Positions 1 through 64,000 of a stretch of DNA of 64,000 nucleotides are shown here, in pieces (position 1 is the stretch's first letter; each line of letters starts with the position of its first letter). Source of the DNA: Paenibacillus graminis (lineage in GTDB: Bacteria > Bacillota > Bacilli > Paenibacillales > Paenibacillaceae); the NCBI RefSeq assembly GCF_000758705.1, contig NZ_CP009287.1, positions 1,116,001 through 1,180,000 of the forward strand, in the 5' to 3' direction. The position numbers and the translations under genes are program-made. The notes beneath the pieces are model-generated. The model saw only the letters and a program-made list of their open reading frames with translations, searched no databases and had not been told where the DNA came from.

Positions 1-2
1 AG

Positions 3-968
3 AAGCTGATCGAGTTCTGCATGGAGGCCGAAAAGTCGGCACTCTACGAACGGGCCGTGCTGATGTTATTTGATTTATTCGAGCTGCGCCGCGATGCCTT
101 TGACCGGTTCCATAATGAGGATACGTACTTAAGCCAAATGAATGAGACGGCAGACTATAAAGCGGTCATTCTGGAGTATGTCACCGGCCGGAAGGTGCTG
201 GACATCGGCCCAGGCGGCGGTGTGCTGCTGGATCTGATCGAGGAGCGTTTGCCGGGAGTCATCCCGGTCGGCATCGATATTTCCAGCAATGTGGTGGAGG
301 CGCTGCGCCAGAGAAAGCAGCGGGAGGGACGCCTCTGGGAGGTGCTGCAGGGCGATGCGCTGAACCTGAAGGACTTCGTAGAGCCGGGCACGGTGGATAC
401 TGTGATTTTCTCCTCGATTCTGCATGAGCTGTATTCCTATGTGCCGCTGAATGGCACGAAGTTTAATCATGCGACCGTAGCAGCGGCACTGGTGAGCAGC
501 TTTGAAGTGCTGGCCGAGGGCGGGGCAATCATTATCCGTGACGGCATTATGACCGAACCGCCAGATCAGCGGCGGCGGGTCCGTTTGCTGGAAGCGGACG
601 GAATGGCGGCGCTGGAACGTTATGCCAAGGATTTTGCCGGACGGGCCATTCAATATGAAAGGATAGATGAACAAGAGGTGCTGATGCCGGTCAACGATGC
701 CATGGAGTTCCTGTACACCTATACCTGGGGAGAAGAAGCCTATATCCATGAGGTTCAGGAGCAGTTCGGCTACTTCACCCCATCCCAGTACAAGACCTTT
801 ATTCAGCAGACTCTGGGCGAAAGGGCGAAGCTTGAAGTTTTCCGCCATTATTTGCAGGAAGGCTATACGGACGCTTTGCGGGACCGGGTAATGGTTATGG
901 ATGAAAGCGGACAAGAGGTGCCGCTGCCGGACAGCACCTGCTTTATTGTGATACGGAAGAAGGGTTAG
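3..968 (+). CDS. SAM-dependent methyltransferase, 5' end outside window
   Basis: The reading frame is open to the left edge and the first ATG (position 21) has no ribosome site, so the true start probably lies upstream. Numbered from that ATG, a class I methyltransferase core is visible: motif I VLDIGPGGG at residues 59-67 and the acidic motif II in VGID near 83-86, followed by IIFSSILHEL-like and GGAIIIRDG strands. About 130 residues of less typical sequence follow the core. The substrate cannot be told from the sequence. The gene ends in a repeat-rich spacer with no same-strand partner downstream. The methyltransferase fold is well supported; the full length and role are unknown. Confidence 0.8.
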   Translation, partial: KLIEFCMEAEKSALYERAVLMLFDLFELRRDAFDRFHNEDTYLSQMNETADYKAVILEYVTGRKVLDIGPGGGVLLDLIEERLPGVIPVGIDISSNVVEALRQRKQREGRLWEVLQGDALNLKDFVEPGTVDTVIFSSILHELYSYVPLNGTKFNHATVAAALVSSFEVLAEGGAIIIRDGIMTEPPDQRRRVRLLEADGMAALERYAKDFAGRAIQYERIDEQEVLMPVNDAMEFLYTYTWGEEAYIHEVQEQFGYFTPSQYKTFIQQTLGERAKLEVFRHYLQEGYTDALRDRVMVMDESGQEVPLPDSTCFIVIRKKG

Positions 969-1018
969 GCTCTCAGGCTGCTTGTTTCCATTCCGGGAGA
1001 GAATAGCTTCTATATAGA

Positions 1019-1063
1019 TTCAATAGGTTCAATAGATTCAATAGGTTCAATAAACTCAATAGA
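1019..1063. repeat. 9-bp tandem repeat, five copies
   Basis: Five head-to-tail copies of TTCAATAGG, with variants TTCAATAGA, TTCAATAAA and CTCAATAGA, lie 50 bp after the methyltransferase stop. This is a simple microsatellite-like tract with no visible coding role. Confidence 0.85.
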
Positions 1064-1353
1064 TTCAGTTCAACCCCTCTTAGGTAATTGGTAAAAGGTT
1101 GGGCACCCTTTAGTTGGAATTTCCCCACTTCATGGTGCCCTAATTGAGCTGCGGAAGAGCGGTAGTTGGAATTTCTCCACTTCATTCGGCTGATTTCGGC
1201 CTGAAAGGGAGGCAAAGGCTGAATGAAGTGGAGTTTTTCCACCTATTTCTGATAACAACGCAAATATGGCGGAATTAGTGATCCTTTTTCCACTTAAATT
1301 GACTGGGGGCATTAGCGGTGCAGCGAATGCAGTTGGCCGTGTATGCGTAAGCT

Positions 1354-1586
1354 GGCTGTGTATGAATCAGTTGGTTTATACGCAAGTAAGTTGGCTGTGT
1401 ATGATTCAGTTGGTTTAAACGCAAGTAAGTTGGCTGTGTATGAATCAGTTGGTCTATACGCAAGTAAGTTGGCTGTGTATGAATAGTTGGTTTATACGCA
1501 AGTAAGTTTGGCTGTGTATGAATCAGTTGGTCTATACGCAAGTAAGTTGGCCATGTGCCCATCAGTTGGTTATACGTAAGTTTGCT
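1354..1586. repeat. 39-bp tandem repeat, about six copies
   Basis: Units begin at 1354, 1393, 1432, 1471, 1510 and 1549. Each starts GGCTGTGTATGAATCAGTTG and ends CGCAAGTAAGTT. The first five are nearly identical; the sixth is degenerate. A 19-bp partial unit precedes the array at about 1335. Because 39 is divisible by three, one minus-strand frame stays open and reads as a fake repetitive protein. Confidence 0.92.
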
Positions 1587-1734
1587 GTGTATGCTTATTG
1601 GCAGTGGATGGAGCTTGGCTAGTTGGCTGTCTATGCGTAAATTGCAGGCAATTGGCTAGTCTTTCAAGCATTGCAGATTCTGGTGTGAAAATAGTGCCGG
1701 GTTTTTGCGCCGCGACTGGGCAATCGGCCCGGCC

Positions 1735-2652
1735 CTATGGATACAGCTGCCCCTGTGCAGATACCTGACCCTGTCCTTTGCGGAACTCTGAAGGCGAGCA
1801 TTTCATTGCCTTGCGGAACACTTTAATGAAATAGCTGACGTTGTCGAAGCCCACCTCAAGGGCGATGTCAGAGATTTTACGTTCCGTTTGCTGCAGGAGA
1901 TCTGCCGCCTGGCGTATACGGTAAGAGTTGATATAGTCGACCGGGGTTTTGCGGGTCATAGCTTTGAAGAAGCGGCAGAATTGACCCTCGCTCATCGGAA
2001 TGAGCTCAGAGAGATCGCGGGTCCGGATCGGTTCCTGGTAGTTGTCCTGAATATAGAGAATGATCTTTTTGAGCCGGTTGATCTTGGTTGTATCGGCGCT
2101 CTCCGACTGGCTGTGGTTCACAGAACGGCCCTCGATGGCGATCTGGGAGAGCATGATGAGCAAAGTTCCTTTCATAAAGGACTCGAATCCGGGCAATTTA
2201 TTATCATATGCCTCCATCATGCGCTCCAGATGGCGCAGCAGCTCAAGCTGCCACGGGATGGCCGGGGAAATATGCCGGGGGAAGCTTTGACGTTTCTCCA
2301 GAAGCGGCAGAATCACTGTCTGCTGAATGGTGTCATATTGGGCGCTGGCCAGGAGATCAGGATGAAAGACCAGTGCGCAGAACCGGCAGGGGCTGTCCTT
2401 GAGCGCATAAGCGGCATGGATGTCACCGGATTCGATGAACACAGCTTCGCCTGCACGGAGCGGAAAATAATCGGTATCTACCTGAAACATAATCTCGCCT
2501 TCCAGCAGCAGAAAGAATTCAGCCTCCTCATGCCAATGGGTATCCAGGACAGGGGTTCCGGCCGGAAGCTCGATCCAGTAAGCGGCGAGCGGAAACATCA
2601 CATCGCCATGCACTCGGTCTTCCTTGAGAAGACGCTGCGAGGTGCGGTCCAT
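1735..2652 (-). CDS. AraC-family regulator with cupin sensor domain
   Basis: This 305-residue protein has the usual AraC layout. An N-terminal cupin (residues about 20-100) carries the HWHEEAEFFLLLEGE-type metal or sugar pocket. A C-terminal pair of helix-turn-helix motifs lies at about 200-300, with the family signature IALEVGFDNVSYFIKVFRK. Its ATG follows GGGAGG with good spacing. It is divergent from the alpha-xylosidase gene starting at 2886, so it probably controls that gene and perhaps the esterase downstream; both promoters share a 39-bp element. The inducer is inferred to be a plant-derived sugar and is not shown by the sequence. Confidence 0.9.
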   Translation of the reverse strand: MDRTSQRLLKEDRVHGDVMFPLAAYWIELPAGTPVLDTHWHEEAEFFLLLEGEIMFQVDTDYFPLRAGEAVFIESGDIHAAYALKDSPCRFCALVFHPDLLASAQYDTIQQTVILPLLEKRQSFPRHISPAIPWQLELLRHLERMMEAYDNKLPGFESFMKGTLLIMLSQIAIEGRSVNHSQSESADTTKINRLKKIILYIQDNYQEPIRTRDLSELIPMSEGQFCRFFKAMTRKTPVDYINSYRIRQAADLLQQTERKISDIALEVGFDNVSYFIKVFRKAMKCSPSEFRKGQGQVSAQGQLYP

Positions 2653-2783
2653 AATAAACCTCCCTTTTTGATGAAATATAAGAAAGTATAAGTTTCGCCC
2701 TATCCTCTACTCTAGCCTTCCATTTCCCGCTGAAACGGATTCCGGTCCTTTTATGGACGGCAAAGCCGCTTCTACTTGGGACG

Positions 2784-2845
2784 TCAGAATAGTGTTATAA
2801 ATGAGCTATAATATATTAGTTTTGTCTAATTATTATCGTTATAAT
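2784..2845 (+). promoter_or_regulatory. Promoter region of the alpha-xylosidase gene with shared 39-bp element
   Basis: Positions 2784-2822 match 5367-5405, upstream of the esterase gene, without gaps at 30 of 39 positions. The shared blocks are TCAGAAT, GTGTTATA, GCT and TATTAGTTT. A TATAAT box at 2840-2845 lies after the element; another TATAAT at 2807-2812 lies inside it. No good -35 box is seen, which fits activator-dependent transcription. The likely binder is the divergent AraC protein or the YesN regulator downstream. Confidence 0.6.
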
Positions 2846-2885
2846 GCAACTATAAACACCAAATTGAAGGGTGGCAAGTATACAC

Positions 2886-5207
2886 ATGAAATTTACAGAC
2901 GGCCTCTGGCTGGTTCGCGACGGAATCAATATCAACGGTGCGGTTCAGAACTATGTGGTAGAAAAAACTGCCGAAGGTTTGACCGCTGTTACGCAGACAA
3001 CTCCAATTACAGGACGCGCGGCGACACTGAACTCTACGCTCCTGACTGTGAAATTCCATTCCCCGCTTCCGGGTGTGGTAGGTGTTAAGATTATTCATAA
3101 TGATGGCGTAGTGGACCACGGTCCGGCTTTTGAATTGACCAAGGGAACCGGCGATCATGTCCAAATCGAGGAAACCGGAACACAGACCGTGCTGATCAGC
3201 GGCGGGCTTCGTGTGGTGATCAACAAAGGCACCCACTGGTCCGTGGACTTCTACCGGGGCGACGAGCGTATTACCGGCAGCGGTTTCAAATCGATGGCCT
3301 ACATTACAGACCAGGACGGCAACACGTTCATGCGTGAAGAGCTGGATCTCGGCGTAGGCGAATTCGTCTATGGTCTGGGCGAACGCTTTACCGCTTTTGT
3401 CAAAAACGGACAGGTGGTAGACATCTGGAATAAAGATGGCGGCACCAGCTCCGAGCAGGCCTATAAGAACATTCCTTTCTATGTAACAAGCAAGGGCTAC
3501 GGCGTATTCGTCAACCACCCTGAACTGGTTTCGTATGAAATCGCTTCGGAAAAAGTGAAAAAAGCCCAGTTTAGCGTAGCAGGCCAAAGCCTGGAGTACT
3601 TTGTAATTGAGGGACCTTCCATTAAGGAGGTCATTACCAAATATACATCTCTCACCGGTAAGCCTGCACTGCCTCCGGCATGGACTTTCGGCCTGTGGCT
3701 GACCACTTCGTTCACCACCGACTACGATGAAGCGACTGTCAATTCCTTTGTAGAAGGCATGGCCGAACGGGATCTGCCGCTGCATGTGTTCCACTTCGAC
3801 TGCTTCTGGATGCGTGAATACCAATGGACCGATTTCCAATGGGACCCGCGCGTATTCCCGGACCCGGTCGGGATGCTGAAGCGTCTGAAGGAAAAAGGCC
3901 TGAAAATCTGTGTGTGGATCAACTCCTATATCGGACAACGTTCACCGCTGTTCGAAGAAGGCAAGAAAAACGGCTATCTGATCAAAAAAGCAAACGGCGA
4001 CGTATACCAGACCGATCTGTGGCAGGCGGGCATGGGACTTGTAGATTTCACAAACCCTGCAGCGTGTGAGTGGTATGCCGGCTACCTGCGTGATCTGGTG
4101 GATATGGGCGTAGACAGCTTCAAGACGGACTTCGGCGAACGGATTCCAACCGATGTGGTGTACTTTGACGGCTCCGACCCGCAGAAAATGCACAACTATT
4201 ACACCCAGCTGTACAACAAGGTGGTCTTTGAAGTATTGGAAGAGAAGCTGGGCAAAAATGAAGCCGCCGTATTCGCACGCTCGGCAACGGCCGGCGGGCA
4301 GCAATTCCCGGTTCACTGGGGCGGCGACTGCTACGCGGACTATGAGTCGATGGCAGAGAGCCTTCGCGGCGGCTTGTCGCTCGGCCTGTCCGGCTTCGGC
4401 TTCTGGAGCCATGATATCGGCGGCTTCGAGAATACCGCTCCGGCGCATGTGTTCAAACGCTGGCTGGCCTTCGGCCTGCTCTCCAGCCACAGCCGCCTGC
4501 ACGGCAGCACCTCGTACCGCGTGCCTTGGGCATACGACGACGAAGCCGTGGATGTTACCCGCTTCTTCACCAAGCTCAAATGCAGCCTGATGCCATACCT
4601 GTATGATGTCGCCGGACAGGCGCATGAGCAGGGCTGGGCTTCGATGCGTGCGATGGTGATGGAATTCCCGGAAGATCCGACTTGTGAAATTCTGGACCGT
4701 CAATATATGCTGGGCGATTCCCTGCTGGTCGCTCCGATCTTCCAGGAAAACGGCGAAGTGAAGTACTATCTGCCGGCTGGACGCTGGACCCACCTGCTTA
4801 GGGGTGAAACGGTACAAGGCGGATCATGGCGCAAGGAAACACATGATTTCTTCAGCCTGCCGCTGTTCGTCCGCCAGAACTCGCTGCTGGCTACAGGCAG
4901 TGTAGATACCCGTCCGGATTATGATTTTGCGGACGGTGTGAAATTCGGCCTGTATTCGCTGGAAGACGGGGCAGCAACGGCTGCAACGGTCCGCGACATC
5001 AAAGGCGCGCCTGAGCTGACCGTTAAGGCAGAGCGCAAAGGCAGCACCATTTCCGTTACTGCCGAAGGCAGCGGCAAGCCATTCACCCTGGCAGTGAAGG
5101 ATCTCGGCGCTATCGCTTCCGTGGACGGTGCAGAACAAGCAGACGAAGCTACAGTGAGAGTAAACGCCGGAGCCAAATCCGTATCGTTCACGATTACACT
5201 GAAATAA
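2886..5207 (+). CDS. yicI: GH31 alpha-xylosidase (YicI type)
   Basis: The enzyme removes alpha-linked xylose from xylo-oligosaccharides, as in the tips of xyloglucan. The 773-residue length matches YicI. The nucleophile is Asp415 in KTDFGERIP and the acid/base is Asp481 in WGGDCYADYESMAES; the flanking residues SGFGFWSHDIGGFE are typical of the YicI branch of GH31. There is no signal peptide, so it acts inside the cell on imported sugars. I chose ATG 2886 because homologues begin MKxxDGxWL; a GTG at 2871 would add five residues and overlap the AAGGGTGG ribosome site. A terminator follows at once. It is divergent from an AraC gene. Confidence 0.95.
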   Translation: MKFTDGLWLVRDGININGAVQNYVVEKTAEGLTAVTQTTPITGRAATLNSTLLTVKFHSPLPGVVGVKIIHNDGVVDHGPAFELTKGTGDHVQIEETGTQTVLISGGLRVVINKGTHWSVDFYRGDERITGSGFKSMAYITDQDGNTFMREELDLGVGEFVYGLGERFTAFVKNGQVVDIWNKDGGTSSEQAYKNIPFYVTSKGYGVFVNHPELVSYEIASEKVKKAQFSVAGQSLEYFVIEGPSIKEVITKYTSLTGKPALPPAWTFGLWLTTSFTTDYDEATVNSFVEGMAERDLPLHVFHFDCFWMREYQWTDFQWDPRVFPDPVGMLKRLKEKGLKICVWINSYIGQRSPLFEEGKKNGYLIKKANGDVYQTDLWQAGMGLVDFTNPAACEWYAGYLRDLVDMGVDSFKTDFGERIPTDVVYFDGSDPQKMHNYYTQLYNKVVFEVLEEKLGKNEAAVFARSATAGGQQFPVHWGGDCYADYESMAESLRGGLSLGLSGFGFWSHDIGGFENTAPAHVFKRWLAFGLLSSHSRLHGSTSYRVPWAYDDEAVDVTRFFTKLKCSLMPYLYDVAGQAHEQGWASMRAMVMEFPEDPTCEILDRQYMLGDSLLVAPIFQENGEVKYYLPAGRWTHLLRGETVQGGSWRKETHDFFSLPLFVRQNSLLATGSVDTRPDYDFADGVKFGLYSLEDGAATAATVRDIKGAPELTVKAERKGSTISVTAEGSGKPFTLAVKDLGAIASVDGAEQADEATVRVNAGAKSVSFTITLK

Positions 5208-5238
5208 AATGAATGCATCGATAAAATAGTTGAACTGC

Positions 5239-5299
5239 AAAAAACCTCTCTGTACGATATGGCTGCGAAGGCTGCCATGCGGGGCTGGGAGGTTTTTTT
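5239..5299 (+). terminator. Rho-independent terminator after alpha-xylosidase
   Basis: AAAAACCTC and GAGGTTTTTTT form the outer stem around a GC-rich middle, ending in seven T residues. It isolates the alpha-xylosidase transcript from the esterase gene, which has its own promoter. Confidence 0.85.
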
Positions 5300-5366
5300 G
5301 CTGTGGCGGGACTTGTCCGGCTGAGCGCCGAAGCTGTCTGGAAAGGGACAATCCCCCGGGCCAAAA

Positions 5367-5417
5367 TCAGAATTGTGTTATATATCGGCTGAATCGTATT
5401 AGTTTAAAGGCTATAAT
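5367..5417 (+). promoter_or_regulatory. Promoter region of the GDSL esterase gene with shared element
   Basis: The element at 5367-5405 is the second copy of the one at 2784-2822. It begins 105 bp before its ATG, against 102 bp in the first case. A TATAAT box lies at 5412-5417. Relative to the element, this -10 box sits 11 bp closer than TATAAT 2840-2845 does in the first promoter, about one turn of the helix. Confidence 0.6.
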
Positions 5418-5471
5418 GTCCGTATACTGTGATTGTTTACAGATCCGTATGAAAGAAGGAGTTACATCACG

Positions 5472-6641
5472 ATGCACAGTCAAGAGAACCAAGCCGGAGT
5501 GTTCAGCCAGTCTGAGTACACCTCGGCTACAGCGCTGTCCACAGCTGCCAATTATATTATGAACAGGGCGGAGCCATTCATCCACACCTATCGGACATAC
5601 ATCCGTCTGCGCGGGAATGGCAGCCTGACTCTGAAGTTTTGGCATAGCAATGCGGTGGATTCCACCTGGGACATGGGGCTTGAAGCGAAAGCGAGCGAGC
5701 CGGGAGGCGAATGGAGCATTGAAGCGGCTTATATTGCCGACGGAGGACCGGAGCCGGATGGTACGGTCCTGCCAGGCACGCAGGTGCCCGTAACTTTCTG
5801 GGGAGAAGCAGCGAAGCAAGTAGCTCCAGGGGAAACTTTTTGGAGTGACGAAGCGGTTCTTATGCTGCCGGAGGGCCACTATCTGGCTTTTACCTGGACG
5901 ATAAGAACTGCTGCTCCCGGCAAAACCTTCCCTTACAATGTGGAGGGGATGCTGGTCTCGGCCTACGATGCCTCCGGAAATTACGCCGGGCAGGAATCGA
6001 ACGCTGCTTTCAGCGTATCGGACAAGCTCCTGGTGCTGCCAAGCTATATCGGCTACAAGAAGAAAGTGGCCAAAAGACTCGTATTGCTGGGAGATTCCAT
6101 TACGCAAGGGGTGCGGACAGCAAAGGATGAATATTCCTACTGGGCGGCGCGGATTGCCGATGGGCTTGGAACCGGTTATGGGCTGTGGAATCTCGGATCA
6201 GGATGGGGGAGAGCCTATGATGCGGCCACTGACGGATCTTGGCTGGACAAGGCTAAGCAGGGGGATGAGGTGCTGATTGTGCTGGGCGTGAATGATCTCG
6301 ATATCGGCAAGCGCTCGGCTGCAGGGCTCCTTGCAGATCTCACGCATATCGTCTCTCTGATCAGAGAGGCTAACCCCGAAGCGGGGATCATCCTGGGCAC
6401 CGTGCCGCCATTTAACTTCGAAGGCGAGCGGGAGGCGGCGTGGAGAAGTGTGAATGCACAGATTCTTGCGGCCCCGCCTGCGGGGGTGAGCCGTGTATTT
6501 GATATCGCGGCCGTACTGTCCATGCCGGCTCCATTAGACCATAGAGTCCGTCCGGAGTACATGAGCAATACAGACGATCCGCATCCGAACGGCACCGCCG
6601 GCAAGGCGGTGGCGGACGCTTTTCTGGAATGGTATACATAG
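5472..6641 (+). CDS. Two-domain SGNH/GDSL esterase
   Basis: This 389-residue protein starts at ATG 5472, ten bases after AGAAGGAG. The first 190 or so residues form a beta-rich domain without recognisable catalytic motifs. The second half is an SGNH hydrolase: block I LLGDSITQG (Ser nucleophile), block III GVNDL and block V DPHPNGTAG (catalytic Asp/His). A beta-sandwich followed by SGNH resembles carbohydrate acetyl esterases of the CE2 type. No signal peptide is seen, so it probably removes acetyl groups from imported oligosaccharides. A promoter element shared with the alpha-xylosidase gene suggests joint control. The exact substrate is inferred. Confidence 0.85.
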   Translation: MHSQENQAGVFSQSEYTSATALSTAANYIMNRAEPFIHTYRTYIRLRGNGSLTLKFWHSNAVDSTWDMGLEAKASEPGGEWSIEAAYIADGGPEPDGTVLPGTQVPVTFWGEAAKQVAPGETFWSDEAVLMLPEGHYLAFTWTIRTAAPGKTFPYNVEGMLVSAYDASGNYAGQESNAAFSVSDKLLVLPSYIGYKKKVAKRLVLLGDSITQGVRTAKDEYSYWAARIADGLGTGYGLWNLGSGWGRAYDAATDGSWLDKAKQGDEVLIVLGVNDLDIGKRSAAGLLADLTHIVSLIREANPEAGIILGTVPPFNFEGEREAAWRSVNAQILAAPPAGVSRVFDIAAVLSMPAPLDHRVRPEYMSNTDDPHPNGTAGKAVADAFLEWYT

Positions 6642-6740
6642 AACTTAGCGGCAGGTATGGAGGTGAACACAAGTCTGAAGAACACCCATAGCACACTGGG
6701 CATATTATGTAGTACTTTAAACAGGAAGGTAGTGCTTGCC

Positions 6741-7049
6741 ATGGGTATCCAGATGGGATCACAGCAAAAAGTGCTGTATCAAGCAGATAACAATTATGTC
6801 CACAACCTGACATCTGTCAGAAAACACTTACACAGTATATGCAGACAACATGCAAATCAGTTTGTTCGGGTACAAACATTGGACGGTCAAGTAGTCACCG
6901 GGAGAATTTTGGGATGCGATCGGGGTTTATTTTATTTGGGAGTGAAAAATTACGGAGAACAACGGGCTTTTTTCGGAAGCAGCAGTGATGAAGCGATATT
7001 AACCCTTGTGCTCTATGAATTGCTTGTAATCACACTGTTGTACACTTAA
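6741..7049 (+). CDS. Small protein of unknown function with an Sm-like stretch
   Basis: The 102-residue reading starts at ATG 6741 after AGGAAGG; a longer frame back to 6657 lacks a better start. The middle part (about 45-70) reads FVRVQTLDGQVVTGRILGCD, and the GLFYLGV that follows resembles the beta-strand pattern of Sm/LSm folds, where a target-binding strand pair is joined by a G turn. This is pattern reading only. The C-terminus is a hydrophobic LVLYELLVITLLYT segment. A strong terminator follows. I do not recognise the family. Confidence 0.6.
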   Translation: MGIQMGSQQKVLYQADNNYVHNLTSVRKHLHSICRQHANQFVRVQTLDGQVVTGRILGCDRGLFYLGVKNYGEQRAFFGSSSDEAILTLVLYELLVITLLYT

Positions 7050-7056
7050 TAATCGA

Positions 7057-7093
7057 ATGAGAACCTACATGATTGTAGGCTCTCATTTTTTTT
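7057..7093 (+). terminator. Rho-independent terminator
   Basis: ATGAGAACCTACA and TGTAGGCTCTCAT pair around a TGAT loop and run into eight T residues. The reverse strand also gives a hairpin, which could serve the small minus-strand gene that ends at 7107. Confidence 0.9.
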
Positions 7094-7106
7094 GGCTTAT
7101 GGCTGA

Positions 7107-7202
7107 TTAAAATGTTTTAAGGATGATCACCAACAGAATATACAGTACCAAGATTGTAGTAGTGGAAGTAACAAGTCCTCCAATATTTCCGCAACCGCTC
7201 AT
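7107..7202 (-). CDS. YjcZ-family small spore protein
   Basis: A 31-residue peptide, MSGCGNIGGLVTSTTTILVL followed by a hydrophobic tail ending KTF, is preceded by AAGGAGGTAGTGCA, an excellent ribosome site with proper spacing. A glycine/cysteine start followed by one hydrophobic segment that ends near the C-terminus is the pattern of YjcZ-type sporulation peptides in Bacillus and Paenibacillus. It probably associates with a membrane in the spore. It stands alone on the minus strand between two longer genes. Family assignment rests on pattern and size. Confidence 0.75.
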   Translation of the reverse strand: MSGCGNIGGLVTSTTTILVLYILLVIILKTF

Positions 7203-7299
7203 TGCACTACCTCCTTCGCGTTATTATCTTACAGACCCAAGATATGCACCTTCCCCAATCTCTGTATGGACGATTGACCAGATTAAAAAAATTGAATGA

Positions 7300-8931
7300 T
7301 CAGGGGATGATCTGGGCCCGGTAGTCCTTGGGCGAGAGGCCAACCTGTTTTTTGAACACCTTGCTGAAATATTTGACGTCGTGAAAGCCGACCATCTCCG
7401 AGATCTGCGACAGCTTCAGGTTGGGATTCTGCAGCAGCAGCTTGGCTTTGTCGATTCTGACACTGCCGATATAATCGGAGAAGTTAATGCCGTATTCCTG
7501 CTTGAATTTGCGTGAAATATATTCACGGCTGACATAGAATTTGCCGGCCACTTCTTGCAGCGATAAGTCGGATGGATAGTTCTGTTCGATGTATTTCACA
7601 ATTTCTGTCATCGGGTTGCGTTCCTTCACCGCTCTGGCCGTAAGCTCCTGTGAGAGGCGTTGCAGCAAAGCAAAGGACCAGTCGCGCCAGGCGAACAAAG
7701 AGAAGGAATAGCCGCTTGGCAGGGGTGCCGGGGTCAGCGTGTCCGCCCGCTCAAGCTCTGCCAGAGCGCTGTCTGCTTGTGCGCCGAGGGCCTCCCGTAC
7801 CAGCCGGGAACGGAACAGCAGGGCATCGGCCTTCCAGGAATTCAGCATCTCGGGGGTAACAACACCCCGGCGGCTTAGCTCCCGGGTCCAGTGCTGGGCT
7901 GCGGCTGACAGCACCTCCGGGTTGCCGCTGATCACCGCCATTCTCCACTCCTCCTGCACGTCGGCAAAGATAACCGGAGGTTCACTTCCGGTATCTGCAG
8001 GATCGGAGGAGGAGGGGGAATGGCAGTAGTCCTCATGTCTTAACAGGTTCCGCCGGAGCAAGGCTTCGGCGGCTTCTGCGCGTTCAGCCGGCAGCCCCCC
8101 CGGCAAGGCTCCCACCGAGCTGATGCCAAAATGCATCCGAAACTGCAGCGTCATGTAAATTCCCTGGTTGATCCGGTTGATCAGCTCGGCTACAGATTCC
8201 TGAACATCCCACAGGATAATAGCGATTTCCGGCGGCCCTCCCCAATACCGGAAGGCAATCCCATTGCTCTGCAGCTGCAGGAATTCATTGCAGATGTTAA
8301 CGATGGCGTAATAGAGCAGCTCGCTGTCTCCTCCGAACCGTTTGATCAGCGGGTTGTTGCCGGGATCGGTCTGTACCAGAATCAGCCGTGAGGCTTTGGC
8401 GGTATGCGGGATCACCCCATCGTCCCAAAGCCTGCGCAGTGAAGCTTCGGCATTGATCGGATCATCGATCAGCGCCGACAGCAGCTTTTCCCCATAGATG
8501 GGTCTGATTTCATTCAGGCGGATGCTTTGCTTCTGCCGGTGGCTGCGTTCTTCCTCCTCCGACCGCCAGGCGGCTACTGCCTTGGATACTGCATTATTGA
8601 TCATTTCCGGCTCAATGGGCTTCAGAATATAGTCAATCCCGCCGTGGCGGACGGTCTGACGGACAAAATCAAAATCATTATGGCCGCTGACCACAATAAA
8701 CTTGGTGTTTCCGGCGAATTCATTGACCCAGGCCATCAGCTCGATCCCGCTGCCCGATTCCATCATCATGTCCATGATGACCAGGGCAGGCTTCTCCTTG
8801 CGGATCAGTCCGATGGCTTCATTGCCGTTTCCGGCTTCTAGAATTTCCCCGATCTGATGGGCATCCCAGTCGACCAGAAGTCTGACCGCCTTCCGGACTC
8901 TGGCTTCGTCGTCTACAATCAGCGCTTTCAT
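7300..8931 (-). CDS. YesN-type response regulator (receiver + AraC HTH)
   Basis: This 543-residue regulator has a receiver domain at residues 1-120 (acidic pair VDDE, phospho-acceptor Asp54 in VIMDMMM, Lys106 in LKPIEP) and an AraC-type double HTH in the last 105 residues (FHDVKYFSKVFKKQVG). The long middle part is typical of YesN proteins. Its start overlaps the stop of the sensor kinase upstream by four bases, so the two are translated together. It probably activates the divergent ABC transporter operon starting at 10894. The ligand sensed by the pair is presumably an oligosaccharide. Confidence 0.93.
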   Translation of the reverse strand: MKALIVDDEARVRKAVRLLVDWDAHQIGEILEAGNGNEAIGLIRKEKPALVIMDMMMESGSGIELMAWVNEFAGNTKFIVVSGHNDFDFVRQTVRHGGIDYILKPIEPEMINNAVSKAVAAWRSEEEERSHRQKQSIRLNEIRPIYGEKLLSALIDDPINAEASLRRLWDDGVIPHTAKASRLILVQTDPGNNPLIKRFGGDSELLYYAIVNICNEFLQLQSNGIAFRYWGGPPEIAIILWDVQESVAELINRINQGIYMTLQFRMHFGISSVGALPGGLPAERAEAAEALLRRNLLRHEDYCHSPSSSDPADTGSEPPVIFADVQEEWRMAVISGNPEVLSAAAQHWTRELSRRGVVTPEMLNSWKADALLFRSRLVREALGAQADSALAELERADTLTPAPLPSGYSFSLFAWRDWSFALLQRLSQELTARAVKERNPMTEIVKYIEQNYPSDLSLQEVAGKFYVSREYISRKFKQEYGINFSDYIGSVRIDKAKLLLQNPNLKLSQISEMVGFHDVKYFSKVFKKQVGLSPKDYRAQIIP

Positions 8932-10760
8932 ATGGTTTCACTCTCCACTACAATATCAATTTCCAATCTGACGATTACTCCGCCGGCCTTATCATTGTCC
9001 ACGATCAGCAGAGCGCTGTCCCCGCAGACCAGCCGCAGCCGGGCCAGCACGTTGGGCAGGCCGATCCGTGCCCCCGGAGCATCCCGCTTGCTGTCGGTGC
9101 TGTCCGTTTCTTTCAGCGTGTCTATATCCAGCCTGCCGGGATGCTGAAGCTCCTGCCGGAGGGCTTCCAGCTTCAGCACAGGAATGGAGCTGCCGTTGTT
9201 CCGGATGATAATCTCCATCCGCCCGGAGGCAAGCCGGGCCGCCTTAATTTCGATCAGGCCGTCGGTGCGGGCGAGATTGAAACCATGCTTGAAGTAATTC
9301 TCCACAATGGGCTGAAGGATCATTTTGGGCATCAGCGCATTCAGCAGCGAATCTTCCATATCGCAGCGGAAAGTGAACTTATTTTCAAAACGTTCCTTTT
9401 GCAGCTCGACATAGGCTTTTACATGCTCCAGCTCATTTTGTACTGTAACAATCTTCTCATCATTGTACATGCTGTAGCGCATCATCTTGGCCAGCGCGGA
9501 GAGCAGGGCATAGATCTGCGGCACCTTAAGCTCCAAAGCGAGGGTGCCGATAATCTGCAGCGTATTGTTCAGGAAATGAGGGTTGATCTGCGACTGCAGC
9601 GCCCTCAGCTCATTGGTTTTATTCGACAGCTCCAGCCGGTACTCCCGCAGAATCAGATTGTTGATCGTATCCATCATGCTGCGGAAGCGCTCGGTGACAA
9701 GGCCGATTTCATCTTTTCCCGCCGGGCGGATATCAATCTCCAGGTTCCCGGTCTGGACCTGATTCATATACCGGGTCAGCTGCTTAATCGGGGCGGTTAT
9801 CCGGAACGAGACAAGCACGGTCAAGACAATGATTGTAATGAGCAGCAGCACCAGCAGCAGGATGTTGATAACGGCCGCCTCCTTGGCTTCCCGGAACAGA
9901 TAGGAGACAGGGATTTGCTTGACGAGAGTCCAGTTTAGACCGGTGCTTTCAATCTTTTGATAAATGAACACGGATCCGTCCTGCTCAAAGTAACCCTGGT
10001 CACCTGTGATGTCAGCGAACTGCTTGCTGTACCACGCTGCATTCAACGGCTTGCCGAGTGAACCGGCATCCTGGCCATAGACCAGCGTTCCGGTACTGTC
10101 TACCAGGTAGATGTTTTCCTGATCCTGATCGTACAACTGGTCTATAATATCGCCAAGTGCTGCCAGTTTGACATCAATCGACAGATAGCCGAGTGGTTCA
10201 GAGGAAGGAATACGCTCAATTCTTCGATGCAGCGTAAAAACCGGCTCTGGTATGAACTGCGTCAACGGCAGTTTTAGCCCATAAGCGTCATTTAGATGGG
10301 TGCTTTGCACTTTCACCGGGGAACTTCCTGTAACGTGGGATTCCTCATACGGGGCGTTTCCAAGCCAGCGTTTGGGCGTTGTATTATCGGTGATCAGTGT
10401 TGCTTTGCCATCCTTGACACCATACAGGTACACCTGAGAGATATTGGGCAGCGAGGTGGAGATGTAGCTGAGTGAATTATAGATGGCGATATCAGAGGAC
10501 AAATCATCATAGCCGGCTTCAAGCAGACGGTAAAAATCCGAGTCGGAGTATACAATCAGCGACAGCCGGCTAATCTCCTGGACCAGGCTGTTGATATTTT
10601 TATAGCCTTGAAAGAGCAGGTTTTTATTCTCATCCACGGCCCGTGTTCTTAGCGACTGTGTGGTATAGGAATAGCTGATAAACATCGTTGCGATAATACA
10701 AACTAGGGTTGGAAGGAGTAAAAAAACAATCAGTTTCGTGCGGATACTGTTCCATTTCAT
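8928..10760 (-). CDS. YesM-type sensor histidine kinase
   Basis: The 610-residue kinase has TM1 at about 9-32, an extracellular sensing region of dCache type (about 35-290), TM2 at about 296-318, HAMP, then a His_kinase domain with the phosphorylated His395 in QSQINPHFLNNTLQ and a C-terminal ATPase domain (PIVENYFKHG N-box). This arrangement defines the YesM/LytS group that works with AraC-type response regulators. Its partner is the 543-residue regulator directly downstream. The neighbouring divergent sugar transporter suggests that it senses an extracellular sugar, perhaps through the transporter's binding protein. Confidence 0.93.
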   Translation of the reverse strand: MKWNSIRTKLIVFLLLPTLVCIIATMFISYSYTTQSLRTRAVDENKNLLFQGYKNINSLVQEISRLSLIVYSDSDFYRLLEAGYDDLSSDIAIYNSLSYISTSLPNISQVYLYGVKDGKATLITDNTTPKRWLGNAPYEESHVTGSSPVKVQSTHLNDAYGLKLPLTQFIPEPVFTLHRRIERIPSSEPLGYLSIDVKLAALGDIIDQLYDQDQENIYLVDSTGTLVYGQDAGSLGKPLNAAWYSKQFADITGDQGYFEQDGSVFIYQKIESTGLNWTLVKQIPVSYLFREAKEAAVINILLLVLLLITIIVLTVLVSFRITAPIKQLTRYMNQVQTGNLEIDIRPAGKDEIGLVTERFRSMMDTINNLILREYRLELSNKTNELRALQSQINPHFLNNTLQIIGTLALELKVPQIYALLSALAKMMRYSMYNDEKIVTVQNELEHVKAYVELQKERFENKFTFRCDMEDSLLNALMPKMILQPIVENYFKHGFNLARTDGLIEIKAARLASGRMEIIIRNNGSSIPVLKLEALRQELQHPGRLDIDTLKETDSTDSKRDAPGARIGLPNVLARLRLVCGDSALLIVDNDKAGGVIVRLEIDIVVESETI

Positions 10761-10787
10761 CGATTCTTGTCACCTCCGATCAATATT

Positions 10788-10819
10788 TTACACCTGAAAG
10801 ATCACCTGAGTAGGTGTAA
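10788..10819. promoter_or_regulatory. Inverted repeat between divergent two-component and ABC operons
   Basis: TTACACCT (10788-10795) and AGGTGTAA (10812-10819) form perfect 8-bp arms 16 bp apart, and CACCTGA is also directly repeated at 10791 and 10804. It sits between the kinase start (10760) and the permease start (10894), where a regulator of either operon would bind. The protein that binds it is unknown. Confidence 0.45.
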
Positions 10820-10893
10820 GAGGCCCCTCAAAAAACAGATAATATGTTTAGATCATAAACAAGTAAGTGAGTAAAGGAAAGGGGGACGGGTGA

Positions 10894-11775
10894 ATGCGCG
10901 GTTCAAAGTTGTCCCAATTGGGTCAACAGACTTTTTTCGTCGGTCCGGCATTATTGTTTTTCACCCTGATTACGATTATTCCATTTCTGATGGGGATGTA
11001 CTATTCTTTCACGGACTGGAATGGGGTATCGGGGAACGTAAGCTGGGTTGGCGCTGATAACTTTACAGCGATATTTACAAACGATCCGGATTTCTGGTCA
11101 TCCTTCTGGTTCACCGTAAGATTTACTGTGCTGGGAGTTGTTTTGACCAATATAGTAGGTTTTTTTCTGGCCTATTTTCTGACAAAACCATTAAAAACAC
11201 GCAATATGCTCCGTACCATTTTTTTCATGCCGAATGTAATCGGGGGATTGCTGCTTGGGTTTATATGGCAGTTCATTTTTATCAAGGGTTTCGCCACGAT
11301 GGGCGATATCACCGGCTGGTCCTTCTTTAATCTTCCCTGGCTCGGAGATGCAACCACCGGCTTCTGGGCGATTGTCATGGTTTTTGTCTGGCAGTCTTCG
11401 GGTTATCTGATGGTGATCTACATTGCTTCACTCAGCAATGTCTCCAAAGAGGTGCTGGAAGCAGCTGAAATTGACGGGGCCTCCCGTATGCAGGTGCTCC
11501 GCAGCATTATTGTTCCTTTGATTATGCCTGCGGTAACGATTGGTTTGTTCCTGGCCATTTCCTGGTCCTTCAAAATGTTCGACCTGAACCTGTCCCTGAC
11601 GAAAGGCGGACCGTTCAAATCCACAGAATCTGTGGCCATGAATATTTACAATGAAGCCTTCCTGAACAACCGTTATGGTCTGGGTACGGCCAAAGCGCTG
11701 CTCTTCTTCCTGATTGTAGCAATTATCACCGTCATTCAGGTTCGTGTGACAAAGAGCAAGGAGGTAGAAGCTTAA
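10894..11775 (+). CDS. Sugar ABC transporter permease (MalF/UgpA type)
   Basis: This is a 293-residue inner-membrane subunit with six predicted membrane segments. The cytoplasmic EAA loop that docks the ATPase reads EAAEIDGASRMQVLRSIIVP. It is the first gene of a transporter operon with a second permease (1-base overlap) and a lipoprotein binding protein. No ATPase gene is present, as is common in Paenibacillus, where a shared MsmX-type ATPase serves many sugar importers. The start follows a GGAAAGGGGGA ribosome site. The divergent YesM/YesN pair probably controls it. Confidence 0.93.
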   Translation: MRGSKLSQLGQQTFFVGPALLFFTLITIIPFLMGMYYSFTDWNGVSGNVSWVGADNFTAIFTNDPDFWSSFWFTVRFTVLGVVLTNIVGFFLAYFLTKPLKTRNMLRTIFFMPNVIGGLLLGFIWQFIFIKGFATMGDITGWSFFNLPWLGDATTGFWAIVMVFVWQSSGYLMVIYIASLSNVSKEVLEAAEIDGASRMQVLRSIIVPLIMPAVTIGLFLAISWSFKMFDLNLSLTKGGPFKSTESVAMNIYNEAFLNNRYGLGTAKALLFFLIVAIITVIQVRVTKSKEVEA

Positions 11776-12608
11776 TGAAAGCAAAGTCTAACGGCAGATG
11801 GAACATCGGAATTGAAGTGCTTATGATCCTGCTGGCCTTGCTGTTTCTTTCCCCATTCTACTTCCTGCTGGCGAACTCGGTAAAATCCTTTGGTGAGATT
11901 CTAAGCAATGCGGCAAGCTGGCCGCAGGAATTCATGTGGTCCAACTACACGAATGCCTGGAAGTTAGCCCGCTTCTCCGAAGCGTTCCGCAATTCGCTGA
12001 TCGTAACTATAATCTCTGTGGTTCTGATCTCGCTGTTCAGCGCAATGGCTGCTTACCGGATGGTCCGCGCCAACACACGGTTCAATCAAATTCTGCTGCT
12101 GCTGTTCGTAGCGGCGATGGTGGTTCCGTTTCAGACGATTATGATTCCGATCCTGAAAGTCGTTAATATCCTTGGGGTCAATAACTCCTTTGCCGGTCTG
12201 ATTATCTCCAATCTGGGGTTAAGTATTCCGATGGCGATCTTCCTGTTCCACGGCTTCATCAAGTCGGTTCCTCTTGAGATTGAAGAGGCGGCAACGGTCG
12301 ACGGCTGTAATCCGATCTCGGCATTCTTCCGGATCGTGCTTCCTTTGCTGAAGCCGATGCTGATGACGATCATCGTCTTGAACGCACTGGGCATCTGGAA
12401 CGATTATCTGCTCCCGTCGCTGATTCTTCAGGCGCCCGGGCTGCGCACCATTCCGCTGGCTACCTTCTCGTTCTTCGGGCAATATACGAAGCAATGGGAT
12501 ATGGCGCTTCCGGCACTGACCCTTGGGGTGGCTCCAATCGTCATTTTTTATCTGTTCATGCAGCGTTACATTGTTGAGGGAATAGCGGCCGGCTCGGTGA
12601 AGGGTTAA
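11775..12608 (+). CDS. Sugar ABC transporter permease (MalG/UgpE type)
   Basis: This 277-residue partner permease overlaps the previous gene by one base (TAATG), implying coupled translation. About six membrane helices are visible. The EAA motif reads EEAATVDGCNPISAFFRIVL, and the C-terminus FMQRYIVEGIAAGSVKG is typical of CUT1-family permeases. With the 293-residue subunit it would form the heterodimeric channel for oligosaccharide uptake. Confidence 0.93.
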   Translation: MKAKSNGRWNIGIEVLMILLALLFLSPFYFLLANSVKSFGEILSNAASWPQEFMWSNYTNAWKLARFSEAFRNSLIVTIISVVLISLFSAMAAYRMVRANTRFNQILLLLFVAAMVVPFQTIMIPILKVVNILGVNNSFAGLIISNLGLSIPMAIFLFHGFIKSVPLEIEEAATVDGCNPISAFFRIVLPLLKPMLMTIIVLNALGIWNDYLLPSLILQAPGLRTIPLATFSFFGQYTKQWDMALPALTLGVAPIVIFYLFMQRYIVEGIAAGSVKG

Positions 12609-12667
12609 TTCCCGGGCCCCCGTTCCAAATATAACAGCAGTTAATTTATTCTAGGGGGAAATTAGAA

Positions 12668-13975
12668 ATGATGAAGAAACGTTCTGCATTGATGCTGTCA
12701 TCTGTAATGCTAATGTCAGTCATGCTTGCGGCATGCGGCGGAAATTCCAATAATACCGCATCTAATAATGCATCAAATGGAAGCGCTGGCAACACGTCCG
12801 GCGCAGTGAAAACGGTTAAAATCTTTCAGTTCAAAACGGAAATCGTTGAAGGCCTGAATGAGCTGAAGGTTGAATTCGAAAAAGAGCATCCTAACATCAA
12901 GCTGGATATTCAAACCGTCGGCGGCGGCGCGGACTATGCGGCAGCCCTGAAGACCAAGTTTGCTTCCGGGGATGCGCCTGATATTTTCTCCAACGGCGGA
13001 TATGCCGAAATGGACCTGTGGGGAGACAAGCTGGAAGACCTGTCCGACCAGCCTTGGGTGAAGGACCTGATCCCTTTGGCGGCAGAGCCAATGACTAAAG
13101 ACGGCAAAACCTATGGTATGCCAATGAATCTTGAAGGTATCGGCTATGTGTACAACAAGGATCTGTTTGCCAAAGCCGGCATCACCGAAACTCCAAAGAC
13201 CATCACCGAGCTTGAAGAAGCTGCTAAAAAGCTGCAGGCTATCGATGTCACACCTTTCGGCAACGCGTATCAGGAATGGTGGCTGCTGGGCAACCAGGGC
13301 ATCAGCGTAGCCTTTGCACAGCAGGATAATGTAGATGAGTTCATCAAAGGCCTCAATGGGGGCACTGCAAGTATCGTAGGCAACCCGGTATTCAAGGACT
13401 GGAGCAACCTGCTTAATTTGACGGTAAAATACGGCCAGAAAAATCCTCTGACTACCGATGCCAACACTCACCTGGCGATGTTCGCCAAGGGCGAAACGGC
13501 TATGATGCAGGAAGGCAACTGGGCCCAAACGCTTGTGGACAACATTACGCCTAACATGAACATCGGCATGTTCCCTATGCCAATCAATGATGACCCAGCG
13601 AAAAATGACAAGATGACTGTAGGGATTCCTGCCAACCTGGTTGTAAATAAAGATTCCGGCTCCAAAGAAGAAGCCAAAACATTCCTGAACTGGCTCGTAA
13701 CTTCCGATATGGGTAAAGAATATATCACTAAAAAATGGAAGTTCATCCCTGCATTGAAAACCATTGAAGCTACTCCAGAGGATATCGGAGCACTCGGTTC
13801 CGATGTATGGAAATACGTGCAGGACGGTAAAGTATACGGTCTGCAATCCTCCAAATTCCCTGATGGTGTGACTCAAGAATTTGCCAGCGTAATTCAAGAG
13901 CTGATCGCCGGTAAAACGGACGAAGCCGGTTGGGAAAAAGGCATGCAGGCAGCTTGGGATAAGCTGAAGAAATAA
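12668..13975 (+). CDS. Sugar ABC transporter binding lipoprotein
   Basis: This 435-residue extracellular solute-binding protein has a lipoprotein signal ending MLAAC (lipid-attached Cys23), then an Asn/Ser-rich linker and the two-lobed SBP family 1 fold (for example MFAKGETAMMQEGNW, and FLNWLVTSDMGKEYI near the C-terminus). It is last in the transporter operon, 59 bp after the second permease, with its own AGGGGGAAA ribosome site. It would capture oligosaccharides outside the cell and deliver them to the two permeases. The ligand is unknown; neighbouring enzymes suggest xylose- or galactose-containing sugars. Confidence 0.93.
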   Translation: MMKKRSALMLSSVMLMSVMLAACGGNSNNTASNNASNGSAGNTSGAVKTVKIFQFKTEIVEGLNELKVEFEKEHPNIKLDIQTVGGGADYAAALKTKFASGDAPDIFSNGGYAEMDLWGDKLEDLSDQPWVKDLIPLAAEPMTKDGKTYGMPMNLEGIGYVYNKDLFAKAGITETPKTITELEEAAKKLQAIDVTPFGNAYQEWWLLGNQGISVAFAQQDNVDEFIKGLNGGTASIVGNPVFKDWSNLLNLTVKYGQKNPLTTDANTHLAMFAKGETAMMQEGNWAQTLVDNITPNMNIGMFPMPINDDPAKNDKMTVGIPANLVVNKDSGSKEEAKTFLNWLVTSDMGKEYITKKWKFIPALKTIEATPEDIGALGSDVWKYVQDGKVYGLQSSKFPDGVTQEFASVIQELIAGKTDEAGWEKGMQAAWDKLKK

Positions 13976-14047
13976 CCATAGCGGCATACACTGCGATATA
14001 GAGTCCTATAGGACCATACTTGATTTGGAAAAGCGGATTTGCAAAGG

Positions 14048-14087
14048 GACGTCTCCTGGCTCAGGCGGAAGGATGGCGTCTTTTTTT
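14048..14087 (+). terminator. Terminator of the ABC transporter operon
   Basis: GACG/CGTC and TCCT/AGGA pair in a stepped stem that ends in seven T residues. It overlaps the 3' end of a small minus-strand gene. Confidence 0.7.
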
Positions 14088-14288
14088 CGTCATCCGGGAG
14101 ACAAAGGGGAGCAGCACGGCTTGCGGATTAATTTTCGGGCCTGCAGTCTGTTGCTGTGGGCCCTGAAGCTCATCACGGTGAAGCAGATCCAGCAGATCAT
14201 ATACGCTTTTGATTTCACTGGTATTGATAACCTGTTCTCTGCCGTCCGGGTCCCCGGGCACCTTGAAACTCCAATCCTTGTTTTCCAT
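14061..14288 (-). CDS. Small hypothetical protein, 75 residues
   Basis: The frame starts MENKDWSFKVPGDPDGREQV at ATG 14288, eight bases after AAAGGAG, a convincing ribosome site; a GTG nine bases upstream lies inside that site. The protein is charged and has no membrane segment; its tail is basic (RMTKKRRH). The 3' end overlaps the terminator of the convergent transporter operon. I recognise no family. Confidence 0.6.
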   Translation of the reverse strand: MENKDWSFKVPGDPDGREQVINTSEIKSVYDLLDLLHRDELQGPQQQTAGPKINPQAVLLPFVSRMTKKRRHPSA

Positions 14289-14485
14289 TACTCCCACTCC
14301 TTTGAATTTTTAATAACCGATTTGAACCTTGAATCACCCGGCAAATGAACTTCGGATATGTATACTTAAGCTCATTTTGTCTCTGTTTTCATCATAATCC
14401 GTGAAGCGGATCATGTATAATGAAGAGAAATGATGGACGACATCACTGCGGCTGATGGCAGATCCGGGGGGGAGAGGGGCGGACT

Positions 14486-15397
14486 ATGGATATTGGTCTT
14501 CTTAAAGTGTTTCAGGCAGCCGCTGAAGAAGGGAGCATTTCCAAAGCGGCCCAACGCCTGAACTATGTGCAGTCCAATGTGACGGCAAGAATTCAGCAGC
14601 TGGAGCAGGAGCTGAAAACTCCGCTCTTTTACCGGCACAGCCGGGGCATCACGTTGACTTCGGCCGGACAGACACTCATGGAATACACGCTCAAAATAAT
14701 AAATCTTCTGGAGGAAGCAGCACAGGCGGTTCTGGATTCGCCGGTTCCGAAGGGCTCGATCACGGTCGGCTCGGATACGACGGCTGCCGTGCGGCTGCCT
14801 GCCATCCTATCCGCTTATCGCGGGTGTTACCCTGACGTCGAGGTTCAGCTGCAGATCGGACGAAACAATGATCTCATCGATGCCGTCCTGCAATATACCG
14901 TGAACGGAGCTTTCGTGGACGGACCGGTCGAGCATCCGGAAATAGTCCAGGAACTGGTCATCCATGAGAAGCTTGGGCTTATCATTCCGGATACAATCGA
15001 CTATCAGGGCCTTCAGTCGGTACATGACAAGACGCTGCTGATCCTGAATGCGGAATGCATTTACCGCACCAGGCTGGAAGCGTGGCTCGGAAATGAGGGC
15101 TGCCGGCTCGGGAAGGTAATGGAGTTCGGGACCATGGAAGGATTGCTGGGATGTGTAAAAGCGGGGATTGGATATGCGGTTCTGCCCGTATCTTATTTCA
15201 ACCGGATGAATGTAACAGAGGGAATCCGCTGCTATCCCTTTCCGGAGAGGTATGCGGAGGTTCCGACAGTGTTTATCCGGCGGCGTGACCTGTATATGAC
15301 CAGCGCCTTCCGGGAATTCATAGAAGAGCTGAAGATGCGCCTGCCGGAAGCTGTGTGCGGAGCGGATATCCCTGCGGAGAACCCGGCGGAGCCGTAA
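14486..15397 (+). CDS. LysR-family transcriptional regulator
   Basis: The 303-residue protein has the LysR winged helix at residues 1-60 (DIGLLKVFQAAAEEGSISKA, AAQRLNYVQSNVTARIQQLE) and a two-lobed effector domain from about 90 to 290. A G-rich ribosome site precedes ATG 14486. It has no divergent partner, so its target is unclear; LysR proteins often control a neighbour, and the candidates are the small membrane protein downstream and the genes to the left. Confidence 0.9.
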   Translation: MDIGLLKVFQAAAEEGSISKAAQRLNYVQSNVTARIQQLEQELKTPLFYRHSRGITLTSAGQTLMEYTLKIINLLEEAAQAVLDSPVPKGSITVGSDTTAAVRLPAILSAYRGCYPDVEVQLQIGRNNDLIDAVLQYTVNGAFVDGPVEHPEIVQELVIHEKLGLIIPDTIDYQGLQSVHDKTLLILNAECIYRTRLEAWLGNEGCRLGKVMEFGTMEGLLGCVKAGIGYAVLPVSYFNRMNVTEGIRCYPFPERYAEVPTVFIRRRDLYMTSAFREFIEELKMRLPEAVCGADIPAENPAEP

Positions 15398-15502
15398 AAT
15401 TACAGGGAGCGGTCCGGTACTCGGTCCATGGGTCTGAAGGCATCAGCAGGGGTGTTACTCATGGGTACTAACGGGTATAATGGATAAAAGGAGATGATTT
15501 CC

Positions 15503-15694
15503 ATGTCTGACTTTTTGAATGCTGGTCCTAACGTGCCCAGTCCGGATCCCGACGCCCACAAAGCCAAACATGATGCCGACGTGCGCAACTATCATCAAAA
15601 AGGCATAACGGGCTTCTGGAGGCAGGTTACCGATCTGGTGATAGCGGTGGCGGTGCTCGCAGTTATCGTGGGTCTCTGTATCTGGCTCTTTTAA
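15503..15694 (+). CDS. Small single-pass membrane protein
   Basis: A 63-residue protein starts at ATG 15503, nine bases after AAAAGGAG; the earlier in-frame ATG at 15494 directly abuts that site. The first 40 residues are polar (MSDFLNAGPNVPSPDPDAHK) and a single hydrophobic helix (about 43-62) ends the protein. Function unknown. A long perfect hairpin follows 40 bp later. Confidence 0.65.
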   Translation: MSDFLNAGPNVPSPDPDAHKAKHDADVRNYHQKGITGFWRQVTDLVIAVAVLAVIVGLCIWLF

Positions 15695-16110
15695 CGGATT
15701 TGCCCTCATGGTCTTTTGTAGGATTTGTCCAAATATACACAAGCAGCGGCACTCCGGCTGGTTCAGCCCCGGGTGCCGCTGCTTGTGTTCTGAATCTCTT
15801 CCGGAATGGACTATATAGATTGAACTAAACAATTTTATGAACAGAGCTAGTCATCCTTAGGGAAAAAGGATCACTAATCAAGCTCATTCGGCTTACGGAG
15901 TGACTTATGTTGGAAAAAGGATCACTAGTTTAGCTGAAAATTCCTATATGAGATGAATATGCACCAATTAAGTATACAAATTCCAACTAAAACCTACCCA
16001 TTGCCAGGATTTCAGCAGATTAGGTTTACTTTTTCCACTTAGATTAGTTCCTGATGACCCTCACTCACGTTCCTCAAACTACTTTCCAGTTCTCCAACCC
16101 ATATAGAGAT
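15695..16110. other. Gene-free spacer with hairpin and dispersed motifs
   Basis: Between converging genes, this stretch holds the 16-bp-arm hairpin at 15737-15788 and copies of the dispersed element core: GGAAAAAGGATCACTA at 15861 and again at 15912 in the same direction, and TACTTTTTCCACTTA near 16027. No gene is apparent. Confidence 0.75.
15737..15788. terminator. Long perfect hairpin, probable bidirectional terminator
   Basis: ACACAAGCAGCGGCAC (15737-15752) and its exact complement GTGCCGCTGCTTGTGT (15773-15788) form 16-bp arms around a 20-nt loop. It lies after the small membrane-protein gene; the T-tract is weak (GTGTTCTG), so it may act as an mRNA-stabilising hairpin as well. Confidence 0.65.
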
Positions 16111-16947
16111 TCAATGCAGCCGCCGGAATTGATCCGGTGTGGTTCCGGACTGCTTGCGGAAGGTGGCCACGAAGTGGCTGACATCGCGGAAGCCGACCTG
16201 CTGCGAAATGGCTTTTACTGTTAGATCGGGCTGGCTGACCAGCAGCTCCTTGCTCTTGCGGATACGCAGGCGGACAAAATAGGCATATGGAGAAAGGCCG
16301 AAGGTCTGCAGAAACAGGCTGTTAAGGTAGCGGCCCGACACATCAAGCTGCACAGCCAGGTCATGCAGGCCGATATCGGGATCGCCATAATGGCCGTCCA
16401 TCCATTTGAGCAACGGCTGCACCTTGTCCACGTTGCGGGAGATGGAGGTATTGTTATGCAGGTGCCCGTATTTGCTGAGCGTCAGGAGGAACCGGTAGGC
16501 ATCGGTAGAAGCACCAAGGCTGAACATATCCTCGGCGGCATCGTGCCGGTCGAGCATTTCCTTCAGCATCAGGGGCAGCGGAGCCTCACTCTCCCAGCGG
16601 TAATAGGAGTTGGCGTTCATCCCGAGTGAATCCAGAATCTGCCGGGCAGAGCTTCCCCCGAAGGTCAGATAATAGGTACACCAAGGTTCAGCAGACAGTG
16701 CTTCGTATCTGTGGGAGATCCCCGGGAGCAGAAGTACGCCGCTGCCTTCGGCGAGCGTAAGTTTTTTATTCTCAAAATGGATAATTCCCTCACCCTGCGA
16801 GGTCTGGAGCCAATGATAGGCGTGGTAGCCCTCAGGACGGGATACCTTCTCCTGATCGGGGTTGTAGCCCATGCTGTCGAGTGTAATCGGCAGGTGGTTT
16901 CCGCCTTCCTGGCCGAACACAATTCTGCGGGGGGCTGTCACGGGCAA
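16111..16947 (-). CDS. AraC-family regulator, probable TTG start
   Basis: This 278-residue AraC protein has an N-terminal sugar-binding cupin (about 5-140) and a C-terminal double HTH ending ISQQVGFRDVSHFVATFRKQ. A longer reading from ATG 16971 is possible, but the only ribosome site, AAAAGGAG, lies inside that extension and is spaced nine bases from TTG 16947, which I therefore prefer. It is divergent from the GH42 beta-galactosidase gene and probably controls it in response to a galactoside. Confidence 0.85.
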   Translation of the reverse strand: MPVTAPRRIVFGQEGGNHLPITLDSMGYNPDQEKVSRPEGYHAYHWLQTSQGEGIIHFENKKLTLAEGSGVLLLPGISHRYEALSAEPWCTYYLTFGGSSARQILDSLGMNANSYYRWESEAPLPLMLKEMLDRHDAAEDMFSLGASTDAYRFLLTLSKYGHLHNNTSISRNVDKVQPLLKWMDGHYGDPDIGLHDLAVQLDVSGRYLNSLFLQTFGLSPYAYFVRLRIRKSKELLVSQPDLTVKAISQQVGFRDVSHFVATFRKQSGTTPDQFRRLH

Positions 16948-17001
16948 TTGTATCCTCTCCTTTTGTTCCATATTATTATATGTCCTGGCGGTAATTTTAT
17001 A

Positions 17002-17030
17002 TTTAAAGGGAAACGTAAAGCGTTTACAAT
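17002..17030 (+). promoter_or_regulatory. Beta-galactosidase promoter with palindromic operator
   Basis: TTTAAA (17002-17007), a 17-bp spacer and TACAAT (17025-17030) form a plausible promoter. Overlapping the spacer and -10 box are two nested palindromes, AAACG-TAAAG-CGTTT (17011-17025) and GTAAA-GCG-TTTAC (17015-17027). The complementary strand TGTAAACGCTTTAC is close to the CcpA cre consensus apart from the last two bases, so catabolite repression or a LacI-type repressor is likely. Confidence 0.55.
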
Positions 17031-17065
17031 AAGAATATACTTATACTATAAAGGATGTGCGATAC

Positions 17066-19096
17066 GTGATCAACGATAAATTGCCGAAGATTTGGTACGG
17101 CGGAGATTACAATCCCGAGCAGTGGGACGCTCCGGTATGGGCAGAGGATGAACGGATGTTCAAGCTGGCGGGCATTGATGTCGCTACGATTAATGTATTT
17201 TCATGGGCGCTGATTCAGCCTTCCGAGGATACCTATGATTTCTCCGGACTTGATGAATTGATGGACCGCTTATATAACAATGGAACCTATGTCTGCCTGG
17301 CTACAAGCACAGGGGCCCATCCGGCCTGGATGGCCCACCGTTACCCTGAAGTGACCCGGGTCGATGTGCAGGGCAGAAAGCGCAAATTCGGCGGACGCCA
17401 CAACTCCAATCCGAATAGTCCGGTCTACCGTAAATTCGCTGCCAAGCTTGCGGGCAAGCTGGCTGAGCGCTACAAGGACCATCCGGGCCTGGTCGCCTGG
17501 CATATTTCCAATGAATATGGCGGCTACGACTATTCCGAGCAGTCTGAAGCCGCTTTCCGGGTCTGGCTGAAGAACCGTTACGGCTCACTGGATAAGCTCA
17601 ACAAAGCCTGGAACACCCGCTTTTGGGGCCATACCTTCTATGATTGGGAAGAAATTGTTGTGCCAAACGAGTTAAGTGAGGAATGGAACGGCAACCGGAC
17701 CAACTTCCAGGGAATCTCCCTTGATTACCGTAGATTTATGTCACTTAGCCTGCTGGAATGCTACAAGCTGGAATATAACGCCATCAAGGAGCACAGCACA
17801 AATGTTCCGGTGACAACTAACCTGATGGGCTTCTACCCTGAGCTGGATTATTTCGAGTGGGCGAAGCATATGGATGTTGTCTCCTGGGATAACTATCCTT
17901 CCCTGGATACACCGGTCAGCCATACGGCTATGACGCATGACCTAATGCGCGGTCTGAAGAACGGCCAGCCGTTTATGCTGATGGAGCAAACGCCGAGCCA
18001 GCAGAACTGGCAGCCGTACAACTCGCTGAAGCGTCCAGGCGTAATGCGCCTGTGGAGCTATCAGGCGGTAGCGCGGGGTGCGGACACGGTGCTGTTCTTC
18101 CAGCTCCGCCGCTCCATCGGCGCCTGCGAGAAGTATCATGGTGCCGTCATTGAGCATGTGGGACATGAGCATACCCGGGTATTCCGTGAATGTGCCGAGC
18201 TTGGCAGAGAGCTGGAGCTGCTGGGCGATAAGCTGTTGGATGCGCGCAGTGCAGCGCAGATCGGCATTATCTACGACTGGGAAAACCGCTGGGCGCTTGA
18301 TCTGTCCAGCGGACCTTCCGTAGCGCTGGATTATGTGAACGAAGTGCATAAATATTACGACGCGCTGTATCAGCAGAATATCGAAGCCGATATGATCGGT
18401 GTCGAAGAAGACCTCTCCAAGTACAAGATTGTTATTGCTCCGGTGCTGTATATGATCAAGCCGGGATTTGCCGAGAAGGTCGAAGCCTTCGTGAAGGCGG
18501 GCGGCACATTCGTTACGACTTATTTCAGCGGGATCGTGAACGAAAATGATCTGGTTCCTGTCGGGGGCTACCCGGGCGAGCTGCGCAAGGTGCTCGGCAT
18601 TTGGGCTGAGGAAATCGACGCGCTGCTGCCGGGAATGGGCAATGAAATCGTGATGAGCAAAGAGTGGGGCGCGCTGAACCGCACTTATCCGTGCGATCTG
18701 CTATGCGATCTGATTCACGCGGAAGGCGCTGAAGTGCTGGCTGAATATGGCGCTGATTTCTATAAAGGTATGCCGGCTCTAACCGTGAACCGCTTTGGCG
18801 AGGGCAAAGCTTACTACGTGGCCACCAGTCCGGATGCGGCGTTCCTGCAAGGGTTCCTGTCGAACCTGTGTGCAGAAAAGGAGATTCAGCCGCTGGTCAG
18901 CGCCCCGGAAGGCATCGAATCCGTACAGCGCGTCAAGGACGGTGTATCTTATCTGTTCCTGCTGAACCATAAGGAAGGGGAGCTTAGCGCCGATATCGGT
19001 TCCGTGCAGCGCACCGATCTGCTGACGGGCCAGACCTTCAGCGGCACGGCCGTTGTCCCGGGACGGGGGGTTCTGATTTTGTCGGACAAGAGCTAG
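17066..19096 (+). CDS. GH42 beta-galactosidase
   Basis: The enzyme hydrolyses terminal beta-galactosides. The 676-residue length and the opening KIWYGGDYNPEQW are typical of GH42. The acid/base is Glu150 in HISNEYGG and the nucleophile is Glu307 in LMEQTPSQQNW; the A-domain barrel is followed by the trimerisation domain and a small C-terminal beta domain. There is no signal peptide, so it is cytoplasmic. I chose GTG 17066, 11 bases after AAAGG; a GTG at 17057 is too close to the ribosome site, and ATG 17055 is out of frame. It is divergent from an AraC gene. It may trim galactose from imported xyloglucan or pectin fragments. Confidence 0.93.
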   Translation: MINDKLPKIWYGGDYNPEQWDAPVWAEDERMFKLAGIDVATINVFSWALIQPSEDTYDFSGLDELMDRLYNNGTYVCLATSTGAHPAWMAHRYPEVTRVDVQGRKRKFGGRHNSNPNSPVYRKFAAKLAGKLAERYKDHPGLVAWHISNEYGGYDYSEQSEAAFRVWLKNRYGSLDKLNKAWNTRFWGHTFYDWEEIVVPNELSEEWNGNRTNFQGISLDYRRFMSLSLLECYKLEYNAIKEHSTNVPVTTNLMGFYPELDYFEWAKHMDVVSWDNYPSLDTPVSHTAMTHDLMRGLKNGQPFMLMEQTPSQQNWQPYNSLKRPGVMRLWSYQAVARGADTVLFFQLRRSIGACEKYHGAVIEHVGHEHTRVFRECAELGRELELLGDKLLDARSAAQIGIIYDWENRWALDLSSGPSVALDYVNEVHKYYDALYQQNIEADMIGVEEDLSKYKIVIAPVLYMIKPGFAEKVEAFVKAGGTFVTTYFSGIVNENDLVPVGGYPGELRKVLGIWAEEIDALLPGMGNEIVMSKEWGALNRTYPCDLLCDLIHAEGAEVLAEYGADFYKGMPALTVNRFGEGKAYYVATSPDAAFLQGFLSNLCAEKEIQPLVSAPEGIESVQRVKDGVSYLFLLNHKEGELSADIGSVQRTDLLTGQTFSGTAVVPGRGVLILSDKS

Positions 19097-19174
19097 GATT
19101 AGTTCGGAAGAGTGGGGAAAAGTAGATTTAACTTGGGCGAATTCACTTGAAAAGGTAGAATTGGACGGAATAAC

Positions 19175-19215
19175 TATCCTTTTTCCAGCTAACGCTTGCG
19201 GGGAAGCGGGATTAG
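19175..19215. repeat. Dispersed palindromic element, left half
   Basis: TATCCTTTTTCCAGCTAACG, then CTTGCGGGGAAGCGG and ATTAG, matches the left halves of the copies at 43820 and 51671 (TTTTTCCAGCTA then GCG-GAAGC-GG). The right inverted repeat is missing or degenerate. Confidence 0.6.
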
Positions 19216-19317
19216 AAAGAATTAAGTTCACTTGCCTATCTGATAGACACGTATTATTACGCGTGCTAAAATAGTGGGTATAAAGAAGATCAACGGTTTC
19301 GTATAAATTGCTAGTTT

Positions 19318-19368
19318 AAGCGAAACCCACCGTTAGGGTGCCAACCTATTCGCGGTGGGTTTTCGCTT
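19318..19368 (+). terminator. Long hairpin, possible terminator or attenuator
   Basis: AAGCGAAACCCACCG (19318-19332) pairs with CGGTGGGTTTTCGCTT (19353-19368) with one bulged base. No gene ends just before it, so it may end leftover transcription from the galactosidase gene or belong to an untranslated RNA. Confidence 0.5.
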
Positions 19369-19628
19369 GTTCCGAAGTTTCCGATGCAGCACGACACAAG
19401 GTTGACCAATCGGCGCCACCCCCTTTCGGTAAGCTGCGCCGTGGTCCGAAAACATCCACCACATTAAAAGTCCATGGAGCAAATTATAGCATCCCATCCG
19501 CTCACATTACTATTCATTCAACCCCAGAACAAGAAAATGGTTTGGAAAGATAAAGGATGTTCGATCTTTGCTTTTGCGAACTTCGTTAATTGATTGCGAA
19601 GAGTAACGGTTCAGGAGAGAGGCAGCAC

Positions 19629-20186
19629 ATGACAACATTACTGGTAACAGGCTACCGTGCGCATGAGCTCGGGATTTTTGACAGCAAACACCAGGGGATT
19701 CCTTATATCAAAAAGGCACTAATGAACAGATTGGTCCCGCTCGTCGAGGAGGGGGTAGACTGGATCATTACACCCGGCCAATACGGCGTGGATCTGTGGG
19801 CCTGCGAAGTGGTGCTTGAGCTGAAGCAGCAGTATCCCGGTCTGAAGCTGGGCATTATCACCGCACACGCTTCGCCGGAGGACAAGTGGAAGGAGGACAA
19901 GCAGAACGAGTACCGGCGGATTATTGCCGGGGCCGATTATTGTGGGGCGGTCAGCAATGCCCCGTATGACGGGAGCTGGCAGTTCCGGGCCAGAGATGAC
20001 CTGTTGTTCCGCAAAAGCGATGCGATTCTGCTGTTCTACGATGAAGATGCCGCCGAGGGTAGTCCGAAATTTTTCAAAGAGCGGGCATTGAAGCTTAATG
20101 CAGAAGGAGACTATGGCCTCTATCTGATGCATGCCGAGGAGATTCAGAATATTGCTGATGAAGAGAGCCAGCAAGGCTATGAATAA
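19629..20186 (+). CDS. ypsA: YpsA/DUF1273 SLOG-fold protein
   Basis: This 185-residue protein starts MTTLLVTGYRAHELGIF at ATG 19629 after AGGAGAGAGG. The early VTGYRAHELG, the WIITPGQYGVDLWACE segment and the late DAILLFYDED strand are hallmarks of the YpsA family, a Rossmann-like SLOG fold thought to bind a nucleotide or sugar-nucleotide ligand. In Bacillus and Staphylococcus, YpsA affects cell division; its biochemical activity is unsettled. A YciI-like gene follows 12 bp downstream, so the two form an operon. Confidence 0.88.
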   Translation: MTTLLVTGYRAHELGIFDSKHQGIPYIKKALMNRLVPLVEEGVDWIITPGQYGVDLWACEVVLELKQQYPGLKLGIITAHASPEDKWKEDKQNEYRRIIAGADYCGAVSNAPYDGSWQFRARDDLLFRKSDAILLFYDEDAAEGSPKFFKERALKLNAEGDYGLYLMHAEEIQNIADEESQQGYE

Positions 20187-20198
20187 GGAGGACAACCA

Positions 20199-20519
20199 AT
20201 GGGTTCTGTGAATAGCGAAGAGGATATTTGTTATGTCATTTTGTTAAGTCCAACCCCGCAGGACCGGAGGGATATGAATATCATCCGGGCGCATGTCAAG
20301 CATCTGCAGGAGCTTGAGCGCAGCGGACAGCTTGTCATGTGCGGACCCTTCAGCGACAGTCCGGGAGGCATGGTCATCATCTGTGCCGATTCCCGCGAAG
20401 AAGCAGAGCAGATCGCACAGCGCGATCCGTACATTCTCACGGGAATCCGCAGCTATGAGCTGCGCACCTGGGGACTGTCGCATGCAGGGAACCGGCACAT
20501 GGGCATCGCAGAAGAATAG
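20199..20519 (+). CDS. YciI-like protein
   Basis: This 106-residue protein follows AAGGAGG. It shows the ferredoxin-like alpha/beta pattern of the YCII family: RAHVKHLQELERSGQLVMCG, then GPFSDSPGGMVIICADSREE and EQIAQRDPY. His/Asp residues in the first helix and the DPY loop are conserved active-site positions in that family. Members are often dehydrogenase- or lyase-associated small proteins of unclear role. It is cotranscribed with ypsA and ends at a clear terminator. Confidence 0.85.
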   Translation: MGSVNSEEDICYVILLSPTPQDRRDMNIIRAHVKHLQELERSGQLVMCGPFSDSPGGMVIICADSREEAEQIAQRDPYILTGIRSYELRTWGLSHAGNRHMGIAEE

Positions 20520-20538
20520 AAGAGGCAGCTCTTCCCGC

Positions 20539-20580
20539 AGAAACGGTACCGTCTCATTAGAGGGCGGTATCGTTTCTTTT
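20539..20580 (+). terminator. Terminator after the YciI-like gene
   Basis: AGAAACGGTACCG pairs with CGGTATCGTTTCT around a short loop and runs into TTTT. Confidence 0.8.
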
Positions 20581-20622
20581 ACAATATAAGACTGCTATAA
20601 GCTTCCCTTCTATTTCCCGCAG

Positions 20623-20660
20623 AAACGGTGCTGCCCTTTATAAAGCCGGCGGTGCCGTTT
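20623..20660 (-). terminator. Probable terminator of the amidase gene
   Basis: Read on the minus strand, AAAACGGCACC and the later GCACCGTTTC pair imperfectly just after the amidase stop codon. The T-tract is short. Confidence 0.45.
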
Positions 20661-20665
20661 TCCGC

Positions 20666-22123
20666 TTATATAAAGCTTTGCAGGGAAGGTGCTTTGCGGA
20701 CCTTGTAATTCTGCTCGTAGGCATAGGCCAGCCGGATCAGCACCGGCTCCTCATAGGCCCGGGCAGAAAAGGTCACGCCAAAGGGAGCGCCGGCGGAGGT
20801 GTAGCCGGCAGGCACGACGATGGACGGATAACCTGCCCTTGAGGTAATCCGCGCGCCGAAATCGGCCGGGAACAGCAGTGCGTCAAGCTGGTGCTCCTTC
20901 ATGGCGGCATCGATTCCGAGCTCCTTACAGAGCCGGAGATCCGTTGCCCGGTCGCGCAGATACTGCGGCTCGGTGAACGTCCCGGAGGAGGTATATTCGG
21001 CATCCAGCAGCGTGGATTGTCCATATCTCAGCGTCTCCACAGGATGGGCATGGTTGAAATCGATGATGTCCTTCAGCGTTCGCATCGGGGCTCCCGGGCC
21101 GAGACGGGCCAGATAGGCATTCAGTGAGGTTTTGAATTCATTCAGCACAACGGAGGAGTATTTGATTTCCCTTGCTGTCCGGATGTCTGCGGGATCAATG
21201 ATGATGGCGCCAAGCCCGCGCATCCGCTCCACCGAGGCATTGAACAGCGCCGACTGCTCGTCTGTCAGCTCCTCAAAATAATAATCCCGCGGAATGCCGA
21301 TCCGCGCGCCCTCCAGCCCGTTCGGGTCGAGAAACACCGTATAATCCTCATGCAGACGGCCAACGCTTGTGCCCATGGCGGCATCGCTGTTATCCTTGCC
21401 CAGCATCGCGTTCAGCAGCAGAACAGCATCGCGGACCGTGCGCGCCATGGGACCGGCGGTGTCCTGTGTGTTGGAGAGCGGCAGTATGCCGGAACGGCTC
21501 AGCATGCCTACAGTCGGCTTGATGCCGATGACCGAGCCGAGATTCCCGGGATTCAGAATCGACCCGGAGGTTTCCGTGCCTACGGATACTGTGCAGAAAC
21601 TGCAGGCCACAGCTACTGCAGAACCGGCACTGGAGCCGCCTGTCGGAGTGGATATGTTGTATGGATTAAGCACCTGTCCGCCGCGCGAGCTGTACCCGGA
21701 AGGCATGCCATTCGTCATGAAATTGGCGAATTCCGTCATGTTGGCTTTGCCCATAATGACCGCCCCGGCTTCTCGCAGCCTAGTGACAATAAAGGCATCT
21801 TCCCCGGCAAAAGAATCTGCCAAAGCCAGCGAGCCTGCGCTGGTATGCATTTTATCGCCTGTGTTGATATTGTCTTTGAGCAAGACCGGTATACCGTGCA
21901 GCGGCCCGCGCGGCCCCTGCAGGGAGCGTTCCGCATCCAGAGCTTCGGCGATGAAAAGGGCATCGGGATTAATCTCCAGGACGGAGTTCACCGTCAGCCC
22001 GCTTTTGTCATGCTCAGCGATGCGTTCAAGATACATGAGGACTAATTGCCTGGACGTCATTTGGCCGGTTTCAAGCGCAGCCTGAATCTCCGGAATGGTA
22101 GCCTCTACGATTTCAAAACTCAT
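20666..22123 (-). CDS. Amidase-signature hydrolase
   Basis: The 485-residue enzyme belongs to the amidase signature family (Ser-cisSer-Lys triad): Lys in GIPVLLKDNI, cis-Ser in TPTGGSSAGSA and nucleophile Ser in SVGTETSGSI. It hydrolyses amide bonds of small substrates; the family also contains GatA, but the absence of gatB/gatC neighbours and the sequence suggest a stand-alone amidase. I favour ATG 22123; a GTG nine bases upstream is possible. No signal peptide is seen. Its natural substrate is unknown. Confidence 0.9.
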   Translation of the reverse strand: MSFEIVEATIPEIQAALETGQMTSRQLVLMYLERIAEHDKSGLTVNSVLEINPDALFIAEALDAERSLQGPRGPLHGIPVLLKDNINTGDKMHTSAGSLALADSFAGEDAFIVTRLREAGAVIMGKANMTEFANFMTNGMPSGYSSRGGQVLNPYNISTPTGGSSAGSAVAVACSFCTVSVGTETSGSILNPGNLGSVIGIKPTVGMLSRSGILPLSNTQDTAGPMARTVRDAVLLLNAMLGKDNSDAAMGTSVGRLHEDYTVFLDPNGLEGARIGIPRDYYFEELTDEQSALFNASVERMRGLGAIIIDPADIRTAREIKYSSVVLNEFKTSLNAYLARLGPGAPMRTLKDIIDFNHAHPVETLRYGQSTLLDAEYTSSGTFTEPQYLRDRATDLRLCKELGIDAAMKEHQLDALLFPADFGARITSRAGYPSIVVPAGYTSAGAPFGVTFSARAYEEPVLIRLAYAYEQNYKVRKAPSLQSFI

Positions 22124-22179
22124 GCGGTTCACGCTTCTTTCCCTCTAGGTTATGGCCTTCTTGTTCATCTAAACATAAT

Positions 22180-22757
22180 TTGCCTTGTGTTGATAGGGGA
22201 TACTCCACAGCTCCTTCGGCGTCTGCGTCGGCCGCACCTGTAGAGCAAGCCTCAGAGCAAGGGGTTCCAACGTTAGACGAGCTTATCCAGAAGTCGGCAG
22301 AAGCCGCCAAGGACCTGAAAAGCTTCGGGATGGATTCGCAGGTCTCTCAGAATATGACCATTAAGGGCGAAACGGCCAAGCAGCAAAAAGTAGAAATGAC
22401 CACTAAATCTGAATTAATCAAGGAACCGCTGCAAATGCACCAGACTGTCAAGGTAGATACAAACGGGCAAGGTGTACAGAATGTGGAGCAGTATATCACC
22501 GATTCCGGTATCTACTCCCAGACAGGCGGTCGATGGTTGAAAATCCCGACAGAGATGTCGAAACAGATAACAGCTTCGCTGGAGCAATCCGCCAACCCTG
22601 AGGCGCAACTGGAGCAATTCAAAACCATTGCCAAGGATACGAAGGTCACCGCACCAAGATGAAGACAACGATCAATCAGCATAATGAGATCAGTGAGATT
22701 AAAGTGCCGGAAGAAGCACTGAGTGCCAAGGAAGTACAGATGCCTGCTACGAAATAA
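22180..22757 (+). pseudogene. Decayed DUF6612-type lipoprotein gene
   Basis: Positions 22180-22662 read as a secreted-lipoprotein body (APVEQASEQGVPTLDELIQK, then VKVDTNGQGVQNVEQYITDS) but lack the signal peptide and lipobox. The frame then stops after KVTAPR. A second frame, 22659-22757, restores what looks like the true C-terminus (HNEISEIKVPEEALSAKEVQ). Comparison from memory with intact DUF6612 proteins suggests that an internal block of roughly 70 residues is deleted and the 5' end is lost. It borders the amidase gene divergently and ends at a terminator. Confidence 0.7.
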
Positions 22758-22806
22758 TGCGGGTAGTGACAGGCTGCTATCAACTGTATAGTCTTTTGTA
22801 TTTAAA

Positions 22807-22850
22807 AAAGGACAGTTCCGAAGCCGAAACGGCTGCTGGGACTGTCCTTT
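22807..22850 (+). terminator. Hairpin terminator after the lipoprotein pseudogene
   Basis: AAAGGACAGTTCC pairs with GGGACTGTCCTTT around a GC-rich loop. It remains intact although its gene is decayed. Confidence 0.7.
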
Positions 22851-23041
22851 GTAGCCTTTGTTGTCCGATAGGGATCAGCGGTCTTTAAGTCCGGGAACCC
22901 CTCCCGGTCGTTCCGGACACAGCAGCCCTTATTTCTCTGAATTCTCCTGTTCAGCCATTCTTCCGGACAGAGAAGACGTTATATTGAGAGTCACTGCTGT
23001 GCTTGAATACTTTGGCCAGACGCCCGAGCCTATGGAATACT

Positions 23042-23536
23042 CTAGCCCTGAGTCCGGGCAAATCCTTCTTCCGCCAGATATTCCTCGGCTTCCTCAAGTG
23101 TCTCAAAGGCCATCTCCAGCTGAAGCCCGGCGTAGAGATACCACAGGTCATCCTCCGGCTTCAGGCTCAGCGTGTGCCCTTCATGATTGGTCCACAGCGA
23201 CTCTGCAGCGGGTGCCGTTTTTTTCTTCCTTTTGCCGGGTGCGGGCGCCTCCGGAATAAACATGGACAGGGAGGCAATAGACGCCTCCAGCAGGCTCCGC
23301 AGCTCGGACTCGCCGTAGTCGCGGATATTCACCATGCCCTTGTCATCGGTCTCATAGCCCCGCAGCAGTCCCCCGTACACAAACCCGTTGCCATTCGGAT
23401 GGAGATGGAAGGCTACGGTCTTTTTCTCGTGGCGGCTTTGCTCAAAGTGATAATTCACCCGGCCGAGCGACACGTTTCTCCGCTCAAGCTCGGGATAGGA
23501 ATCAAGAATCGCCAATTTCTGTTCAAAAGTAAGCAT
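23042..23536 (-). CDS. Conserved-looking hypothetical protein, 164 residues
   Basis: It starts MLTFEQKLAILDSYPELERR at ATG 23536, seven bases after GGAGG. The protein is soluble and acidic, with a lysine-rich linker (PGKRKKKTAPA) in the middle and a C-terminal helical part that ends LEEAEEYLAEEGF. I do not recognise the family. It lies 94 bp downstream of the histidine kinase on the same strand, and a TATAAT-like box on the minus strand (23576-23581) suggests its own promoter. Confidence 0.7.
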   Translation of the reverse strand: MLTFEQKLAILDSYPELERRNVSLGRVNYHFEQSRHEKKTVAFHLHPNGNGFVYGGLLRGYETDDKGMVNIRDYGESELRSLLEASIASLSMFIPEAPAPGKRKKKTAPAAESLWTNHEGHTLSLKPEDDLWYLYAGLQLEMAFETLEEAEEYLAEEGFARTQG

Positions 23537-23630
23537 ATACAGCCTCCGGTTTACGGTTTCAAATACAGTCGTCTGATTATACCATGCCGCCCGCTTCAAG
23601 GACCAGAACCGGACGCCAGCCGGCCGGGGT

Positions 23631-25049
23631 CTACCGCCATAATGGCAGGGTTATTACAAACGTGCAGCCTTGCTCCGGCCTGTCGCCAAGCCGGAGGCTT
23701 CCGCCCATTGCCTCGGCAAGCAGACGGCTGAAGGTAAGGCCAAGCCCCAGCCCCCGGAGAACGCTTTGCTTGCCGCTGCTGCGGAAGAAGGCCTCGAAGA
23801 TCCGCCCGCGGTTCTCCTCGGGGATGCCCGTTCCATTATCCGTGACGGTAATCACTGCATATCCCTGCGGGTTCTCCTCCAGGCGGAGGTCCAACTGGAG
23901 CATCTGTCCCGGCGGCTTGGCCTGAACGCTGTTGTTCAGCAGATTGACCATAATCTGCTGAATGCGCAGCGGATCGCCCCGCAGGAACAGGGGCAACTTC
24001 GGCAGCTGAAGCTCCGGCGTACAGACCTCCACGCTCTGGGTCAGCTTCCATTGATAGACGATCTCCTCCAGCAGCGGAACGGCCTCCAGCCTGTCATGGC
24101 GGATCGCGACAATGCCAGCGGCCAGGGCGTTGTAATCCAGCAGATCTGCGACCATGCGCTGCAGCCGCCCGGCCTCCAGCAGGGCAATGTCAAGGAATTC
24201 GCTGGCCTCCCCGCCTTCGACAATGCCCTCACGCACCGCATGCACCAGTCCCTTGATGGAGGTAACCGGGGTCTTCAGCTCATGGGACACCCCGGCCAGC
24301 ATCACTGCCCGGGACTGCTCGAATTGCTGCAGCTTGCCTGCCATCTCCTGGAAAGAGAGCAGCAGCTCGTGAATCTCGCGCTCCTTGGCCTCCGTCTCCA
24401 GGATGATGTTATATTTCCCCCCGCTGATCTGCGAGGCCGCGGAGGCTACCCGCTGAATCGGCTTGGCCAGCTTGATGGACAAGAGATAGATGGTCAGCCA
24501 GCTTAAGATGATCAGGAAGACGATCAGAATGGAAAAGAAAGTGATCTCCTCCCGCGGAATGTATCGCAGCGAGCGTTTGGACTGCAGCACCATCACCTGT
24601 CCCAGTGTCTTGCCGTTTCCCTGAATCTGGGCGCCGGCCGCCTTGAACCCTGGGCTTCGCGCCGCATCCAGGCTGTCGTTAAGCTCGTAGCGCATTTCCT
24701 TCTCGGTCATCTCCGGCTGCGAGAACAGCAGCTCGCCCTTGGGACCGGTGATGATGACGCACATTTCCTGCGTCAATTTGAAGAACCGCTTGCGGTCCTC
24801 AATCAGCCCATGCAGAGCCGGAGTGACATTCAGGCTGCCGTCTGCACTGACGCTGCGGTCGGCAATCTCCTGGGCGAGCAGGGCGGTGGTCTGCATCCGG
24901 TTGTTCATCGCTTCCTGCTGAATCCACCAAAAGGTCACAAGCGCGGTGAGCAGGAGGCCTGTGCCAATAATCAGCAGATAGCGGACTGTCCAGTAGGAGA
25001 GGATGGAGGTGCGCTTTTTTTGCTGCTGCTTCTTCTTCAGGCGGTCCAT
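23631..25049 (-). CDS. Sensor histidine kinase (HAMP-HisKA-HATPase)
   Basis: The 472-residue classical kinase has TM1 at about 21-43, a 130-residue extracellular sensor, TM2 at about 171-191, HAMP, HisKA with phosphorylated His256 in LAGVSHELKTP, and an ATPase domain with the N box (NLLNNSVQAK), DNGTGIP and GLGLGL loops. It overlaps the 3' end of the OmpR-type regulator gene by 13 bases, forming a two-component operon. The stimulus is unknown; the YceI-like gene starting at 25887 is divergent and may be a target. Confidence 0.93.
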   Translation of the reverse strand: MDRLKKKQQQKKRTSILSYWTVRYLLIIGTGLLLTALVTFWWIQQEAMNNRMQTTALLAQEIADRSVSADGSLNVTPALHGLIEDRKRFFKLTQEMCVIITGPKGELLFSQPEMTEKEMRYELNDSLDAARSPGFKAAGAQIQGNGKTLGQVMVLQSKRSLRYIPREEITFFSILIVFLIILSWLTIYLLSIKLAKPIQRVASAASQISGGKYNIILETEAKEREIHELLLSFQEMAGKLQQFEQSRAVMLAGVSHELKTPVTSIKGLVHAVREGIVEGGEASEFLDIALLEAGRLQRMVADLLDYNALAAGIVAIRHDRLEAVPLLEEIVYQWKLTQSVEVCTPELQLPKLPLFLRGDPLRIQQIMVNLLNNSVQAKPPGQMLQLDLRLEENPQGYAVITVTDNGTGIPEENRGRIFEAFFRSSGKQSVLRGLGLGLTFSRLLAEAMGGSLRLGDRPEQGCTFVITLPLWR

Positions 25050-25720
25050 AATTGATACCCCGTTCCTCTAAGCGTGCGGATTTCGCCTTCCCCGGCAGGC
25101 CAGTGCGAAAGGGCCTGGCGCAGCCTTTTGATCGACAGATCCACCGCCCGGTCGCTTCCGTCATAATCCATTTCCCATACATGCTCCAGCAGCTGGTCCC
25201 TGGTGCAGATCTGATTCGGGCGCTCTGCGAGGAAGAGCAGCACCGACAGATCACGGGGGCTTAACGAAACCTCGGCCCCGTTCAGGAATACACTGCGGGC
25301 GCCAAAATCTATAAACAGGCTGCCATAATGGCGCTTGCGGCTGCCGTCGGACCACTGCGAAGGGCGGCGCAGCACCGCATTTACGCGGGCCACCACCTCT
25401 TCGGGAATGAAGGGCTTGGACATATAATCGTCGGCCCCTCCGTCCAGTCCGGCCAGACGGTCGCCGATAGAGTCTCTGGCCGTCAGCATAATCACGGGAC
25501 AACTGCTTTTCTCCCGGATCAGGCCCAGCAGCTCGAAGCCGTCCATGTTCGGCAGATTAATATCAAGCAGGATCAGGGAAGGCGGCGCAGCCTCGAAGGC
25601 TTCCAGTGCAGTGCGCCCGTCTGCAGCGAGAGTGACCTGAAAGCCCGCCTTTTTGAGATAGGCCCCAAGCACGCGGGCAATCGCTTCCTCATCTTCGACA
25701 ATCAGAATGGATTTTATCAT
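25037..25720 (-). CDS. OmpR-family response regulator
   Basis: This 227-residue regulator has a receiver domain (acidic pair VEDEE, phospho-acceptor Asp53 in LILLDINLPNMDG, Lys in MSKPF) and a winged-helix OmpR DNA-binding domain with SPRDLSVLLFLAERPNQICT and the terminal IRTLRGTGYQL. The start MIKSILIVEDE at ATG 25720 matches homologues; AAGGAG lies 13 bases upstream. It pairs with the kinase directly downstream. Confidence 0.92.
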   Translation of the reverse strand: MIKSILIVEDEEAIARVLGAYLKKAGFQVTLAADGRTALEAFEAAPPSLILLDINLPNMDGFELLGLIREKSSCPVIMLTARDSIGDRLAGLDGGADDYMSKPFIPEEVVARVNAVLRRPSQWSDGSRKRHYGSLFIDFGARSVFLNGAEVSLSPRDLSVLLFLAERPNQICTRDQLLEHVWEMDYDGSDRAVDLSIKRLRQALSHWPAGEGEIRTLRGTGYQLWTA

Positions 25721-25886
25721 AATATAGTCCAGTCTCCTTAACGACATTCAACGGTTAGTTAAAATTACGACAATTTTACCACAAATGCCGGCCACACTGC
25801 TTTGACTTATTCCCGACATATTGCTTTGTTAGAATGGGAACCAGGCCATAGAGGGCATATGCAAAAATTTGGATGGAGGGAATAGG

Positions 25887-26603
25887 ATGAAGAAAAAAAC
25901 AACCGCCATAATCGCCGCCGGAGTCGTTATCGCAGGAGCAATTACCGCATTTGCTTTCTTGAATAACACCTTGGGCAACAATGTTGAAATCGAGTCCGTT
26001 ATTCCGACACAGGAGACAGGGGCGTCGAACGGGACGAACACGGCGAATGCGGCAGCCGCACCGACAGGAGCCGCCGTTACAGCAGAGCAGTTAAATGGTG
26101 TCTGGAACATCGCCGACACTTCCAAAGTATACTGGTCGGTAACGACCTCCAAGGAAACAGTCAATTTCGTAGATCCTACAGTTACAGGAACCTGGAATGT
26201 GAACCTAAACGACTCGGGCGCGATGACCGGTGAAGGAACGGTAGAGATGAGCGCCCTGGACTCCGGCAACGCGAAGAGAGATGAGCATGTAAAAGGAGCG
26301 GACTTCCTGGCAGTCACAGAATTCCCGCAGTCCACCTTTGTCGTCAAATCCTTCTCGGAGCTGCCGGCGGAATGGACGGAAGGTACAGCGGTACCGGTTC
26401 AACTGCAAGGCACGATGACAGTAAAAGGCAAAGAAAAAGAGGTCACCTTTGATTCCCAGGCTGTATACAGCGGCGGGCAGCTTATGCTGTCGGGTACAAC
26501 CACTGTGACCTTCGCGGATTTCGGCATGGCCAACCCGCACTCGATTGTATTGGACACCGAAAATAATCTGGAGGTCCGTCTGGAGCTTGTACTGTCGAAA
26601 TAA
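25887..26603 (+). CDS. YceI-like lipocalin-type secreted protein
   Basis: This 238-residue protein has an N-terminal signal or anchor helix (about 4-24), a low-complexity Thr/Ala linker, then a YceI-like domain from about 65 onwards (VWNIADTSKVYWSV, VEMSALDSGNAKRDEHVKGA, DFLAVTEFPQSTFVV). YceI domains form a beta-barrel that binds isoprenoid-type lipids. The ATG follows GGAGGGAATAGG. It is divergent from the two-component operon and ends at a strong terminator. Role inferred: extracytoplasmic lipid binding or stress response. Confidence 0.88.
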   Translation: MKKKTTAIIAAGVVIAGAITAFAFLNNTLGNNVEIESVIPTQETGASNGTNTANAAAAPTGAAVTAEQLNGVWNIADTSKVYWSVTTSKETVNFVDPTVTGTWNVNLNDSGAMTGEGTVEMSALDSGNAKRDEHVKGADFLAVTEFPQSTFVVKSFSELPAEWTEGTAVPVQLQGTMTVKGKEKEVTFDSQAVYSGGQLMLSGTTTVTFADFGMANPHSIVLDTENNLEVRLELVLSK

Positions 26604-26628
26604 AAGAACCAGCTCAGTAAAATCAATG

Positions 26629-26680
26629 AAAAAACTCTTCCCGGCTGCTGCCTATTAGCGGCTTTCAGGAAGAGTTTTTT
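26629..26680 (+). terminator. Terminator after the YceI-like gene
   Basis: AAAAAACTCTTCC and GGAAGAGTTTTTT form a 13-bp stem; it can work in both directions. Confidence 0.9.
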
Positions 26681-26749
26681 GATTTTCGCTGGATATCCAA
26701 CCTGCTCAGCGGTATATTTTTACTTATACTGTGTGGAGGGGGAAGCTCT

Positions 26750-27139
26750 GTGATTGAAGTAGCAGCGGCGATTATATATAACCATGAAGGCCGTATCCTG
26801 ATCGCGCGGCGGAGGCAGGGCAAATCCCAGGCCGGCTTGTGGGAATTTCCCGGCGGCAAGCTGGAGGACGGCGAAGACGCGCCGGCTTGCCTCCGCAGAG
26901 AGCTGATGGAGGAGATGGGGATCGCCATCCTGCCTTATGCGGCTTTTGGTGTGAATGAGCATAACTATGACGGATTCACAATCAGGCTGATTGCCTGGGA
27001 GGCCGAATATCTGGAAGGCAGGATCACGCTGAGCGACCATGACGCTTTCCGCTGGGTGACTGCGGAGGAGCTGGACGGGTTTGCTTTTGCTCCGGCCGAT
27101 ATCCCTTTTGTGAACAGGCTGCTGGAGCCGTTAAGGTAA
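26750..27139 (+). CDS. Nudix hydrolase, MutT type
   Basis: This 129-residue protein starts at GTG 26750 after GGAGGGGGAAG. The Nudix box G-x5-E-x7-REL-x-EE-x-G is complete (GGKLEDGEDAPACLRRELME, then EMGI). Size and the opening VAAAIIYNHEGRILIARR match MutT-like enzymes that cleave 8-oxo-dGTP or dCTP analogues to sanitise the nucleotide pool. It stands alone after a terminator. Confidence 0.9.
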   Translation: MIEVAAAIIYNHEGRILIARRRQGKSQAGLWEFPGGKLEDGEDAPACLRRELMEEMGIAILPYAAFGVNEHNYDGFTIRLIAWEAEYLEGRITLSDHDAFRWVTAEELDGFAFAPADIPFVNRLLEPLR

Positions 27140-27279
27140 GCGGGCCAGCAGACGATATACTATATAGTGGAAAAGTACGTACTTGAGCTGCGGATTTCAA
27201 TAGCGGTTTATTTACTGCGGGTAGACGCAGGCAGCTTGCTGCGCACCCGATGTTTGTAGCAACAGGAGGTTGACAATGT

Positions 27280-27630
27280 ATGTTCAAAAGCAGACTGACG
27301 ATGATCGTATGCAGTGCTGCGGCGATGGTTCCTATCGTGCTGTATTTCTATCTCTACTCGCGGATGCCGGATTTCGTGCCGATTCATTACAGCGGAGCCA
27401 CGGCTGACCGGTTTGTAAATAAATGGAGTATTGATGTCGCCATGCTCTGCCTGCTCAGCTGGTTCGGCTTCGGCTTTATGCGGCTGCTGCAATTTTTATT
27501 GCGCAGAATGTTCCTGAGCAGCTATATCCACAACATGGCGTCCATTCACCGGATCTGGAATGCGGCAACCCTGCTTGTGACGGCGGCCTTTGCCGCGATT
27601 AGCATCTGTGCTCTGCTCGCTATGCTGTAG
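27280..27630 (+). CDS. DUF1648-like small membrane protein
   Basis: This 116-residue protein has three likely membrane helices (about 7-25, 53-75 and 92-115). Between the first two is RMPDFVPIHYSGATADRFVN, the pattern of DUF1648, the N-terminal part of SdpI-type immunity proteins and of several small Bacillus membrane proteins. ATG 27280 lies ten bases after AGGAGG; a nearer ATG at 27276 is in another frame and stops soon. Function unknown. Confidence 0.75.
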   Translation: MFKSRLTMIVCSAAAMVPIVLYFYLYSRMPDFVPIHYSGATADRFVNKWSIDVAMLCLLSWFGFGFMRLLQFLLRRMFLSSYIHNMASIHRIWNAATLLVTAAFAAISICALLAML

Positions 27631-27640
27631 CGGGGATGCT

Positions 27641-27683
27641 CTTTCCGAAAGTTATATTAGCAATCCGATATTGTAGCTATAAT
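27641..27683 (+). promoter_or_regulatory. manR promoter with probable ManR operator
   Basis: TATAAT lies at 27678-27683. Upstream are the palindrome CTTTCCGAAAG (27641-27651) and ATCCGATATTG (27663-27673). The pair CCGAAAGTT plus ATCCGATATTG recurs as CCGGAAGTT plus ATCCGATATCG before manP, which suggests that both promoters are bound by the same regulator, most simply ManR. Confidence 0.5.
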
Positions 27684-27750
27684 AAGGAATATAGAATAAA
27701 ACCTATTCTTAACCCTTTCGGCTAAACTAACTCGAATATGGGAGAGCAGA

Positions 27751-29697
27751 ATGAACAAGAGGCAAACAGAGATAATGCGGAATTTGTTAATGGAACCAGA
27801 ACGCTTATGGCTGGTGCAGGATTTGGCGGATCAGGCCGCCTGCTCGGATAAAACCATTCGAAGTGATCTGAAGGTCATTCAGGATTATATTAACAAGCAT
27901 TCCAAAGCACAACTTGTGAGAAAGCCGGGGCTTGGGATTTATCTGGAGCTGGGTGAAGAAGACCAGTCTGTTTTGCTTCATCTGCTGTATTCCGAGGAGC
28001 ATAAGACAGAACATGAATCTGATGAAGAAAGAGTGCTGCATATCGCCTACCGGCTTCTGATGAACGCCAGCCCGGTGACTACGCAAGAGCTTGCTGAACA
28101 GTATTATGTGAACAAAACGTTAATCCGCAGAGATCTGGAGAAGATTGAGCACTGGCTGCATAATCTTGACCTGGCGTTAATTATCCGGCCCCGCATAGGT
28201 CTTATGATTAAAGGCACCGAAAAGAATAAACGCCTGGCCCTTGCCAGGCTGAACCAGCTGATTGACAGCCCTGAACTTACGGGACAATGGATGCGCAAAC
28301 AGTTTGAATCACATGAAATTGCAGCTGTAAATCATGAACTGAAAATATTTCAGGAACAGCACAGGCTCTTGTTTACAGATGAAACCTTCGAAGGGTTGAT
28401 GCTGCATATTCTGCTGATGGTCAAACGGACCAAGCTGAACCAGCCCGTTTCGCTTTTGGAACAGGATATTTCCTTCCTGCAGGAAAAAGAGGAATATACT
28501 TGGGCTGCAGCATTTTTACAGCAATTGCATAAGCTCTTTTCAGTTTCATTCTCACGGGAGGAAGCAGCCTACCTGACCCTGCATTTGCTGGGCGGAAAAT
28601 TCAGATATGGGCAGGAGGAGACAGAGGGAAGACGGACCCTGTTGGCGGACAGCCATCCGCTTCTGCCGGAACTGATCAGGCAGCTGGTCCAGCGGATGTC
28701 GGAACTGAATATGATCGAGTTCTCCAGGGACCAGGTGCTCCTGAACGGACTCAAGATTCATTTGTACACTACACTGAATCGTCTCCATTATGGCTTGAAG
28801 GTAACCAATCCGATGCTGGCCGATATCAAAAAGATGTATCCCTACATGTTTGACCGTGTGATTGAGGCTCTGGAAGCGGCAGGCCAAGCAGTTCGGCAAA
28901 CGTTTCCAGAAGAAGAGGCGGCCTATATCACTCTGCATTTTCAAGCTTCTGTTGAACGGCTGCAGCAGAGTGAGCGGCAGCCGCAAAAGGCCGTCATTGT
29001 ATGTCACATGGGCATCGGGATGTCTCAATTGCTCCGTACCAAAGTGGAACGCAAATTCCCGTCGGTGCATGTGGGAACAACTATATCCAAAGCTGAGGTC
29101 AGGAGATATCTGGCCGCACATGACGTGGATTTGGTTATATCCACCGTGGCTCTCCCCGAGGACGTTCAGCATATAGTCGTCTCCCCGCTTCTGGAACCCA
29201 GGGATGAGCGCTTGCTGGAGCAGGCCATCCGGCGGCTGGATGAGCCTGACCGCAGGGTGGAAGAATCCGTTTTTCTAAAGTATACAACCCCGTTCCTGGT
29301 CTTTCTCCAGCAGGAGGCGCAGCGTCCCGGAGCGTTAATTGCCAAGCTGGCAGGAGTTCTTGAACAGAAGGGTTATGCGGAACAGGGTTATGCGGAGAGT
29401 GTGCTGGCCAGAGAAAAACTGTCCAATACCGCCATTGGCGGAGGCGTGGCTATCCCGCATGGGAATTCGGAGTATATCAGACAATCTTCTATTGTTATTG
29501 CTGCGCTGAAGCAGCCGCTGTCCTGGGGGAGCGAAACCGTACAATTGGTGTTCCTGCTTGCGGTCAAACCTGACGAACGGGAAGAAATGCGGAAGCTGTT
29601 CAGAGAATTGTCCCGGATTAGCGAGCAGCCTGCACTGGTCAGCGCGTTGGCCAAAGAAACGGATGCAATGGTCCTGCTCCGGAAGCTAAACGGATAA
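27751..29697 (+). CDS. manR: ManR-type PRD transcriptional activator
   Basis: This 648-residue multi-domain activator has an N-terminal Mga/HTH pair (about 1-160), two PTS regulation domains (about 170-380), an EIIB-like domain with Cys418 in VIVCHMGIGMSQLL, and an EIIA-like domain with His570 in VAIPHGNSE. These sites receive or give phosphate from HPr and the transporter, switching the activator according to mannose or fructose supply. This layout and the manP gene immediately downstream match B. subtilis ManR. Its own promoter carries the same motif pair as manP. A LicR- or MtlR-type role is the alternative. Confidence 0.85.
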   Translation: MNKRQTEIMRNLLMEPERLWLVQDLADQAACSDKTIRSDLKVIQDYINKHSKAQLVRKPGLGIYLELGEEDQSVLLHLLYSEEHKTEHESDEERVLHIAYRLLMNASPVTTQELAEQYYVNKTLIRRDLEKIEHWLHNLDLALIIRPRIGLMIKGTEKNKRLALARLNQLIDSPELTGQWMRKQFESHEIAAVNHELKIFQEQHRLLFTDETFEGLMLHILLMVKRTKLNQPVSLLEQDISFLQEKEEYTWAAAFLQQLHKLFSVSFSREEAAYLTLHLLGGKFRYGQEETEGRRTLLADSHPLLPELIRQLVQRMSELNMIEFSRDQVLLNGLKIHLYTTLNRLHYGLKVTNPMLADIKKMYPYMFDRVIEALEAAGQAVRQTFPEEEAAYITLHFQASVERLQQSERQPQKAVIVCHMGIGMSQLLRTKVERKFPSVHVGTTISKAEVRRYLAAHDVDLVISTVALPEDVQHIVVSPLLEPRDERLLEQAIRRLDEPDRRVEESVFLKYTTPFLVFLQQEAQRPGALIAKLAGVLEQKGYAEQGYAESVLAREKLSNTAIGGGVAIPHGNSEYIRQSSIVIAALKQPLSWGSETVQLVFLLAVKPDEREEMRKLFRELSRISEQPALVSALAKETDAMVLLRKLNG

Positions 29698-29722
29698 ATT
29701 ACAAATGGAATATGCGTTGGAG

Positions 29723-29776
29723 GAGGGGTGTCTCAAACAGCCATGAAGCGGCTGCTTGGGATACCCCTCGTTTTTT
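29723..29776 (+). terminator. Terminator after manR
   Basis: GAGGGGTGTC and GGATACCCCTC, with an inner CAGCC/GGCTG pairing, are followed by TTTTTT. Confidence 0.85.
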
Positions 29777-29840
29777 GGGCAGAATGGACCTGGGCACTTA
29801 TGGAGGATGGTGATGCTTTTGTTAGTATTAATCCGTTTTT

Positions 29841-29914
29841 CCGGAAGTTCCGGTAAAAAGTTTATCCGATATCGGTATATAAGGCGGGTATACTTTTCAA
29901 TGTAAGCGCTAAGA
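29841..29914 (+). promoter_or_regulatory. manP promoter, ManR operator and cre-like site
   Basis: Two palindromes, CCGGAAGTTCCGG (29841-29853) and CCGATATCGG (29866-29875), precede a TATACT -10 box (29889-29894). TGTAAGCGCTAAGA (29901-29914) matches the CcpA cre consensus with one mismatch and sits just after the start of transcription, a typical repression position. This fits activation by ManR and glucose repression by CcpA. Confidence 0.6.
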
Positions 29915-29936
29915 ATACTCGAAAAGGATGATGACT

Positions 29937-31904
29937 ATGAAAATATTAGCGATAACCTCGTGTCCTAACGGCATTGCACATACCTATATGGCAGCTGAGA
30001 ATCTGCAGAAGGCAGGAAAGAAATTAGGCATCGAAATTAAGGTTGAGACACAGGGCTCCATCGGTGTGGAAAATGAGTTGACGGAGGACGAAATTCGTGA
30101 AGCTGACGGCATCATTATTGCAGCGGACAAGACCGTAGTGAAAGACCGGTTTGTCGGGAAGAAGCTGCTGGTGGCCGGAGTGCAAGAGGGTATCCGCCAT
30201 CCGGAAGAACTGATCCAACGGGTGATTAAAGGCGAAGTGCCAGTGTACCAACCACAGTCTCGCTCTACCGACAGCCGTCCGGGGGATAAAGCGCCGAAAC
30301 AAAACCCGGTTTACCGCCATTTAATGAATGGAGTCTCCTATATGGTGCCCTTTATCGTCATTGGAGGGCTGCTGATCGCAATTGCCCTGACGATTGGCGG
30401 TGTGAAAACGCCGGGCGGTCTAGTGATACCGGAAGGCTCCATCTGGAAGAACATTCAGGATATCGGTTCTGCTGCATTTACCTTTATGGTGCCAATCCTG
30501 GCAGGATTTATCGCATTGAGTATTGCAGACCGGCCGGGACTTGCTCCGGGTATAGTCGGCGGATTTATCGCCGCGAACGGAAGCTTTTATGGCAGTGAAG
30601 CAGGGGCAGGGTTTATTGGCGGGATTATCGCTGGTTTTCTGGCAGGTTATGTAGCACTCGGCATCCGTAAAATTAAGGTTGGGCGGGCGTTACAGCCGAT
30701 TATGCCCATTATCATTATTCCCGTGCTCTCCTCACTGATTGTGGGTTTGATCTTTATCTTTTTCATCGGAGCTCCTATTGCCCAATTGTTTGTAGCGTTA
30801 ACCGGCTGGCTTGCCGGGATGCAGGGAACAAGCTCGATTCTGCTGGCTTTGATTCTGGGCGCTATGATCTCCTTCGATATGGGTGGTCCGGTTAATAAGG
30901 TCGCCTTCCTGTTTGGATCGGCCATGATCGGTGAAGGAAACTATGAAATTATGGGCCCTATCGCCGTAGCTATATGTATTCCGCCGATCGGGATGGGTCT
31001 GGCTGCAATGATCAGCAAACGTAAATTTGCATCTGCTGAACGTGAAGCCGGGAAAGCGACATTCACCATGGGGTTGTTTGGGATTACTGAAGGCGCGATT
31101 CCTTTTGCTGCCCAGGACCCGCTGCGCGTGATTCCGAGTATTATGGCCGGCTCAATGGCTGGTTCGGTCATTGCGATGCTGGGGAATGTAGGCGACAAAG
31201 TAGCCCATGGTGGACCTATTGTAGCTGTATTGGGTGCTGTTGACCATGTTGTTATGTTTTTCATTGCCGTTATCGTCGGCTCTGCCGTGACGGTGGCCAT
31301 GGTGACTCTGCTGAAGCGGGACGTTGCAGCTGAGGATTATCATCCAGAAGAACCGGCTGATGCTCCAAAGAGCACGGGAAATGTTCAGCTGGCCAAACCA
31401 GCCGGGACTTCAACAGCCGTCAGCGCGGAAACGTCTTCTGGACATATTGAGAAACTGACGGATATTGTAACACCGGATCTGATTGAGCTGAATTTAGCTG
31501 GAACCACACAGGACGCTGTTATTGATGAAATGATTGCAGTTCTGGTTGGAATCGGGGCCATCAGCTCTGCGCGCGACTTTAAAGAAGGGATACTGGCGCG
31601 TGAGGACGAAAGCTCTACGGGCATCGGCATGAATATTGCCATCCCTCATTGTAAGTCGGATGCGGTCTTGAAGCCGAGCGTGGTTTTTGGCATCAAGCAG
31701 GACGGAGTGGATTGGAAAAGTGTAGACGGCAGTCACGCGAAGCTGATATTTATGATTGCCGTCCCGCGCAACAGCAAGGAAAACACACATCTGAAGGTGC
31801 TGCAAATGTTGTCCCGCAAGCTGATGGATGATGATTTCAGAGAAGCGCTTCTTGCGGTTGCGACGAAGGAAGAGGCTTATCAGCTGCTGGGGCAGGTGCA
31901 CTAA
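29937..31904 (+). CDS. manP: PTS mannose/fructose transporter EIIBCA
   Basis: The 655-residue permease imports and phosphorylates mannose (or fructose). Domain order is B-C-A, as in B. subtilis ManP: EIIB at 1-100 with Cys9 in ITSCPNGIAHTYMAAEN; EIIC at about 115-460 with many membrane helices and the motif GAMISFDMGGPVNKVAF; an Ala/Pro/Thr linker; and EIIA at about 505-650 with His571 in NIAIPHCKSD. I chose ATG 29937, nine bases after GAAAAGG; two earlier ATGs abut the site. It is preceded by manR; no mannose-6-phosphate isomerase gene follows. Confidence 0.92.
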   Translation: MKILAITSCPNGIAHTYMAAENLQKAGKKLGIEIKVETQGSIGVENELTEDEIREADGIIIAADKTVVKDRFVGKKLLVAGVQEGIRHPEELIQRVIKGEVPVYQPQSRSTDSRPGDKAPKQNPVYRHLMNGVSYMVPFIVIGGLLIAIALTIGGVKTPGGLVIPEGSIWKNIQDIGSAAFTFMVPILAGFIALSIADRPGLAPGIVGGFIAANGSFYGSEAGAGFIGGIIAGFLAGYVALGIRKIKVGRALQPIMPIIIIPVLSSLIVGLIFIFFIGAPIAQLFVALTGWLAGMQGTSSILLALILGAMISFDMGGPVNKVAFLFGSAMIGEGNYEIMGPIAVAICIPPIGMGLAAMISKRKFASAEREAGKATFTMGLFGITEGAIPFAAQDPLRVIPSIMAGSMAGSVIAMLGNVGDKVAHGGPIVAVLGAVDHVVMFFIAVIVGSAVTVAMVTLLKRDVAAEDYHPEEPADAPKSTGNVQLAKPAGTSTAVSAETSSGHIEKLTDIVTPDLIELNLAGTTQDAVIDEMIAVLVGIGAISSARDFKEGILAREDESSTGIGMNIAIPHCKSDAVLKPSVVFGIKQDGVDWKSVDGSHAKLIFMIAVPRNSKENTHLKVLQMLSRKLMDDDFREALLAVATKEEAYQLLGQVH

Positions 31905-31924
31905 TTCAGGGTGGAAAAGTAGAT

Positions 31925-31966
31925 ACAGGCTGGCGATCCCCAACCCCGGGGACCGCCAGCCTGTTT
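31925..31966 (+). terminator. Terminator after manP
   Basis: ACAGGCTGGCG and CGCCAGCCTGT, with inner TCCCC/GGGGA pairing, form a very stable stem followed by TTGTGTG. A GTGGAAAAGTAGA motif lies just before it (31911). Confidence 0.75.
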
Positions 31967-32054
31967 GTGTGCCGTTCCCGCCTAGCCTGTACTCGCAAGG
32001 TATAGTTTGATAGAATCAAAAGTACCTCAGGCCAATCATAAGGAGGATTCATCA

Positions 32055-33053
32055 ATGACAATCGGTAACGCTTACAAGGTAAAATGGGGAATTCTCAGCA
32101 CAGGCTGGATCGCGCACCAGTTCGCAACCGATCTGGCCCATGCATCGAACGGGCTTGCCTATGCTGTAGGTTCGCGCAGTCAGGAGAGTGCAGATGAATT
32201 TGCCAGAAAGCACGGCATTCCCGTAGCCCATGCCACGTACGAGGATTTGGTCAATGATCCGGAGGTGGATGCTGTTTATATCGGGACACCCCATCCTTTT
32301 CATAAAGACAATGCGCTGCTCGCACTGCGTGCAGGCAAGGCGGTACTCTGCGAGAAGCCGTTTACGGTGAACAGCGGTGAGCTTGAAGAGATTGTGGCGT
32401 ATGCCCGTGAGCATAAGCTGTTCCTGATGGAAGCTATGTGGAGCCGCTACCTTCCGGCTAACGTCAAGGTCAGAGAATGGATTGCCGCGCAGCGGATCGG
32501 AGACGTCCGGCTGGTGAAGGCGGATCTCGGCTTCCGTGCCGATTGGAACCCGGAGGGCCGTCTGCTGAACCCGGCGCTGGGCGGCGGTGCGCTGCTGGAC
32601 GTCGGCATTTATCCGGTTTCTTTTGCCTCAATGATCTTTGGACCCCACCCGGAGAGTGTGGCCAGCACTGTACATATGGGGGAAACGGGGGTAGATGAGC
32701 ATTTCTCGCTGCTGCTGTCCTATGGCGGGGGCAAATCGGCTTCCTTAAACGGCGGGGTACGCCTGAATATGATGCAGGAGGCCTATGTGTTCGGGACGGA
32801 AGGCCATATTGTCGTAAAGGGCTCTTTTGTAAATCCGAGGTCAGCCGAGCTGTATGCCGGCGGTGAGCTTGTGGAGACCTTTGAAGATGACCGGACTTCT
32901 ACCGGATATGCCTTTGAAGCCGAAGAAGTGGGGCGCTGTCTGCAGGCGGGGCTTACGGAGAGCCCGGCGCTGACGCTGGATGAATCTTTAGCCGTTCTGA
33001 AGCTGCTGGATCAGGTTCGTGCGGAGTGGGGACTCGTGTATCCCGGGGAATAA
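32055..33053 (+). CDS. Gfo/Idh/MocA-family oxidoreductase
   Basis: This 332-residue NAD(P)-dependent dehydrogenase starts at ATG 32055 after AGGAGG. The N-terminal Rossmann domain has a variant nucleotide loop (WGILSTGWIAHQFA) and the family Lys in VLCEKPFTVN. The C-terminal alpha/beta domain contains GGGALLDVGIYPVSFASM, whose Asp/His-type positions form the active site. Members act on sugars or inositols; this one resembles trans-dihydrodiol or sugar dehydrogenases. The next gene starts 66 bp later and may be cotranscribed. Confidence 0.9.
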   Translation: MTIGNAYKVKWGILSTGWIAHQFATDLAHASNGLAYAVGSRSQESADEFARKHGIPVAHATYEDLVNDPEVDAVYIGTPHPFHKDNALLALRAGKAVLCEKPFTVNSGELEEIVAYAREHKLFLMEAMWSRYLPANVKVREWIAAQRIGDVRLVKADLGFRADWNPEGRLLNPALGGGALLDVGIYPVSFASMIFGPHPESVASTVHMGETGVDEHFSLLLSYGGGKSASLNGGVRLNMMQEAYVFGTEGHIVVKGSFVNPRSAELYAGGELVETFEDDRTSTGYAFEAEEVGRCLQAGLTESPALTLDESLAVLKLLDQVRAEWGLVYPGE

Positions 33054-33119
33054 ACGACACGATGATTGCTCCGTTCAATGACGGGCGATAGACAGAAGAT
33101 GGATAACAGGAGGTGCGAA

Positions 33120-34046
33120 ATGACACTGGACAGCGACCGGTATCAAGGCTGCCTGCAAGGGCTGGCAGCAGGTGATGCGCTGGGGACTACCGTCGAGTTC
33201 AAGGCGCCGGGGACGTTTGCGCCACTGGAGGACATTGTCGGCGGCGGAGTGTTCGGGCTGCAGCCGGGGCAATGGACCGACGATACCTCGATGGCACTGT
33301 GCCTGGCGGACAGTCTGCTGGCGGCTCCGGGCTTTGATCCTGCCGATCAGATGCGGCGGTATGTGCGGTGGTTCCGCGAAGGGTACCTGAGCAGCACCGG
33401 GGAGTGCTTCGACATCGGGAACGCCACGCGCTCTGCGCTGCTGCAGTTCGAGGCCAGCGGCGAAGCATACAGCGGCTCGGAAGATCCGCGTAGTGCCGGG
33501 AACGGCCCGGTCATGCGCCTGGCCCCGGTGGTTATGTACTATGCGGAGGACCCGGCGGCGGCCATAGAGTATGCTGCGAGAAGCTCGCGGACCACCCATG
33601 CCGCCGCAGAGTGCGTGGATGCCTGCCGCCTGATGGCCGCTTATATCCTCGCCGGGCTGCACGGCTGGAGCAAGCAGGAGCTGCTGGCCCCGGACGCCTT
33701 CGGCGGCTGGCTGGAGGAGGAGACGCTATCTCCCGGCATTCTGGACATTAAGCGCGGTTCTTACAAGCTTAAGGCACCGCCGGAGATTAAAGGCTCCGGC
33801 TATGTGGTGCAATCGCTGGAAGCGGCGCTGTGGGCATTCCACAGATCGTCCAGCTTCGCCGAAGGCGCGTTGCTGGCCGTTAACCTGGGTGATGATGCCG
33901 ATACCACCGGCGCGGTTTACGGCCAGATTGCCGGAGCCTATTACGGCCTCGGCGGCATACCCGCGCAGTGGTCGGGCAGACTTGCCATGCGTGGTCTGAT
34001 CAGCGATTACGCCGGACGGCTGTTCGGCGAGCGGGCAGGAAGGTAA
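33120..34046 (+). CDS. ADP-ribosylglycohydrolase family protein
   Basis: This 308-residue DraG-like enzyme starts at ATG 33120 after AGGAGG. Metal-binding motifs are present: GDALGTTVEF near the start, QWTDDTSMA, NGPVMRLAPV and NLGDDADTTGAVYGQIAGAY near the end. Such enzymes remove ADP-ribose from proteins or nucleotides using two Mg or Mn ions. No partner ADP-ribosyltransferase is seen in the window. The bases just after the gene lead into the 51-bp hairpin array. Confidence 0.9.
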   Translation: MTLDSDRYQGCLQGLAAGDALGTTVEFKAPGTFAPLEDIVGGGVFGLQPGQWTDDTSMALCLADSLLAAPGFDPADQMRRYVRWFREGYLSSTGECFDIGNATRSALLQFEASGEAYSGSEDPRSAGNGPVMRLAPVVMYYAEDPAAAIEYAARSSRTTHAAAECVDACRLMAAYILAGLHGWSKQELLAPDAFGGWLEEETLSPGILDIKRGSYKLKAPPEIKGSGYVVQSLEAALWAFHRSSSFAEGALLAVNLGDDADTTGAVYGQIAGAYYGLGGIPAQWSGRLAMRGLISDYAGRLFGERAGR

Positions 34047-34639
34047 GCGGATAGCATCAGGCAGGAAGTAAAGTAAATAGAGCAGGTAGAAGCTCCGCGG
34101 CGGCGGAGCTTTTTTGAGGTTCGGGAAGTTATGATATTCTTCCGTTTTGGATAGGGGAGGATTCGTGGCGGGTTCGCTTTGAACCGCCGCAGGCGGGAAC
34201 GGGATGAAACAACGGCAGAAATGCCGTTGTTGAAGCGCCGCAAGCGGGAATTGGACGAAACAACGGCAGAAATGCCGTTGTTGAAGCGCCGCAGGCGGGA
34301 ACGGGACGAAACAACGGCAGAAATGCCGTTGTTGAAGCGCCGCAAGCGGGAACGGGATGAAACAACGGCAGAAGTGCCGTTGTTGAAGCGCCGCAAGCGG
34401 GAACGGGACGAAACAACGGCAGAAGTGCCGTTGTTGAAGCGCCGCAGGCGGGAACGGGACGAAACAACGGCAGAAGTGCCGTTGTTGAAGCGCCGCAGGC
34501 GGGAACGGGATGAAACAACGGCAGAAATGCCGTTGTTGAAGCGCCGCAGGCGGGAACGGGATGAAACAACGGCAGAAGTGCCGTTGTTGAAGCGCCGCAG
34601 GCGGGAACGGGATGAAACAACGGCAGAGGCTCCTAGGCC
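34047..34639. other. Gene-free stretch holding the hairpin array
   Basis: After the glycohydrolase stop come about 135 bp without clear features (a GAAGCTCCGCGG/CCGCGGCGGAGCTTTTTT-like terminator near 34087-34116 is visible), then the 51-bp tandem array. Frames on both strands remain open across the array only because 51 is divisible by three. Confidence 0.75.
34185..34635. repeat. 51-bp tandem hairpin array, nine copies
   Basis: Units start at 34185, 34236, 34287, 34338, 34389, 34440, 34491, 34542 and 34593. Each reads CGCCGC(A)GGCGGGAACGGGA-type sequence and then a perfect hairpin: AACAACGGCA, a loop of GAAA or GAAG, then TGCCGTTGTT. Variation is limited to a few positions (GCAGG/GCAAG, GATGA/GACGA, GAAA/GAAG, and one ATTGGAC), so the array expanded recently. 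The hairpin arms never vary. The last unit breaks off into a hydrolase gene remnant. Confidence 0.95.
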
Positions 34640-34944
34640 CCCTAATGGACAAGGTTTTTTACGAGGAGTTTGCCCCGGATTTGGATTCGGTTATGACCAA
34701 AAGTACCAATGACATCTACTATCTGACCGTTGACCATTTTATCCACCAGAGCTATACGGATATTGCGCTGCTGTCGCCGAAGCTTTTTGCCAAAGGCATT
34801 GACCCGGTGCATACTATCGATATCACCCGTTCTTATGTGGGAGCTTTCTTTGACCAATATTTAAAAGCGGAGCCGCAGCTGCTGCTGGAAGGGCCATCGG
34901 CTGATTTTCCCGAGGTAAAGTTTGATCAGGACTATACGAGCTGA
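34640..34944 (+). pseudogene. 3' remnant of an alpha/beta-hydrolase gene (PAF acetylhydrolase-like)
   Basis: About 100 residues read MDKVFYEEFAPDLDSVMTKS, then DHFIHQSYTDIALLSPKLFA, then AFFDQYLKAEPQLLLEGPSA, the typical C-terminus of bacterial platelet-activating-factor-acetylhydrolase-like hydrolases, including the catalytic-His region (HQSYTD). The catalytic Ser and Asp regions are absent, and the open frame runs back into the last unit of the hairpin array with no ribosome site. The gene was cut or replaced by the array. Confidence 0.7.
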
Positions 34945-35406
34945 GGAATCCAGACTGCTGAGCGGGTGCTTTTCCGCCTTTCCCGACAGGAGGGAACGAC
35001 CCGGACAGGCAGCGTCTTGTGCAAGCGATGGAGGTTCTTGGAAGTTGAATGCGAAGTGGAAAAAGTAAAACTAATTCGCTGGTAACCGCTCCTCAGACGA
35101 TGGTTAGTGGGAATTAGTATACTTAATTCGGGGCTTTTAACCGCTTATCGGCCGACATGGATAAATTAGATTTACTTTTTCCCACTAAGCTTGATCTAGC
35201 GGCGGACGGCAGGAAATTAAGCCTACTTTTTCCACTAAGGACCCTGGGTTCTGCTCTGGTACCGCCCTGGTACCTCTATGGTACTGTTCTGGTATTGCTC
35301 TGGTGCCGATTTGGTGCCTCTCTGGTACCGCTTGGTACCTCCAAGTGTAAGACTTACCGGCTCAGTGTTGCGGTGAACAATGTATCGATAGGCAGGGGGA
35401 TTAGGC
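34945..35406. other. Gene-free spacer with element cores and 11-bp repeats
   Basis: It holds dispersed motif cores AGTGGAAAAAGTAAAACTAA (35055), TTTACTTTTTCCCACTAAG (35171) and CTACTTTTTCCACTAAGG (35223), and the 11-bp repeat tract at 35254-35340. No gene is seen. Confidence 0.75.
35254..35340. repeat. 11-bp tandem repeat, eight copies
   Basis: Consensus CTCTGGTACCG; successive units are CTCTGGTACCG, CCCTGGTACCT, CTATGGTACTG, TTCTGGTATTG, CTCTGGTGCCG, ATTTGGTGCCT, CTCTGGTACCG and a 10-bp CTTGGTACCT. The period is close to one DNA helical turn and the tract lies just upstream of a MerR gene. Confidence 0.85.
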
Positions 35407-35786
35407 ATGGAAGGAATGACACGCGGAAAGTTGGCGAAACGGACCGGGCTGAGCATGGCAGCCATCCGTTATTACGAGGACAGCGGCGTTCTCCCTGTCC
35501 CCGCGCGGATAGCTAATGGCTACCGGATCTGTACGGAGGATTATCTGGTAAAGATTAAGTTTCCCTGGGGTACTCGCTGAAAGAAATCCAGGAAGTGCTG
35601 CATATGCTGGGTCAGGACATGGATGCTGAAGCTTTAAGAGAACGGGTCCGGGGCAAAATCGCGGAAATTGACCAGCGGATACAGGCGCTGCGTTCCATTC
35701 AGGATATGCTTGCCGGTCTGCTTCAAACGCCCAGTGATGAGGTTCATAATTACCTGAAATCCTTTCGTCCGCCGGATAAGGACTAG
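35407..35786 (+). pseudogene. Frameshifted MerR-family regulator
   Basis: ATG 35407 opens a MerR winged helix (MTRGKLAKRTGLSMAAIRYY, then YRICTEDYLVKIKF) that stops at TGA 35579. The following frame continues as LGYSLKEIQEVLHMLGQ and a coiled-coil dimer helix to 35786. Normal MerR proteins have about six residues between KIKF and LGYSL; here roughly 16 bases are missing, which explains both the gap and the frame change. Unless this is a sequencing error, the gene is inactive. Confidence 0.8.
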
Positions 35787-36280
35787 GCCTGTTGTCTGGC
35801 CAGCAGTTCTTCTGTGGCTACCGGGAACAAGGTTTTCACGATTTCAAGGATTGCTTTCGCGTAGTCCTGGATCTCTTGCTGGGCATCATGCTCCAGCCGC
35901 TGGTTCAGAAAATGGGCAACGGACTGCAGGGAAGCCGTCCAATACCAGCGAACATACAGGCCGTATGCCGCAAGGAACAGTCTGGCCTGTTCGGCGCAGA
36001 TGCCATCGGCCAAAGCGGCTTCATATTTCTGCATGCCCAGCTGGGTGTACTCCATAAGTTCTCGCGTATATTTCTCGCCAAGCTCCCAAGCCACCAGACC
36101 GCCGCTGCCTTGTTTTGAATTCTCGGGAGCTCCTCTCCACTGTCCGGCAGAAGGAATATAAAAAGCCGGTTCCTCCGTAATATACCTGCGGCTGGATTCA
36201 TTCCACGCCTCCAGACTGTCTCCAGTGCCCTCATAATGAGCTGAACCCACTACATATTTCCACCACTGCCTGGCGACCAT
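35783..36280 (-). pseudogene. 5'-truncated ThyX-like thymidylate synthase gene
   Basis: The 165-residue frame ends with the ThyX signature region: EQARLFLAAYGLYVRWYWTA, SLQSVAHFLNQRLEHDAQQE, IQDYAKAILEIVKTLFP. The N-terminus begins MVARQWWKYVVGS, then WNESSRRYI, equivalent to the RQ-RHR/NE-S-RY motif of flavin-dependent thymidylate synthases, but with a long insertion and without the RHR. About 60-70 upstream residues of a normal ThyX are absent; the in-frame sequence continues upstream as EIYAPL and then meets a stop. There is no ribosome site. Probably a remnant; a functional short variant is less likely. Confidence 0.65.
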
Positions 36281-36457
36281 GAGCGGAGCATAGATTTCCA
36301 GTTGGATTACGATATAGTAAGCTCTCTAATTCTTATTCGGGAATAGGGGGCTTTCTCCTGCAACAAGCGGCAGTCTCTAATTCTCTAATCGATATGAGCA
36401 TGGTATAATTTCCCTGGGTGATCATCATTTCTATAGGGTTAAAGGAAGTGACAGCAG

Positions 36458-36976
36458 GTGCAGCTTAGGCAAATGGCCGTAGCCTTCATATTTAATAAGC
36501 GCAGGGAAGTGTTATTTCTGCAAAAGAAACCAACCAGTGCGTTTCTTCCCGGACTGCTTGTTCCCGTCGGAGGACATATGGAGAGCGGTGAGATCAGCGA
36601 TCCGAAGCGGGCATGCCTTAGGGAGATTCAAGAGGAGACTGGGCTGGGAGAACACGCGCTTACCGGATTGGAACTCCGGTACATCGTGCACAGAATGAAG
36701 GATGAGCGGGAGATCCGCATTCAATACATTTTCACAGGAGAGGCAGCGGCGGACAGCGAACTGGTTGAGAGTGATGAAGGCCAACTGCTCTGGGTGGACT
36801 GCAATGAAGTATCCAGCCAGCACGTCTCAGCTTCTACTGAAGCAGTGATACGGCACTTCCTTGAAACTGGAATATATAATCACAAAACTTACATTGGCAC
36901 CATGCACGGTAAGCAGGGACAAGCAGCAATGAACTGGGCGGTGCTCGAGGATTGGGAAAGCAGGGTGAGTCTATGA
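36458..36976 (+). CDS. Nudix hydrolase
   Basis: This 172-residue protein starts at GTG 36458 after AAAGGAAG. The Nudix box is GGHMESGEISDPKRACLREI followed by QEETGLG, with two extra residues before the REIQEE helix. The rest resembles Nudix enzymes with broad nucleotide-sugar or dinucleotide substrates. Its stop overlaps the start of the glycosyltransferase gene by four bases, so they form an operon with the GNAT gene that follows. Confidence 0.85.
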   Translation: MQLRQMAVAFIFNKRREVLFLQKKPTSAFLPGLLVPVGGHMESGEISDPKRACLREIQEETGLGEHALTGLELRYIVHRMKDEREIRIQYIFTGEAAADSELVESDEGQLLWVDCNEVSSQHVSASTEAVIRHFLETGIYNHKTYIGTMHGKQGQAAMNWAVLEDWESRVSL

Positions 36977-37734
36977 ACGGAACGGTGAGCATTTTAGGTG
37001 TGCCATTTTCCAAGCTGACGCTTGAGGAGACGACACTTCATTTAGCTGAACAAATTGAGAACAAGCGGGACAAGCTGTTTCATCTGATCACGGCCAATCC
37101 TGAAATAACGCTCGCAAGCCAATCGGATGAGCTGCTGCAGCGCATAATCCAATCAGCGGATATGGTTGTTCCAGATGGTATCGGCATCGTATTGGCGGCG
37201 AGAAGACAAGGTAATCCCATCCCCGAAAGGGTTACGGGATATGATCTTCTGCTGAAACTATTGGAGCAGGGGAATAAGCGGAGCTGGAGTTTTTATTTTT
37301 TGGGTACAGATGAAGAAACCAGCAGGCAAGCGGTGGAAAAGATCAAGCACAGTTACCCAAGAGTCAGGATTGCCGGCAGGCATCATGGATTTTTTGACGC
37401 AGCGGAGGAAACGGAGATCATCGCCGGCATTCAACAGTCCAAGCCGGACATTCTTATTCTTGCTATGGGTGCTCCGTTCTCGGACAAATGGCTTCATAGG
37501 CATAAGAGTGAGCTTGCGGGAGTTCAACTGGTTTTTGGCGTAGGGGGCAGTCTGGATGTGATTTCGGGAAAAGTAAAGCCTACACCTCCTGTATGGAAAA
37601 AGCTTAACCTCGAGTGGGCACACCGCTTGCTGTTTTCTCCCGTTGCCAAGGGACAGAAATCGCGCTGGCGCAGACAATCCGCGCTGCCGAAATTTGTATA
37701 CCGGACGATGATCCGTCAGATGATCCGGAGATAA
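36973..37734 (+). CDS. WecG/TagA/CpsF-family glycosyltransferase
   Basis: This 253-residue GT26 enzyme moves an N-acetylhexosamine-type sugar to a lipid-linked acceptor during wall or exopolysaccharide synthesis. Family features: ITANPEITLASQSDE, MVVPDGIGIVLAARR (catalytic region with the conserved Asp), FYFLGTDEET and VFGVGGSLDVISGKVKPTPP, followed by a basic C-terminus that contacts the membrane. ATG 36973 overlaps the preceding stop (ATGA). A GNAT gene follows 10 bp later. Confidence 0.88.
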   Translation: MNGTVSILGVPFSKLTLEETTLHLAEQIENKRDKLFHLITANPEITLASQSDELLQRIIQSADMVVPDGIGIVLAARRQGNPIPERVTGYDLLLKLLEQGNKRSWSFYFLGTDEETSRQAVEKIKHSYPRVRIAGRHHGFFDAAEETEIIAGIQQSKPDILILAMGAPFSDKWLHRHKSELAGVQLVFGVGGSLDVISGKVKPTPPVWKKLNLEWAHRLLFSPVAKGQKSRWRRQSALPKFVYRTMIRQMIRR

Positions 37735-37744
37735 TGGAGGGCAG

Positions 37745-38596
37745 ATGGACAAAGAGAATAATGATAAAATACTGCGGCTTATTTCGCTAATTTCAACTGG
37801 AGCAGAGGATTACGTCAGGACTGCTTTTGCCAAACAAAGGGTAACGGTTGTGTACTATGAAGAATCCGGGGATAATCAGGGTGTGTTTTGTTTCGCAGAG
37901 GATGACGATTGCATTATCGCTTACGCTGTTTTTAATCAAATAGCCCGGATCGGTTTATTGTTAAGGGTTATAGAGAATAGTATGAAGCCTTACCTGGAAG
38001 CGGATGAGTGCAGAGAATTGTGCTTTAATGTATATGGTGAAAATAGGGATGTTATTGAATTTGTCAGATCCCTTGGTTTTGTCTCAGATATGGAAGGGTA
38101 TCAGCTCATGTATGACTCTGCTTCGCAGCTTCTCTTGGACGAACAGTCTGAATTATGGGAACGGGAGTTCACGCCGGATATGCTGGAGTCGTTTATTGAA
38201 TTATTTGACGGAGCATATTATTCATTAAATGAAGACAATGGCTGGGAAGTAGATCGATACCGGAACAACCCGGATACCTTTATGAGGACACTTACCGGAT
38301 ACGGATCGGCTGGAGGGGTGCAATCATTTTGGCTGCATCATCAATTAGTGGGTGCATGTATTTCAGAAGGACAATTTATCCGCGATGTCGTTGTAGCACC
38401 ACAATACCAGAACTGCGGGTATGGGCGAACCATTTTGCAGGGCTGTGTTAAACGCATGAGGGCCTTGTATGCCGAGGGAAACATCTATCTGCGGGTGGCG
38501 GCAAGCAACACAGGGGCTAAAAGATTCTATGAAAGAAATCATTTCGTCGAGTGCGGCTTTTTTGCTGATCATACTTACCCAAGTCCAGACCGCTAA
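37745..38596 (+). CDS. GNAT-family N-acetyltransferase, two-part
   Basis: The 283-residue protein has a C-terminal GNAT domain (about 150-280) with the acetyl-CoA loop VVVAPQYQNCGYGRTILQGC and the late helix ASNTGAKRFYERNHF. The N-terminal half also shows a faint GNAT-like fold, as in tandem GNAT proteins. ATG 37745 follows GGAGGGCAG. It lies 10 bp after the glycosyltransferase gene, in the same operon. Acceptor unknown. Confidence 0.83.
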   Translation: MDKENNDKILRLISLISTGAEDYVRTAFAKQRVTVVYYEESGDNQGVFCFAEDDDCIIAYAVFNQIARIGLLLRVIENSMKPYLEADECRELCFNVYGENRDVIEFVRSLGFVSDMEGYQLMYDSASQLLLDEQSELWEREFTPDMLESFIELFDGAYYSLNEDNGWEVDRYRNNPDTFMRTLTGYGSAGGVQSFWLHHQLVGACISEGQFIRDVVVAPQYQNCGYGRTILQGCVKRMRALYAEGNIYLRVAASNTGAKRFYERNHFVECGFFADHTYPSPDR

Positions 38597-38725
38597 AAGG
38601 CTCTATATGTACACTCGGCAAATTGGCTGTGAAGTTTGTTGAACCTTCCGCTTAAGGAAGTCTGCCGTCTTGCTGTCCAAGATCATTTTGACCAATCCAT
38701 GAAGACAGTGAAGGAGAGATGCCTG

Positions 38726-39220
38726 GTGATCCGATTGTGCGAGAAGAAGGACGAGGAGAACATGTACCAGATTATCAACGATGCCGCTAAGGCATACCAG
38801 GGTGTCATTCCGGCGGACCGTTATCATGAGCCGTACATGAGCCGGGATGAACTTGTACGGGAAATTCAGGATGGGGTCGTCTTTTGGGGATTTGAAGACA
38901 ATGGGGAACTGTGTGGTGTGATGGGGATTCAGGATAAAGGCGAGGTGTCACTAATCAGACATGCCTATGTCCGAACGGCTCAGCGTCAAGGCGGGATTGG
39001 AAGCAAGCTGCTAAAGCACATTATAGAACGTACAAGCAAGCCAATCCTGATCGGTACATGGGAAGCGGCAAATTGGGCAATCTCTTTTTACATCAAAAAT
39101 GGCTTCAGGCTGGTACCTGCCGACGAGAAACGACACTTGCTCAGCCAATACTGGAGCATCCCGGAACGGCAGGTCGAAACGTCAGTAGTTCTTAGTAACC
39201 AGGGCAGGCCGGATAGATGA
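38726..39220 (+). CDS. GNAT-family N-acetyltransferase
   Basis: This 164-residue acetyltransferase has the acetyl-CoA motif AYVRTAQRQGGIGSKLLKHI and C-terminal WAISFYIKNGFRLVP. I favour GTG 38726, nine bases after AAGGAG; an upstream frame extension to 38636 lacks a ribosome site, and ATG 38719 is out of frame. The acceptor substrate is unknown. It may be read from the same transcript as the genes before it, since 129 bp separates them without a terminator. Confidence 0.83.
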   Translation: MIRLCEKKDEENMYQIINDAAKAYQGVIPADRYHEPYMSRDELVREIQDGVVFWGFEDNGELCGVMGIQDKGEVSLIRHAYVRTAQRQGGIGSKLLKHIIERTSKPILIGTWEAANWAISFYIKNGFRLVPADEKRHLLSQYWSIPERQVETSVVLSNQGRPDR

Positions 39221-39343
39221 TATTTTGATCTGCCGGACTGTGCTTTCGTACAGGTCCATCTTTCCAGTTCCACAACCCATAGACTGGGGCTTATCATTGA
39301 AGAGAACGTCAGGTGCAATGCTTTAGATTTGATGTACTAATAG

Positions 39344-39376
39344 AGAGGGGGTATCCCAAATGGGATACCCTCTTGC
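39344..39376. terminator. Bidirectional hairpin terminator
   Basis: AGAGGGGGTATCCC and GGGATACCCTCTT pair around AAAT. It lies between the converging GNAT and MFS genes and probably ends both. Confidence 0.75.
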
Positions 39377-39393
39377 TGTGAAGTGCAGGAAGG

Positions 39394-40605
39394 CTATCTG
39401 CCATCCTTGCGGATTCTGGAAGAACAGAGTGCAAAAACAAGCGCCAGGGCACTGACGAGCGCGCCCAGCAGGCATACCCCATTCCATCCTGCGTAACTGT
39501 AGACCTGGGTAGAGGCGATAGAGCCGGAGGCGCTGCCCAGAGAATAGAACATCATATAACCGGCAGTGAGTCTGCTGCGTGCCTCGGGCCGTACCTTAAA
39601 GATCAGGCTCTGGTTGGTGACATGTATGGCTTGTACCGCCAAATCCAGGATGATAATGCCTATGACCAAAACAAAAAGCGAATGCTCCGCCCGGCTGATC
39701 GGCAGCCAGGACAACAGCAGGAGACTTAGGGCGATGACGGTGGTGTGCCGGCCGAAGCCCCGGTCTGCAAGCCGTCCTGCCTTGGCTGCGCCTAAGGCTC
39801 CGGCGGCCCCGGCCAGACCGAAGGCTCCGATAGCGGTATGCGAAAGTGAATAAGGCGGAGCACTGAGAGGCAGCACCAGTGAAGTCCATAATATGCTGAA
39901 AGCGGTAAAAATGAAGAAAGCGAAAACGGCGCGTACCCGCAATATTCGTTCATGGGCGAACAACAGGAACACGGAATGTACCAGAGTCAAGTAAGACAAG
40001 GATTTTTTGGCGGCCCCTGCAGCAGGAAGTACTTTGTACAATGCCGCGGCCATAAACAGTGTCATTCCCGCAGATGCCAGATAAACAGACCGCCAACCCG
40101 CAACATCCGTCAATAATCCCGCAAAAGTCCGCGCAAGCAGGATACCTATCACGATTCCGCTGGTCACCACACCCACAATCCGCCCCCGCTCGGCGGGAGA
40201 GGCGAGACTCGCGGCGAACGCTACGAGAGTCTGTGCGGCAACGGCGAGTAATCCTACCCCGGCTATGCCTATGGACAGCATAATTCCGCTTGAGGCCGTC
40301 CCAACTATTAAAAGAGCCAAGACGGATAATAGCATCTGTCCGGTGATTAAGCGGCGCCGGTTCAGCAAATCGCCAAGCGGAACCAGCAGCAGCAGTCCTG
40401 CCGCATAACAGATTTGAGTAAGCGTGATAATAATGCCGACCGCAGAATGCCGGATACCGAACTCCGCGGCGATGGCATCCAGCAAAGGCTGGGCGAAATA
40501 GATGTTGGCGACGGAAAGCCCGCTGGCGGCTGCAAACAAGAGGGCGGTCTTTCGCGAGATGGAAGGGGTCGTTTGTGGGCTGTGTTTCTCTTGGACCTTC
40601 TCCAT
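39394..40605 (-). CDS. MFS transporter
   Basis: The protein has 12 predicted membrane helices and the MFS loop motif PLGDLLNRRRLITG between helices 2 and 3, with a second GRLADRGFGRHTT-like copy in the C-terminal half. It resembles efflux or sugar/amino-acid exporters of the YgaY type. I favour ATG 40605 (403 residues); an ATG at 40650 would add 15 residues but has no ribosome site and overlaps a likely operator, while GGAGGAG lies 14 bases before 40605. It is divergent from a TetR gene that probably represses it. Confidence 0.87.
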   Translation of the reverse strand: MEKVQEKHSPQTTPSISRKTALLFAAASGLSVANIYFAQPLLDAIAAEFGIRHSAVGIIITLTQICYAAGLLLLVPLGDLLNRRRLITGQMLLSVLALLIVGTASSGIMLSIGIAGVGLLAVAAQTLVAFAASLASPAERGRIVGVVTSGIVIGILLARTFAGLLTDVAGWRSVYLASAGMTLFMAAALYKVLPAAGAAKKSLSYLTLVHSVFLLFAHERILRVRAVFAFFIFTAFSILWTSLVLPLSAPPYSLSHTAIGAFGLAGAAGALGAAKAGRLADRGFGRHTTVIALSLLLLSWLPISRAEHSLFVLVIGIIILDLAVQAIHVTNQSLIFKVRPEARSRLTAGYMMFYSLGSASGSIASTQVYSYAGWNGVCLLGALVSALALVFALCSSRIRKDGR

Positions 40606-40646
40606 GGGCGCTGGTTCAACTCCTCCAAAAGTATTGTGGATCAGTA

Positions 40647-40664
40647 ACATACCGATCAGTACAT
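40647..40664 (-). promoter_or_regulatory. Probable TetR operator at the MFS promoter
   Basis: ACATACCGATCAGTACAT resembles ACATACCAATCGATATGT at 40780-40797 in 13 of 18 positions. It sits just downstream of a minus-strand promoter: TTGACA at 40703-40708, a 17-bp spacer and TTATAT at 40680-40685. Confidence 0.55.
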
Positions 40665-40745
40665 TATAAATCCTGCTTAATATAACCCCTAAAAATAAGT
40701 AATGTCAATATTAATCCGTGGATGTAAGGGGCATGGGGATTACAA

Positions 40746-40797
40746 TTGACAACCCACACTTTAAAAACTAGAATTATAACATACCAATCGATATGTA
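40746..40797 (+). promoter_or_regulatory. TetR gene promoter and operator
   Basis: TTGACA (40746-40751), a 17-bp spacer and TAGAAT (40769-40774) form a good promoter. ACATACCAATCGATATGT (40780-40797), with ACATA/TATGT arms, covers the transcription start and precedes AGGAGG. Confidence 0.65.
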
Positions 40798-40809
40798 AAG
40801 GAGGAACTT

Positions 40810-41400
40810 ATGGTGCGGCCACGTGAGTTCGACGAAGAGAAGGCGCTGCATGCTGCCATGCAGATCTTTTGGGAAAAAGGCTATGAAGCGACCTCGCTAA
40901 GCGACCTTACTGCAACAATGGGCATTCAGAGGCCAAGCATATATTCGGCTTTCGGAGACAAGAAGGGTTTATTTGAAGCTGCCTTGCGGATGTATACCAA
41001 ATCCCATGCGGCCAGTGTGCGGGCCAGTCTTCAGAAGAAGGCTCCTGTGAAGGCGGCTTTCCGCACTTTTTTTGAACATTTGGTGGAGGAAGAGTACAGG
41101 GAGGAAGGTTCGAATAAAGGCTGTTTCTGCATCAACACAATGGTGGAGCTATCACCGCATGATCCGAAGTTTGAGATACTGACCAGAGAACACCAGATGT
41201 ATCTTGCCGTGATTTTTCAGGAAACGTTGGAACGGGGGATGCGGACAGGTGAGCTTGATCCCCGTACGGATGCCAAAGGGCTGGCCCAGTCGCTGGTCAT
41301 TGCACTGATTGGGCTTACTGTAATGATGAAATGCCGTCCCGAGCGGAATTTTATGGATCAGGCTGTACATTCGATGCTTAGCAGTAACGGCTTATATTAA
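40810..41400 (+). CDS. TetR/AcrR-family repressor
   Basis: This 196-residue repressor starts at ATG 40810 after AGGAGG. The N-terminal HTH reads ATSLSDLTATMGIQRPSIYS, then AFGDKKGLFEAAL; the rest is an all-helical ligand-binding domain with CFCINTMVELSPHDP. It is divergent from the MFS gene and an operator-like palindrome lies at both promoters, so it very likely represses both genes until a ligand, probably a toxic compound or metabolite, is bound. Confidence 0.92.
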   Translation: MVRPREFDEEKALHAAMQIFWEKGYEATSLSDLTATMGIQRPSIYSAFGDKKGLFEAALRMYTKSHAASVRASLQKKAPVKAAFRTFFEHLVEEEYREEGSNKGCFCINTMVELSPHDPKFEILTREHQMYLAVIFQETLERGMRTGELDPRTDAKGLAQSLVIALIGLTVMMKCRPERNFMDQAVHSMLSSNGLY

Positions 41401-41410
41401 GTGTGTAAAA

Positions 41411-41445
41411 GCAAGAGGGTGTCCAGCAGGAGACACCCTCTTTGC
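41411..41445. terminator. Bidirectional terminator
   Basis: GCAAGAGGGTGTC and GACACCCTCTTTGC pair around a short loop between the converging TetR and RlmA genes. Confidence 0.8.
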
Positions 41446-41452
41446 ATGAGGT

Positions 41453-42349
41453 TTATGAAGGCTGCTTCCGGCCAGCAAGTACGGTCAGATCCACCGAAAT
41501 CTCCAGTTCGTATAGCTGAAGCGCGTTCCGGAGCCTGGCTTTGTCTGCAGCCCAGGACAAGGGAGTCATGCTGATCACTTGCTGTAGGAGAGGTGGTTGC
41601 AGGCAGACCTTGTATTGGAAGCGCCGGGCCTCAGTTATTTCAAAAGTCTCACTAAAGCGTTCACGGATTTCGTTATCCGCGTTCGTCTGTCTGCTTAAGC
41701 ACCCATAGAGCAGCTCGCGCAGCTCTTGAAGATAACCGGGGCCGGGAATGACTTTGACGATGATTCCGTCAGGAGTAAGCAGCCGTTGAAATTCCGCATA
41801 ATTGGAAGGGGCAAGGATGCTCAGAACCGAATGAAACTGCCCGCTGCCAAAGGGTGAATGTGCAAGATCGCCTACACACCAGATAGTACTTTCGCTATTG
41901 TTCTTGGCAGCGAGCGCAATGCCTTCTTTCGAGATATCGAGCCCCACGCCAAGCAGTGAACGGTGCGGACCAGCCGCTGCGAGTCCCTGAATGGCTGCCA
42001 GATGCGAGCCTTCACCGCAGCCGGCGTCGAGAATCCGGTGCGGCCCGTTCCCGGCAAGCTCCCTGCCTGTAATCAGGCCGGAGATATAAGTATCTACAGG
42101 TGCAAAGAACCCGCTGTTTACGACAGCTTTTCTGGAGGCAAACAGTTCCTTCCCGTATTTTCCTCCCGCCGGGCGGGGGAGCAGATTGATATACCCGCCC
42201 CTCGCCAGGTCAAAGCAGTGATGATTGCTGCAGATCAGGCTTTTACATCCGGTAAGGCTCATCGGACATGCACAAAGAGGACAGCAAAACAGCCCCGGAT
42301 TAGCAGCCATAAGCCCGGCCAGAATTATTTTTTTAGTGGTTGCGGACAT
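41453..42349 (-). CDS. rlmA: 23S rRNA guanine N1-methyltransferase RlmA
   Basis: This 298-residue enzyme has an N-terminal zinc finger (Cys23, Cys26, Cys40 and probably His44, in FCCPLCACP and CSNHHCFDLA), then the RlmA-typical GGYINLLPRPAGGKYGKE linker and a SAM domain with ILDAGCGEGSHL. It methylates G745 or G748 of 23S rRNA; in Gram-positive bacteria the RlmA-II/TlrB form can affect macrolide response. ATG 42349 is preceded by GGGGTG; an ATG 15 bases upstream is part of that region. Confidence 0.85.
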   Translation of the reverse strand: MSATTKKIILAGLMAANPGLFCCPLCACPMSLTGCKSLICSNHHCFDLARGGYINLLPRPAGGKYGKELFASRKAVVNSGFFAPVDTYISGLITGRELAGNGPHRILDAGCGEGSHLAAIQGLAAAGPHRSLLGVGLDISKEGIALAAKNNSESTIWCVGDLAHSPFGSGQFHSVLSILAPSNYAEFQRLLTPDGIIVKVIPGPGYLQELRELLYGCLSRQTNADNEIRERFSETFEITEARRFQYKVCLQPPLLQQVISMTPLSWAADKARLRNALQLYELEISVDLTVLAGRKQPS

Positions 42350-42362
42350 GTGAATACACCCC

Positions 42363-42478
42363 ATTCATTCGTTTTGGTTGAATGAAAAAGGCACAAACAA
42401 ATAAACCCGGGGCCTTGTCTTTTCAAAAAAAGACCGGGTTTAATGCACTGTGCCTCTCATTAACGCAAACGAATGAAT
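42363..42478. repeat. 116-bp stretch bounded by 12-bp inverted repeats
   Basis: ATTCATTCGTTT (42363-42374) and AAACGAATGAAT (42467-42478) are perfect inverted repeats. Inside is a further stem, AAACCCGG/CCGGGTTT (about 42403-42441). It could be a small non-autonomous element or a pair of operator sites. No gene is called here; a 79-residue frame from 42382 has no ribosome site. Confidence 0.5.
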
Positions 42479-42638
42479 TTTATGATCATGGCCGCCCGCT
42501 CCAATCCCAAAGAGTGTGGGGAGATCCCCTTTTCCAATATAGCATCACTGGTCTTGGGGTCAAAGCGGCAGGAGAATATTCCCTTGTGGGCGAATCCTAT
42601 CTAGATGATGTTCAAGTTTGAGGAAAAGAGGTTTTGTC

Positions 42639-43781
42639 ATGTCCCGAACCTTTCAGGTTGTGCTGAAAAAGGTAGTCGATGACTCCTACGCGATTGAGAT
42701 CGGGGAGTTGCTGTTCGATTCGCTGATTGCGGATTTGCAGCAAGGGCTGGTGCCGAATGTGAGCAAATACGCCATTATTACTGATTCTACGGTTGAGCCG
42801 CTCTATGGCCGTCCTTTGCTTGAACGGCTGCGGCAAAATGGCTTTGCAGCTGAATTGTTTTCTTTTCCGGCAGGGGAAGCGTCCAAAACCCGGGAAACGA
42901 AGGCGCTGCTGGAGGATCAGCTGCTAAACCGCGCTTACGGGCGGGACTCCTGTATCATCGCCATAGGCGGCGGGGCGGTGACTGATCTGGCCGGATTTCT
43001 GGCCGGAACCTTTGGCCGCGGAGTGCCAAGCCTGAATTATGCAACAACCCTGCTGGCCGCAGCTGACGCATCGGTCGGCGGCAAAACCGGTGTGAATACG
43101 CCGGTGGCCACAAATCTGATCGGCCTCTTCCACCAGCCGCGTAAGGTGTACATAGATTTGGCTGCTTGGCGCACGCTTCCCGCACGTGAATTCAGAAGCG
43201 GGCTGGCCGAAACCATCAGGCATGCGTGCCTGGGGGATGCGGATTTTTTCAGCTACCTGGAAGAGAACATGGGCAAGGTCATTTCGGACCGCGGACAGCT
43301 CGTGCTCGATGCCGGAGTCTGTGAGCATATTGCGCTTGCCAACTGCCGGATCAAATATGAAGTGGTAGAGCAGGATGAGCGTGAGAGCAATTTGCGGCAG
43401 ATTCTCAATCTGGGCCACACCGCCGGGCGGGCGCTTGAGGCGCTGAGCGGCTATAGGCTGCTGCATGGAGAAGCGGTTGCGATCGGGCTGGTTGTTCAGG
43501 CTAAGCTGGGAGTGAAGCGCGGATACATGAGCGAAGATCAGGCGGAGCGATTAATTGCGCTGCTGAAGAAGGCGGGATTGCCGACGGAAATACCGGCTTC
43601 CATCTCGAACAGGCAGCTGGTGGATAAGATGTATACCGATAAAAAAGTACGCAGCGGCCGCATCCGTTTTGTGTTCCAGGACGGGATCGGTGCGATGAAA
43701 TGTTTTGCGGATGGCTCCTATTCCATCCCGGTCGAAGAAGCCGATATTCTGGCAGCGCTGGAAGAGATGCCGCGTATGTAG
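42639..43781 (+). CDS. AroB-like sugar-phosphate cyclase with altered active site
   Basis: The 380-residue protein has the dehydroquinate synthase fold: NAD loop IAIGGGAVTDLAGFLAG, the Lys149 motif SVGGKTGVN, and zinc ligands Glu191 (GLAETIR), His260 (LNLGHT) and His276 (LLHGEAVA). Three positions that bind substrate in typical AroB differ: Lys of GKN is Thr158 (NTPVATNLIG), Lys of EVIKYG is Arg194, and His of GHTxGH is Arg264. No shikimate gene lies nearby. It may be a specialised paralogue making another cyclitol, or a drifted isozyme. ATG 42639 follows GAGGAAAAGAGG. Confidence 0.8.
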   Translation: MSRTFQVVLKKVVDDSYAIEIGELLFDSLIADLQQGLVPNVSKYAIITDSTVEPLYGRPLLERLRQNGFAAELFSFPAGEASKTRETKALLEDQLLNRAYGRDSCIIAIGGGAVTDLAGFLAGTFGRGVPSLNYATTLLAAADASVGGKTGVNTPVATNLIGLFHQPRKVYIDLAAWRTLPAREFRSGLAETIRHACLGDADFFSYLEENMGKVISDRGQLVLDAGVCEHIALANCRIKYEVVEQDERESNLRQILNLGHTAGRALEALSGYRLLHGEAVAIGLVVQAKLGVKRGYMSEDQAERLIALLKKAGLPTEIPASISNRQLVDKMYTDKKVRSGRIRFVFQDGIGAMKCFADGSYSIPVEEADILAALEEMPRM

Positions 43782-43819
43782 GGTTTCTTATGGCATTAGT
43801 AGAATCAGCCGAATTCAAT

Positions 43820-43885
43820 CGCCTTTTTCCAGCTAACAGCTAACGCTGGCGAAGAAGCCGGTGAAAGGTATTAGTTGGAAAAGCG
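43820..43885. repeat. Dispersed palindromic element, complete copy
   Basis: Left end CGCCTTTTTCCAGCTAA (43820-43836) and right end TTAGTTGGAAAAGCG (43871-43885) are inverted repeats with few mismatches. Between them, AACGCTGGCGAAGAAGCCGG matches the middle of the copy at 51671. Confidence 0.7.
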
Positions 43886-43948
43886 TTTTCCACTTGGAAT
43901 GGCCGAGGAAGGCCACGTAAAGGGTTCCCCTAAGGTGTTAACCCTCGG

Positions 43949-44155
43949 AAATCTTGCACGGAATACAACAAAATGTGCCATAAGCAGGCCGAATGGATGA
44001 AGATCTTGTACGGTATACAACAATCCGTGCCCTAAGTACGCGAAATAGACGAAAATCCTGCGAATAGTACAACAATGTGGGCCTGGCTCCACCTATTGGT
44101 CACAAATCCTGCATGTTGTGCAACAAATGCGGCCTTCCACAGAAACAACAGCCTT
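43949..44155. repeat. Degenerate 52-bp tandem repeat, four units
   Basis: Units begin AAATCTTGCACGG (43949), AGATCTTGTACGG (44001), AAATCCTGCGAAT (44053) and AAATCCTGCATGT (44104), each followed by a TACAACAA-type block. Small stems form, for example TTGTA-CGGTA-TACAA in unit 2. The spacing is almost exactly 52 bp, though the spacers have diverged. Confidence 0.65.
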
Positions 44156-44196
44156 CCGCAGAAGGCCCTCCCAGAGGTTAACGCGGGTTCTGCTCA

Positions 44197-44248
44197 AAAC
44201 AACAAGGGCTGACCCAAGCAGCCATTTTATGGCTTTTGAGCCAGCCCC
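44197..44248 (-). terminator. Terminator of the solute-binding protein gene
   Basis: On the minus strand GGGGCTGGCTCAA pairs with TTGGGTCAGCCC, with inner AGCCAT/ATGGCT, followed by TTGTTGTTTT. Confidence 0.75.
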
Positions 44249-44262
44249 GAACTTCCGGCCGG

Positions 44263-45951
44263 TTATTTGGTTGATACCGACTTGTACCAGTCGTTGACTT
44301 CCTTCGTGATTTGGTCCCCGCCGTTAGCTTTCCAGTTGGTGACAAATTCGTCAAAGGCATCAACCGGCAATTTGCCGTAGATGATTTTGTTGAAGGTTTC
44401 CATCTCGGACTGGCGCAGCAGGTTCCACTTGGAGACCATAGTCGGTGTGGCTGCACCGGTAAAATAGTTCTGCTTGCGGATATCTTTCTGCGACATTACG
44501 ATCTTGGCGGCAGCCCAGTTCTCCGGCTTGCGGAACTCAGCCATTTGTTTTTCATAGGGGGTTACCGGTTTTTCACCGTTTGCAAGCTTGACGAGTGTCT
44601 TCATATACAAATCAGGAATACGGGCCGGGCCGGTCAAGAACGGGAATTCGTTGGAGAAGTCCTTGATCTTTTCTTTATCGCTGGTTGGCTGGCCATCAAT
44701 GATATCCCAGTCGTAGCCTTTGGCAAAGCCATATTCGTACGGGCTGCCAGCAGCCGGATTAGCCAAGTTGTCGAGCAAATAATTGTAGTACAGGAAGATC
44801 GCTTCCGGATGCTTGGCATCCTTATTAATCATAATGCTGGCGTTGACACCGGAATTTTGCCATTTGGTGCCGATCAGACCATCCGGTCCTGCAGGAATCG
44901 GATAGGCCTTGTACTTGGAGCCTTTTACATTCTTGAGCAGATCGGGAGCAGGCCAGTCCGGTACCCAGTTGGCCCCTGGCAGAATGCCCGCGGTGCCTTT
45001 GGTCCAGCTTTCGGCTGATTTGGCTTCATCCCAGAGAGCGGAGTCCGCATGAATATAACCTTTATCCATCCATTCCTTCAGCTTCGCAAGAGCTTGCTTC
45101 GCACCCGGATTTACAGAACCATACTCCAGATTGCCGTTTGCATCCTTGTTCCATTGCTCCTCGATGGTGCCGTAAGCGCCAAACAGCCAGTCCAGTGAGC
45201 CCATCCAAGTGTTTGTATTGTTTTTTAGTGAAATCGCGAGCGGATACACATCTTTGGGAGCCAGGCCATCAGGGTTCTGATTCTTGAATTTGTCCATAAT
45301 ATTTTCCAAGTCGGCGATGGTCTTGGGCGCCTCCAGATTCAGCTTCTCCATCCAATCCTCACGGAGCCACAGCAGCGTATCGTCATTGTCAGTGTATTCC
45401 AGAATCGGCATATTATATTTCTTGCCGTCTCTCATGAACGGATACCACAGCTCAGGATGTGCCGCCGCATGGTCCTTCAGAATTTTGTTGGCGTACTTGT
45501 CAAACAGCTCATCAATCGGAATGAACTGGCCGGAATCAATCAATTGGTTGGTTAATACCGCATTGGTCGGTACCGATACGAAATCAGGCAGCTTCTCGCC
45601 GGAGGAGATGGCAAGCTGAAGCTTTTGTCTGTATTGGTCGTCATTGGCGGGGTACCAGGTATCTTTATGTTTGATCCCCAGAGTCTCCAGCATCCAGCGG
45701 TCATGTACATTGTTTTCCTTCGTGTCGCCGTGCACGTATTTCTTCGGCATTAATACGGAGCTGATTTCAATCGGCGGATCGTATTTGCCTTTGGCGAAGG
45801 CCGCATCGGCTTCAGACGTGCTGGCACTGCTATTGGAAGCCGCATTGCCTTTTGATGCATTCTCATCCGATGTCCCGCTGCAGGCTGTGAGTGTGACGAG
45901 AGCCGTAATCATGAGGAACGAGCCTAATTTGTTGAGCTTAACCATCATCAT
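44263..45951 (-). CDS. LplA-type sugar-binding lipoprotein
   Basis: This 562-residue solute-binding lipoprotein has a signal ending LTAC (Cys24), a Ser/Ala-rich linker, then the long two-lobed fold typical of LplA/YtcQ proteins that work with LplB/LplC-type permeases (for example LLWLREDWMEKLNLEAPKTI, WAAAKIVMSQKDIRKQNYF). It would bind an oligosaccharide for the permeases at 49621-51459. It lies downstream of yesN on the minus strand, 97 bp away, while the permeases are on the plus strand, a split arrangement. A terminator follows. Confidence 0.9.
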   Translation of the reverse strand: MMMVKLNKLGSFLMITALVTLTACSGTSDENASKGNAASNSSASTSEADAAFAKGKYDPPIEISSVLMPKKYVHGDTKENNVHDRWMLETLGIKHKDTWYPANDDQYRQKLQLAISSGEKLPDFVSVPTNAVLTNQLIDSGQFIPIDELFDKYANKILKDHAAAHPELWYPFMRDGKKYNMPILEYTDNDDTLLWLREDWMEKLNLEAPKTIADLENIMDKFKNQNPDGLAPKDVYPLAISLKNNTNTWMGSLDWLFGAYGTIEEQWNKDANGNLEYGSVNPGAKQALAKLKEWMDKGYIHADSALWDEAKSAESWTKGTAGILPGANWVPDWPAPDLLKNVKGSKYKAYPIPAGPDGLIGTKWQNSGVNASIMINKDAKHPEAIFLYYNYLLDNLANPAAGSPYEYGFAKGYDWDIIDGQPTSDKEKIKDFSNEFPFLTGPARIPDLYMKTLVKLANGEKPVTPYEKQMAEFRKPENWAAAKIVMSQKDIRKQNYFTGAATPTMVSKWNLLRQSEMETFNKIIYGKLPVDAFDEFVTNWKANGGDQITKEVNDWYKSVSTK

Positions 45952-46048
45952 TTCCCCCTACTGAGTGTAATCCTTACATGTGTACTGTACCAACTTCGAG
46001 GGGAGGGTATCTATATGAGTTTCTTAGTTTCGATAGGACTCTATTATG

Positions 46049-47659
46049 CTATTTTTTCCCGTCCCGGTATTCCTGCGGCGTGACCCCAAACTGGCGTTTG
46101 AATACTTTGATGAAATAGGCAGGGTCCATATATCCAATGTCCGTGCTGATTTCATACACCTTTTTGCTAGTAGTCTTCAGCATATGGCAGGCACGGTCCA
46201 TACGCAGGCGTGAGATGTATTCGCTGATGCCTTCGCCCGTTTCGATCTTGTAGATTTTGGATAGATGGGTCGGATGCAGATTGACATGGTCTGCCAGAAC
46301 CCGCAAGGAGACATCAAGATGCAGATTCTTATCCGTAAATTCCTGAATCTTCTTCACGTACAGGGAACGGATGTCTTTGATCTCGCTGGAGGTCCCCTCT
46401 TTCAGCTTGGCAAGTACGCTGAGTGACCACACTCTAAGCTTGTTGATGGAGGTAAAGGCTTCCCCGCTCTGCAGCTCTTCAATATCTGTCCCCAGCAGCT
46501 TCACCAGGGTAAGGCCATTCCGGTGCGCCAGGTTGGAGAAAGCAGCCGTGATTAAGAATCCGGCCTCCATGCAGTGCTCCCAGGATTCGGGCCATTTCTC
46601 ATCCAGCTCTGCGCATACATCCATCAGCTTGGCCCCGGCTGCTTCCCAGTGGCCGGATTCAAGCAGATTAATCAGGGAAGGCGGGGTGTACAGTGCGTCC
46701 AGCGGCCCTTGCTGGGACGGTTCGTGCAAGTCGCTTACCCTCATGACGAATTCCCGCTCGTCTCCGACAATCTGGCGGAAATAGGCTGACGCCCGGCGGA
46801 ACTGTTCGGGCAGCTGGTCAGGGAACCTGAACCATTCCGTAATCACTATCGACAGGGAACCCTTCAGGAATTGCTTAACCTTGTACTGCAGCTGCACGGA
46901 CAGCTGCTCCAAAAGGCCGTCTGTCCCCAGGTCTGCGGCTTTTTCCTTCAGCTGCAGCAGAAATACAAGATACCCATGCTCTTCCTTGACGCCCCAGACC
47001 TCCATACATTCGCCAATGATCTCTTCGGCCATATTGATAACCGCATATTCAATGAGCGGCTGGCCGTTGTTCTTATATTGTCCGAATTCTTCCTCCAGCC
47101 GGACAAGCATCAGAGCACAGTCTCCAGTGCGGAAGGGAAGACCGTAATTTTCCAGCTTGCGTTCCCATTCGTCGGCCGGCATCCGTTGCCCCTGAAGGGC
47201 ACTCAGCAGGAGCTGGCCGCGCAGCAGCGGCAGATTTTCCCTCAGCGTATATTGGGTCCGTTCCAGGGAGCTGATCAGCTCCCACTCGGCGTTCAATTGT
47301 CCAATCGCGGTTTGGACGGCACCTAACAGTTCGCTGTCTGTCGGCGGCTTGAGCAGATAATCGACTGCGCTGTGCTGAATGGCGCTTTTGGCGAATTCAA
47401 ATTCCGAGTGCCCGGATAAGATAATGCATTTGATTTTCTTATCCCGTCTCCGTATCCGCTCCATCAGCTCAAGTCCCGTCATTTCAGGCATTTGAATATC
47501 AGAGATCACAATGTCTATAGGGTGTGTCTCAATAATCTGAAGCGCCTCGGAAGCGGAGTAAGCCTTGTGTACTTGTTCAATTCCCAACGTGTGCCAGGGT
47601 TTGGTCGTGGACAGGTTGTCCACCCAGTGGGCTTCATCGTCAACAATGATCATTTGCAT
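46049..47659 (-). CDS. YesN-type response regulator
   Basis: This 536-residue regulator starts MQMIIVDDEAHWVDNL at ATG 47659, after GAGGAGAG. The receiver has Asp54 in IVISDIQMPEMTG and Lys in LLKPPTD; the C-terminal AraC HTH ends STDIGYMDPAYFIKVFKRQF. The ATG lies 20 bases inside the end of the kinase gene, so translation is coupled. It probably activates the divergent permease operon and perhaps its own downstream binding-protein gene. Confidence 0.92.
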   Translation of the reverse strand: MQMIIVDDEAHWVDNLSTTKPWHTLGIEQVHKAYSASEALQIIETHPIDIVISDIQMPEMTGLELMERIRRRDKKIKCIILSGHSEFEFAKSAIQHSAVDYLLKPPTDSELLGAVQTAIGQLNAEWELISSLERTQYTLRENLPLLRGQLLLSALQGQRMPADEWERKLENYGLPFRTGDCALMLVRLEEEFGQYKNNGQPLIEYAVINMAEEIIGECMEVWGVKEEHGYLVFLLQLKEKAADLGTDGLLEQLSVQLQYKVKQFLKGSLSIVITEWFRFPDQLPEQFRRASAYFRQIVGDEREFVMRVSDLHEPSQQGPLDALYTPPSLINLLESGHWEAAGAKLMDVCAELDEKWPESWEHCMEAGFLITAAFSNLAHRNGLTLVKLLGTDIEELQSGEAFTSINKLRVWSLSVLAKLKEGTSSEIKDIRSLYVKKIQEFTDKNLHLDVSLRVLADHVNLHPTHLSKIYKIETGEGISEYISRLRMDRACHMLKTTSKKVYEISTDIGYMDPAYFIKVFKRQFGVTPQEYRDGKK

Positions 47660-49475
47660 GTGCTGTCTCTCCTCGTAAGTTAGTGGGCAGGGAATGCTCC
47701 TCCTGGACCGGAATCTCCCAGACAATCTCTGTCCGGAAGCCCCCCAGCGGCGATTCCGTGAAATGCAGAGCGGATTGATTGCCGAACTGGTGAATGAGCC
47801 GCTGATTCGTATTCCAAAGACCGCAGCCCATCTCCTCCTGCAGCGGCTCCCGCATCTTGCGGTTGAGCGCTTCCTGCTGCTCCGGGCTTAGACCCGGTCC
47901 GTCGTCGTCGATATACACCCGGCAGCAGCCGCCGGAGATCCCGCCGCTGATCCTGATTTCACCGGAGCTGTAAGACTTGCCGACCCCGTGGATGACGGAG
48001 TTCTCCACAATCGGCTGCAGGAGAAGGCGGGGGATAGAATAGCCCAGCATTTCCTGCGGGATATCAATGTGATACTCGATGCGGCCATTTCGCAGCTTTT
48101 GAATATCCAGATAGTTGACGAGCAGTTTGACTTCATCGTTCAAGGTGGCTGTATCCCGCTCCATCCGGGTCGTATAGCGATAGTAGGCGCTGAGATTATA
48201 GGCCATCGATACGACGGCTTCCTCATCCTTCATCTGGGCCATGTTGATAATATAACCCAGGCAATTGTAGAGAAAATGCGGATTGATCTGGGCTTGGAGC
48301 TGCTTCAGGGTGGCTTCCCGGGCCCGGATTTTTTCGTTGAAGACATTTTCGATGAGATCCTGAATCTGATGGGACATGTCATTGAACCGGTAGAAGAGGA
48401 ACGAGAATTCGTTATGATCCTCCGAGTGAAGGCGTACGGAATAGTCGCCCCGCTGCACCCGCCGGAGTCCTTTGATCAGTTTTTTGATGGGCCGCTGCAC
48501 ATTCTGGTAGAGCAAAATGGAGGCCGAAATTCCCACAACAAACAGCAGCAGCATGGATACATAGAATAAATCGCGGCTGACAGATATAGGCCCGAGGATG
48601 CGGTCAAGTGGCACAACGTCAACCAGATACCATTCCAGATAAGAGGATTTGACGGAGCTGACCAGATAATTTTTATGTCCCAGACTGATTACGTGCTGCG
48701 TGCTGCTGTCCGGCGAATGCTTATCCAGATAACCGATCAATTCAGCAGTTAACTTCTGGTCCGCGGTACGGTTCAGGATCGGCGTTTCGCCTTTGTGATA
48801 GAAGAACGGGTCCCCCTGTCCCCCCGTTTTATAGGTATCCAGCATGTTCTGGATATTCTCCGAACTGAAGCTGGCCTCAACCACCAGATCGCTTCCGGTA
48901 AGCGTTCCCTGCGGGGCGATAGAATCGCTATGGAACCAGTAAAAAGCCTTGGATTTGCTGGAGGAATCCGTTTCGTCATCACTGTAGGTCCATTTGCCAC
49001 TCATATTTTGAATCAGGTAATTTTCATCATACCCGGTGGGTTTGTCGTAATTAGAGATGACATCCTTGTTCTGCTGGGAATATACAGCGTACCTGGAAGG
49101 CCAGACGTCGGTTAAGCCGGACTGAAGCATCATCTTCTCCCGAATGACAAAACGGGTCTGCATCCGGTCATAGCGGTCCTCCCAGATGCCCAGGCCGTTG
49201 AATTTCCGCACATTCGGGTCCTTGGAGAACACCAGGCTGAAATCCATCATCTGGTTGATCCGTGAATCAATCTGGCTGGACAAGAAAGTAAGCTGTTTGG
49301 TGTTAGACTCCTGCAGCTCTTTGCTTACCACATCGAAGGTGACGTTGTTTGAATACGTATACACAATAATGATCGGCACAAACAGTACAATAATCAGACT
49401 GTTCATTTTGGCGAATAAACTGAATCTGCTCCAGGATTTTTCTTTCACGATCATAAAAGCTTGGCTAAAACCCAT
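47640..49475 (-). CDS. YesM-type sensor histidine kinase
   Basis: This 611-residue kinase starts at ATG 49475, seven bases after GGAGGG. TM1 is at about 22-42, then an extracellular sensor with long polar loops, TM2 at about 303-323, HAMP, His_kinase with His400 in QAQINPHFLYNCLG, and an ATPase domain with PIVENSVIHGVG and DDDGPGL. It pairs with the YesN regulator directly downstream and is divergent from two LplB/LplC-type permease genes, so an extracellular sugar is the likely signal. Confidence 0.93.
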   Translation of the reverse strand: MGFSQAFMIVKEKSWSRFSLFAKMNSLIIVLFVPIIIVYTYSNNVTFDVVSKELQESNTKQLTFLSSQIDSRINQMMDFSLVFSKDPNVRKFNGLGIWEDRYDRMQTRFVIREKMMLQSGLTDVWPSRYAVYSQQNKDVISNYDKPTGYDENYLIQNMSGKWTYSDDETDSSSKSKAFYWFHSDSIAPQGTLTGSDLVVEASFSSENIQNMLDTYKTGGQGDPFFYHKGETPILNRTADQKLTAELIGYLDKHSPDSSTQHVISLGHKNYLVSSVKSSYLEWYLVDVVPLDRILGPISVSRDLFYVSMLLLFVVGISASILLYQNVQRPIKKLIKGLRRVQRGDYSVRLHSEDHNEFSFLFYRFNDMSHQIQDLIENVFNEKIRAREATLKQLQAQINPHFLYNCLGYIINMAQMKDEEAVVSMAYNLSAYYRYTTRMERDTATLNDEVKLLVNYLDIQKLRNGRIEYHIDIPQEMLGYSIPRLLLQPIVENSVIHGVGKSYSSGEIRISGGISGGCCRVYIDDDGPGLSPEQQEALNRKMREPLQEEMGCGLWNTNQRLIHQFGNQSALHFTESPLGGFRTEIVWEIPVQEEHSLPTNLRGETAHANDHC

Positions 49476-49620
49476 TTTTGTCCCTCCAGACAATGCCCCT
49501 AATAAATCCCTATGTGAGCCTAACAAAGTAATATAGTCAAAGCTCAGAAATGCTTGCTACTATTTATATCAGAGATTCATACAACACACAAAATAATTTT
49601 TTTGAAAGCGGGAGAGAGCG

Positions 49621-50571
49621 ATGGAAGCTAACACTATACAGCAGGTCAATCCTGGAAAAACGCCGCGCTTATCGGGGAAGAAGAGGGTTAAGCAGCCGTG
49701 GATGCTCCACTTTATGGTGCTGCCGGCGGCGGTTATGGTGTTTATATTTTCTTATATTCCCATGGGTGGAATCCTTATGGCCTTTCAGGATTATAAGCCG
49801 AAGCTCGGGCTATTAGGCTCCCCTTGGGTAGGACTGAAACATTTCGAATACATGTGGGAGAACGATTACTTCCTGCAGATTACCTGGAATACACTGTTCT
49901 TTGCCGGCACTAAAATAATCATGAACTTGATTATCCCGTTTTTCTTCGCTTTACTGCTCAATGAGGTCAGAAAAATGGCGCTCAAAAGAACCATCCAGAC
50001 GCTGGTCTACCTGCCGCACTTTCTATCCTGGGTTACTCTTTCGGGGATTCTGATTGACATGCTTGCCCAGACGGGGCTCATCAACCAGTTCATTTCCAGT
50101 GTCTTCGGCATTAAGCCGATATTCTTCCTGGGCGACGGCAGCTGGTTCCGGTTCACGATCATTTTCAGTGATGTCTGGAAGGAATTCGGGTTCAACATGA
50201 TTATCTTCCTGGCCGCGCTGTCCGGAATCAGTCCCTCCCTGTATGAAGCTGCGGAAGTGGATGGGGCAGGGCGCTGGAAACAGACGGTCTATATTACCAT
50301 TCCGGCGCTGATCCCGATTGCGATTGTGGTAGCCACCCTGGCACTGGGCAACGTGCTGAACGCGAACTTTGACCAGGTGTTCAACCTGTACAGTCCTTTG
50401 ATCTATCAGCAAGGCGATATTATTGACACGTTTGTCTACAGAGAAGGTCTCCTCAGCGGACAGTTCAGCTTTGCTACGGCCGTGAATTTGTTCAAATCGG
50501 CGATAAGCTTAATTCTGATCGTGATCTCCTATCGGCTGGCGTACCGTTTTGCCGGCTACAGAATTTTCTAG
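49621..50571 (+). CDS. LplB-type ABC transporter permease
   Basis: This 316-residue membrane subunit has six helices and a polar N-terminal tail. The EAA loop reads YEAAEVDGAGRWKQTVYITI. Length and sequence (MVLPAAVMVFIFSYIPMGGI) match LplB/YtcP-type permeases of the CUT1 group. ATG follows GGGAGAGAG. It begins a two-gene operon with the next permease; its binding protein is probably encoded at 44263-45951 and its ATPase elsewhere. Confidence 0.92.
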   Translation: MEANTIQQVNPGKTPRLSGKKRVKQPWMLHFMVLPAAVMVFIFSYIPMGGILMAFQDYKPKLGLLGSPWVGLKHFEYMWENDYFLQITWNTLFFAGTKIIMNLIIPFFFALLLNEVRKMALKRTIQTLVYLPHFLSWVTLSGILIDMLAQTGLINQFISSVFGIKPIFFLGDGSWFRFTIIFSDVWKEFGFNMIIFLAALSGISPSLYEAAEVDGAGRWKQTVYITIPALIPIAIVVATLALGNVLNANFDQVFNLYSPLIYQQGDIIDTFVYREGLLSGQFSFATAVNLFKSAISLILIVISYRLAYRFAGYRIF

Positions 50572-50586
50572 AAAGGATGACATCCC

Positions 50587-51459
50587 ATGTATCACAAAAC
50601 ACTGTCCTACCGCGTATTCAGCGTATTCAATAATGTCTTCCTGACGCTTATTTCCGTACTGTGCCTGCTTCCGCTCTTTCATCTGCTGATGGTGTCGCTC
50701 AGTTCAACGGCTCCGGCCAATGCCGGGCTGGTGACCTTTTGGCCGATCGGATTCACCCTGGAAGCCTATGCAAAAACGTTTGACAACGCCAACTTCCTCT
50801 CCTCCCTGTGGGTGTCGGTAGAACGTACCGTGCTGGGAACGGCAATGGCTTTGGTGGTGAACACCATTGCTGCCTATGCACTCTCCAAGGAAACGCATGT
50901 TTTTCGGGCACGCAATATTTACCTTTGGTATTTTGTCATCACGATGCTGTTCAGCGGCGGCCTGATTCCCGGCTACATCCTGATTCTGAAGCTTGGGCTG
51001 ATGGATTCCCTGATGGCGCTGATCCTTCCGGGACTGGTGGCGGTCTTCAATATCATCCTGCTGCTGAATTTCTTCCGGACGGTGCCCAAAGATCTCGAAG
51101 AAGCCGCCTTTATTGACGGGGCAGGGCATTTCCGGACCTTTTACAGCGTGTACCTGCCGGTTTCCATGCCCGTGCTGGCCACGGTCTCCTTATTCATTAT
51201 GGTTGGGCACTGGAATGCATATTTTGACGGGATTATCTATATCAAGGATGCTTCTAAGCTCCCGCTGGCGACCTTTATGCAGACCATTATCGTGCAGGCC
51301 GACATGTCGAAGCTTGATCCGGCTGCCGTAGCCAATCTGTCGCAGCGTACTATCCGGGCATCACAGATATTTATCAGCGCCTTGCCGATTCTGCTGGTCT
51401 ATCCTTTTTTACAGCGGTATTTCGTAACCGGGATTGTGGTCGGTGCTGTAAAAGAATAG
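50587..51459 (+). CDS. LplC-type ABC transporter permease
   Basis: This 290-residue partner permease has six helices, the EAA loop EEAAFIDGAGHFRTFYSVYL, and the C-terminus YPFLQRYFVTGIVVGAVKE typical of LplC/YtcP proteins. It follows the previous gene by 15 bp, after AAAGGATG. It ends at a clear terminator. Confidence 0.92.
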   Translation: MYHKTLSYRVFSVFNNVFLTLISVLCLLPLFHLLMVSLSSTAPANAGLVTFWPIGFTLEAYAKTFDNANFLSSLWVSVERTVLGTAMALVVNTIAAYALSKETHVFRARNIYLWYFVITMLFSGGLIPGYILILKLGLMDSLMALILPGLVAVFNIILLLNFFRTVPKDLEEAAFIDGAGHFRTFYSVYLPVSMPVLATVSLFIMVGHWNAYFDGIIYIKDASKLPLATFMQTIIVQADMSKLDPAAVANLSQRTIRASQIFISALPILLVYPFLQRYFVTGIVVGAVKE

Positions 51460-51501
51460 CCGGATCTGCAAAAGGATCTGACTCTATAAGGAACATATAA
51501 A

Positions 51502-51542
51502 GAAGCCGATACTCTCCTTTCACAGGGGGCATCGGCTTTTTT
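51502..51542 (+). terminator. Terminator after the LplB/LplC operon
   Basis: AGCCGAT and ATCGGCT, with inner CTCC/GGGG pairing, are followed by TTTTTTG. Confidence 0.85.
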
Positions 51543-51670
51543 GTTATTTCTCAGGAAACTACGCTATCCTTTTCAGAACCTGCGGGCTTTGCTTGGAAAA
51601 ACTATGGAAGGGCTGTGGAAGGACAAAGGGGAGGATCGTAGGTGTAAGGCTGCACGGCAATGCAGCGGAG

Positions 51671-51730
51671 TATCCTTTTCCAGCTAGTGTTTGCGAAGAA
51701 GCAGGTGAGCAGTGCTAGTTGGAAAAAGGA
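51671..51730. repeat. Dispersed palindromic element, best copy
   Basis: Left TATCCTTTTCCAGCTAG (51671-51687) and right CTAGTTGGAAAAAGGA (51715-51730) are near-perfect inverted repeats around a middle TGTTTGCGAAGAAGCAGG. The element is 60 bp and resembles a very small MITE or REP unit. Confidence 0.75.
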
Positions 51731-52024
51731 GACTTATTCCTCCTGAAAATCAACAATCGTGGGGGTGTAAGTGGAAAAAGGAAACTTAATTGGGCGTTAT
51801 TTACTCGTTAGGAGTGAAATGAACTGAATAGTTACCCTTTTTCCATTTAACCTGCGAAGAATATGGTACTGGAGCAATTTAGTTAACCTTTTCTTTTTCC
51901 ACCTATACAAGCAATTGTGGCAGGATGACTAATGAATACCATAGACTCTGAGTACAGAAGTAGGGGAAGATTTAAGTTTACTTTATCCGCCTGGAGTTGC
52001 AATAGGCTGCTGTAAGATCTCCCC

Positions 52025-53815
52025 TTATGGATTAGGGATTGGATTCGTACTCCCCAATGATTCTACTATAAATACAGGCACGTATTCCTCTCCGGCATCG
52101 GTCCCCGCATAATCATAGCCGTACTGGAACTGGCCGGTTGCCAAGGCAGGCCCGGTTACGGTACCCACATTTCCTTGCAGCGCCAGATAACGCCCACCCG
52201 CGATGGCCACTGGTCTGCCGGTGGTATCAATATAAATATCAACCTGCAAGGTTACAGTCTCCAGAGGGTGAAGCTCCAGCTCCGAGGCGTCGATTAGCGG
52301 ATACTCCTGATAGATTTCAGCAAATTGGTAAACGCCATTCGTCTGGCGGTATATCGCTGTCTGGCCTTCCGAACCTTCCCCCATATCCGCATTGGCGACG
52401 CGGATGGAAGCATCATCCGGCTGCAGCTTGTAGCTGCTGCCGGCAAACGAGAAGAGCAGGGAGATTCCTTCAGGCTTGATGGTATAGCCCGCGAACGAAG
52501 TCCGCCCATCTTCGCGGCTGCCTTCAGCGACCACAACCGGCACTCCGGCAAGAGCGGAGAGCTGGTCATCAAAAGCAAGGCGGCTCAGCGTCTCAAAGCC
52601 GGGAATAACCTCTCCGGTCCTTGTAGTAACAGCCCCGTCTTCGCTCATGTCCGCATAGTACAGCTGTCCGCTGCTGTCCGTTCCGGCGACAGCGAGTCTG
52701 ACTCCGTATTTTCCGCTGACAGAAGTGGTCAAGACATATTTGCCCGGCGTTTCTCCGCCGGGAAGGAGACGCGCAGGCTCGGCCATATTCCATGCGAGCT
52801 GTGCAGCGGCAATTTCTGCCGTTGTGTCCTGAAGCGGGGACAGGTCGCTATAGCGTTGAATAGCCTCGGCGTACCCGCCGTTTCGGACCAGCCTCGCTGC
52901 ACCCCGGAGCAGCTTCGCGGCGGTGCTGTCGATCCGGGACAGCACCTTGGAGGAAGCCAGGCCAGCCGAAGCGGCATATTTGCGGTATGCCGCAGCATGA
53001 GCGGAGAAGGCGGCAATCTGGCCGCTGTCCATGTCTTTGCTGAGGATAAGCTTGGCGCTTTCCTCTATCTGGCTGGCTATCCAGGGAGCCGTATAGCTGT
53101 GGCTGCTGTAGGCATCGGCAAGAGACAAGGCGTAATCCAGCATGGGGGAGAAGCTGCCCGCTGCTGCAAGCGCCTTAAGCCGGGTGATGTCATAGGTTTT
53201 GAACTCCAAAGCCAGCAGCTCTTTTTTGGCGTCTGCCCCTCCTAAGTACACATCGGGAATGCGCAGCAGATTCCATTTGAAGATGTCTGCTTCATTAATG
53301 GCGCTGCTGCTCCGGCTCCGGCCCGCCGCCAGTTCGGCAAGAAACTGCACCTTGAATTGCTGGAAGCCTGTTCCGAGCTGATCAGAAACGCCTGAATCCG
53401 CCGACAGCTGGCGATAGTAGGACTCATAGGGACCGCCAGATTTCATATATTGGCTTTTCAGACTCAGCAGGGAGGCATAGCTCTCCATGAAGCCGTCAAA
53501 ATCTTTAGTCGTCAGCTGGTCTTCAATTTTCAGCTTAAGCAGTTCCAGTCCGCTGCGGATCGCTGTAACCGGAGCCAGCTCTTGTAATCTTGCGGCGGTC
53601 TCCGCTTCCCTGTAGTGAATGGAATCATTTGCTTGCGCCAGACGGTACTGATTTTCGGCGGCAACCAGGTCACCGGCGGCGTAGAGCCGGCCGGCTTCCC
53701 GGACCGTCCCGATCTTGCTGTGGAGCCTGATGCCCTTCTGTCCCAGCAGGACCAGCATCAATATACACAAAATGATCATAATATTCCGCAGGGATAAGGC
53801 TTGTTTGATCGTCAT
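52025..53815 (-). CDS. 596-residue single-TM extracellular protein of the vWA-tubulin locus
   Basis: A short cytoplasmic N-terminus and one membrane helix (about 10-26) are followed by roughly 570 residues predicted outside. The region after the helix is helical with a TPR-like feel (AGRLYAAGDLVAAENQYRLA; YRKYAASAGLASSK), and the C-terminal 230 residues are beta-rich with repeated FAGYTIKPEG- and VTLQVDIYIDTTG-like strands. I do not recognise the family. It is the last gene of a minus operon that is divergent from the vWA/tubulin operon, which suggests a shared assembly. No lipobox is present. Confidence 0.8.
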   Translation of the reverse strand: MTIKQALSLRNIMIILCILMLVLLGQKGIRLHSKIGTVREAGRLYAAGDLVAAENQYRLAQANDSIHYREAETAARLQELAPVTAIRSGLELLKLKIEDQLTTKDFDGFMESYASLLSLKSQYMKSGGPYESYYRQLSADSGVSDQLGTGFQQFKVQFLAELAAGRSRSSSAINEADIFKWNLLRIPDVYLGGADAKKELLALEFKTYDITRLKALAAAGSFSPMLDYALSLADAYSSHSYTAPWIASQIEESAKLILSKDMDSGQIAAFSAHAAAYRKYAASAGLASSKVLSRIDSTAAKLLRGAARLVRNGGYAEAIQRYSDLSPLQDTTAEIAAAQLAWNMAEPARLLPGGETPGKYVLTTSVSGKYGVRLAVAGTDSSGQLYYADMSEDGAVTTRTGEVIPGFETLSRLAFDDQLSALAGVPVVVAEGSREDGRTSFAGYTIKPEGISLLFSFAGSSYKLQPDDASIRVANADMGEGSEGQTAIYRQTNGVYQFAEIYQEYPLIDASELELHPLETVTLQVDIYIDTTGRPVAIAGGRYLALQGNVGTVTGPALATGQFQYGYDYAGTDAGEEYVPVFIVESLGSTNPIPNP

Positions 53816-53869
53816 ATTATAGTAGCCTCTCTGTAAATTACATTACATGTCCGGCTTGCGGTACTCTAT

Positions 53870-54799
53870 TTAGAAATCGGGGTCCCAGCGGTACTTGGCT
53901 TCGCGGACTTCCGACACTTTGAGATCCAGGCCATTCCAGGCCTCATACGGACTGGAGGCGATCATTTTGGACAACCGCAAAAAACGGTCCTTGGGCAGCT
54001 CTTGTATGTATCTTCCAATCATAGAGGAGTAGAGCAGCACGTAACGCTTTAACCGCACAGCTGCTGCGGCCACCGCAGCCAGAATCGCTGTCCCTTTGTC
54101 CATTTGAAGAATCTGCACCTCATAGGTTTTGACATAGCGTAAAGTGCGGTCCTTGATAAGCTCGGGCCGCACTTTGGCAATCTCACCGATATATTCGGCC
54201 AGCAGCGGCTCGAAATCCTTGAGCAGCAGCTGCTCAAGCTCCAGTTGCATGTCCTTGCGCAGCTGGAAGCCGTGGAGCAGGGCAATGCGCTGGCGGGCGA
54301 CCCGGTCGCCACGGAGCAGAATGGAGATTTCGCGCAGCTTCTCATAGGCCAGCACATCGTTCTCGCGCAGAACGGATACTGCCTCCTGGCGGTTGATCTC
54401 CAGGCCGTCCCGGATGCTGTCAATGCTGCGGCCAAGCAGCGCATTCAGTGCATACAGATTTTCGTTCTGGCGCACTTTACGCTGCGTAAGGAGTAGCAGT
54501 CCGGCCAATACGATTCCGCCGGCCCCGCACAGCGCCATCTGCTGCAGGCTTTGACCAAAATAGACCGCCCCCAAAGTCAGCAGGAGGATGAACAGGAGCC
54601 GGGTATGCATTTTGCGTCCGGCAAGGGTAACGGCGTTCTGCTCTACTGCCGTCAGGGCCGCACGGCCGCATTGGCCGCACCGGTCTTCACTGAGTGCGGT
54701 ATAACGGCCGCAGCGGCGGCAGATGCGCAGCTTGTCATAGGCATACCGCGGAGTCTTGAATGGCCGGAACGTCACGGGTTTCTTGTTATTTACGGGCAT
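53870..54799 (-). CDS. Zinc-ribbon membrane protein of the vWA-tubulin locus
   Basis: This 309-residue protein has a cytoplasmic zinc ribbon (Cys27, Cys30, Cys41, Cys44 in ICRRCGRY and RCGQCGR), two adjacent membrane helices (about 66-82 and 86-104), and a long helical cytoplasmic tail with repeated Leu/Ile-rich helices. I do not recognise the family. Its ATG overlaps the stop of the small membrane peptide gene, so the two are coupled; the 596-residue gene follows 54 bp downstream. It may link the membrane parts to cytoplasmic partners such as the tubulin-like proteins. Confidence 0.8.
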   Translation of the reverse strand: MPVNNKKPVTFRPFKTPRYAYDKLRICRRCGRYTALSEDRCGQCGRAALTAVEQNAVTLAGRKMHTRLLFILLLTLGAVYFGQSLQQMALCGAGGIVLAGLLLLTQRKVRQNENLYALNALLGRSIDSIRDGLEINRQEAVSVLRENDVLAYEKLREISILLRGDRVARQRIALLHGFQLRKDMQLELEQLLLKDFEPLLAEYIGEIAKVRPELIKDRTLRYVKTYEVQILQMDKGTAILAAVAAAAVRLKRYVLLYSSMIGRYIQELPKDRFLRLSKMIASSPYEAWNGLDLKVSEVREAKYRWDPDF

Positions 54800-54938
54800 G
54801 GTCGCCTCCGTTCAGCGCAGCCAGCAGCCGCTCATCAATGTCATCACGGGTCAGCGGCTTGCGCTGGCGTGAAGCATAAATGAGAATCTGAATGACAGCA
54901 TAAAGAAACGTAATCCCGAGAATGGCGTATGAAATCAT
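54786..54938 (-). CDS. 50-residue single-TM peptide of the vWA-tubulin locus
   Basis: MISYAILGITFLYAVIQILI begins a 50-residue peptide with one membrane helix (2-22) and a charged tail ending NGGDHARK. The ribosome site AAGGAAGAG is properly placed. The stop codon overlaps the ATG of the zinc-ribbon gene, so it is the first gene of the minus operon. Function unknown; the tail is predicted to be cytoplasmic. Confidence 0.75.
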   Translation of the reverse strand: MISYAILGITFLYAVIQILIYASRQRKPLTRDDIDERLLAALNGGDHARK

Positions 54939-55233
54939 GGAACTCTTCCTTTCTTCTTGGCAGCAGGGCGACCCGGGGTGCGGAGTTTAGCCTTGGAATG
55001 GCAGGGCAGCAATGCAAACAACGTTTTTATCCAAATTTCAGGAACGTAGTCTATACTAAGGCAGTTGAATGAATTCCTGAATAACGACTCTTAGAGCCAG
55101 CCCCGGTCCTGCGGTCCTAAAGTTGAAGTTTACAAGGTTTAATTATATCATAATGGCATGCTATTGACAGAATTTAGCTATACTGACGACTCTGCCGTAC
55201 CTGACCTAATTTAACACAAGAGGAGCCCTATTT
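54939..55233. promoter_or_regulatory. Divergent promoter region of the vWA-tubulin locus
   Basis: This 295-bp region separates the two operons. A TTGACA box lies at 55164-55169, but the TATACT that follows (55179-55184) is too close for a standard promoter, so the rightward start is unclear. The region is AT-rich near 55135-55160 and holds no repeat array. Regulation is unknown. Confidence 0.4.
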
Positions 55234-57051
55234 ATGCTTCGTACACCGTTTAATCATTTCAAGACAGCCAAGAAGATACTGCGGCCTATTGCTCTGCTGC
55301 TGCTGGTATTGTGCATTTCTGCCGCGCCATTTGCGTCCGGCAGAGCGAGTGCAGCATCGCCCGCGCCCTCTCATATTGACGCTGTACTGCTGATCGATGT
55401 CAGCAACTCCATGAATAAGAGCGACAAGAATAATATCGCGGGTGAAGCGATGAAAATGTTCATAGATATGCTGTCGGCGCAAGGTGATAAGGTCGGAATT
55501 GTGGCCTACACCGACAAGGTCCAGCGGGAGAAGGCGCTGCTGCAGATTGGCTCTGCCGCCGACAAGCAGGATTTGAAGGACTTCATTGACGGCCTGGACC
55601 GCGGAGCCTACACCGATATTGCCGTCGGGATGAAAGAGGCCGTGAAGGTGCTGGAGAACGGCAGCGATCCGGGGCATGAGCCGATGATCGTGATGCTGGC
55701 GGACGGCAACAATGACCTTAACGAAGCAACCGGCCGTACGCAGAGCCAGTCGGACCAGGAGCTGGATGCTGCTGTGGAAACGGCCAAGCAGAAGGGCTAT
55801 CCGGTCTATACGATCGGGCTGAACGCCAACGGCAAGCTGAACAAGGAGATTCTGGCCGGGTTGTCCAATAAAACGTCCGGCAAGGCGTTCACCACCGATT
55901 CGGCGGATGATCTGCCGCAGATTCTCAGTGAGATTTTTGCCGACCATTTGAAACTGAAGGTTGTTCCGGTGCAGTCCATTACGGCGAACGGCAGCTACCA
56001 GGAGGTCACAGTTAATGTACCCAACGGCAGTGTGCTGGAGGCCAATATTTCCATTATGTCGGCACAGCCTGTTACCGCGAAACTGACAGATCCATCCGGC
56101 AAGGAAGCGGCTATCCCCTCGAACGGTGTGCTGCTCTCCAAATCCAGCACCTACAGCCTGATCAAGCTGCTGTCGCCGGAGCAGGGGGACTGGAAGCTTC
56201 AGGTGAAAGGCGTGCCGAAGGACAAAATCGATATCAATCTCGTGTTCAACTATGATCTGGAGCTGAAGCTGGACGCGCTCCCGTCCAAGACTTACAAGAA
56301 GGGCGATACCGTAGAAATCTCCTCCCACCTGTTCAGCAATGGGGCTCAGGTAACGCTCAGCAGCTTATATCAGGATATGAAGGCGGTGCTGCTCGCGACA
56401 GATACCGATACGGGTAAGGTGCAGGAGCTTCCGATGGATAATTCGGGTGCGGTGTTCAAGGGCTCCTTTGAGATTCCGGAGGGCCATAACTATGAACTGA
56501 AGGTGCGGGCGGAGGAGAGCAGCTTCTACCGCGAAAGCGATGTGCTCACGATCAATGCCAAGACGGGTGCGGTGGCCACAAGCCCGCCTGCTGGAGCAGG
56601 GGGCACTGAACCGGTACAGGAACAGTCTTCATCCAAAACTCTCTATTATATCATTGGCGGGATTGTGCTGGTATTGGCGGCGGCTGTGGTGTTGTGGCTG
56701 CTGCGCCAAAAATCAAACCGCGGCTTTGTCGGGCAGATGGTAGTGGAGGTGCTGGACGGCAACACTGGCGAGAAGACCTATCCGCAGTATAAGAAGCTGT
56801 CGGCCTTCAGAGGCAAATTTACACTCCACCAGCTGCTGCAGCTGGCGCCGGAGCTGAAGGAGAGCGAGAAGCTTGTGTTCACTCCAGGCAAAAATGACCG
56901 CCTGATGCTGCGCGGCAGCGAAGAGATATCTGTTGAACGGTCCGGACGTGTGGTCGATACGGCACGCGGTCTGGAACTGAAGAGCGGGGACCGCATTTCC
57001 GTAGCGCTGCAGACAGTAGACAAGACCATTTTACTTGAGTATTTGATATAA
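55234..57051 (+). CDS. Extracellular vWA protein with cytoplasmic tail
   Basis: The 605-residue protein has a signal peptide (cut near residue 42), a vWA domain (about 48-240) with complete MIDAS: Asp55-Ser57-Ser59 in LLIDVSNSMNKSDK, Thr in GAYTDIAVGM, and Asp in MLADGNND. Beta-rich domains follow, then a membrane helix (about 468-491) and a 110-residue cytoplasmic beta domain (GDRISVALQTVDKTILLEY). The vWA part therefore faces outside and the tail can contact cytoplasmic partners. The tubulin-like gene follows by 12 bp. Topology is inferred. Confidence 0.9.
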   Translation: MLRTPFNHFKTAKKILRPIALLLLVLCISAAPFASGRASAASPAPSHIDAVLLIDVSNSMNKSDKNNIAGEAMKMFIDMLSAQGDKVGIVAYTDKVQREKALLQIGSAADKQDLKDFIDGLDRGAYTDIAVGMKEAVKVLENGSDPGHEPMIVMLADGNNDLNEATGRTQSQSDQELDAAVETAKQKGYPVYTIGLNANGKLNKEILAGLSNKTSGKAFTTDSADDLPQILSEIFADHLKLKVVPVQSITANGSYQEVTVNVPNGSVLEANISIMSAQPVTAKLTDPSGKEAAIPSNGVLLSKSSTYSLIKLLSPEQGDWKLQVKGVPKDKIDINLVFNYDLELKLDALPSKTYKKGDTVEISSHLFSNGAQVTLSSLYQDMKAVLLATDTDTGKVQELPMDNSGAVFKGSFEIPEGHNYELKVRAEESSFYRESDVLTINAKTGAVATSPPAGAGGTEPVQEQSSSKTLYYIIGGIVLVLAAAVVLWLLRQKSNRGFVGQMVVEVLDGNTGEKTYPQYKKLSAFRGKFTLHQLLQLAPELKESEKLVFTPGKNDRLMLRGSEEISVERSGRVVDTARGLELKSGDRISVALQTVDKTILLEYLI

Positions 57052-57063
57052 GGGGGAGCACTC

Positions 57064-60000
57064 ATGAAACCGGTAGTAAGAGAACATATTCAGCAGCTCG
57101 ACGTATCGCTGGGCGGAGGAATCGTCAGCGACAAAATCAGAGTAGATACCATTGACAACCCGATCCTCATCATTGGCCTGGGGGGCACGGGCATCGACGC
57201 CCTGCTGCGGCTGAAATACCAGATTAACCGCCGCTTCAAGCTGCCTGAAGATCCGTTGTCCAAGAAGAAACGGGATAAGCCGGACAACGTGGAGTTCCTG
57301 GCGTTTGAGACGAATGAGCAGGACCGCGGCAAAAAATACAAGGGCATCGGCCTCGACCCGCAGAATGAATTCGTGCTGCTGGCCAATGCTGAGATTGGCG
57401 GACTTCTGCAGAACCGCAGTATTCTTGAACCGTACATTACGGACTGGCTGTCGCCTGAGCTGAGCATTACCGATGGCATGAACGGGGCCGCCGGGGTGCG
57501 CCAGGCCGGACGGCTGCTGCTGTTCACGAAAATCAATCAGGTTGTGTCAGCTATCGACAAGAAGATTAAGACCCTTTCTGTGGGCACCAGCAAAAAGCTG
57601 ATGGTATTCCTGCTTACCGGCTTGTCCGGGGGAACGGGCAGCGGCTCGTTCCTGGATATTGCCTATATTGTGCGCGGGATTATTGAACGCGACTACGGTT
57701 CGGCCGGCATCGACCGTGTGAATACGCTCGGTTATTTGTTCACGCCGGATGTAAACCTGTCTAACAAAAGCCTCAGCGAGCATACCCGTGAATATATCCG
57801 CAAGAACGGCTATGCAGCGCTCAAGGAACTGGATTACTGGATGAATGTCGACAGCCGGGGCGAGCGGTTCCGCCAGCAGTACGGCAATATTTTGACGGTG
57901 AATTCACCGCTGCCTCCGTTCAACCTGTGCCATCTGATCTCTGCGACCAATACTGAAGGCAAGCTGCTGGAGAATGCCTATGACTACTGCATGAACGTGA
58001 CGGCGGAGAATATTACGAACTTCATGGCCAGCGAGGAAAAGCAGTCGGGCGAGGAATTCGCGATCCACGACTATATCAGCAACATCCGCACGAACATTGC
58101 GCAGATGAACAAGACGTATCCTGCCAATTATGAATACAACATCATCGGCGCTTCTTCTGCGGTGCTGCCGATTGAGGAAATGACGACGTATCTGGCATTC
58201 CGCCTGTTCGACAAGATGGACAAAATGTTCCAGCAGGCACCGGGGCAGGAGGATGTGGAGAAGCTGGCGCGCAAGCTGGGCATCGATCTCGACAGCATGA
58301 TCAAAACCTTCGAGTCCCGTGTGCCGGAGCCGCTGCCCGGCTATGAGAACAGCGAGCGCCTGAACCACAGCAATGTCATCAAACACCAGGTGGTGGATAT
58401 GGATACGGAGCTGGAACAGAACTTTCTGGCCCGTGCCCGTGAGGAATATATCAAGTCCAAGAAGCAGCTCCCCGGAGAAATCACCGGACGTTTCGGAGAA
58501 GAGCTGGAGCGTATCTTCCTGCATCCCGAGCAGGGTCCATTCTACGTGTCGCGGCTGCTCTATACCGAGAAGGGCTTCTGTATTCTGAAGCTGATCCAGT
58601 CCTATATCGAAGCGCTGCGCGAGAGCCTGCTGCGGCTGCCGCGTGATATTGAGACGGCGCAGGACAGCGCGCAGGAGAAGCTGGGCGATGCGCGGAGCGC
58701 TTTTGTCTCCAAGGAAAAGAAGAAAAATGCCTATATCGAAGCCAAAATCAATGAATACTGGCTGCACGCCGACGTGGAACGCACGGAGCAGATGATTGAA
58801 TTCTATGAAGATCTGTTTGAGCTGCTGAATGAAGAGAATAACCGGATCTATGGGGTGTTTACGGAGATTCTCAGCGCGCTCAGCACGATCTTTGAGAAGA
58901 ATGGCGACATCCTGATCAACGGTGAGGAGCAGGCCGACCACAAAGGCAACAAAACCTACTATTGGAATATCGTCAATGTGCCGGACATTGCGTCAACCAT
59001 CTCCAAGGTGATGGACCAGAAGGACGGCGACGATCTGATCCGCGACTTCACGCGGGAGATGCTGAAGCATTCGGGGCGCTGGGTCAAGGAACAGGAAATT
59101 GACATTGTACGCTCCATTTCCGAGTTTCTGAGCGATAAGTTCGGCGACCTGATTACCCGTTCCATGGAGGAATTCCTGGTAATGAAATACGGACGCGAGG
59201 AGCCGCTCGACAAATTCGTGGAGCGGATTATCGCCGGACGTCTGGATGAGGATGCCGTACCGATTTTCCACCTGAGCAACAGCTCCGGCAGTCTGCACTT
59301 CCCGTCCTGGGGATTTGTTTCTGTGCCGGTCAAAGCGCCGGGCATCCTGAAGGGAATCCGCAATTACCAGAACAATGCGCTGGGCAAATCGCAGTTTACC
59401 ATTAAGGAAAGCCAGGTCAAAAACCGGATTTTCTGGCTGAATACGCGCAACGGGGTGCCGCTGTTCGTATATACGCCGCTGCGGGTGTACGAAGAGAATT
59501 ATGAGCGGACCATCCTCGACAAGGAAGGAATCGGACGCCATCTGGTAATGACCGACAAGAACAACTGGACGTACCTGCCTTCGCCGATTCCGGAAAAATC
59601 CTGGGGCGATACTTATGTCAACAACCGTGTCCGTGAGTACAATGCCAGAGTGCGGGCTGATTTTGCCAGAGCGCTGGAGAATGGGGTCATTATCGAGAAA
59701 GGCCTCGACGAAAATACGAGCAGCCGTTTCTCGGTCATCCTCACAAAGGCGTTTGATGTGGATAAAATGCTCAGCGGCTATGACCTGCAGCTTGGCATGT
59801 CGCGCCCAAATCTGGGGGAAGTGAAAAAAGCGGCCGACGAGCTGAAGTCGCTGCGTGCAAACGGACTGGAACGCGAAGGCGTTAAGGACATTTTTGGCAG
59901 CATTAACAAGGAAATGGCGCAGGAGAATCTAATCCGTTCGCCGCAGCTGATTGCGAGTGTCCGCGAGGAATTGGCCAAATATGACGCGCTGGCAGCCAAA

Positions 60001-60453
60001 GCGGCTGAACTGGAAGGGCTGCTTCATCAATATCTTGACGAAGACAATTGGATCGACCAGTTCATTGAGGCGCTGTACACCGACACTATCACCAAAAAAG
60101 GTGCACTGTACGTCTATGACCGCGACGAGGAAGAGGACGCTTGGGAGCCGTTCGCCAACTTAATGAAGGAACGGAGCTATGTGGAGTATGCCGTCTACCG
60201 GCATTTCCGCGGGCTGGATGAGAAAAGCCGCAGCATACTGCTGCGCAAGGCGGCGCGCCGTGCCGGGGAAATGACTGCTGCCGAGGATGTCACTCCTCTG
60301 CTGTATAAGCTGGAAGGATTGTACGTCTCCTTCCTGGAAGCGCGCGACAGCCTGGAATACGAGCGGGTAGAGCATGCGGATGGCGATGAAATGTACAGCT
60401 TCTACCAAAGCCTGACCGGCAAGCTCGGCAGCATCCGCAGAAAGCTGAAGTAA
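57064..60453 (+). CDS. Tubulin-like GTPase (Tubulin_2 type)
   Basis: The 1129-residue protein has a tubulin/FtsZ-fold N-terminal half. The first nucleotide loop is ILIIGLGGTGIDALLR (about 34-49) and the GTP signature T4 loop is LSGGTGSGSFLDIAYIV (187-203). A second-domain segment has ALKELDYWM and FNLCHLISATNTEGKLL. The C-terminal 700 residues are largely helical with predicted coiled-coil stretches (for example near 540-620). Members of this large bacterial tubulin-like family often lie beside vWA genes. It is cytoplasmic and may form GTP-dependent filaments. It follows the vWA gene by 12 bp and is followed by a paralogue after 4 bp. Confidence 0.9.
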   Translation: MKPVVREHIQQLDVSLGGGIVSDKIRVDTIDNPILIIGLGGTGIDALLRLKYQINRRFKLPEDPLSKKKRDKPDNVEFLAFETNEQDRGKKYKGIGLDPQNEFVLLANAEIGGLLQNRSILEPYITDWLSPELSITDGMNGAAGVRQAGRLLLFTKINQVVSAIDKKIKTLSVGTSKKLMVFLLTGLSGGTGSGSFLDIAYIVRGIIERDYGSAGIDRVNTLGYLFTPDVNLSNKSLSEHTREYIRKNGYAALKELDYWMNVDSRGERFRQQYGNILTVNSPLPPFNLCHLISATNTEGKLLENAYDYCMNVTAENITNFMASEEKQSGEEFAIHDYISNIRTNIAQMNKTYPANYEYNIIGASSAVLPIEEMTTYLAFRLFDKMDKMFQQAPGQEDVEKLARKLGIDLDSMIKTFESRVPEPLPGYENSERLNHSNVIKHQVVDMDTELEQNFLARAREEYIKSKKQLPGEITGRFGEELERIFLHPEQGPFYVSRLLYTEKGFCILKLIQSYIEALRESLLRLPRDIETAQDSAQEKLGDARSAFVSKEKKKNAYIEAKINEYWLHADVERTEQMIEFYEDLFELLNEENNRIYGVFTEILSALSTIFEKNGDILINGEEQADHKGNKTYYWNIVNVPDIASTISKVMDQKDGDDLIRDFTREMLKHSGRWVKEQEIDIVRSISEFLSDKFGDLITRSMEEFLVMKYGREEPLDKFVERIIAGRLDEDAVPIFHLSNSSGSLHFPSWGFVSVPVKAPGILKGIRNYQNNALGKSQFTIKESQVKNRIFWLNTRNGVPLFVYTPLRVYEENYERTILDKEGIGRHLVMTDKNNWTYLPSPIPEKSWGDTYVNNRVREYNARVRADFARALENGVIIEKGLDENTSSRFSVILTKAFDVDKMLSGYDLQLGMSRPNLGEVKKAADELKSLRANGLEREGVKDIFGSINKEMAQENLIRSPQLIASVREELAKYDALAAKAAELEGLLHQYLDEDNWIDQFIEALYTDTITKKGALYVYDRDEEEDAWEPFANLMKERSYVEYAVYRHFRGLDEKSRSILLRKAARRAGEMTAAEDVTPLLYKLEGLYVSFLEARDSLEYERVEHADGDEMYSFYQSLTGKLGSIRRKLK

Positions 60454-60457
60454 GCCT

Positions 60458-62890
60458 ATGATCAAAGCACAGGCATTAACCTATGCAGAACAATATGCGG
60501 CGCAGGAAGAAGCGCAGCGGAGCAAAGGGGACGGGCGCAGCAGCATCCATTATCCCGCTCTGTTCCTGTTCCTGGGCGATAAGGTGGCTTCGGCTATCGG
60601 CCCGGTGCTGGACGGCTGTGAGCGGAAATGGGACAATGCGGGCGGGATTATGGCGCTTCATGCCGCTTCCGCCTGCGCAGAGCAGGCTGGTGACGGAAGC
60701 CCGTCACAGCCTGAGTACGCCAGCAGGAACCGGGTGCAGGCCGAGGGCGGCAGAAAAGAGCGGGTTATGGGCATGGCCCTGCCGGAAACAGCGGGCCGTG
60801 ATCCCCGCACAGTCCGTCAGGATATCTACCGCGAGTTTCACGAAGACAGCCGGTTTCTGGCCGCGATGAACCGCAGCCTGCGGCGCTTAAGCAACAGCAT
60901 AGCGGATTATGGACGGCTGTACTCTTCTTTTGACGTTATCCATCTCTCCATCATTACGCGGGTCGATGACCCGCTTAATGTGCTGCTGCCGGAGGTTGCC
61001 CTGTTGGCCCGGGCTGTGCTCAGCCAGTCGTTCAAGTCGGTGCAGACTGACCTGTATGCGCTGATCAATGAGCGGGAGCAGGGGGACAACTTCGGTTACT
61101 CCAGCTCGGTAGGGCTGGCTTTTCTGCGTGAGCTGGACGGGATGCAGCAAACGGATTACACCCTCAGCGCTCCGCTGCTGGTCACGGAAGACGGATTGTC
61201 CATTCCGGTGGCCCATGGGCCTTCCGCACTTTTTGATCTTGTCTACCTGCTCTCGGACAAAAACGAACGGGGCATGATGTCATCTCATGGCATGGACGAC
61301 AACTATGAAATTATTGCCCACATCAGCCTGCTCAAGAACCGAGTCCGCCCGGCAACAGATACGGCTACCGGACATGGCGGTTACAATAATATGACTTTCA
61401 AAAGCGGCATCCGGGGCAGCTCTGGAAGGCAGGGTTATGCTTCTGCCGGTTTCTCTGCGGTACGCCGGCCCAACCGGCAAATCGCTCTTGCAGTGCTGTA
61501 TCATGCTTTTCATTATCTGGCTGCGAAGCTGCAGGAGGGCGGGGCGGCCAGCCTGCGCGAGCGGCAGGCGCTGCTTGGCCTGAGCGCCGATTCCCTGCGT
61601 GAACGGGCAGCGGCGCTGCTGCCGGATGAAGCGGGCATTGAAGAGATGACCGGGCTGATGAGCCATGGCCGGCCCTCCTATAGCGAGCTGAAGCCGTTGT
61701 CGCTGCGCGAAGCCGAGGCGCTGCTGTTCGGAGACGGCGGGCAGGCCTATTTCCGCAGCAATTTTGCGGAGGTGACCGCCAGAAGGGTGGCGGACACCGA
61801 CCCTGCCCGCGAGTGGGCCGCTGTGCTGTCGGCCCAGGAGAAGGCGGTTCCGCCGCTGACGTTCTACCAGCTGGCGGAATGGACCGCCGAGCAGCCTGGC
61901 GGCGGCAGTGTGCTGCATGCGCTGCGCCAGCATATGGCCGGGCTGCGCGCGGCGATTCTCTCTGCGCAGGAGGAGCTGGAGCAGCTCTACGCGGAGAGCG
62001 TCGAGCGACAGCCGTTCCAGCGCGTGCCGCTGCTGGACAAACGGACCGTGCGCAATTTCATTCATTATTTATTTGCGCAGCTGTACAGCAGGAAATATGA
62101 GCTGCTGCGCATGGAGAGCGAACTTGCGCTGTGCCTGCGCTACGACGCGGCGCTGGAGCAGCTGCACGCGGAGAGCAAAGCCAAGGTGCAGACCATGGAA
62201 GCGCTGGAAGAGGAGCTGCACGGTCTGGCGCTTGCCAGCATCGGGCGGACCAGCGAGACCGTGGACCAGAACATTATGGAATATTACCGCAATGTCACAG
62301 AAGAGGTTATGCGTGATATTGAAGCGCGGCGCGGTCCCGGGATCTTCTTCAGCGACCGCTTCCTGGGCAGCGTTTCGGAGCTGCTGGGCCAGGGCAATGC
62401 GGCAGCAGCGGAACGGCTGATAGAGCTGTGCCGCCGCGAGCTGCTGACGGCGGAGGCGTTCGCGCTGCCTTTCGAGGAAGAGCTGCTGCGGCGCGCCAAT
62501 GTTGCGGCAGCTTACGACAACCGCGAGATTGTCTCGCGGGAGGAGCTGTTCAAGCGGCTCTACCGCAGCCTGGAGGACGAGGCCAGCATCAACGTCCGCC
62601 TCTTCGAATACACGCAGGAGCACCGCCACGAGGAGAAATATTTCTTCGGCGACAGCAGCTCCGAATTCCTGCGTTATGCCTTTGGTGCGGATGAGACGAC
62701 ACGCATCTACCGCCTCGGCTTCGTGCATGAGCAGCGCAGAAGCGGTATTGAGAAGCTGAACCTGATGGGCGGCTTCCATCTGGAGGATCTGCTCTACTAC
62801 CGCAACGGCAAAGTCTACTATGAGACCTACGCCGCCAGCGGCTACCGGCTGCACGGTATAGCCGAGGAACAGCTGCCGGAGCTGAGGTAA
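60458..62890 (+). CDS. Probable inactive tubulin-fold paralogue
   Basis: Similar proteins may be labelled transcription factor TFIID in databases, which the sequence does not support. I align it with the tubulin-like neighbour: ALFLFLGDKVASAIGPVLDG (34-53) matches the first nucleotide-loop region; IHLSIITRVDDPLNVLLPEV (161-180) matches the strand and T4 loop, but GGTGSGS is replaced by VDDPLNV; then AFLRELDGM (221-229) and FDLVYLLSDKNERGMM (259-274) match ALKELDYWM and FNLCHLISATNTEGKLL at similar spacing. The rest is helical. It probably lost GTP binding and serves as a partner or cap of the active tubulin-like protein. Confidence 0.7.
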   Translation: MIKAQALTYAEQYAAQEEAQRSKGDGRSSIHYPALFLFLGDKVASAIGPVLDGCERKWDNAGGIMALHAASACAEQAGDGSPSQPEYASRNRVQAEGGRKERVMGMALPETAGRDPRTVRQDIYREFHEDSRFLAAMNRSLRRLSNSIADYGRLYSSFDVIHLSIITRVDDPLNVLLPEVALLARAVLSQSFKSVQTDLYALINEREQGDNFGYSSSVGLAFLRELDGMQQTDYTLSAPLLVTEDGLSIPVAHGPSALFDLVYLLSDKNERGMMSSHGMDDNYEIIAHISLLKNRVRPATDTATGHGGYNNMTFKSGIRGSSGRQGYASAGFSAVRRPNRQIALAVLYHAFHYLAAKLQEGGAASLRERQALLGLSADSLRERAAALLPDEAGIEEMTGLMSHGRPSYSELKPLSLREAEALLFGDGGQAYFRSNFAEVTARRVADTDPAREWAAVLSAQEKAVPPLTFYQLAEWTAEQPGGGSVLHALRQHMAGLRAAILSAQEELEQLYAESVERQPFQRVPLLDKRTVRNFIHYLFAQLYSRKYELLRMESELALCLRYDAALEQLHAESKAKVQTMEALEEELHGLALASIGRTSETVDQNIMEYYRNVTEEVMRDIEARRGPGIFFSDRFLGSVSELLGQGNAAAAERLIELCRRELLTAEAFALPFEEELLRRANVAAAYDNREIVSREELFKRLYRSLEDEASINVRLFEYTQEHRHEEKYFFGDSSSEFLRYAFGADETTRIYRLGFVHEQRRSGIEKLNLMGGFHLEDLLYYRNGKVYYETYAASGYRLHGIAEEQLPELR

Positions 62891-62904
62891 CCCGCGGCGA
62901 AGGA

Positions 62905-63105
62905 GCAATCTATTGCAGCATGTGCACTAGAACGGCTCCGAATCCGCGGGGAAAGAGCAAACTACTGCACTTTGTGCAGCAGATTTCAACGGATTCGCCT
63001 GAATGTGGCTTTTCTTGCATATTCCATTGCACGAAATGCAATAGAATAGGAATATGGCCTCTTTTCGAGCCATTCTGCTGCATTAAATACATTAGAATGG
63101 CAGCT
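62905..63105. repeat. Degenerate hairpin array inside the tubulin operon
   Basis: Four units share a TGCA-(4-5)-TGCA core followed by AGAA: TATTGCAGCATGTGCACTAG (62911), TACTGCACTTTGTGCAGCAG (62963), CATTGCACGAAATGCAATAG (63025) and CTGCTGCATTAAATACATTA (63075). Spacing is 52, 62 and 51 bp. Units 2 and 3 form perfect small stems (CTGCAC-TTT-GTGCAG; ATTGCA-CGAAA-TGCAAT). The array fills the gap between the tubulin paralogue and the second vWA gene. Confidence 0.65.
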
Positions 63106-63175
63106 GCTCCTCAGACTGCGCCATCAGAGATTATATGTGCTTAAATCTAGTTTTTCCCGGAAAGGGTGGATAGCG

Positions 63176-64000
63176 ATGCAGCGTAAAATCAATCTGCTTT
63201 TGCTTCTCTTCAGCCTGCTAGGCGGTGGAGTGGCCTTTGTGCTAGGCGAGCTGCTGCTGGACCAAAGGCCGTACGATCTGCCGTCGATTGTGCTGGTCGG
63301 CATCTATTTTGCTATAGTGGCACTTGGGGTCGGCCTGGGCTGCCTGCTAGCGGAGATGATCTCGCCAAAATTGAACGGCTTGTCGTGGAAGCAGCGGTAT
63401 CTGGGTTTTTCGTGGAAGATGCTGCCTTTGACGCTGGTGCTGCTGTTCGCGGTGGGCTCCGTAATGGAGTTTGTGTATGAGCTGAACTTCGGCGGCGTGA
63501 AGCCGGTCAAAGATGTGGTCATGGTCATTGATGACTCCGGCAGCATGATGCAGAGCGATCCGGACAACAGCCGCTATAAGGCAGCCGAATCACTGGTGCA
63601 GCGCATGGATGAAGATAACAAGGTGGCTGTGGTCACGTTCAGTCAGGACGCCACGGTGGTTCAGCCGCTGATCCCGTTGTCCAGCTCAGCGAACCGTGAG
63701 CAGGTAACATCAGTTATTAATAGTCTGAAGACCACAGATGGCGGTACAAATATCAGCGGTGCGCTCACAGAAGCCATGGGTGTAATTAACAGTGACAATC
63801 AGTCTGGACGGGGAGCCATGGTAATCCTGCTGTCCGACGGCTTCAGCCAGTTTGACACCTCTAAGGAACTTACGGAGTACGTAGACCGCGGGATTGCCGT
63901 AAATACGATTGGCCTGGCGCTGGATGATCCGTCAGGATCAGCGTTGCTCCAGGATATTGCCACCACTACCGGCGGGCAATATTATGATGTGACCAAGGCA
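63176..64000 (+). CDS. Second vWA membrane protein, cut by the window end
   Basis: The 275 residues visible have three membrane helices (about 5-27, 37-60 and 82-101). By the positive-inside rule, the vWA domain that follows is outside. Its MIDAS is complete: Asp119-Ser121-Ser123 in VMVIDDSGSMMQ, Thr in TTDGGTNISG, and Asp in LLSDGFSQF. It starts at ATG 63176 after AAAGGGTGG. It is in the same direction as the tubulin-like genes but separated by the hairpin array. The frame is open at the right edge, so more domains may follow. Confidence 0.88.
   Translation, partial: MQRKINLLLLLFSLLGGGVAFVLGELLLDQRPYDLPSIVLVGIYFAIVALGVGLGCLLAEMISPKLNGLSWKQRYLGFSWKMLPLTLVLLFAVGSVMEFVYELNFGGVKPVKDVVMVIDDSGSMMQSDPDNSRYKAAESLVQRMDEDNKVAVVTFSQDATVVQPLIPLSSSANREQVTSVINSLKTTDGGTNISGALTEAMGVINSDNQSGRGAMVILLSDGFSQFDTSKELTEYVDRGIAVNTIGLALDDPSGSALLQDIATTTGGQYYDVTKA

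Follow-up and report, generated by a model that had tools for sequence, protein, structure and literature searches.

The divergent tubulin/vWA locus of Paenibacillus graminis most likely encodes a tubulin scaffold that is anchored in the membrane, switched by GTP and coupled to vWA sensors outside the cell, a reading to which we assign a probability of roughly one half. A sequence-only reading of the window, the whole stretch of 64,000 nucleotides that was analysed, had described seven genes here. Each of the seven is an open frame and lies where it had been placed, but the unit does not end with the window at 64000: three further genes, for a 211-aa protein, a 420-aa zinc-ribbon DO-GTPase and a 1027-aa GAP1-N2/GAP1-M protein, carry it on to C1:1186197 (window coordinate 70197). 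The chances are about even that the ten genes, L596-Zn309-P50 divergent from vWA1-Tub1-Tub2-vWA2-B211-DO-GTPase-GAP1, are one machine; judged from sequence, the set, which is fixed among soil bacteria akin to Paenibacillus, appears to join outside proteins, across the membrane, with tubulin-like proteins inside.

Gene order and borders of the locus

Of 148 family genomes, the same 71 contain full-length Tub1, Zn309 and GAP1-N2. Zn309 was divergent from Tub1, at a distance of 2.1-4.9 kb, in all 71, and GAP1 was downstream of Tub1 in 70 of 70; in the 71st genome the two genes are on different contigs. Among 250 class genomes, full-domain Tubulin_2 and Zn309 again occurred in the same 33. Outside the family, three loci (L135, L136 and L137) have all ten genes in order, a fourth (L138) has the ten-gene order with two genes in broken frames, and in a fifth (L144) nine genes were called. 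Because gene order is kept in other families, the locus is far beyond chance. Since 77 of the 148 family genomes lack it, the locus is dispensable.

Flanking genes are common to a minority of loci only, the biggest group being 16 of 78, which sets the borders of the conserved unit at the leftward trio and at GAP1; the flanking genes also differ between clades. The ABC permeases directly left of the locus were considered and rejected as members, close copies (92-100% identical) being present in only 3 of 80 related loci. Distant homologues (25-28%) of both permeases occur in locus L081, and of one permease in L083 and L038. Mean identities in 60 of the 80 loci were 83% for the DO-GTPase, 80% for Tub1, 61% for vWA1, 52% each for vWA2 and B211, 49% for Tub2, 44% for Zn309 and 39% for GAP1; P50 averaged 40% (42 loci) and L596 33% (23 loci). 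By these values the inner GTPase core is held tightest.

The leftward trio and the intergenic block

Zn309 (309 aa, 53870-54799, minus strand) has a zinc ribbon (C27, C30, C41 and C44), a TM hairpin and an all-helical domain; the predicted topology places both ribbon and helical domain in the cytoplasm, and the AlphaFold2 model has a pLDDT of 93.8. P50 (50 aa, 54786-54938, minus strand), whose frame overlaps the Zn309 start by 14 bases, has one TM helix (TM 2-20) and a charged tail that is probably cytoplasmic. Of 80 loci, 78 contain it and the remaining two lie on contigs that stop short of P50, so that Zn309 and P50 are constant partners in 78 of the 78 loci that reach them. L596 (596 aa, 52025-53815, minus strand), with an N-terminal TM anchor (TM 6-24) and a large extracellular part, is a facultative member. 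Its first half is TPR-like and its second half, by eye, is presumed beta-rich; weak TPR_2 matches were found in 6 of 34 members (best E 0.0014) and none in the window's own L596. L596 was matched in 42 of the 148 family genomes, all of them among the 71 locus carriers (in G059 as pieces only), and is present in each of five loci examined beyond the family.

That the trio might be a mere chance neighbour of the locus is suggested by the lack of L596 in 29 of the 71 locus-bearing family genomes. The idea is scarcely credible given that Zn309 is present in all 71 and is divergent beside Tub1 in 12 of 12 genomes outside the family, and for Zn309 linkage refutes it. Searches of 148 genomes of the family, 250 of the class and 299 of the phylum found no full-length Zn309 without Tub1; partial, weak matches were found in G032 and four phylum genomes. 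The leftward genes had been proposed as partners from the window alone, and the neighbourhoods of Tubulin_2 homologues bear this out in other genomes: Zn309, P50 and the rightward genes travel together, with L596 often missing.

Between the two arms, a block at 55120-55179 is strongly conserved among close relatives (15 aligned sequences). A sequence scan of the block points to two divergent promoter-like sites, TTGAAG/TATCAT on the plus strand (55123-55151) and CTGTCA/TATAAT on the minus strand (55170-55142), whose -10 hexamers overlap by two bases. Three promoter-like sites were found in the intergenic region vs 0.9 in shuffles, an excess that chance could still produce. A 32-base core of the block occurs once in the genome, allowing up to 3 mismatches.

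Tub1 and Tub2

Tub1 (1129 aa, 57064-60453, plus strand; Tubulin_2 PF13809, E=2e-75) consists of a Tubulin_2/FtsZl1 GTPase domain, with glycine loops at 38-43 and 186-194, followed by helical regions. The G-rich loop residues G189, G190, T191, G192 and G194 are invariant in 44 of 44 sequences. The tubulin fold claimed earlier for this protein is present in structure prediction, FtsZ/CetZ-like at residues 31-366, in a modest model (pLDDT 69.6, pTM 0.40; best Foldseek E 1.8e-4, target TM about 0.44). A sequence profile of Tub1 found no tubulin in the PDB. The predicted fold of residues 31-366 is like that of FtsZ, CetZ and TubZ; unlike them, Tub1 has 1129 residues, long helical regions, a loop-less paralogue and an operon of membrane proteins.

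Makarova and Koonin (2010, PMC2875224) proposed a membrane remodelling or vesicle machine, in which Tub1 filaments would bend or pinch the cytoplasmic membrane. Their gene-context argument, the FtsZ/CetZ-like predicted fold and the TM helices that hydropathy predicts in six of the locus proteins are consistent with this, but no membrane-scission domain was recognised in the ten-gene set, and a reviewer of that paper thought it very hard to reach a decision from the data. We consider remodelling rather unlikely here.

Tub2 (810 aa, 60458-62890, plus strand) matches PF13809 at E=0.02 and 14.6 bits, under the curated cut-off of 27. It is nevertheless homologous to Tub1 by hhalign (probability 95%, E 3.6e-8), and 16 of 26 Tub2 members match Tubulin_2 at E<=0.1 (best 1.1e-5). 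No GTP-binding glycine loops were recognisable at the loop positions. This supports the inactive paralogue suspected earlier: Tub2 is a putative pseudo-GTPase paralogue of Tub1 and would be expected to lack ordinary GTP binding. If so, Tub2 would be unable to polymerise canonically, which would suit a platform without filaments: Tub1, Tub2 and the DO-GTPase might be a cytoplasmic complex, switched by GTP, for the folding, loading or export of envelope polymers or proteins, with vWA1, vWA2 and L596 as outer chaperones. The long helical regions and nearly constant length of Tub1 suggest a scaffold, and the weak TPR signal in L596 also favours a platform, but no secretion ATPase, channel or polymer synthase was recognised among the ten genes and we regard such a platform as improbable.

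The vWA proteins and the downstream genes

vWA1 (605 aa, 55234-57051, plus strand; PF00092, E=2.6e-17) has an N-terminal signal/anchor, an extracellular vWA domain (49-231), more ectodomain, a TM helix (472-490) and a cytoplasmic tail (491-605). Identity is 73% in the vWA domain, 68% in the tail and 20% in the linker, and the MIDAS residues D55/S57/S59 are present in 88 of 88 sequences. vWA2 (63176-64453, plus strand, 425 aa in full; the window ends at 64000) has three TM helices, an extracellular vWA domain and three more TM helices, with MIDAS residues D119/S121/S123 in 86 of 86 sequences. The placement of the vWA domains outside and the tubulins inside, predicted earlier, agrees with our topologies, which come from hydropathy and charge; the label "adhesion" is putative for either vWA domain. 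The vWA domain of the Pseudomonas mechanosensor PilY1 is believed to transmit contact on the outside to the inside of the cell. Integrin I domains are regarded as doing the same. The likeness is one of working principle only, and no pilus or integrin homology is claimed.

Past the window end, on the plus strand, vWA2 is followed by the open frame of B211 (211 aa), by the DO-GTPase (420 aa; PF19993, 28.5 bits, cut-off 27) and by GAP1 (1027 aa, ending at window coordinate 70197; PF20013, E=6.2e-39; PF20014, E=1.6e-24). The DO-GTPase is directly upstream of GAP1, the frames overlapping by 4 bases, and has two CxxC pairs (C24/C27 and C110/C113) in 84 of 84 sequences, which suffices for one zinc site. 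Beyond its TM helix, GAP1 has a low-complexity polar C-terminal extension (residues 786-1027).

Comparison with known systems

The set had been thought to match no described system. This does not hold: knowledge of the FtsZl1/Tubulin_2 family dates from 2010, when Tubulin_2/vWA operons were described (Makarova and Koonin, PMC2875224), and the rightward operon agrees with the GAP1-N2 tubulin system that Kaur et al. (2020, PMC7159879) described for Firmicutes. By sequence, six of the ten genes match this system, known from genome comparisons. As in the account of Kaur et al., GAP1-N2/GAP1-M comes after a DO-GTPase and has a polar C-terminal extension, there are two tubulin-type genes (the window's Tub2 under the Pfam cut-off), and one of two vWA genes is multi-TM with an extracellular vWA domain, here by predicted topology. 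Their system usually has two N-terminal zinc ribbons on the GTPase and includes a vWA-YtkA fusion, an FNIII-repeat protein and a GAP1-C domain. FNIII and YtkA were not recovered by Pfam here: none of 25 members of B211, an operon component that is unassigned, matched an FNIII family at E<=0.1, and vWA1 had no YtkA match at E<=1. No Pfam match under the name GAP1-C was found at E<=1. The divergent Zn309-P50-L596 trio is apparently not among the features that Kaur et al. give for this system.

As in the FtsZl1 operons of Makarova and Koonin, whose Figure 1 species list includes Brevibacillus brevis, Tub1 adjoins a vWA gene and the operon has a diverged GTPase. Their associated families are named A1-A2 and B1-B9, and the trio may be among them; GAP1, present here, is apparently not named in their FtsZl1 account. 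By title and abstract, the PMC matches listed included no experimental study of Bacilli FtsZl1/Tubulin_2 members. Added here are the leftward Zn309 and P50 as constant partners, L596 as an often missing third, the mainly vertical descent and the conserved divergent intergenic block.

Inheritance and function

Kaur et al. call such neighbourhoods mobile conflict systems. To ask how the locus is inherited, Tub1 was compared with FtsA+FtsZ. For 40 of the 71 genomes, 21 of 37 splits were common to the two trees, vs a mean of 0.15 and a maximum of 2 in 500 label shuffles. Descent is mainly vertical, since the Tub1 tree largely follows FtsA+FtsZ. At the 0.7 level, FtsA+FtsZ contradicts five supported splits of the Tub1 tree, in which one of seven genera is not monophyletic. 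Tub1 and FtsZ identities were correlated over 70 genomes (rho 0.42, p 0.0003) and uncorrelated over the 56 outside the window's own genus (rho -0.18, p 0.19).

Mainly vertical descent in Paenibacillaceae differs from an evidently mobile island and sits badly with the anti-invader role that Kaur et al. propose, in which DO-GTPase and GAP1 would set a sensing threshold and a tubulin polymer would confine either the invader or the cell it has infected. In favour of that role, the genes present match their Firmicutes tubulin theme, presence is patchy (71 of 148 family genomes), and rapid evolution is seen in L596 and in the outer tail of GAP1 (19% identity). Against this, there is one full-length copy per genome, gene order is fixed in three families, and no toxin-like or variable effector gene was recognised among the ten. 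PADLOC-DB matched none of the ten proteins at E<=0.01, as would also be seen if the library lacked such a system. A defence role, one of those suggested earlier, is possible, but mainly vertical inheritance disfavours it and we consider it unlikely.

In the scaffold reading that we prefer, Tub1 would bind GTP and assemble on the membrane's inner face, with Tub2 capping Tub1 or co-assembling with it. The assembly would be docked to the membrane through the cytoplasmic tail of vWA1 and the hairpin of Zn309, and gated by the DO-GTPase with GAP1. Outside, the two vWA domains would bind a metal-dependent ligand, which might be a wall polymer, a surface, a neighbouring cell or a peptide, and relay the state of ligand or force to the inside. 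Such sensor-to-cytoskeleton coupling would organise an envelope patch, as a stable function of the cell and not as a mobile defence island. A more specific version, which we consider less likely than not, is offered tentatively: a hetero-assembly of Tub1 and loop-less Tub2, held by the Zn309 hairpin and P50, to which MIDAS vWA proteins signal ligand or force under a DO-GTPase/GAP1 switch. Paenibacillus, Brevibacillus and Aneurinibacillus would have inherited this envelope organ vertically.

In sum, the locus is a closed parts list with clear borders, and offers two strictly linked membrane partners, one with a confident model, and a natural pseudo-tubulin, in hosts of which laboratory strains exist. 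It turns two opposed published readings, mobile conflict system and membrane remodelling, into a test, and its mainly vertical inheritance favours a physiological role for this branch.

Parts and extent of the locus

The window (C1:1116001-1180000) lies within a 7.17-Mb single-contig genome. The nearest named relatives of Tub1, the 1129-residue Tubulin_2 protein, are from Paenibacillus, with the P. jilunlii protein 99% identical. The seven genes claimed from the sequence alone are present as described, as open frames in the window. Past the window end lie genes for B211 (211 aa), a 420-aa zinc-ribbon GTPase (DO-GTPase2, 28.5 bits vs. a cut-off of 27), and GAP1. This last protein (1027 aa) carries a GAP1-N2 domain (E=6.2e-39), a GAP1-M domain (E=1.6e-24) and a single TM helix, and its tail is of low complexity. 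The machine therefore comprises ten genes: L596, Zn309 and P50 leftward, and vWA1, Tub1, Tub2 (a Tub1 paralogue), vWA2, B211, DO-GTPase and GAP1 rightward. Pfam recovered no YtkA, FNIII or GAP1-C domain in the locus proteins. Between Tub2 and vWA2, at 62910-63144, similar short open frames occur on both strands, pointing to an inverted repeat.

Immediately to the left of the locus, at 47640-51459, a sensor-kinase-like gene adjoins two ABC permease genes. These genes were judged unrelated; close copies of the kinase-like gene and of the permeases stand beside the leftward genes in only 3 of 80 loci (the best 80 of 292), and distant homologues of the permeases were found in L081, L083 and L038. 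Beyond GAP1, at G000:C1:1187398-1196609 (4398-13609 of locus L003), a gene for a secreted-looking protein of 1599 aa precedes genes that resemble, by eye, those of a transporter whose ABC ATPase is duplicated. Flanking genes were common to a minority of loci only, the largest group being 16 of 78.

Linkage of the divergent genes

The proposal that the leftward genes belong with the tubulin locus was borne out for Zn309 and P50, found in 78 of the 80 loci fetched by Tub1 (the best 80 of 292); in the other two, L020 and L021, the contig is short and stops before that place. L596 is facultative, being found in 40 of the same 80 loci, once as a fragment; L037 and the contigs L020 and L021 have no room for it. 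Full-length Tub1, Zn309 and GAP1-N2 all occurred in the same 71 of 148 Paenibacillaceae genomes. Zn309 was divergent from Tub1, 2135-4927 bases away, in 71/71, and GAP1 lay downstream of Tub1 on the same strand in 70/70, the 71st genome having GAP1 on another contig. One further genome of the 148, G088, lacked both Zn309 and GAP1-N2 and matched Tub1 only weakly and in part (27% identity over query residues 110-285, 39.9 bits).

Among 250 genomes of the class, 39 had some Tubulin_2 match; 33 had the full domain (at least 254 bits), and the remaining six matches scored 31 bits or less. Zn309 was found in the same 33, and the divergent arrangement was kept in all 12 of these from outside the family. 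Among 299 genomes of the phylum, full-length Zn309 occurred solely in the five with this Tub1 type. Four other Zn309 matches were weak and covered only part of the protein. No Zn309 was found in three genomes whose full-domain Tubulin_2 protein is a distant one. Of 587 protein matches the best 120 were considered; a group of these about 70% identical to Tub1 (1127-1132 aa) is mostly named Brevibacillus or Aneurinibacillus and also includes Paenibacillus mucilaginosus. A protein 79% identical to Tub1, P0073, carries a Yersinia pestis label, most likely through contamination or misassignment, and was left out.

Membrane topology and conservation

Topology was assessed by hydropathy, which found no TM helix in Tub1, Tub2, B211 or DO-GTPase, and by the positive-inside rule, from which we infer orientation. 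The earlier placement of both vWA proteins outside and the tubulins inside stands on this basis. vWA1, vWA2, L596 and the GAP1 tail are predicted to reach the outside, Zn309 to form a hairpin with both ends inside, and P50 to have its tail inside. The metal-binding MIDAS residues are invariant in 88/88 vWA1 and 86/86 vWA2 sequences. In vWA1, conservation is 73% in the vWA domain and 68% in the cytoplasmic tail, against 20% in the linker that precedes the TM helix, as would be expected of a protein with a binding partner at each end. Structure prediction of Zn309 was of high confidence (pLDDT 93.8) and gave a zinc ribbon, its four cysteines invariant in 41/41 sequences, a pair of long helices, and a helical domain for which PDB comparison gave no clear match.

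Control region

When 14 chosen loci and the window were aligned (15 sequences), a block at about 55120-55179 between the operons was strongly conserved and its flanks had diverged. Two promoter-like sites lie back to back in the block, and their -10 hexamers overlap. A scan of the region found 3 sites vs. 0.9 in shuffles; therefore, promoter-like sites alone are not evidence. A 32-base core of the block has a single occurrence in the genome. An exact 15-base core was present in 19 of 80 Tub1 loci (the best 80 of 292), and is thus a clade-level feature.

Gene order outside the family and inheritance

L135, L136 and L137, loci from one other family that appears Brevibacillus-like, judging by Tub1 protein matches, have the complete set of ten genes with its order unchanged. 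L144 had nine of the ten, P50 not being called. The Aneurinibacillus-like L138 had the gene set with Zn309 and vWA2 broken, each in two frames (3381-4321 and 12295-13070), either by sequencing error or in reality. Elsewhere in the phylum, the neighbourhoods read for three distant Tubulin_2 genes (L139, L140, L141) did not contain the trio of leftward genes. The presence of L596 in all five outside loci (L135, L136, L137, L138 and L144) makes it probable that the gene is ancestral, with later losses in some Paenibacillaceae. Of the 71 family genomes with the locus, 42 gave an L596 match, G059 in pieces only; these pieces lie beside the rest of the locus (L056 6096-6647; G059:C560:13894-14240, same genome), as if the gene were being lost. 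In L074 and L078 the L596-Zn309 distance is about 2.4 kb greater than in other loci, and in the operon of L145 (7225-10832; G061, a member of the family) vWA1 is duplicated in tandem.

Of the 71 genomes, 40 were used to compare Tub1 and FtsA+FtsZ trees, which had 21 of 37 splits in common (500 label shuffles gave a mean of 0.15 and a maximum of 2). Six of seven testable genera were monophyletic for Tub1, genus g6 being the exception. Tub1 splits conflicting with supported FtsA+FtsZ splits numbered 5, 4 and 2 at support levels 0.7, 0.9 and 0.95. Tub1 and FtsZ identities were correlated over 70 genomes (rho 0.42) and uncorrelated among the 56 outside the organism's own genus (rho -0.18, p 0.19). 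The locus is missing from 77 of the 148 family genomes. An old chromosomal module, passed on mostly by vertical descent and lost repeatedly, would explain this most simply.

Relation to described systems and possible function

The sequence-only reading could match the set to no described system, a claim that did not hold. Kaur et al. 2020 (PMC7159879) describe a Firmicutes system in which a DO-GTPase and a GAP1-N2 protein that ends in a polar tail are encoded together with two genes of tubulin type and two vWA genes; one of the vWA proteins is multi-TM and has its vWA domain outside. The rightward operon fits that system. Tubulin_2/vWA/GTPase operons were also described by Makarova & Koonin 2010 (PMC2875224), and thus the locus is of a described kind. 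Relative to the portions of these accounts that were compared, the present work adds the constant divergent pair together with a third gene that is facultative, a history close to vertical, and the loss of the loops in Tub2. The 2010 paper proposed membrane remodelling, which we regard as unlikely here; that the locus is a conflict system is only slightly less doubtful, and a platform for assembly without filaments is more improbable than either. In sum, beyond the parts, linkage and inheritance shown here, we give a probability of about 0.5 to a tubulin scaffold that is anchored in the membrane and switched by GTP, with extracellular vWA sensors reading it out. In that reading Tub1 would polymerise, the assembly would dock at the membrane, and the sensors would bind a ligand and lead to an output.
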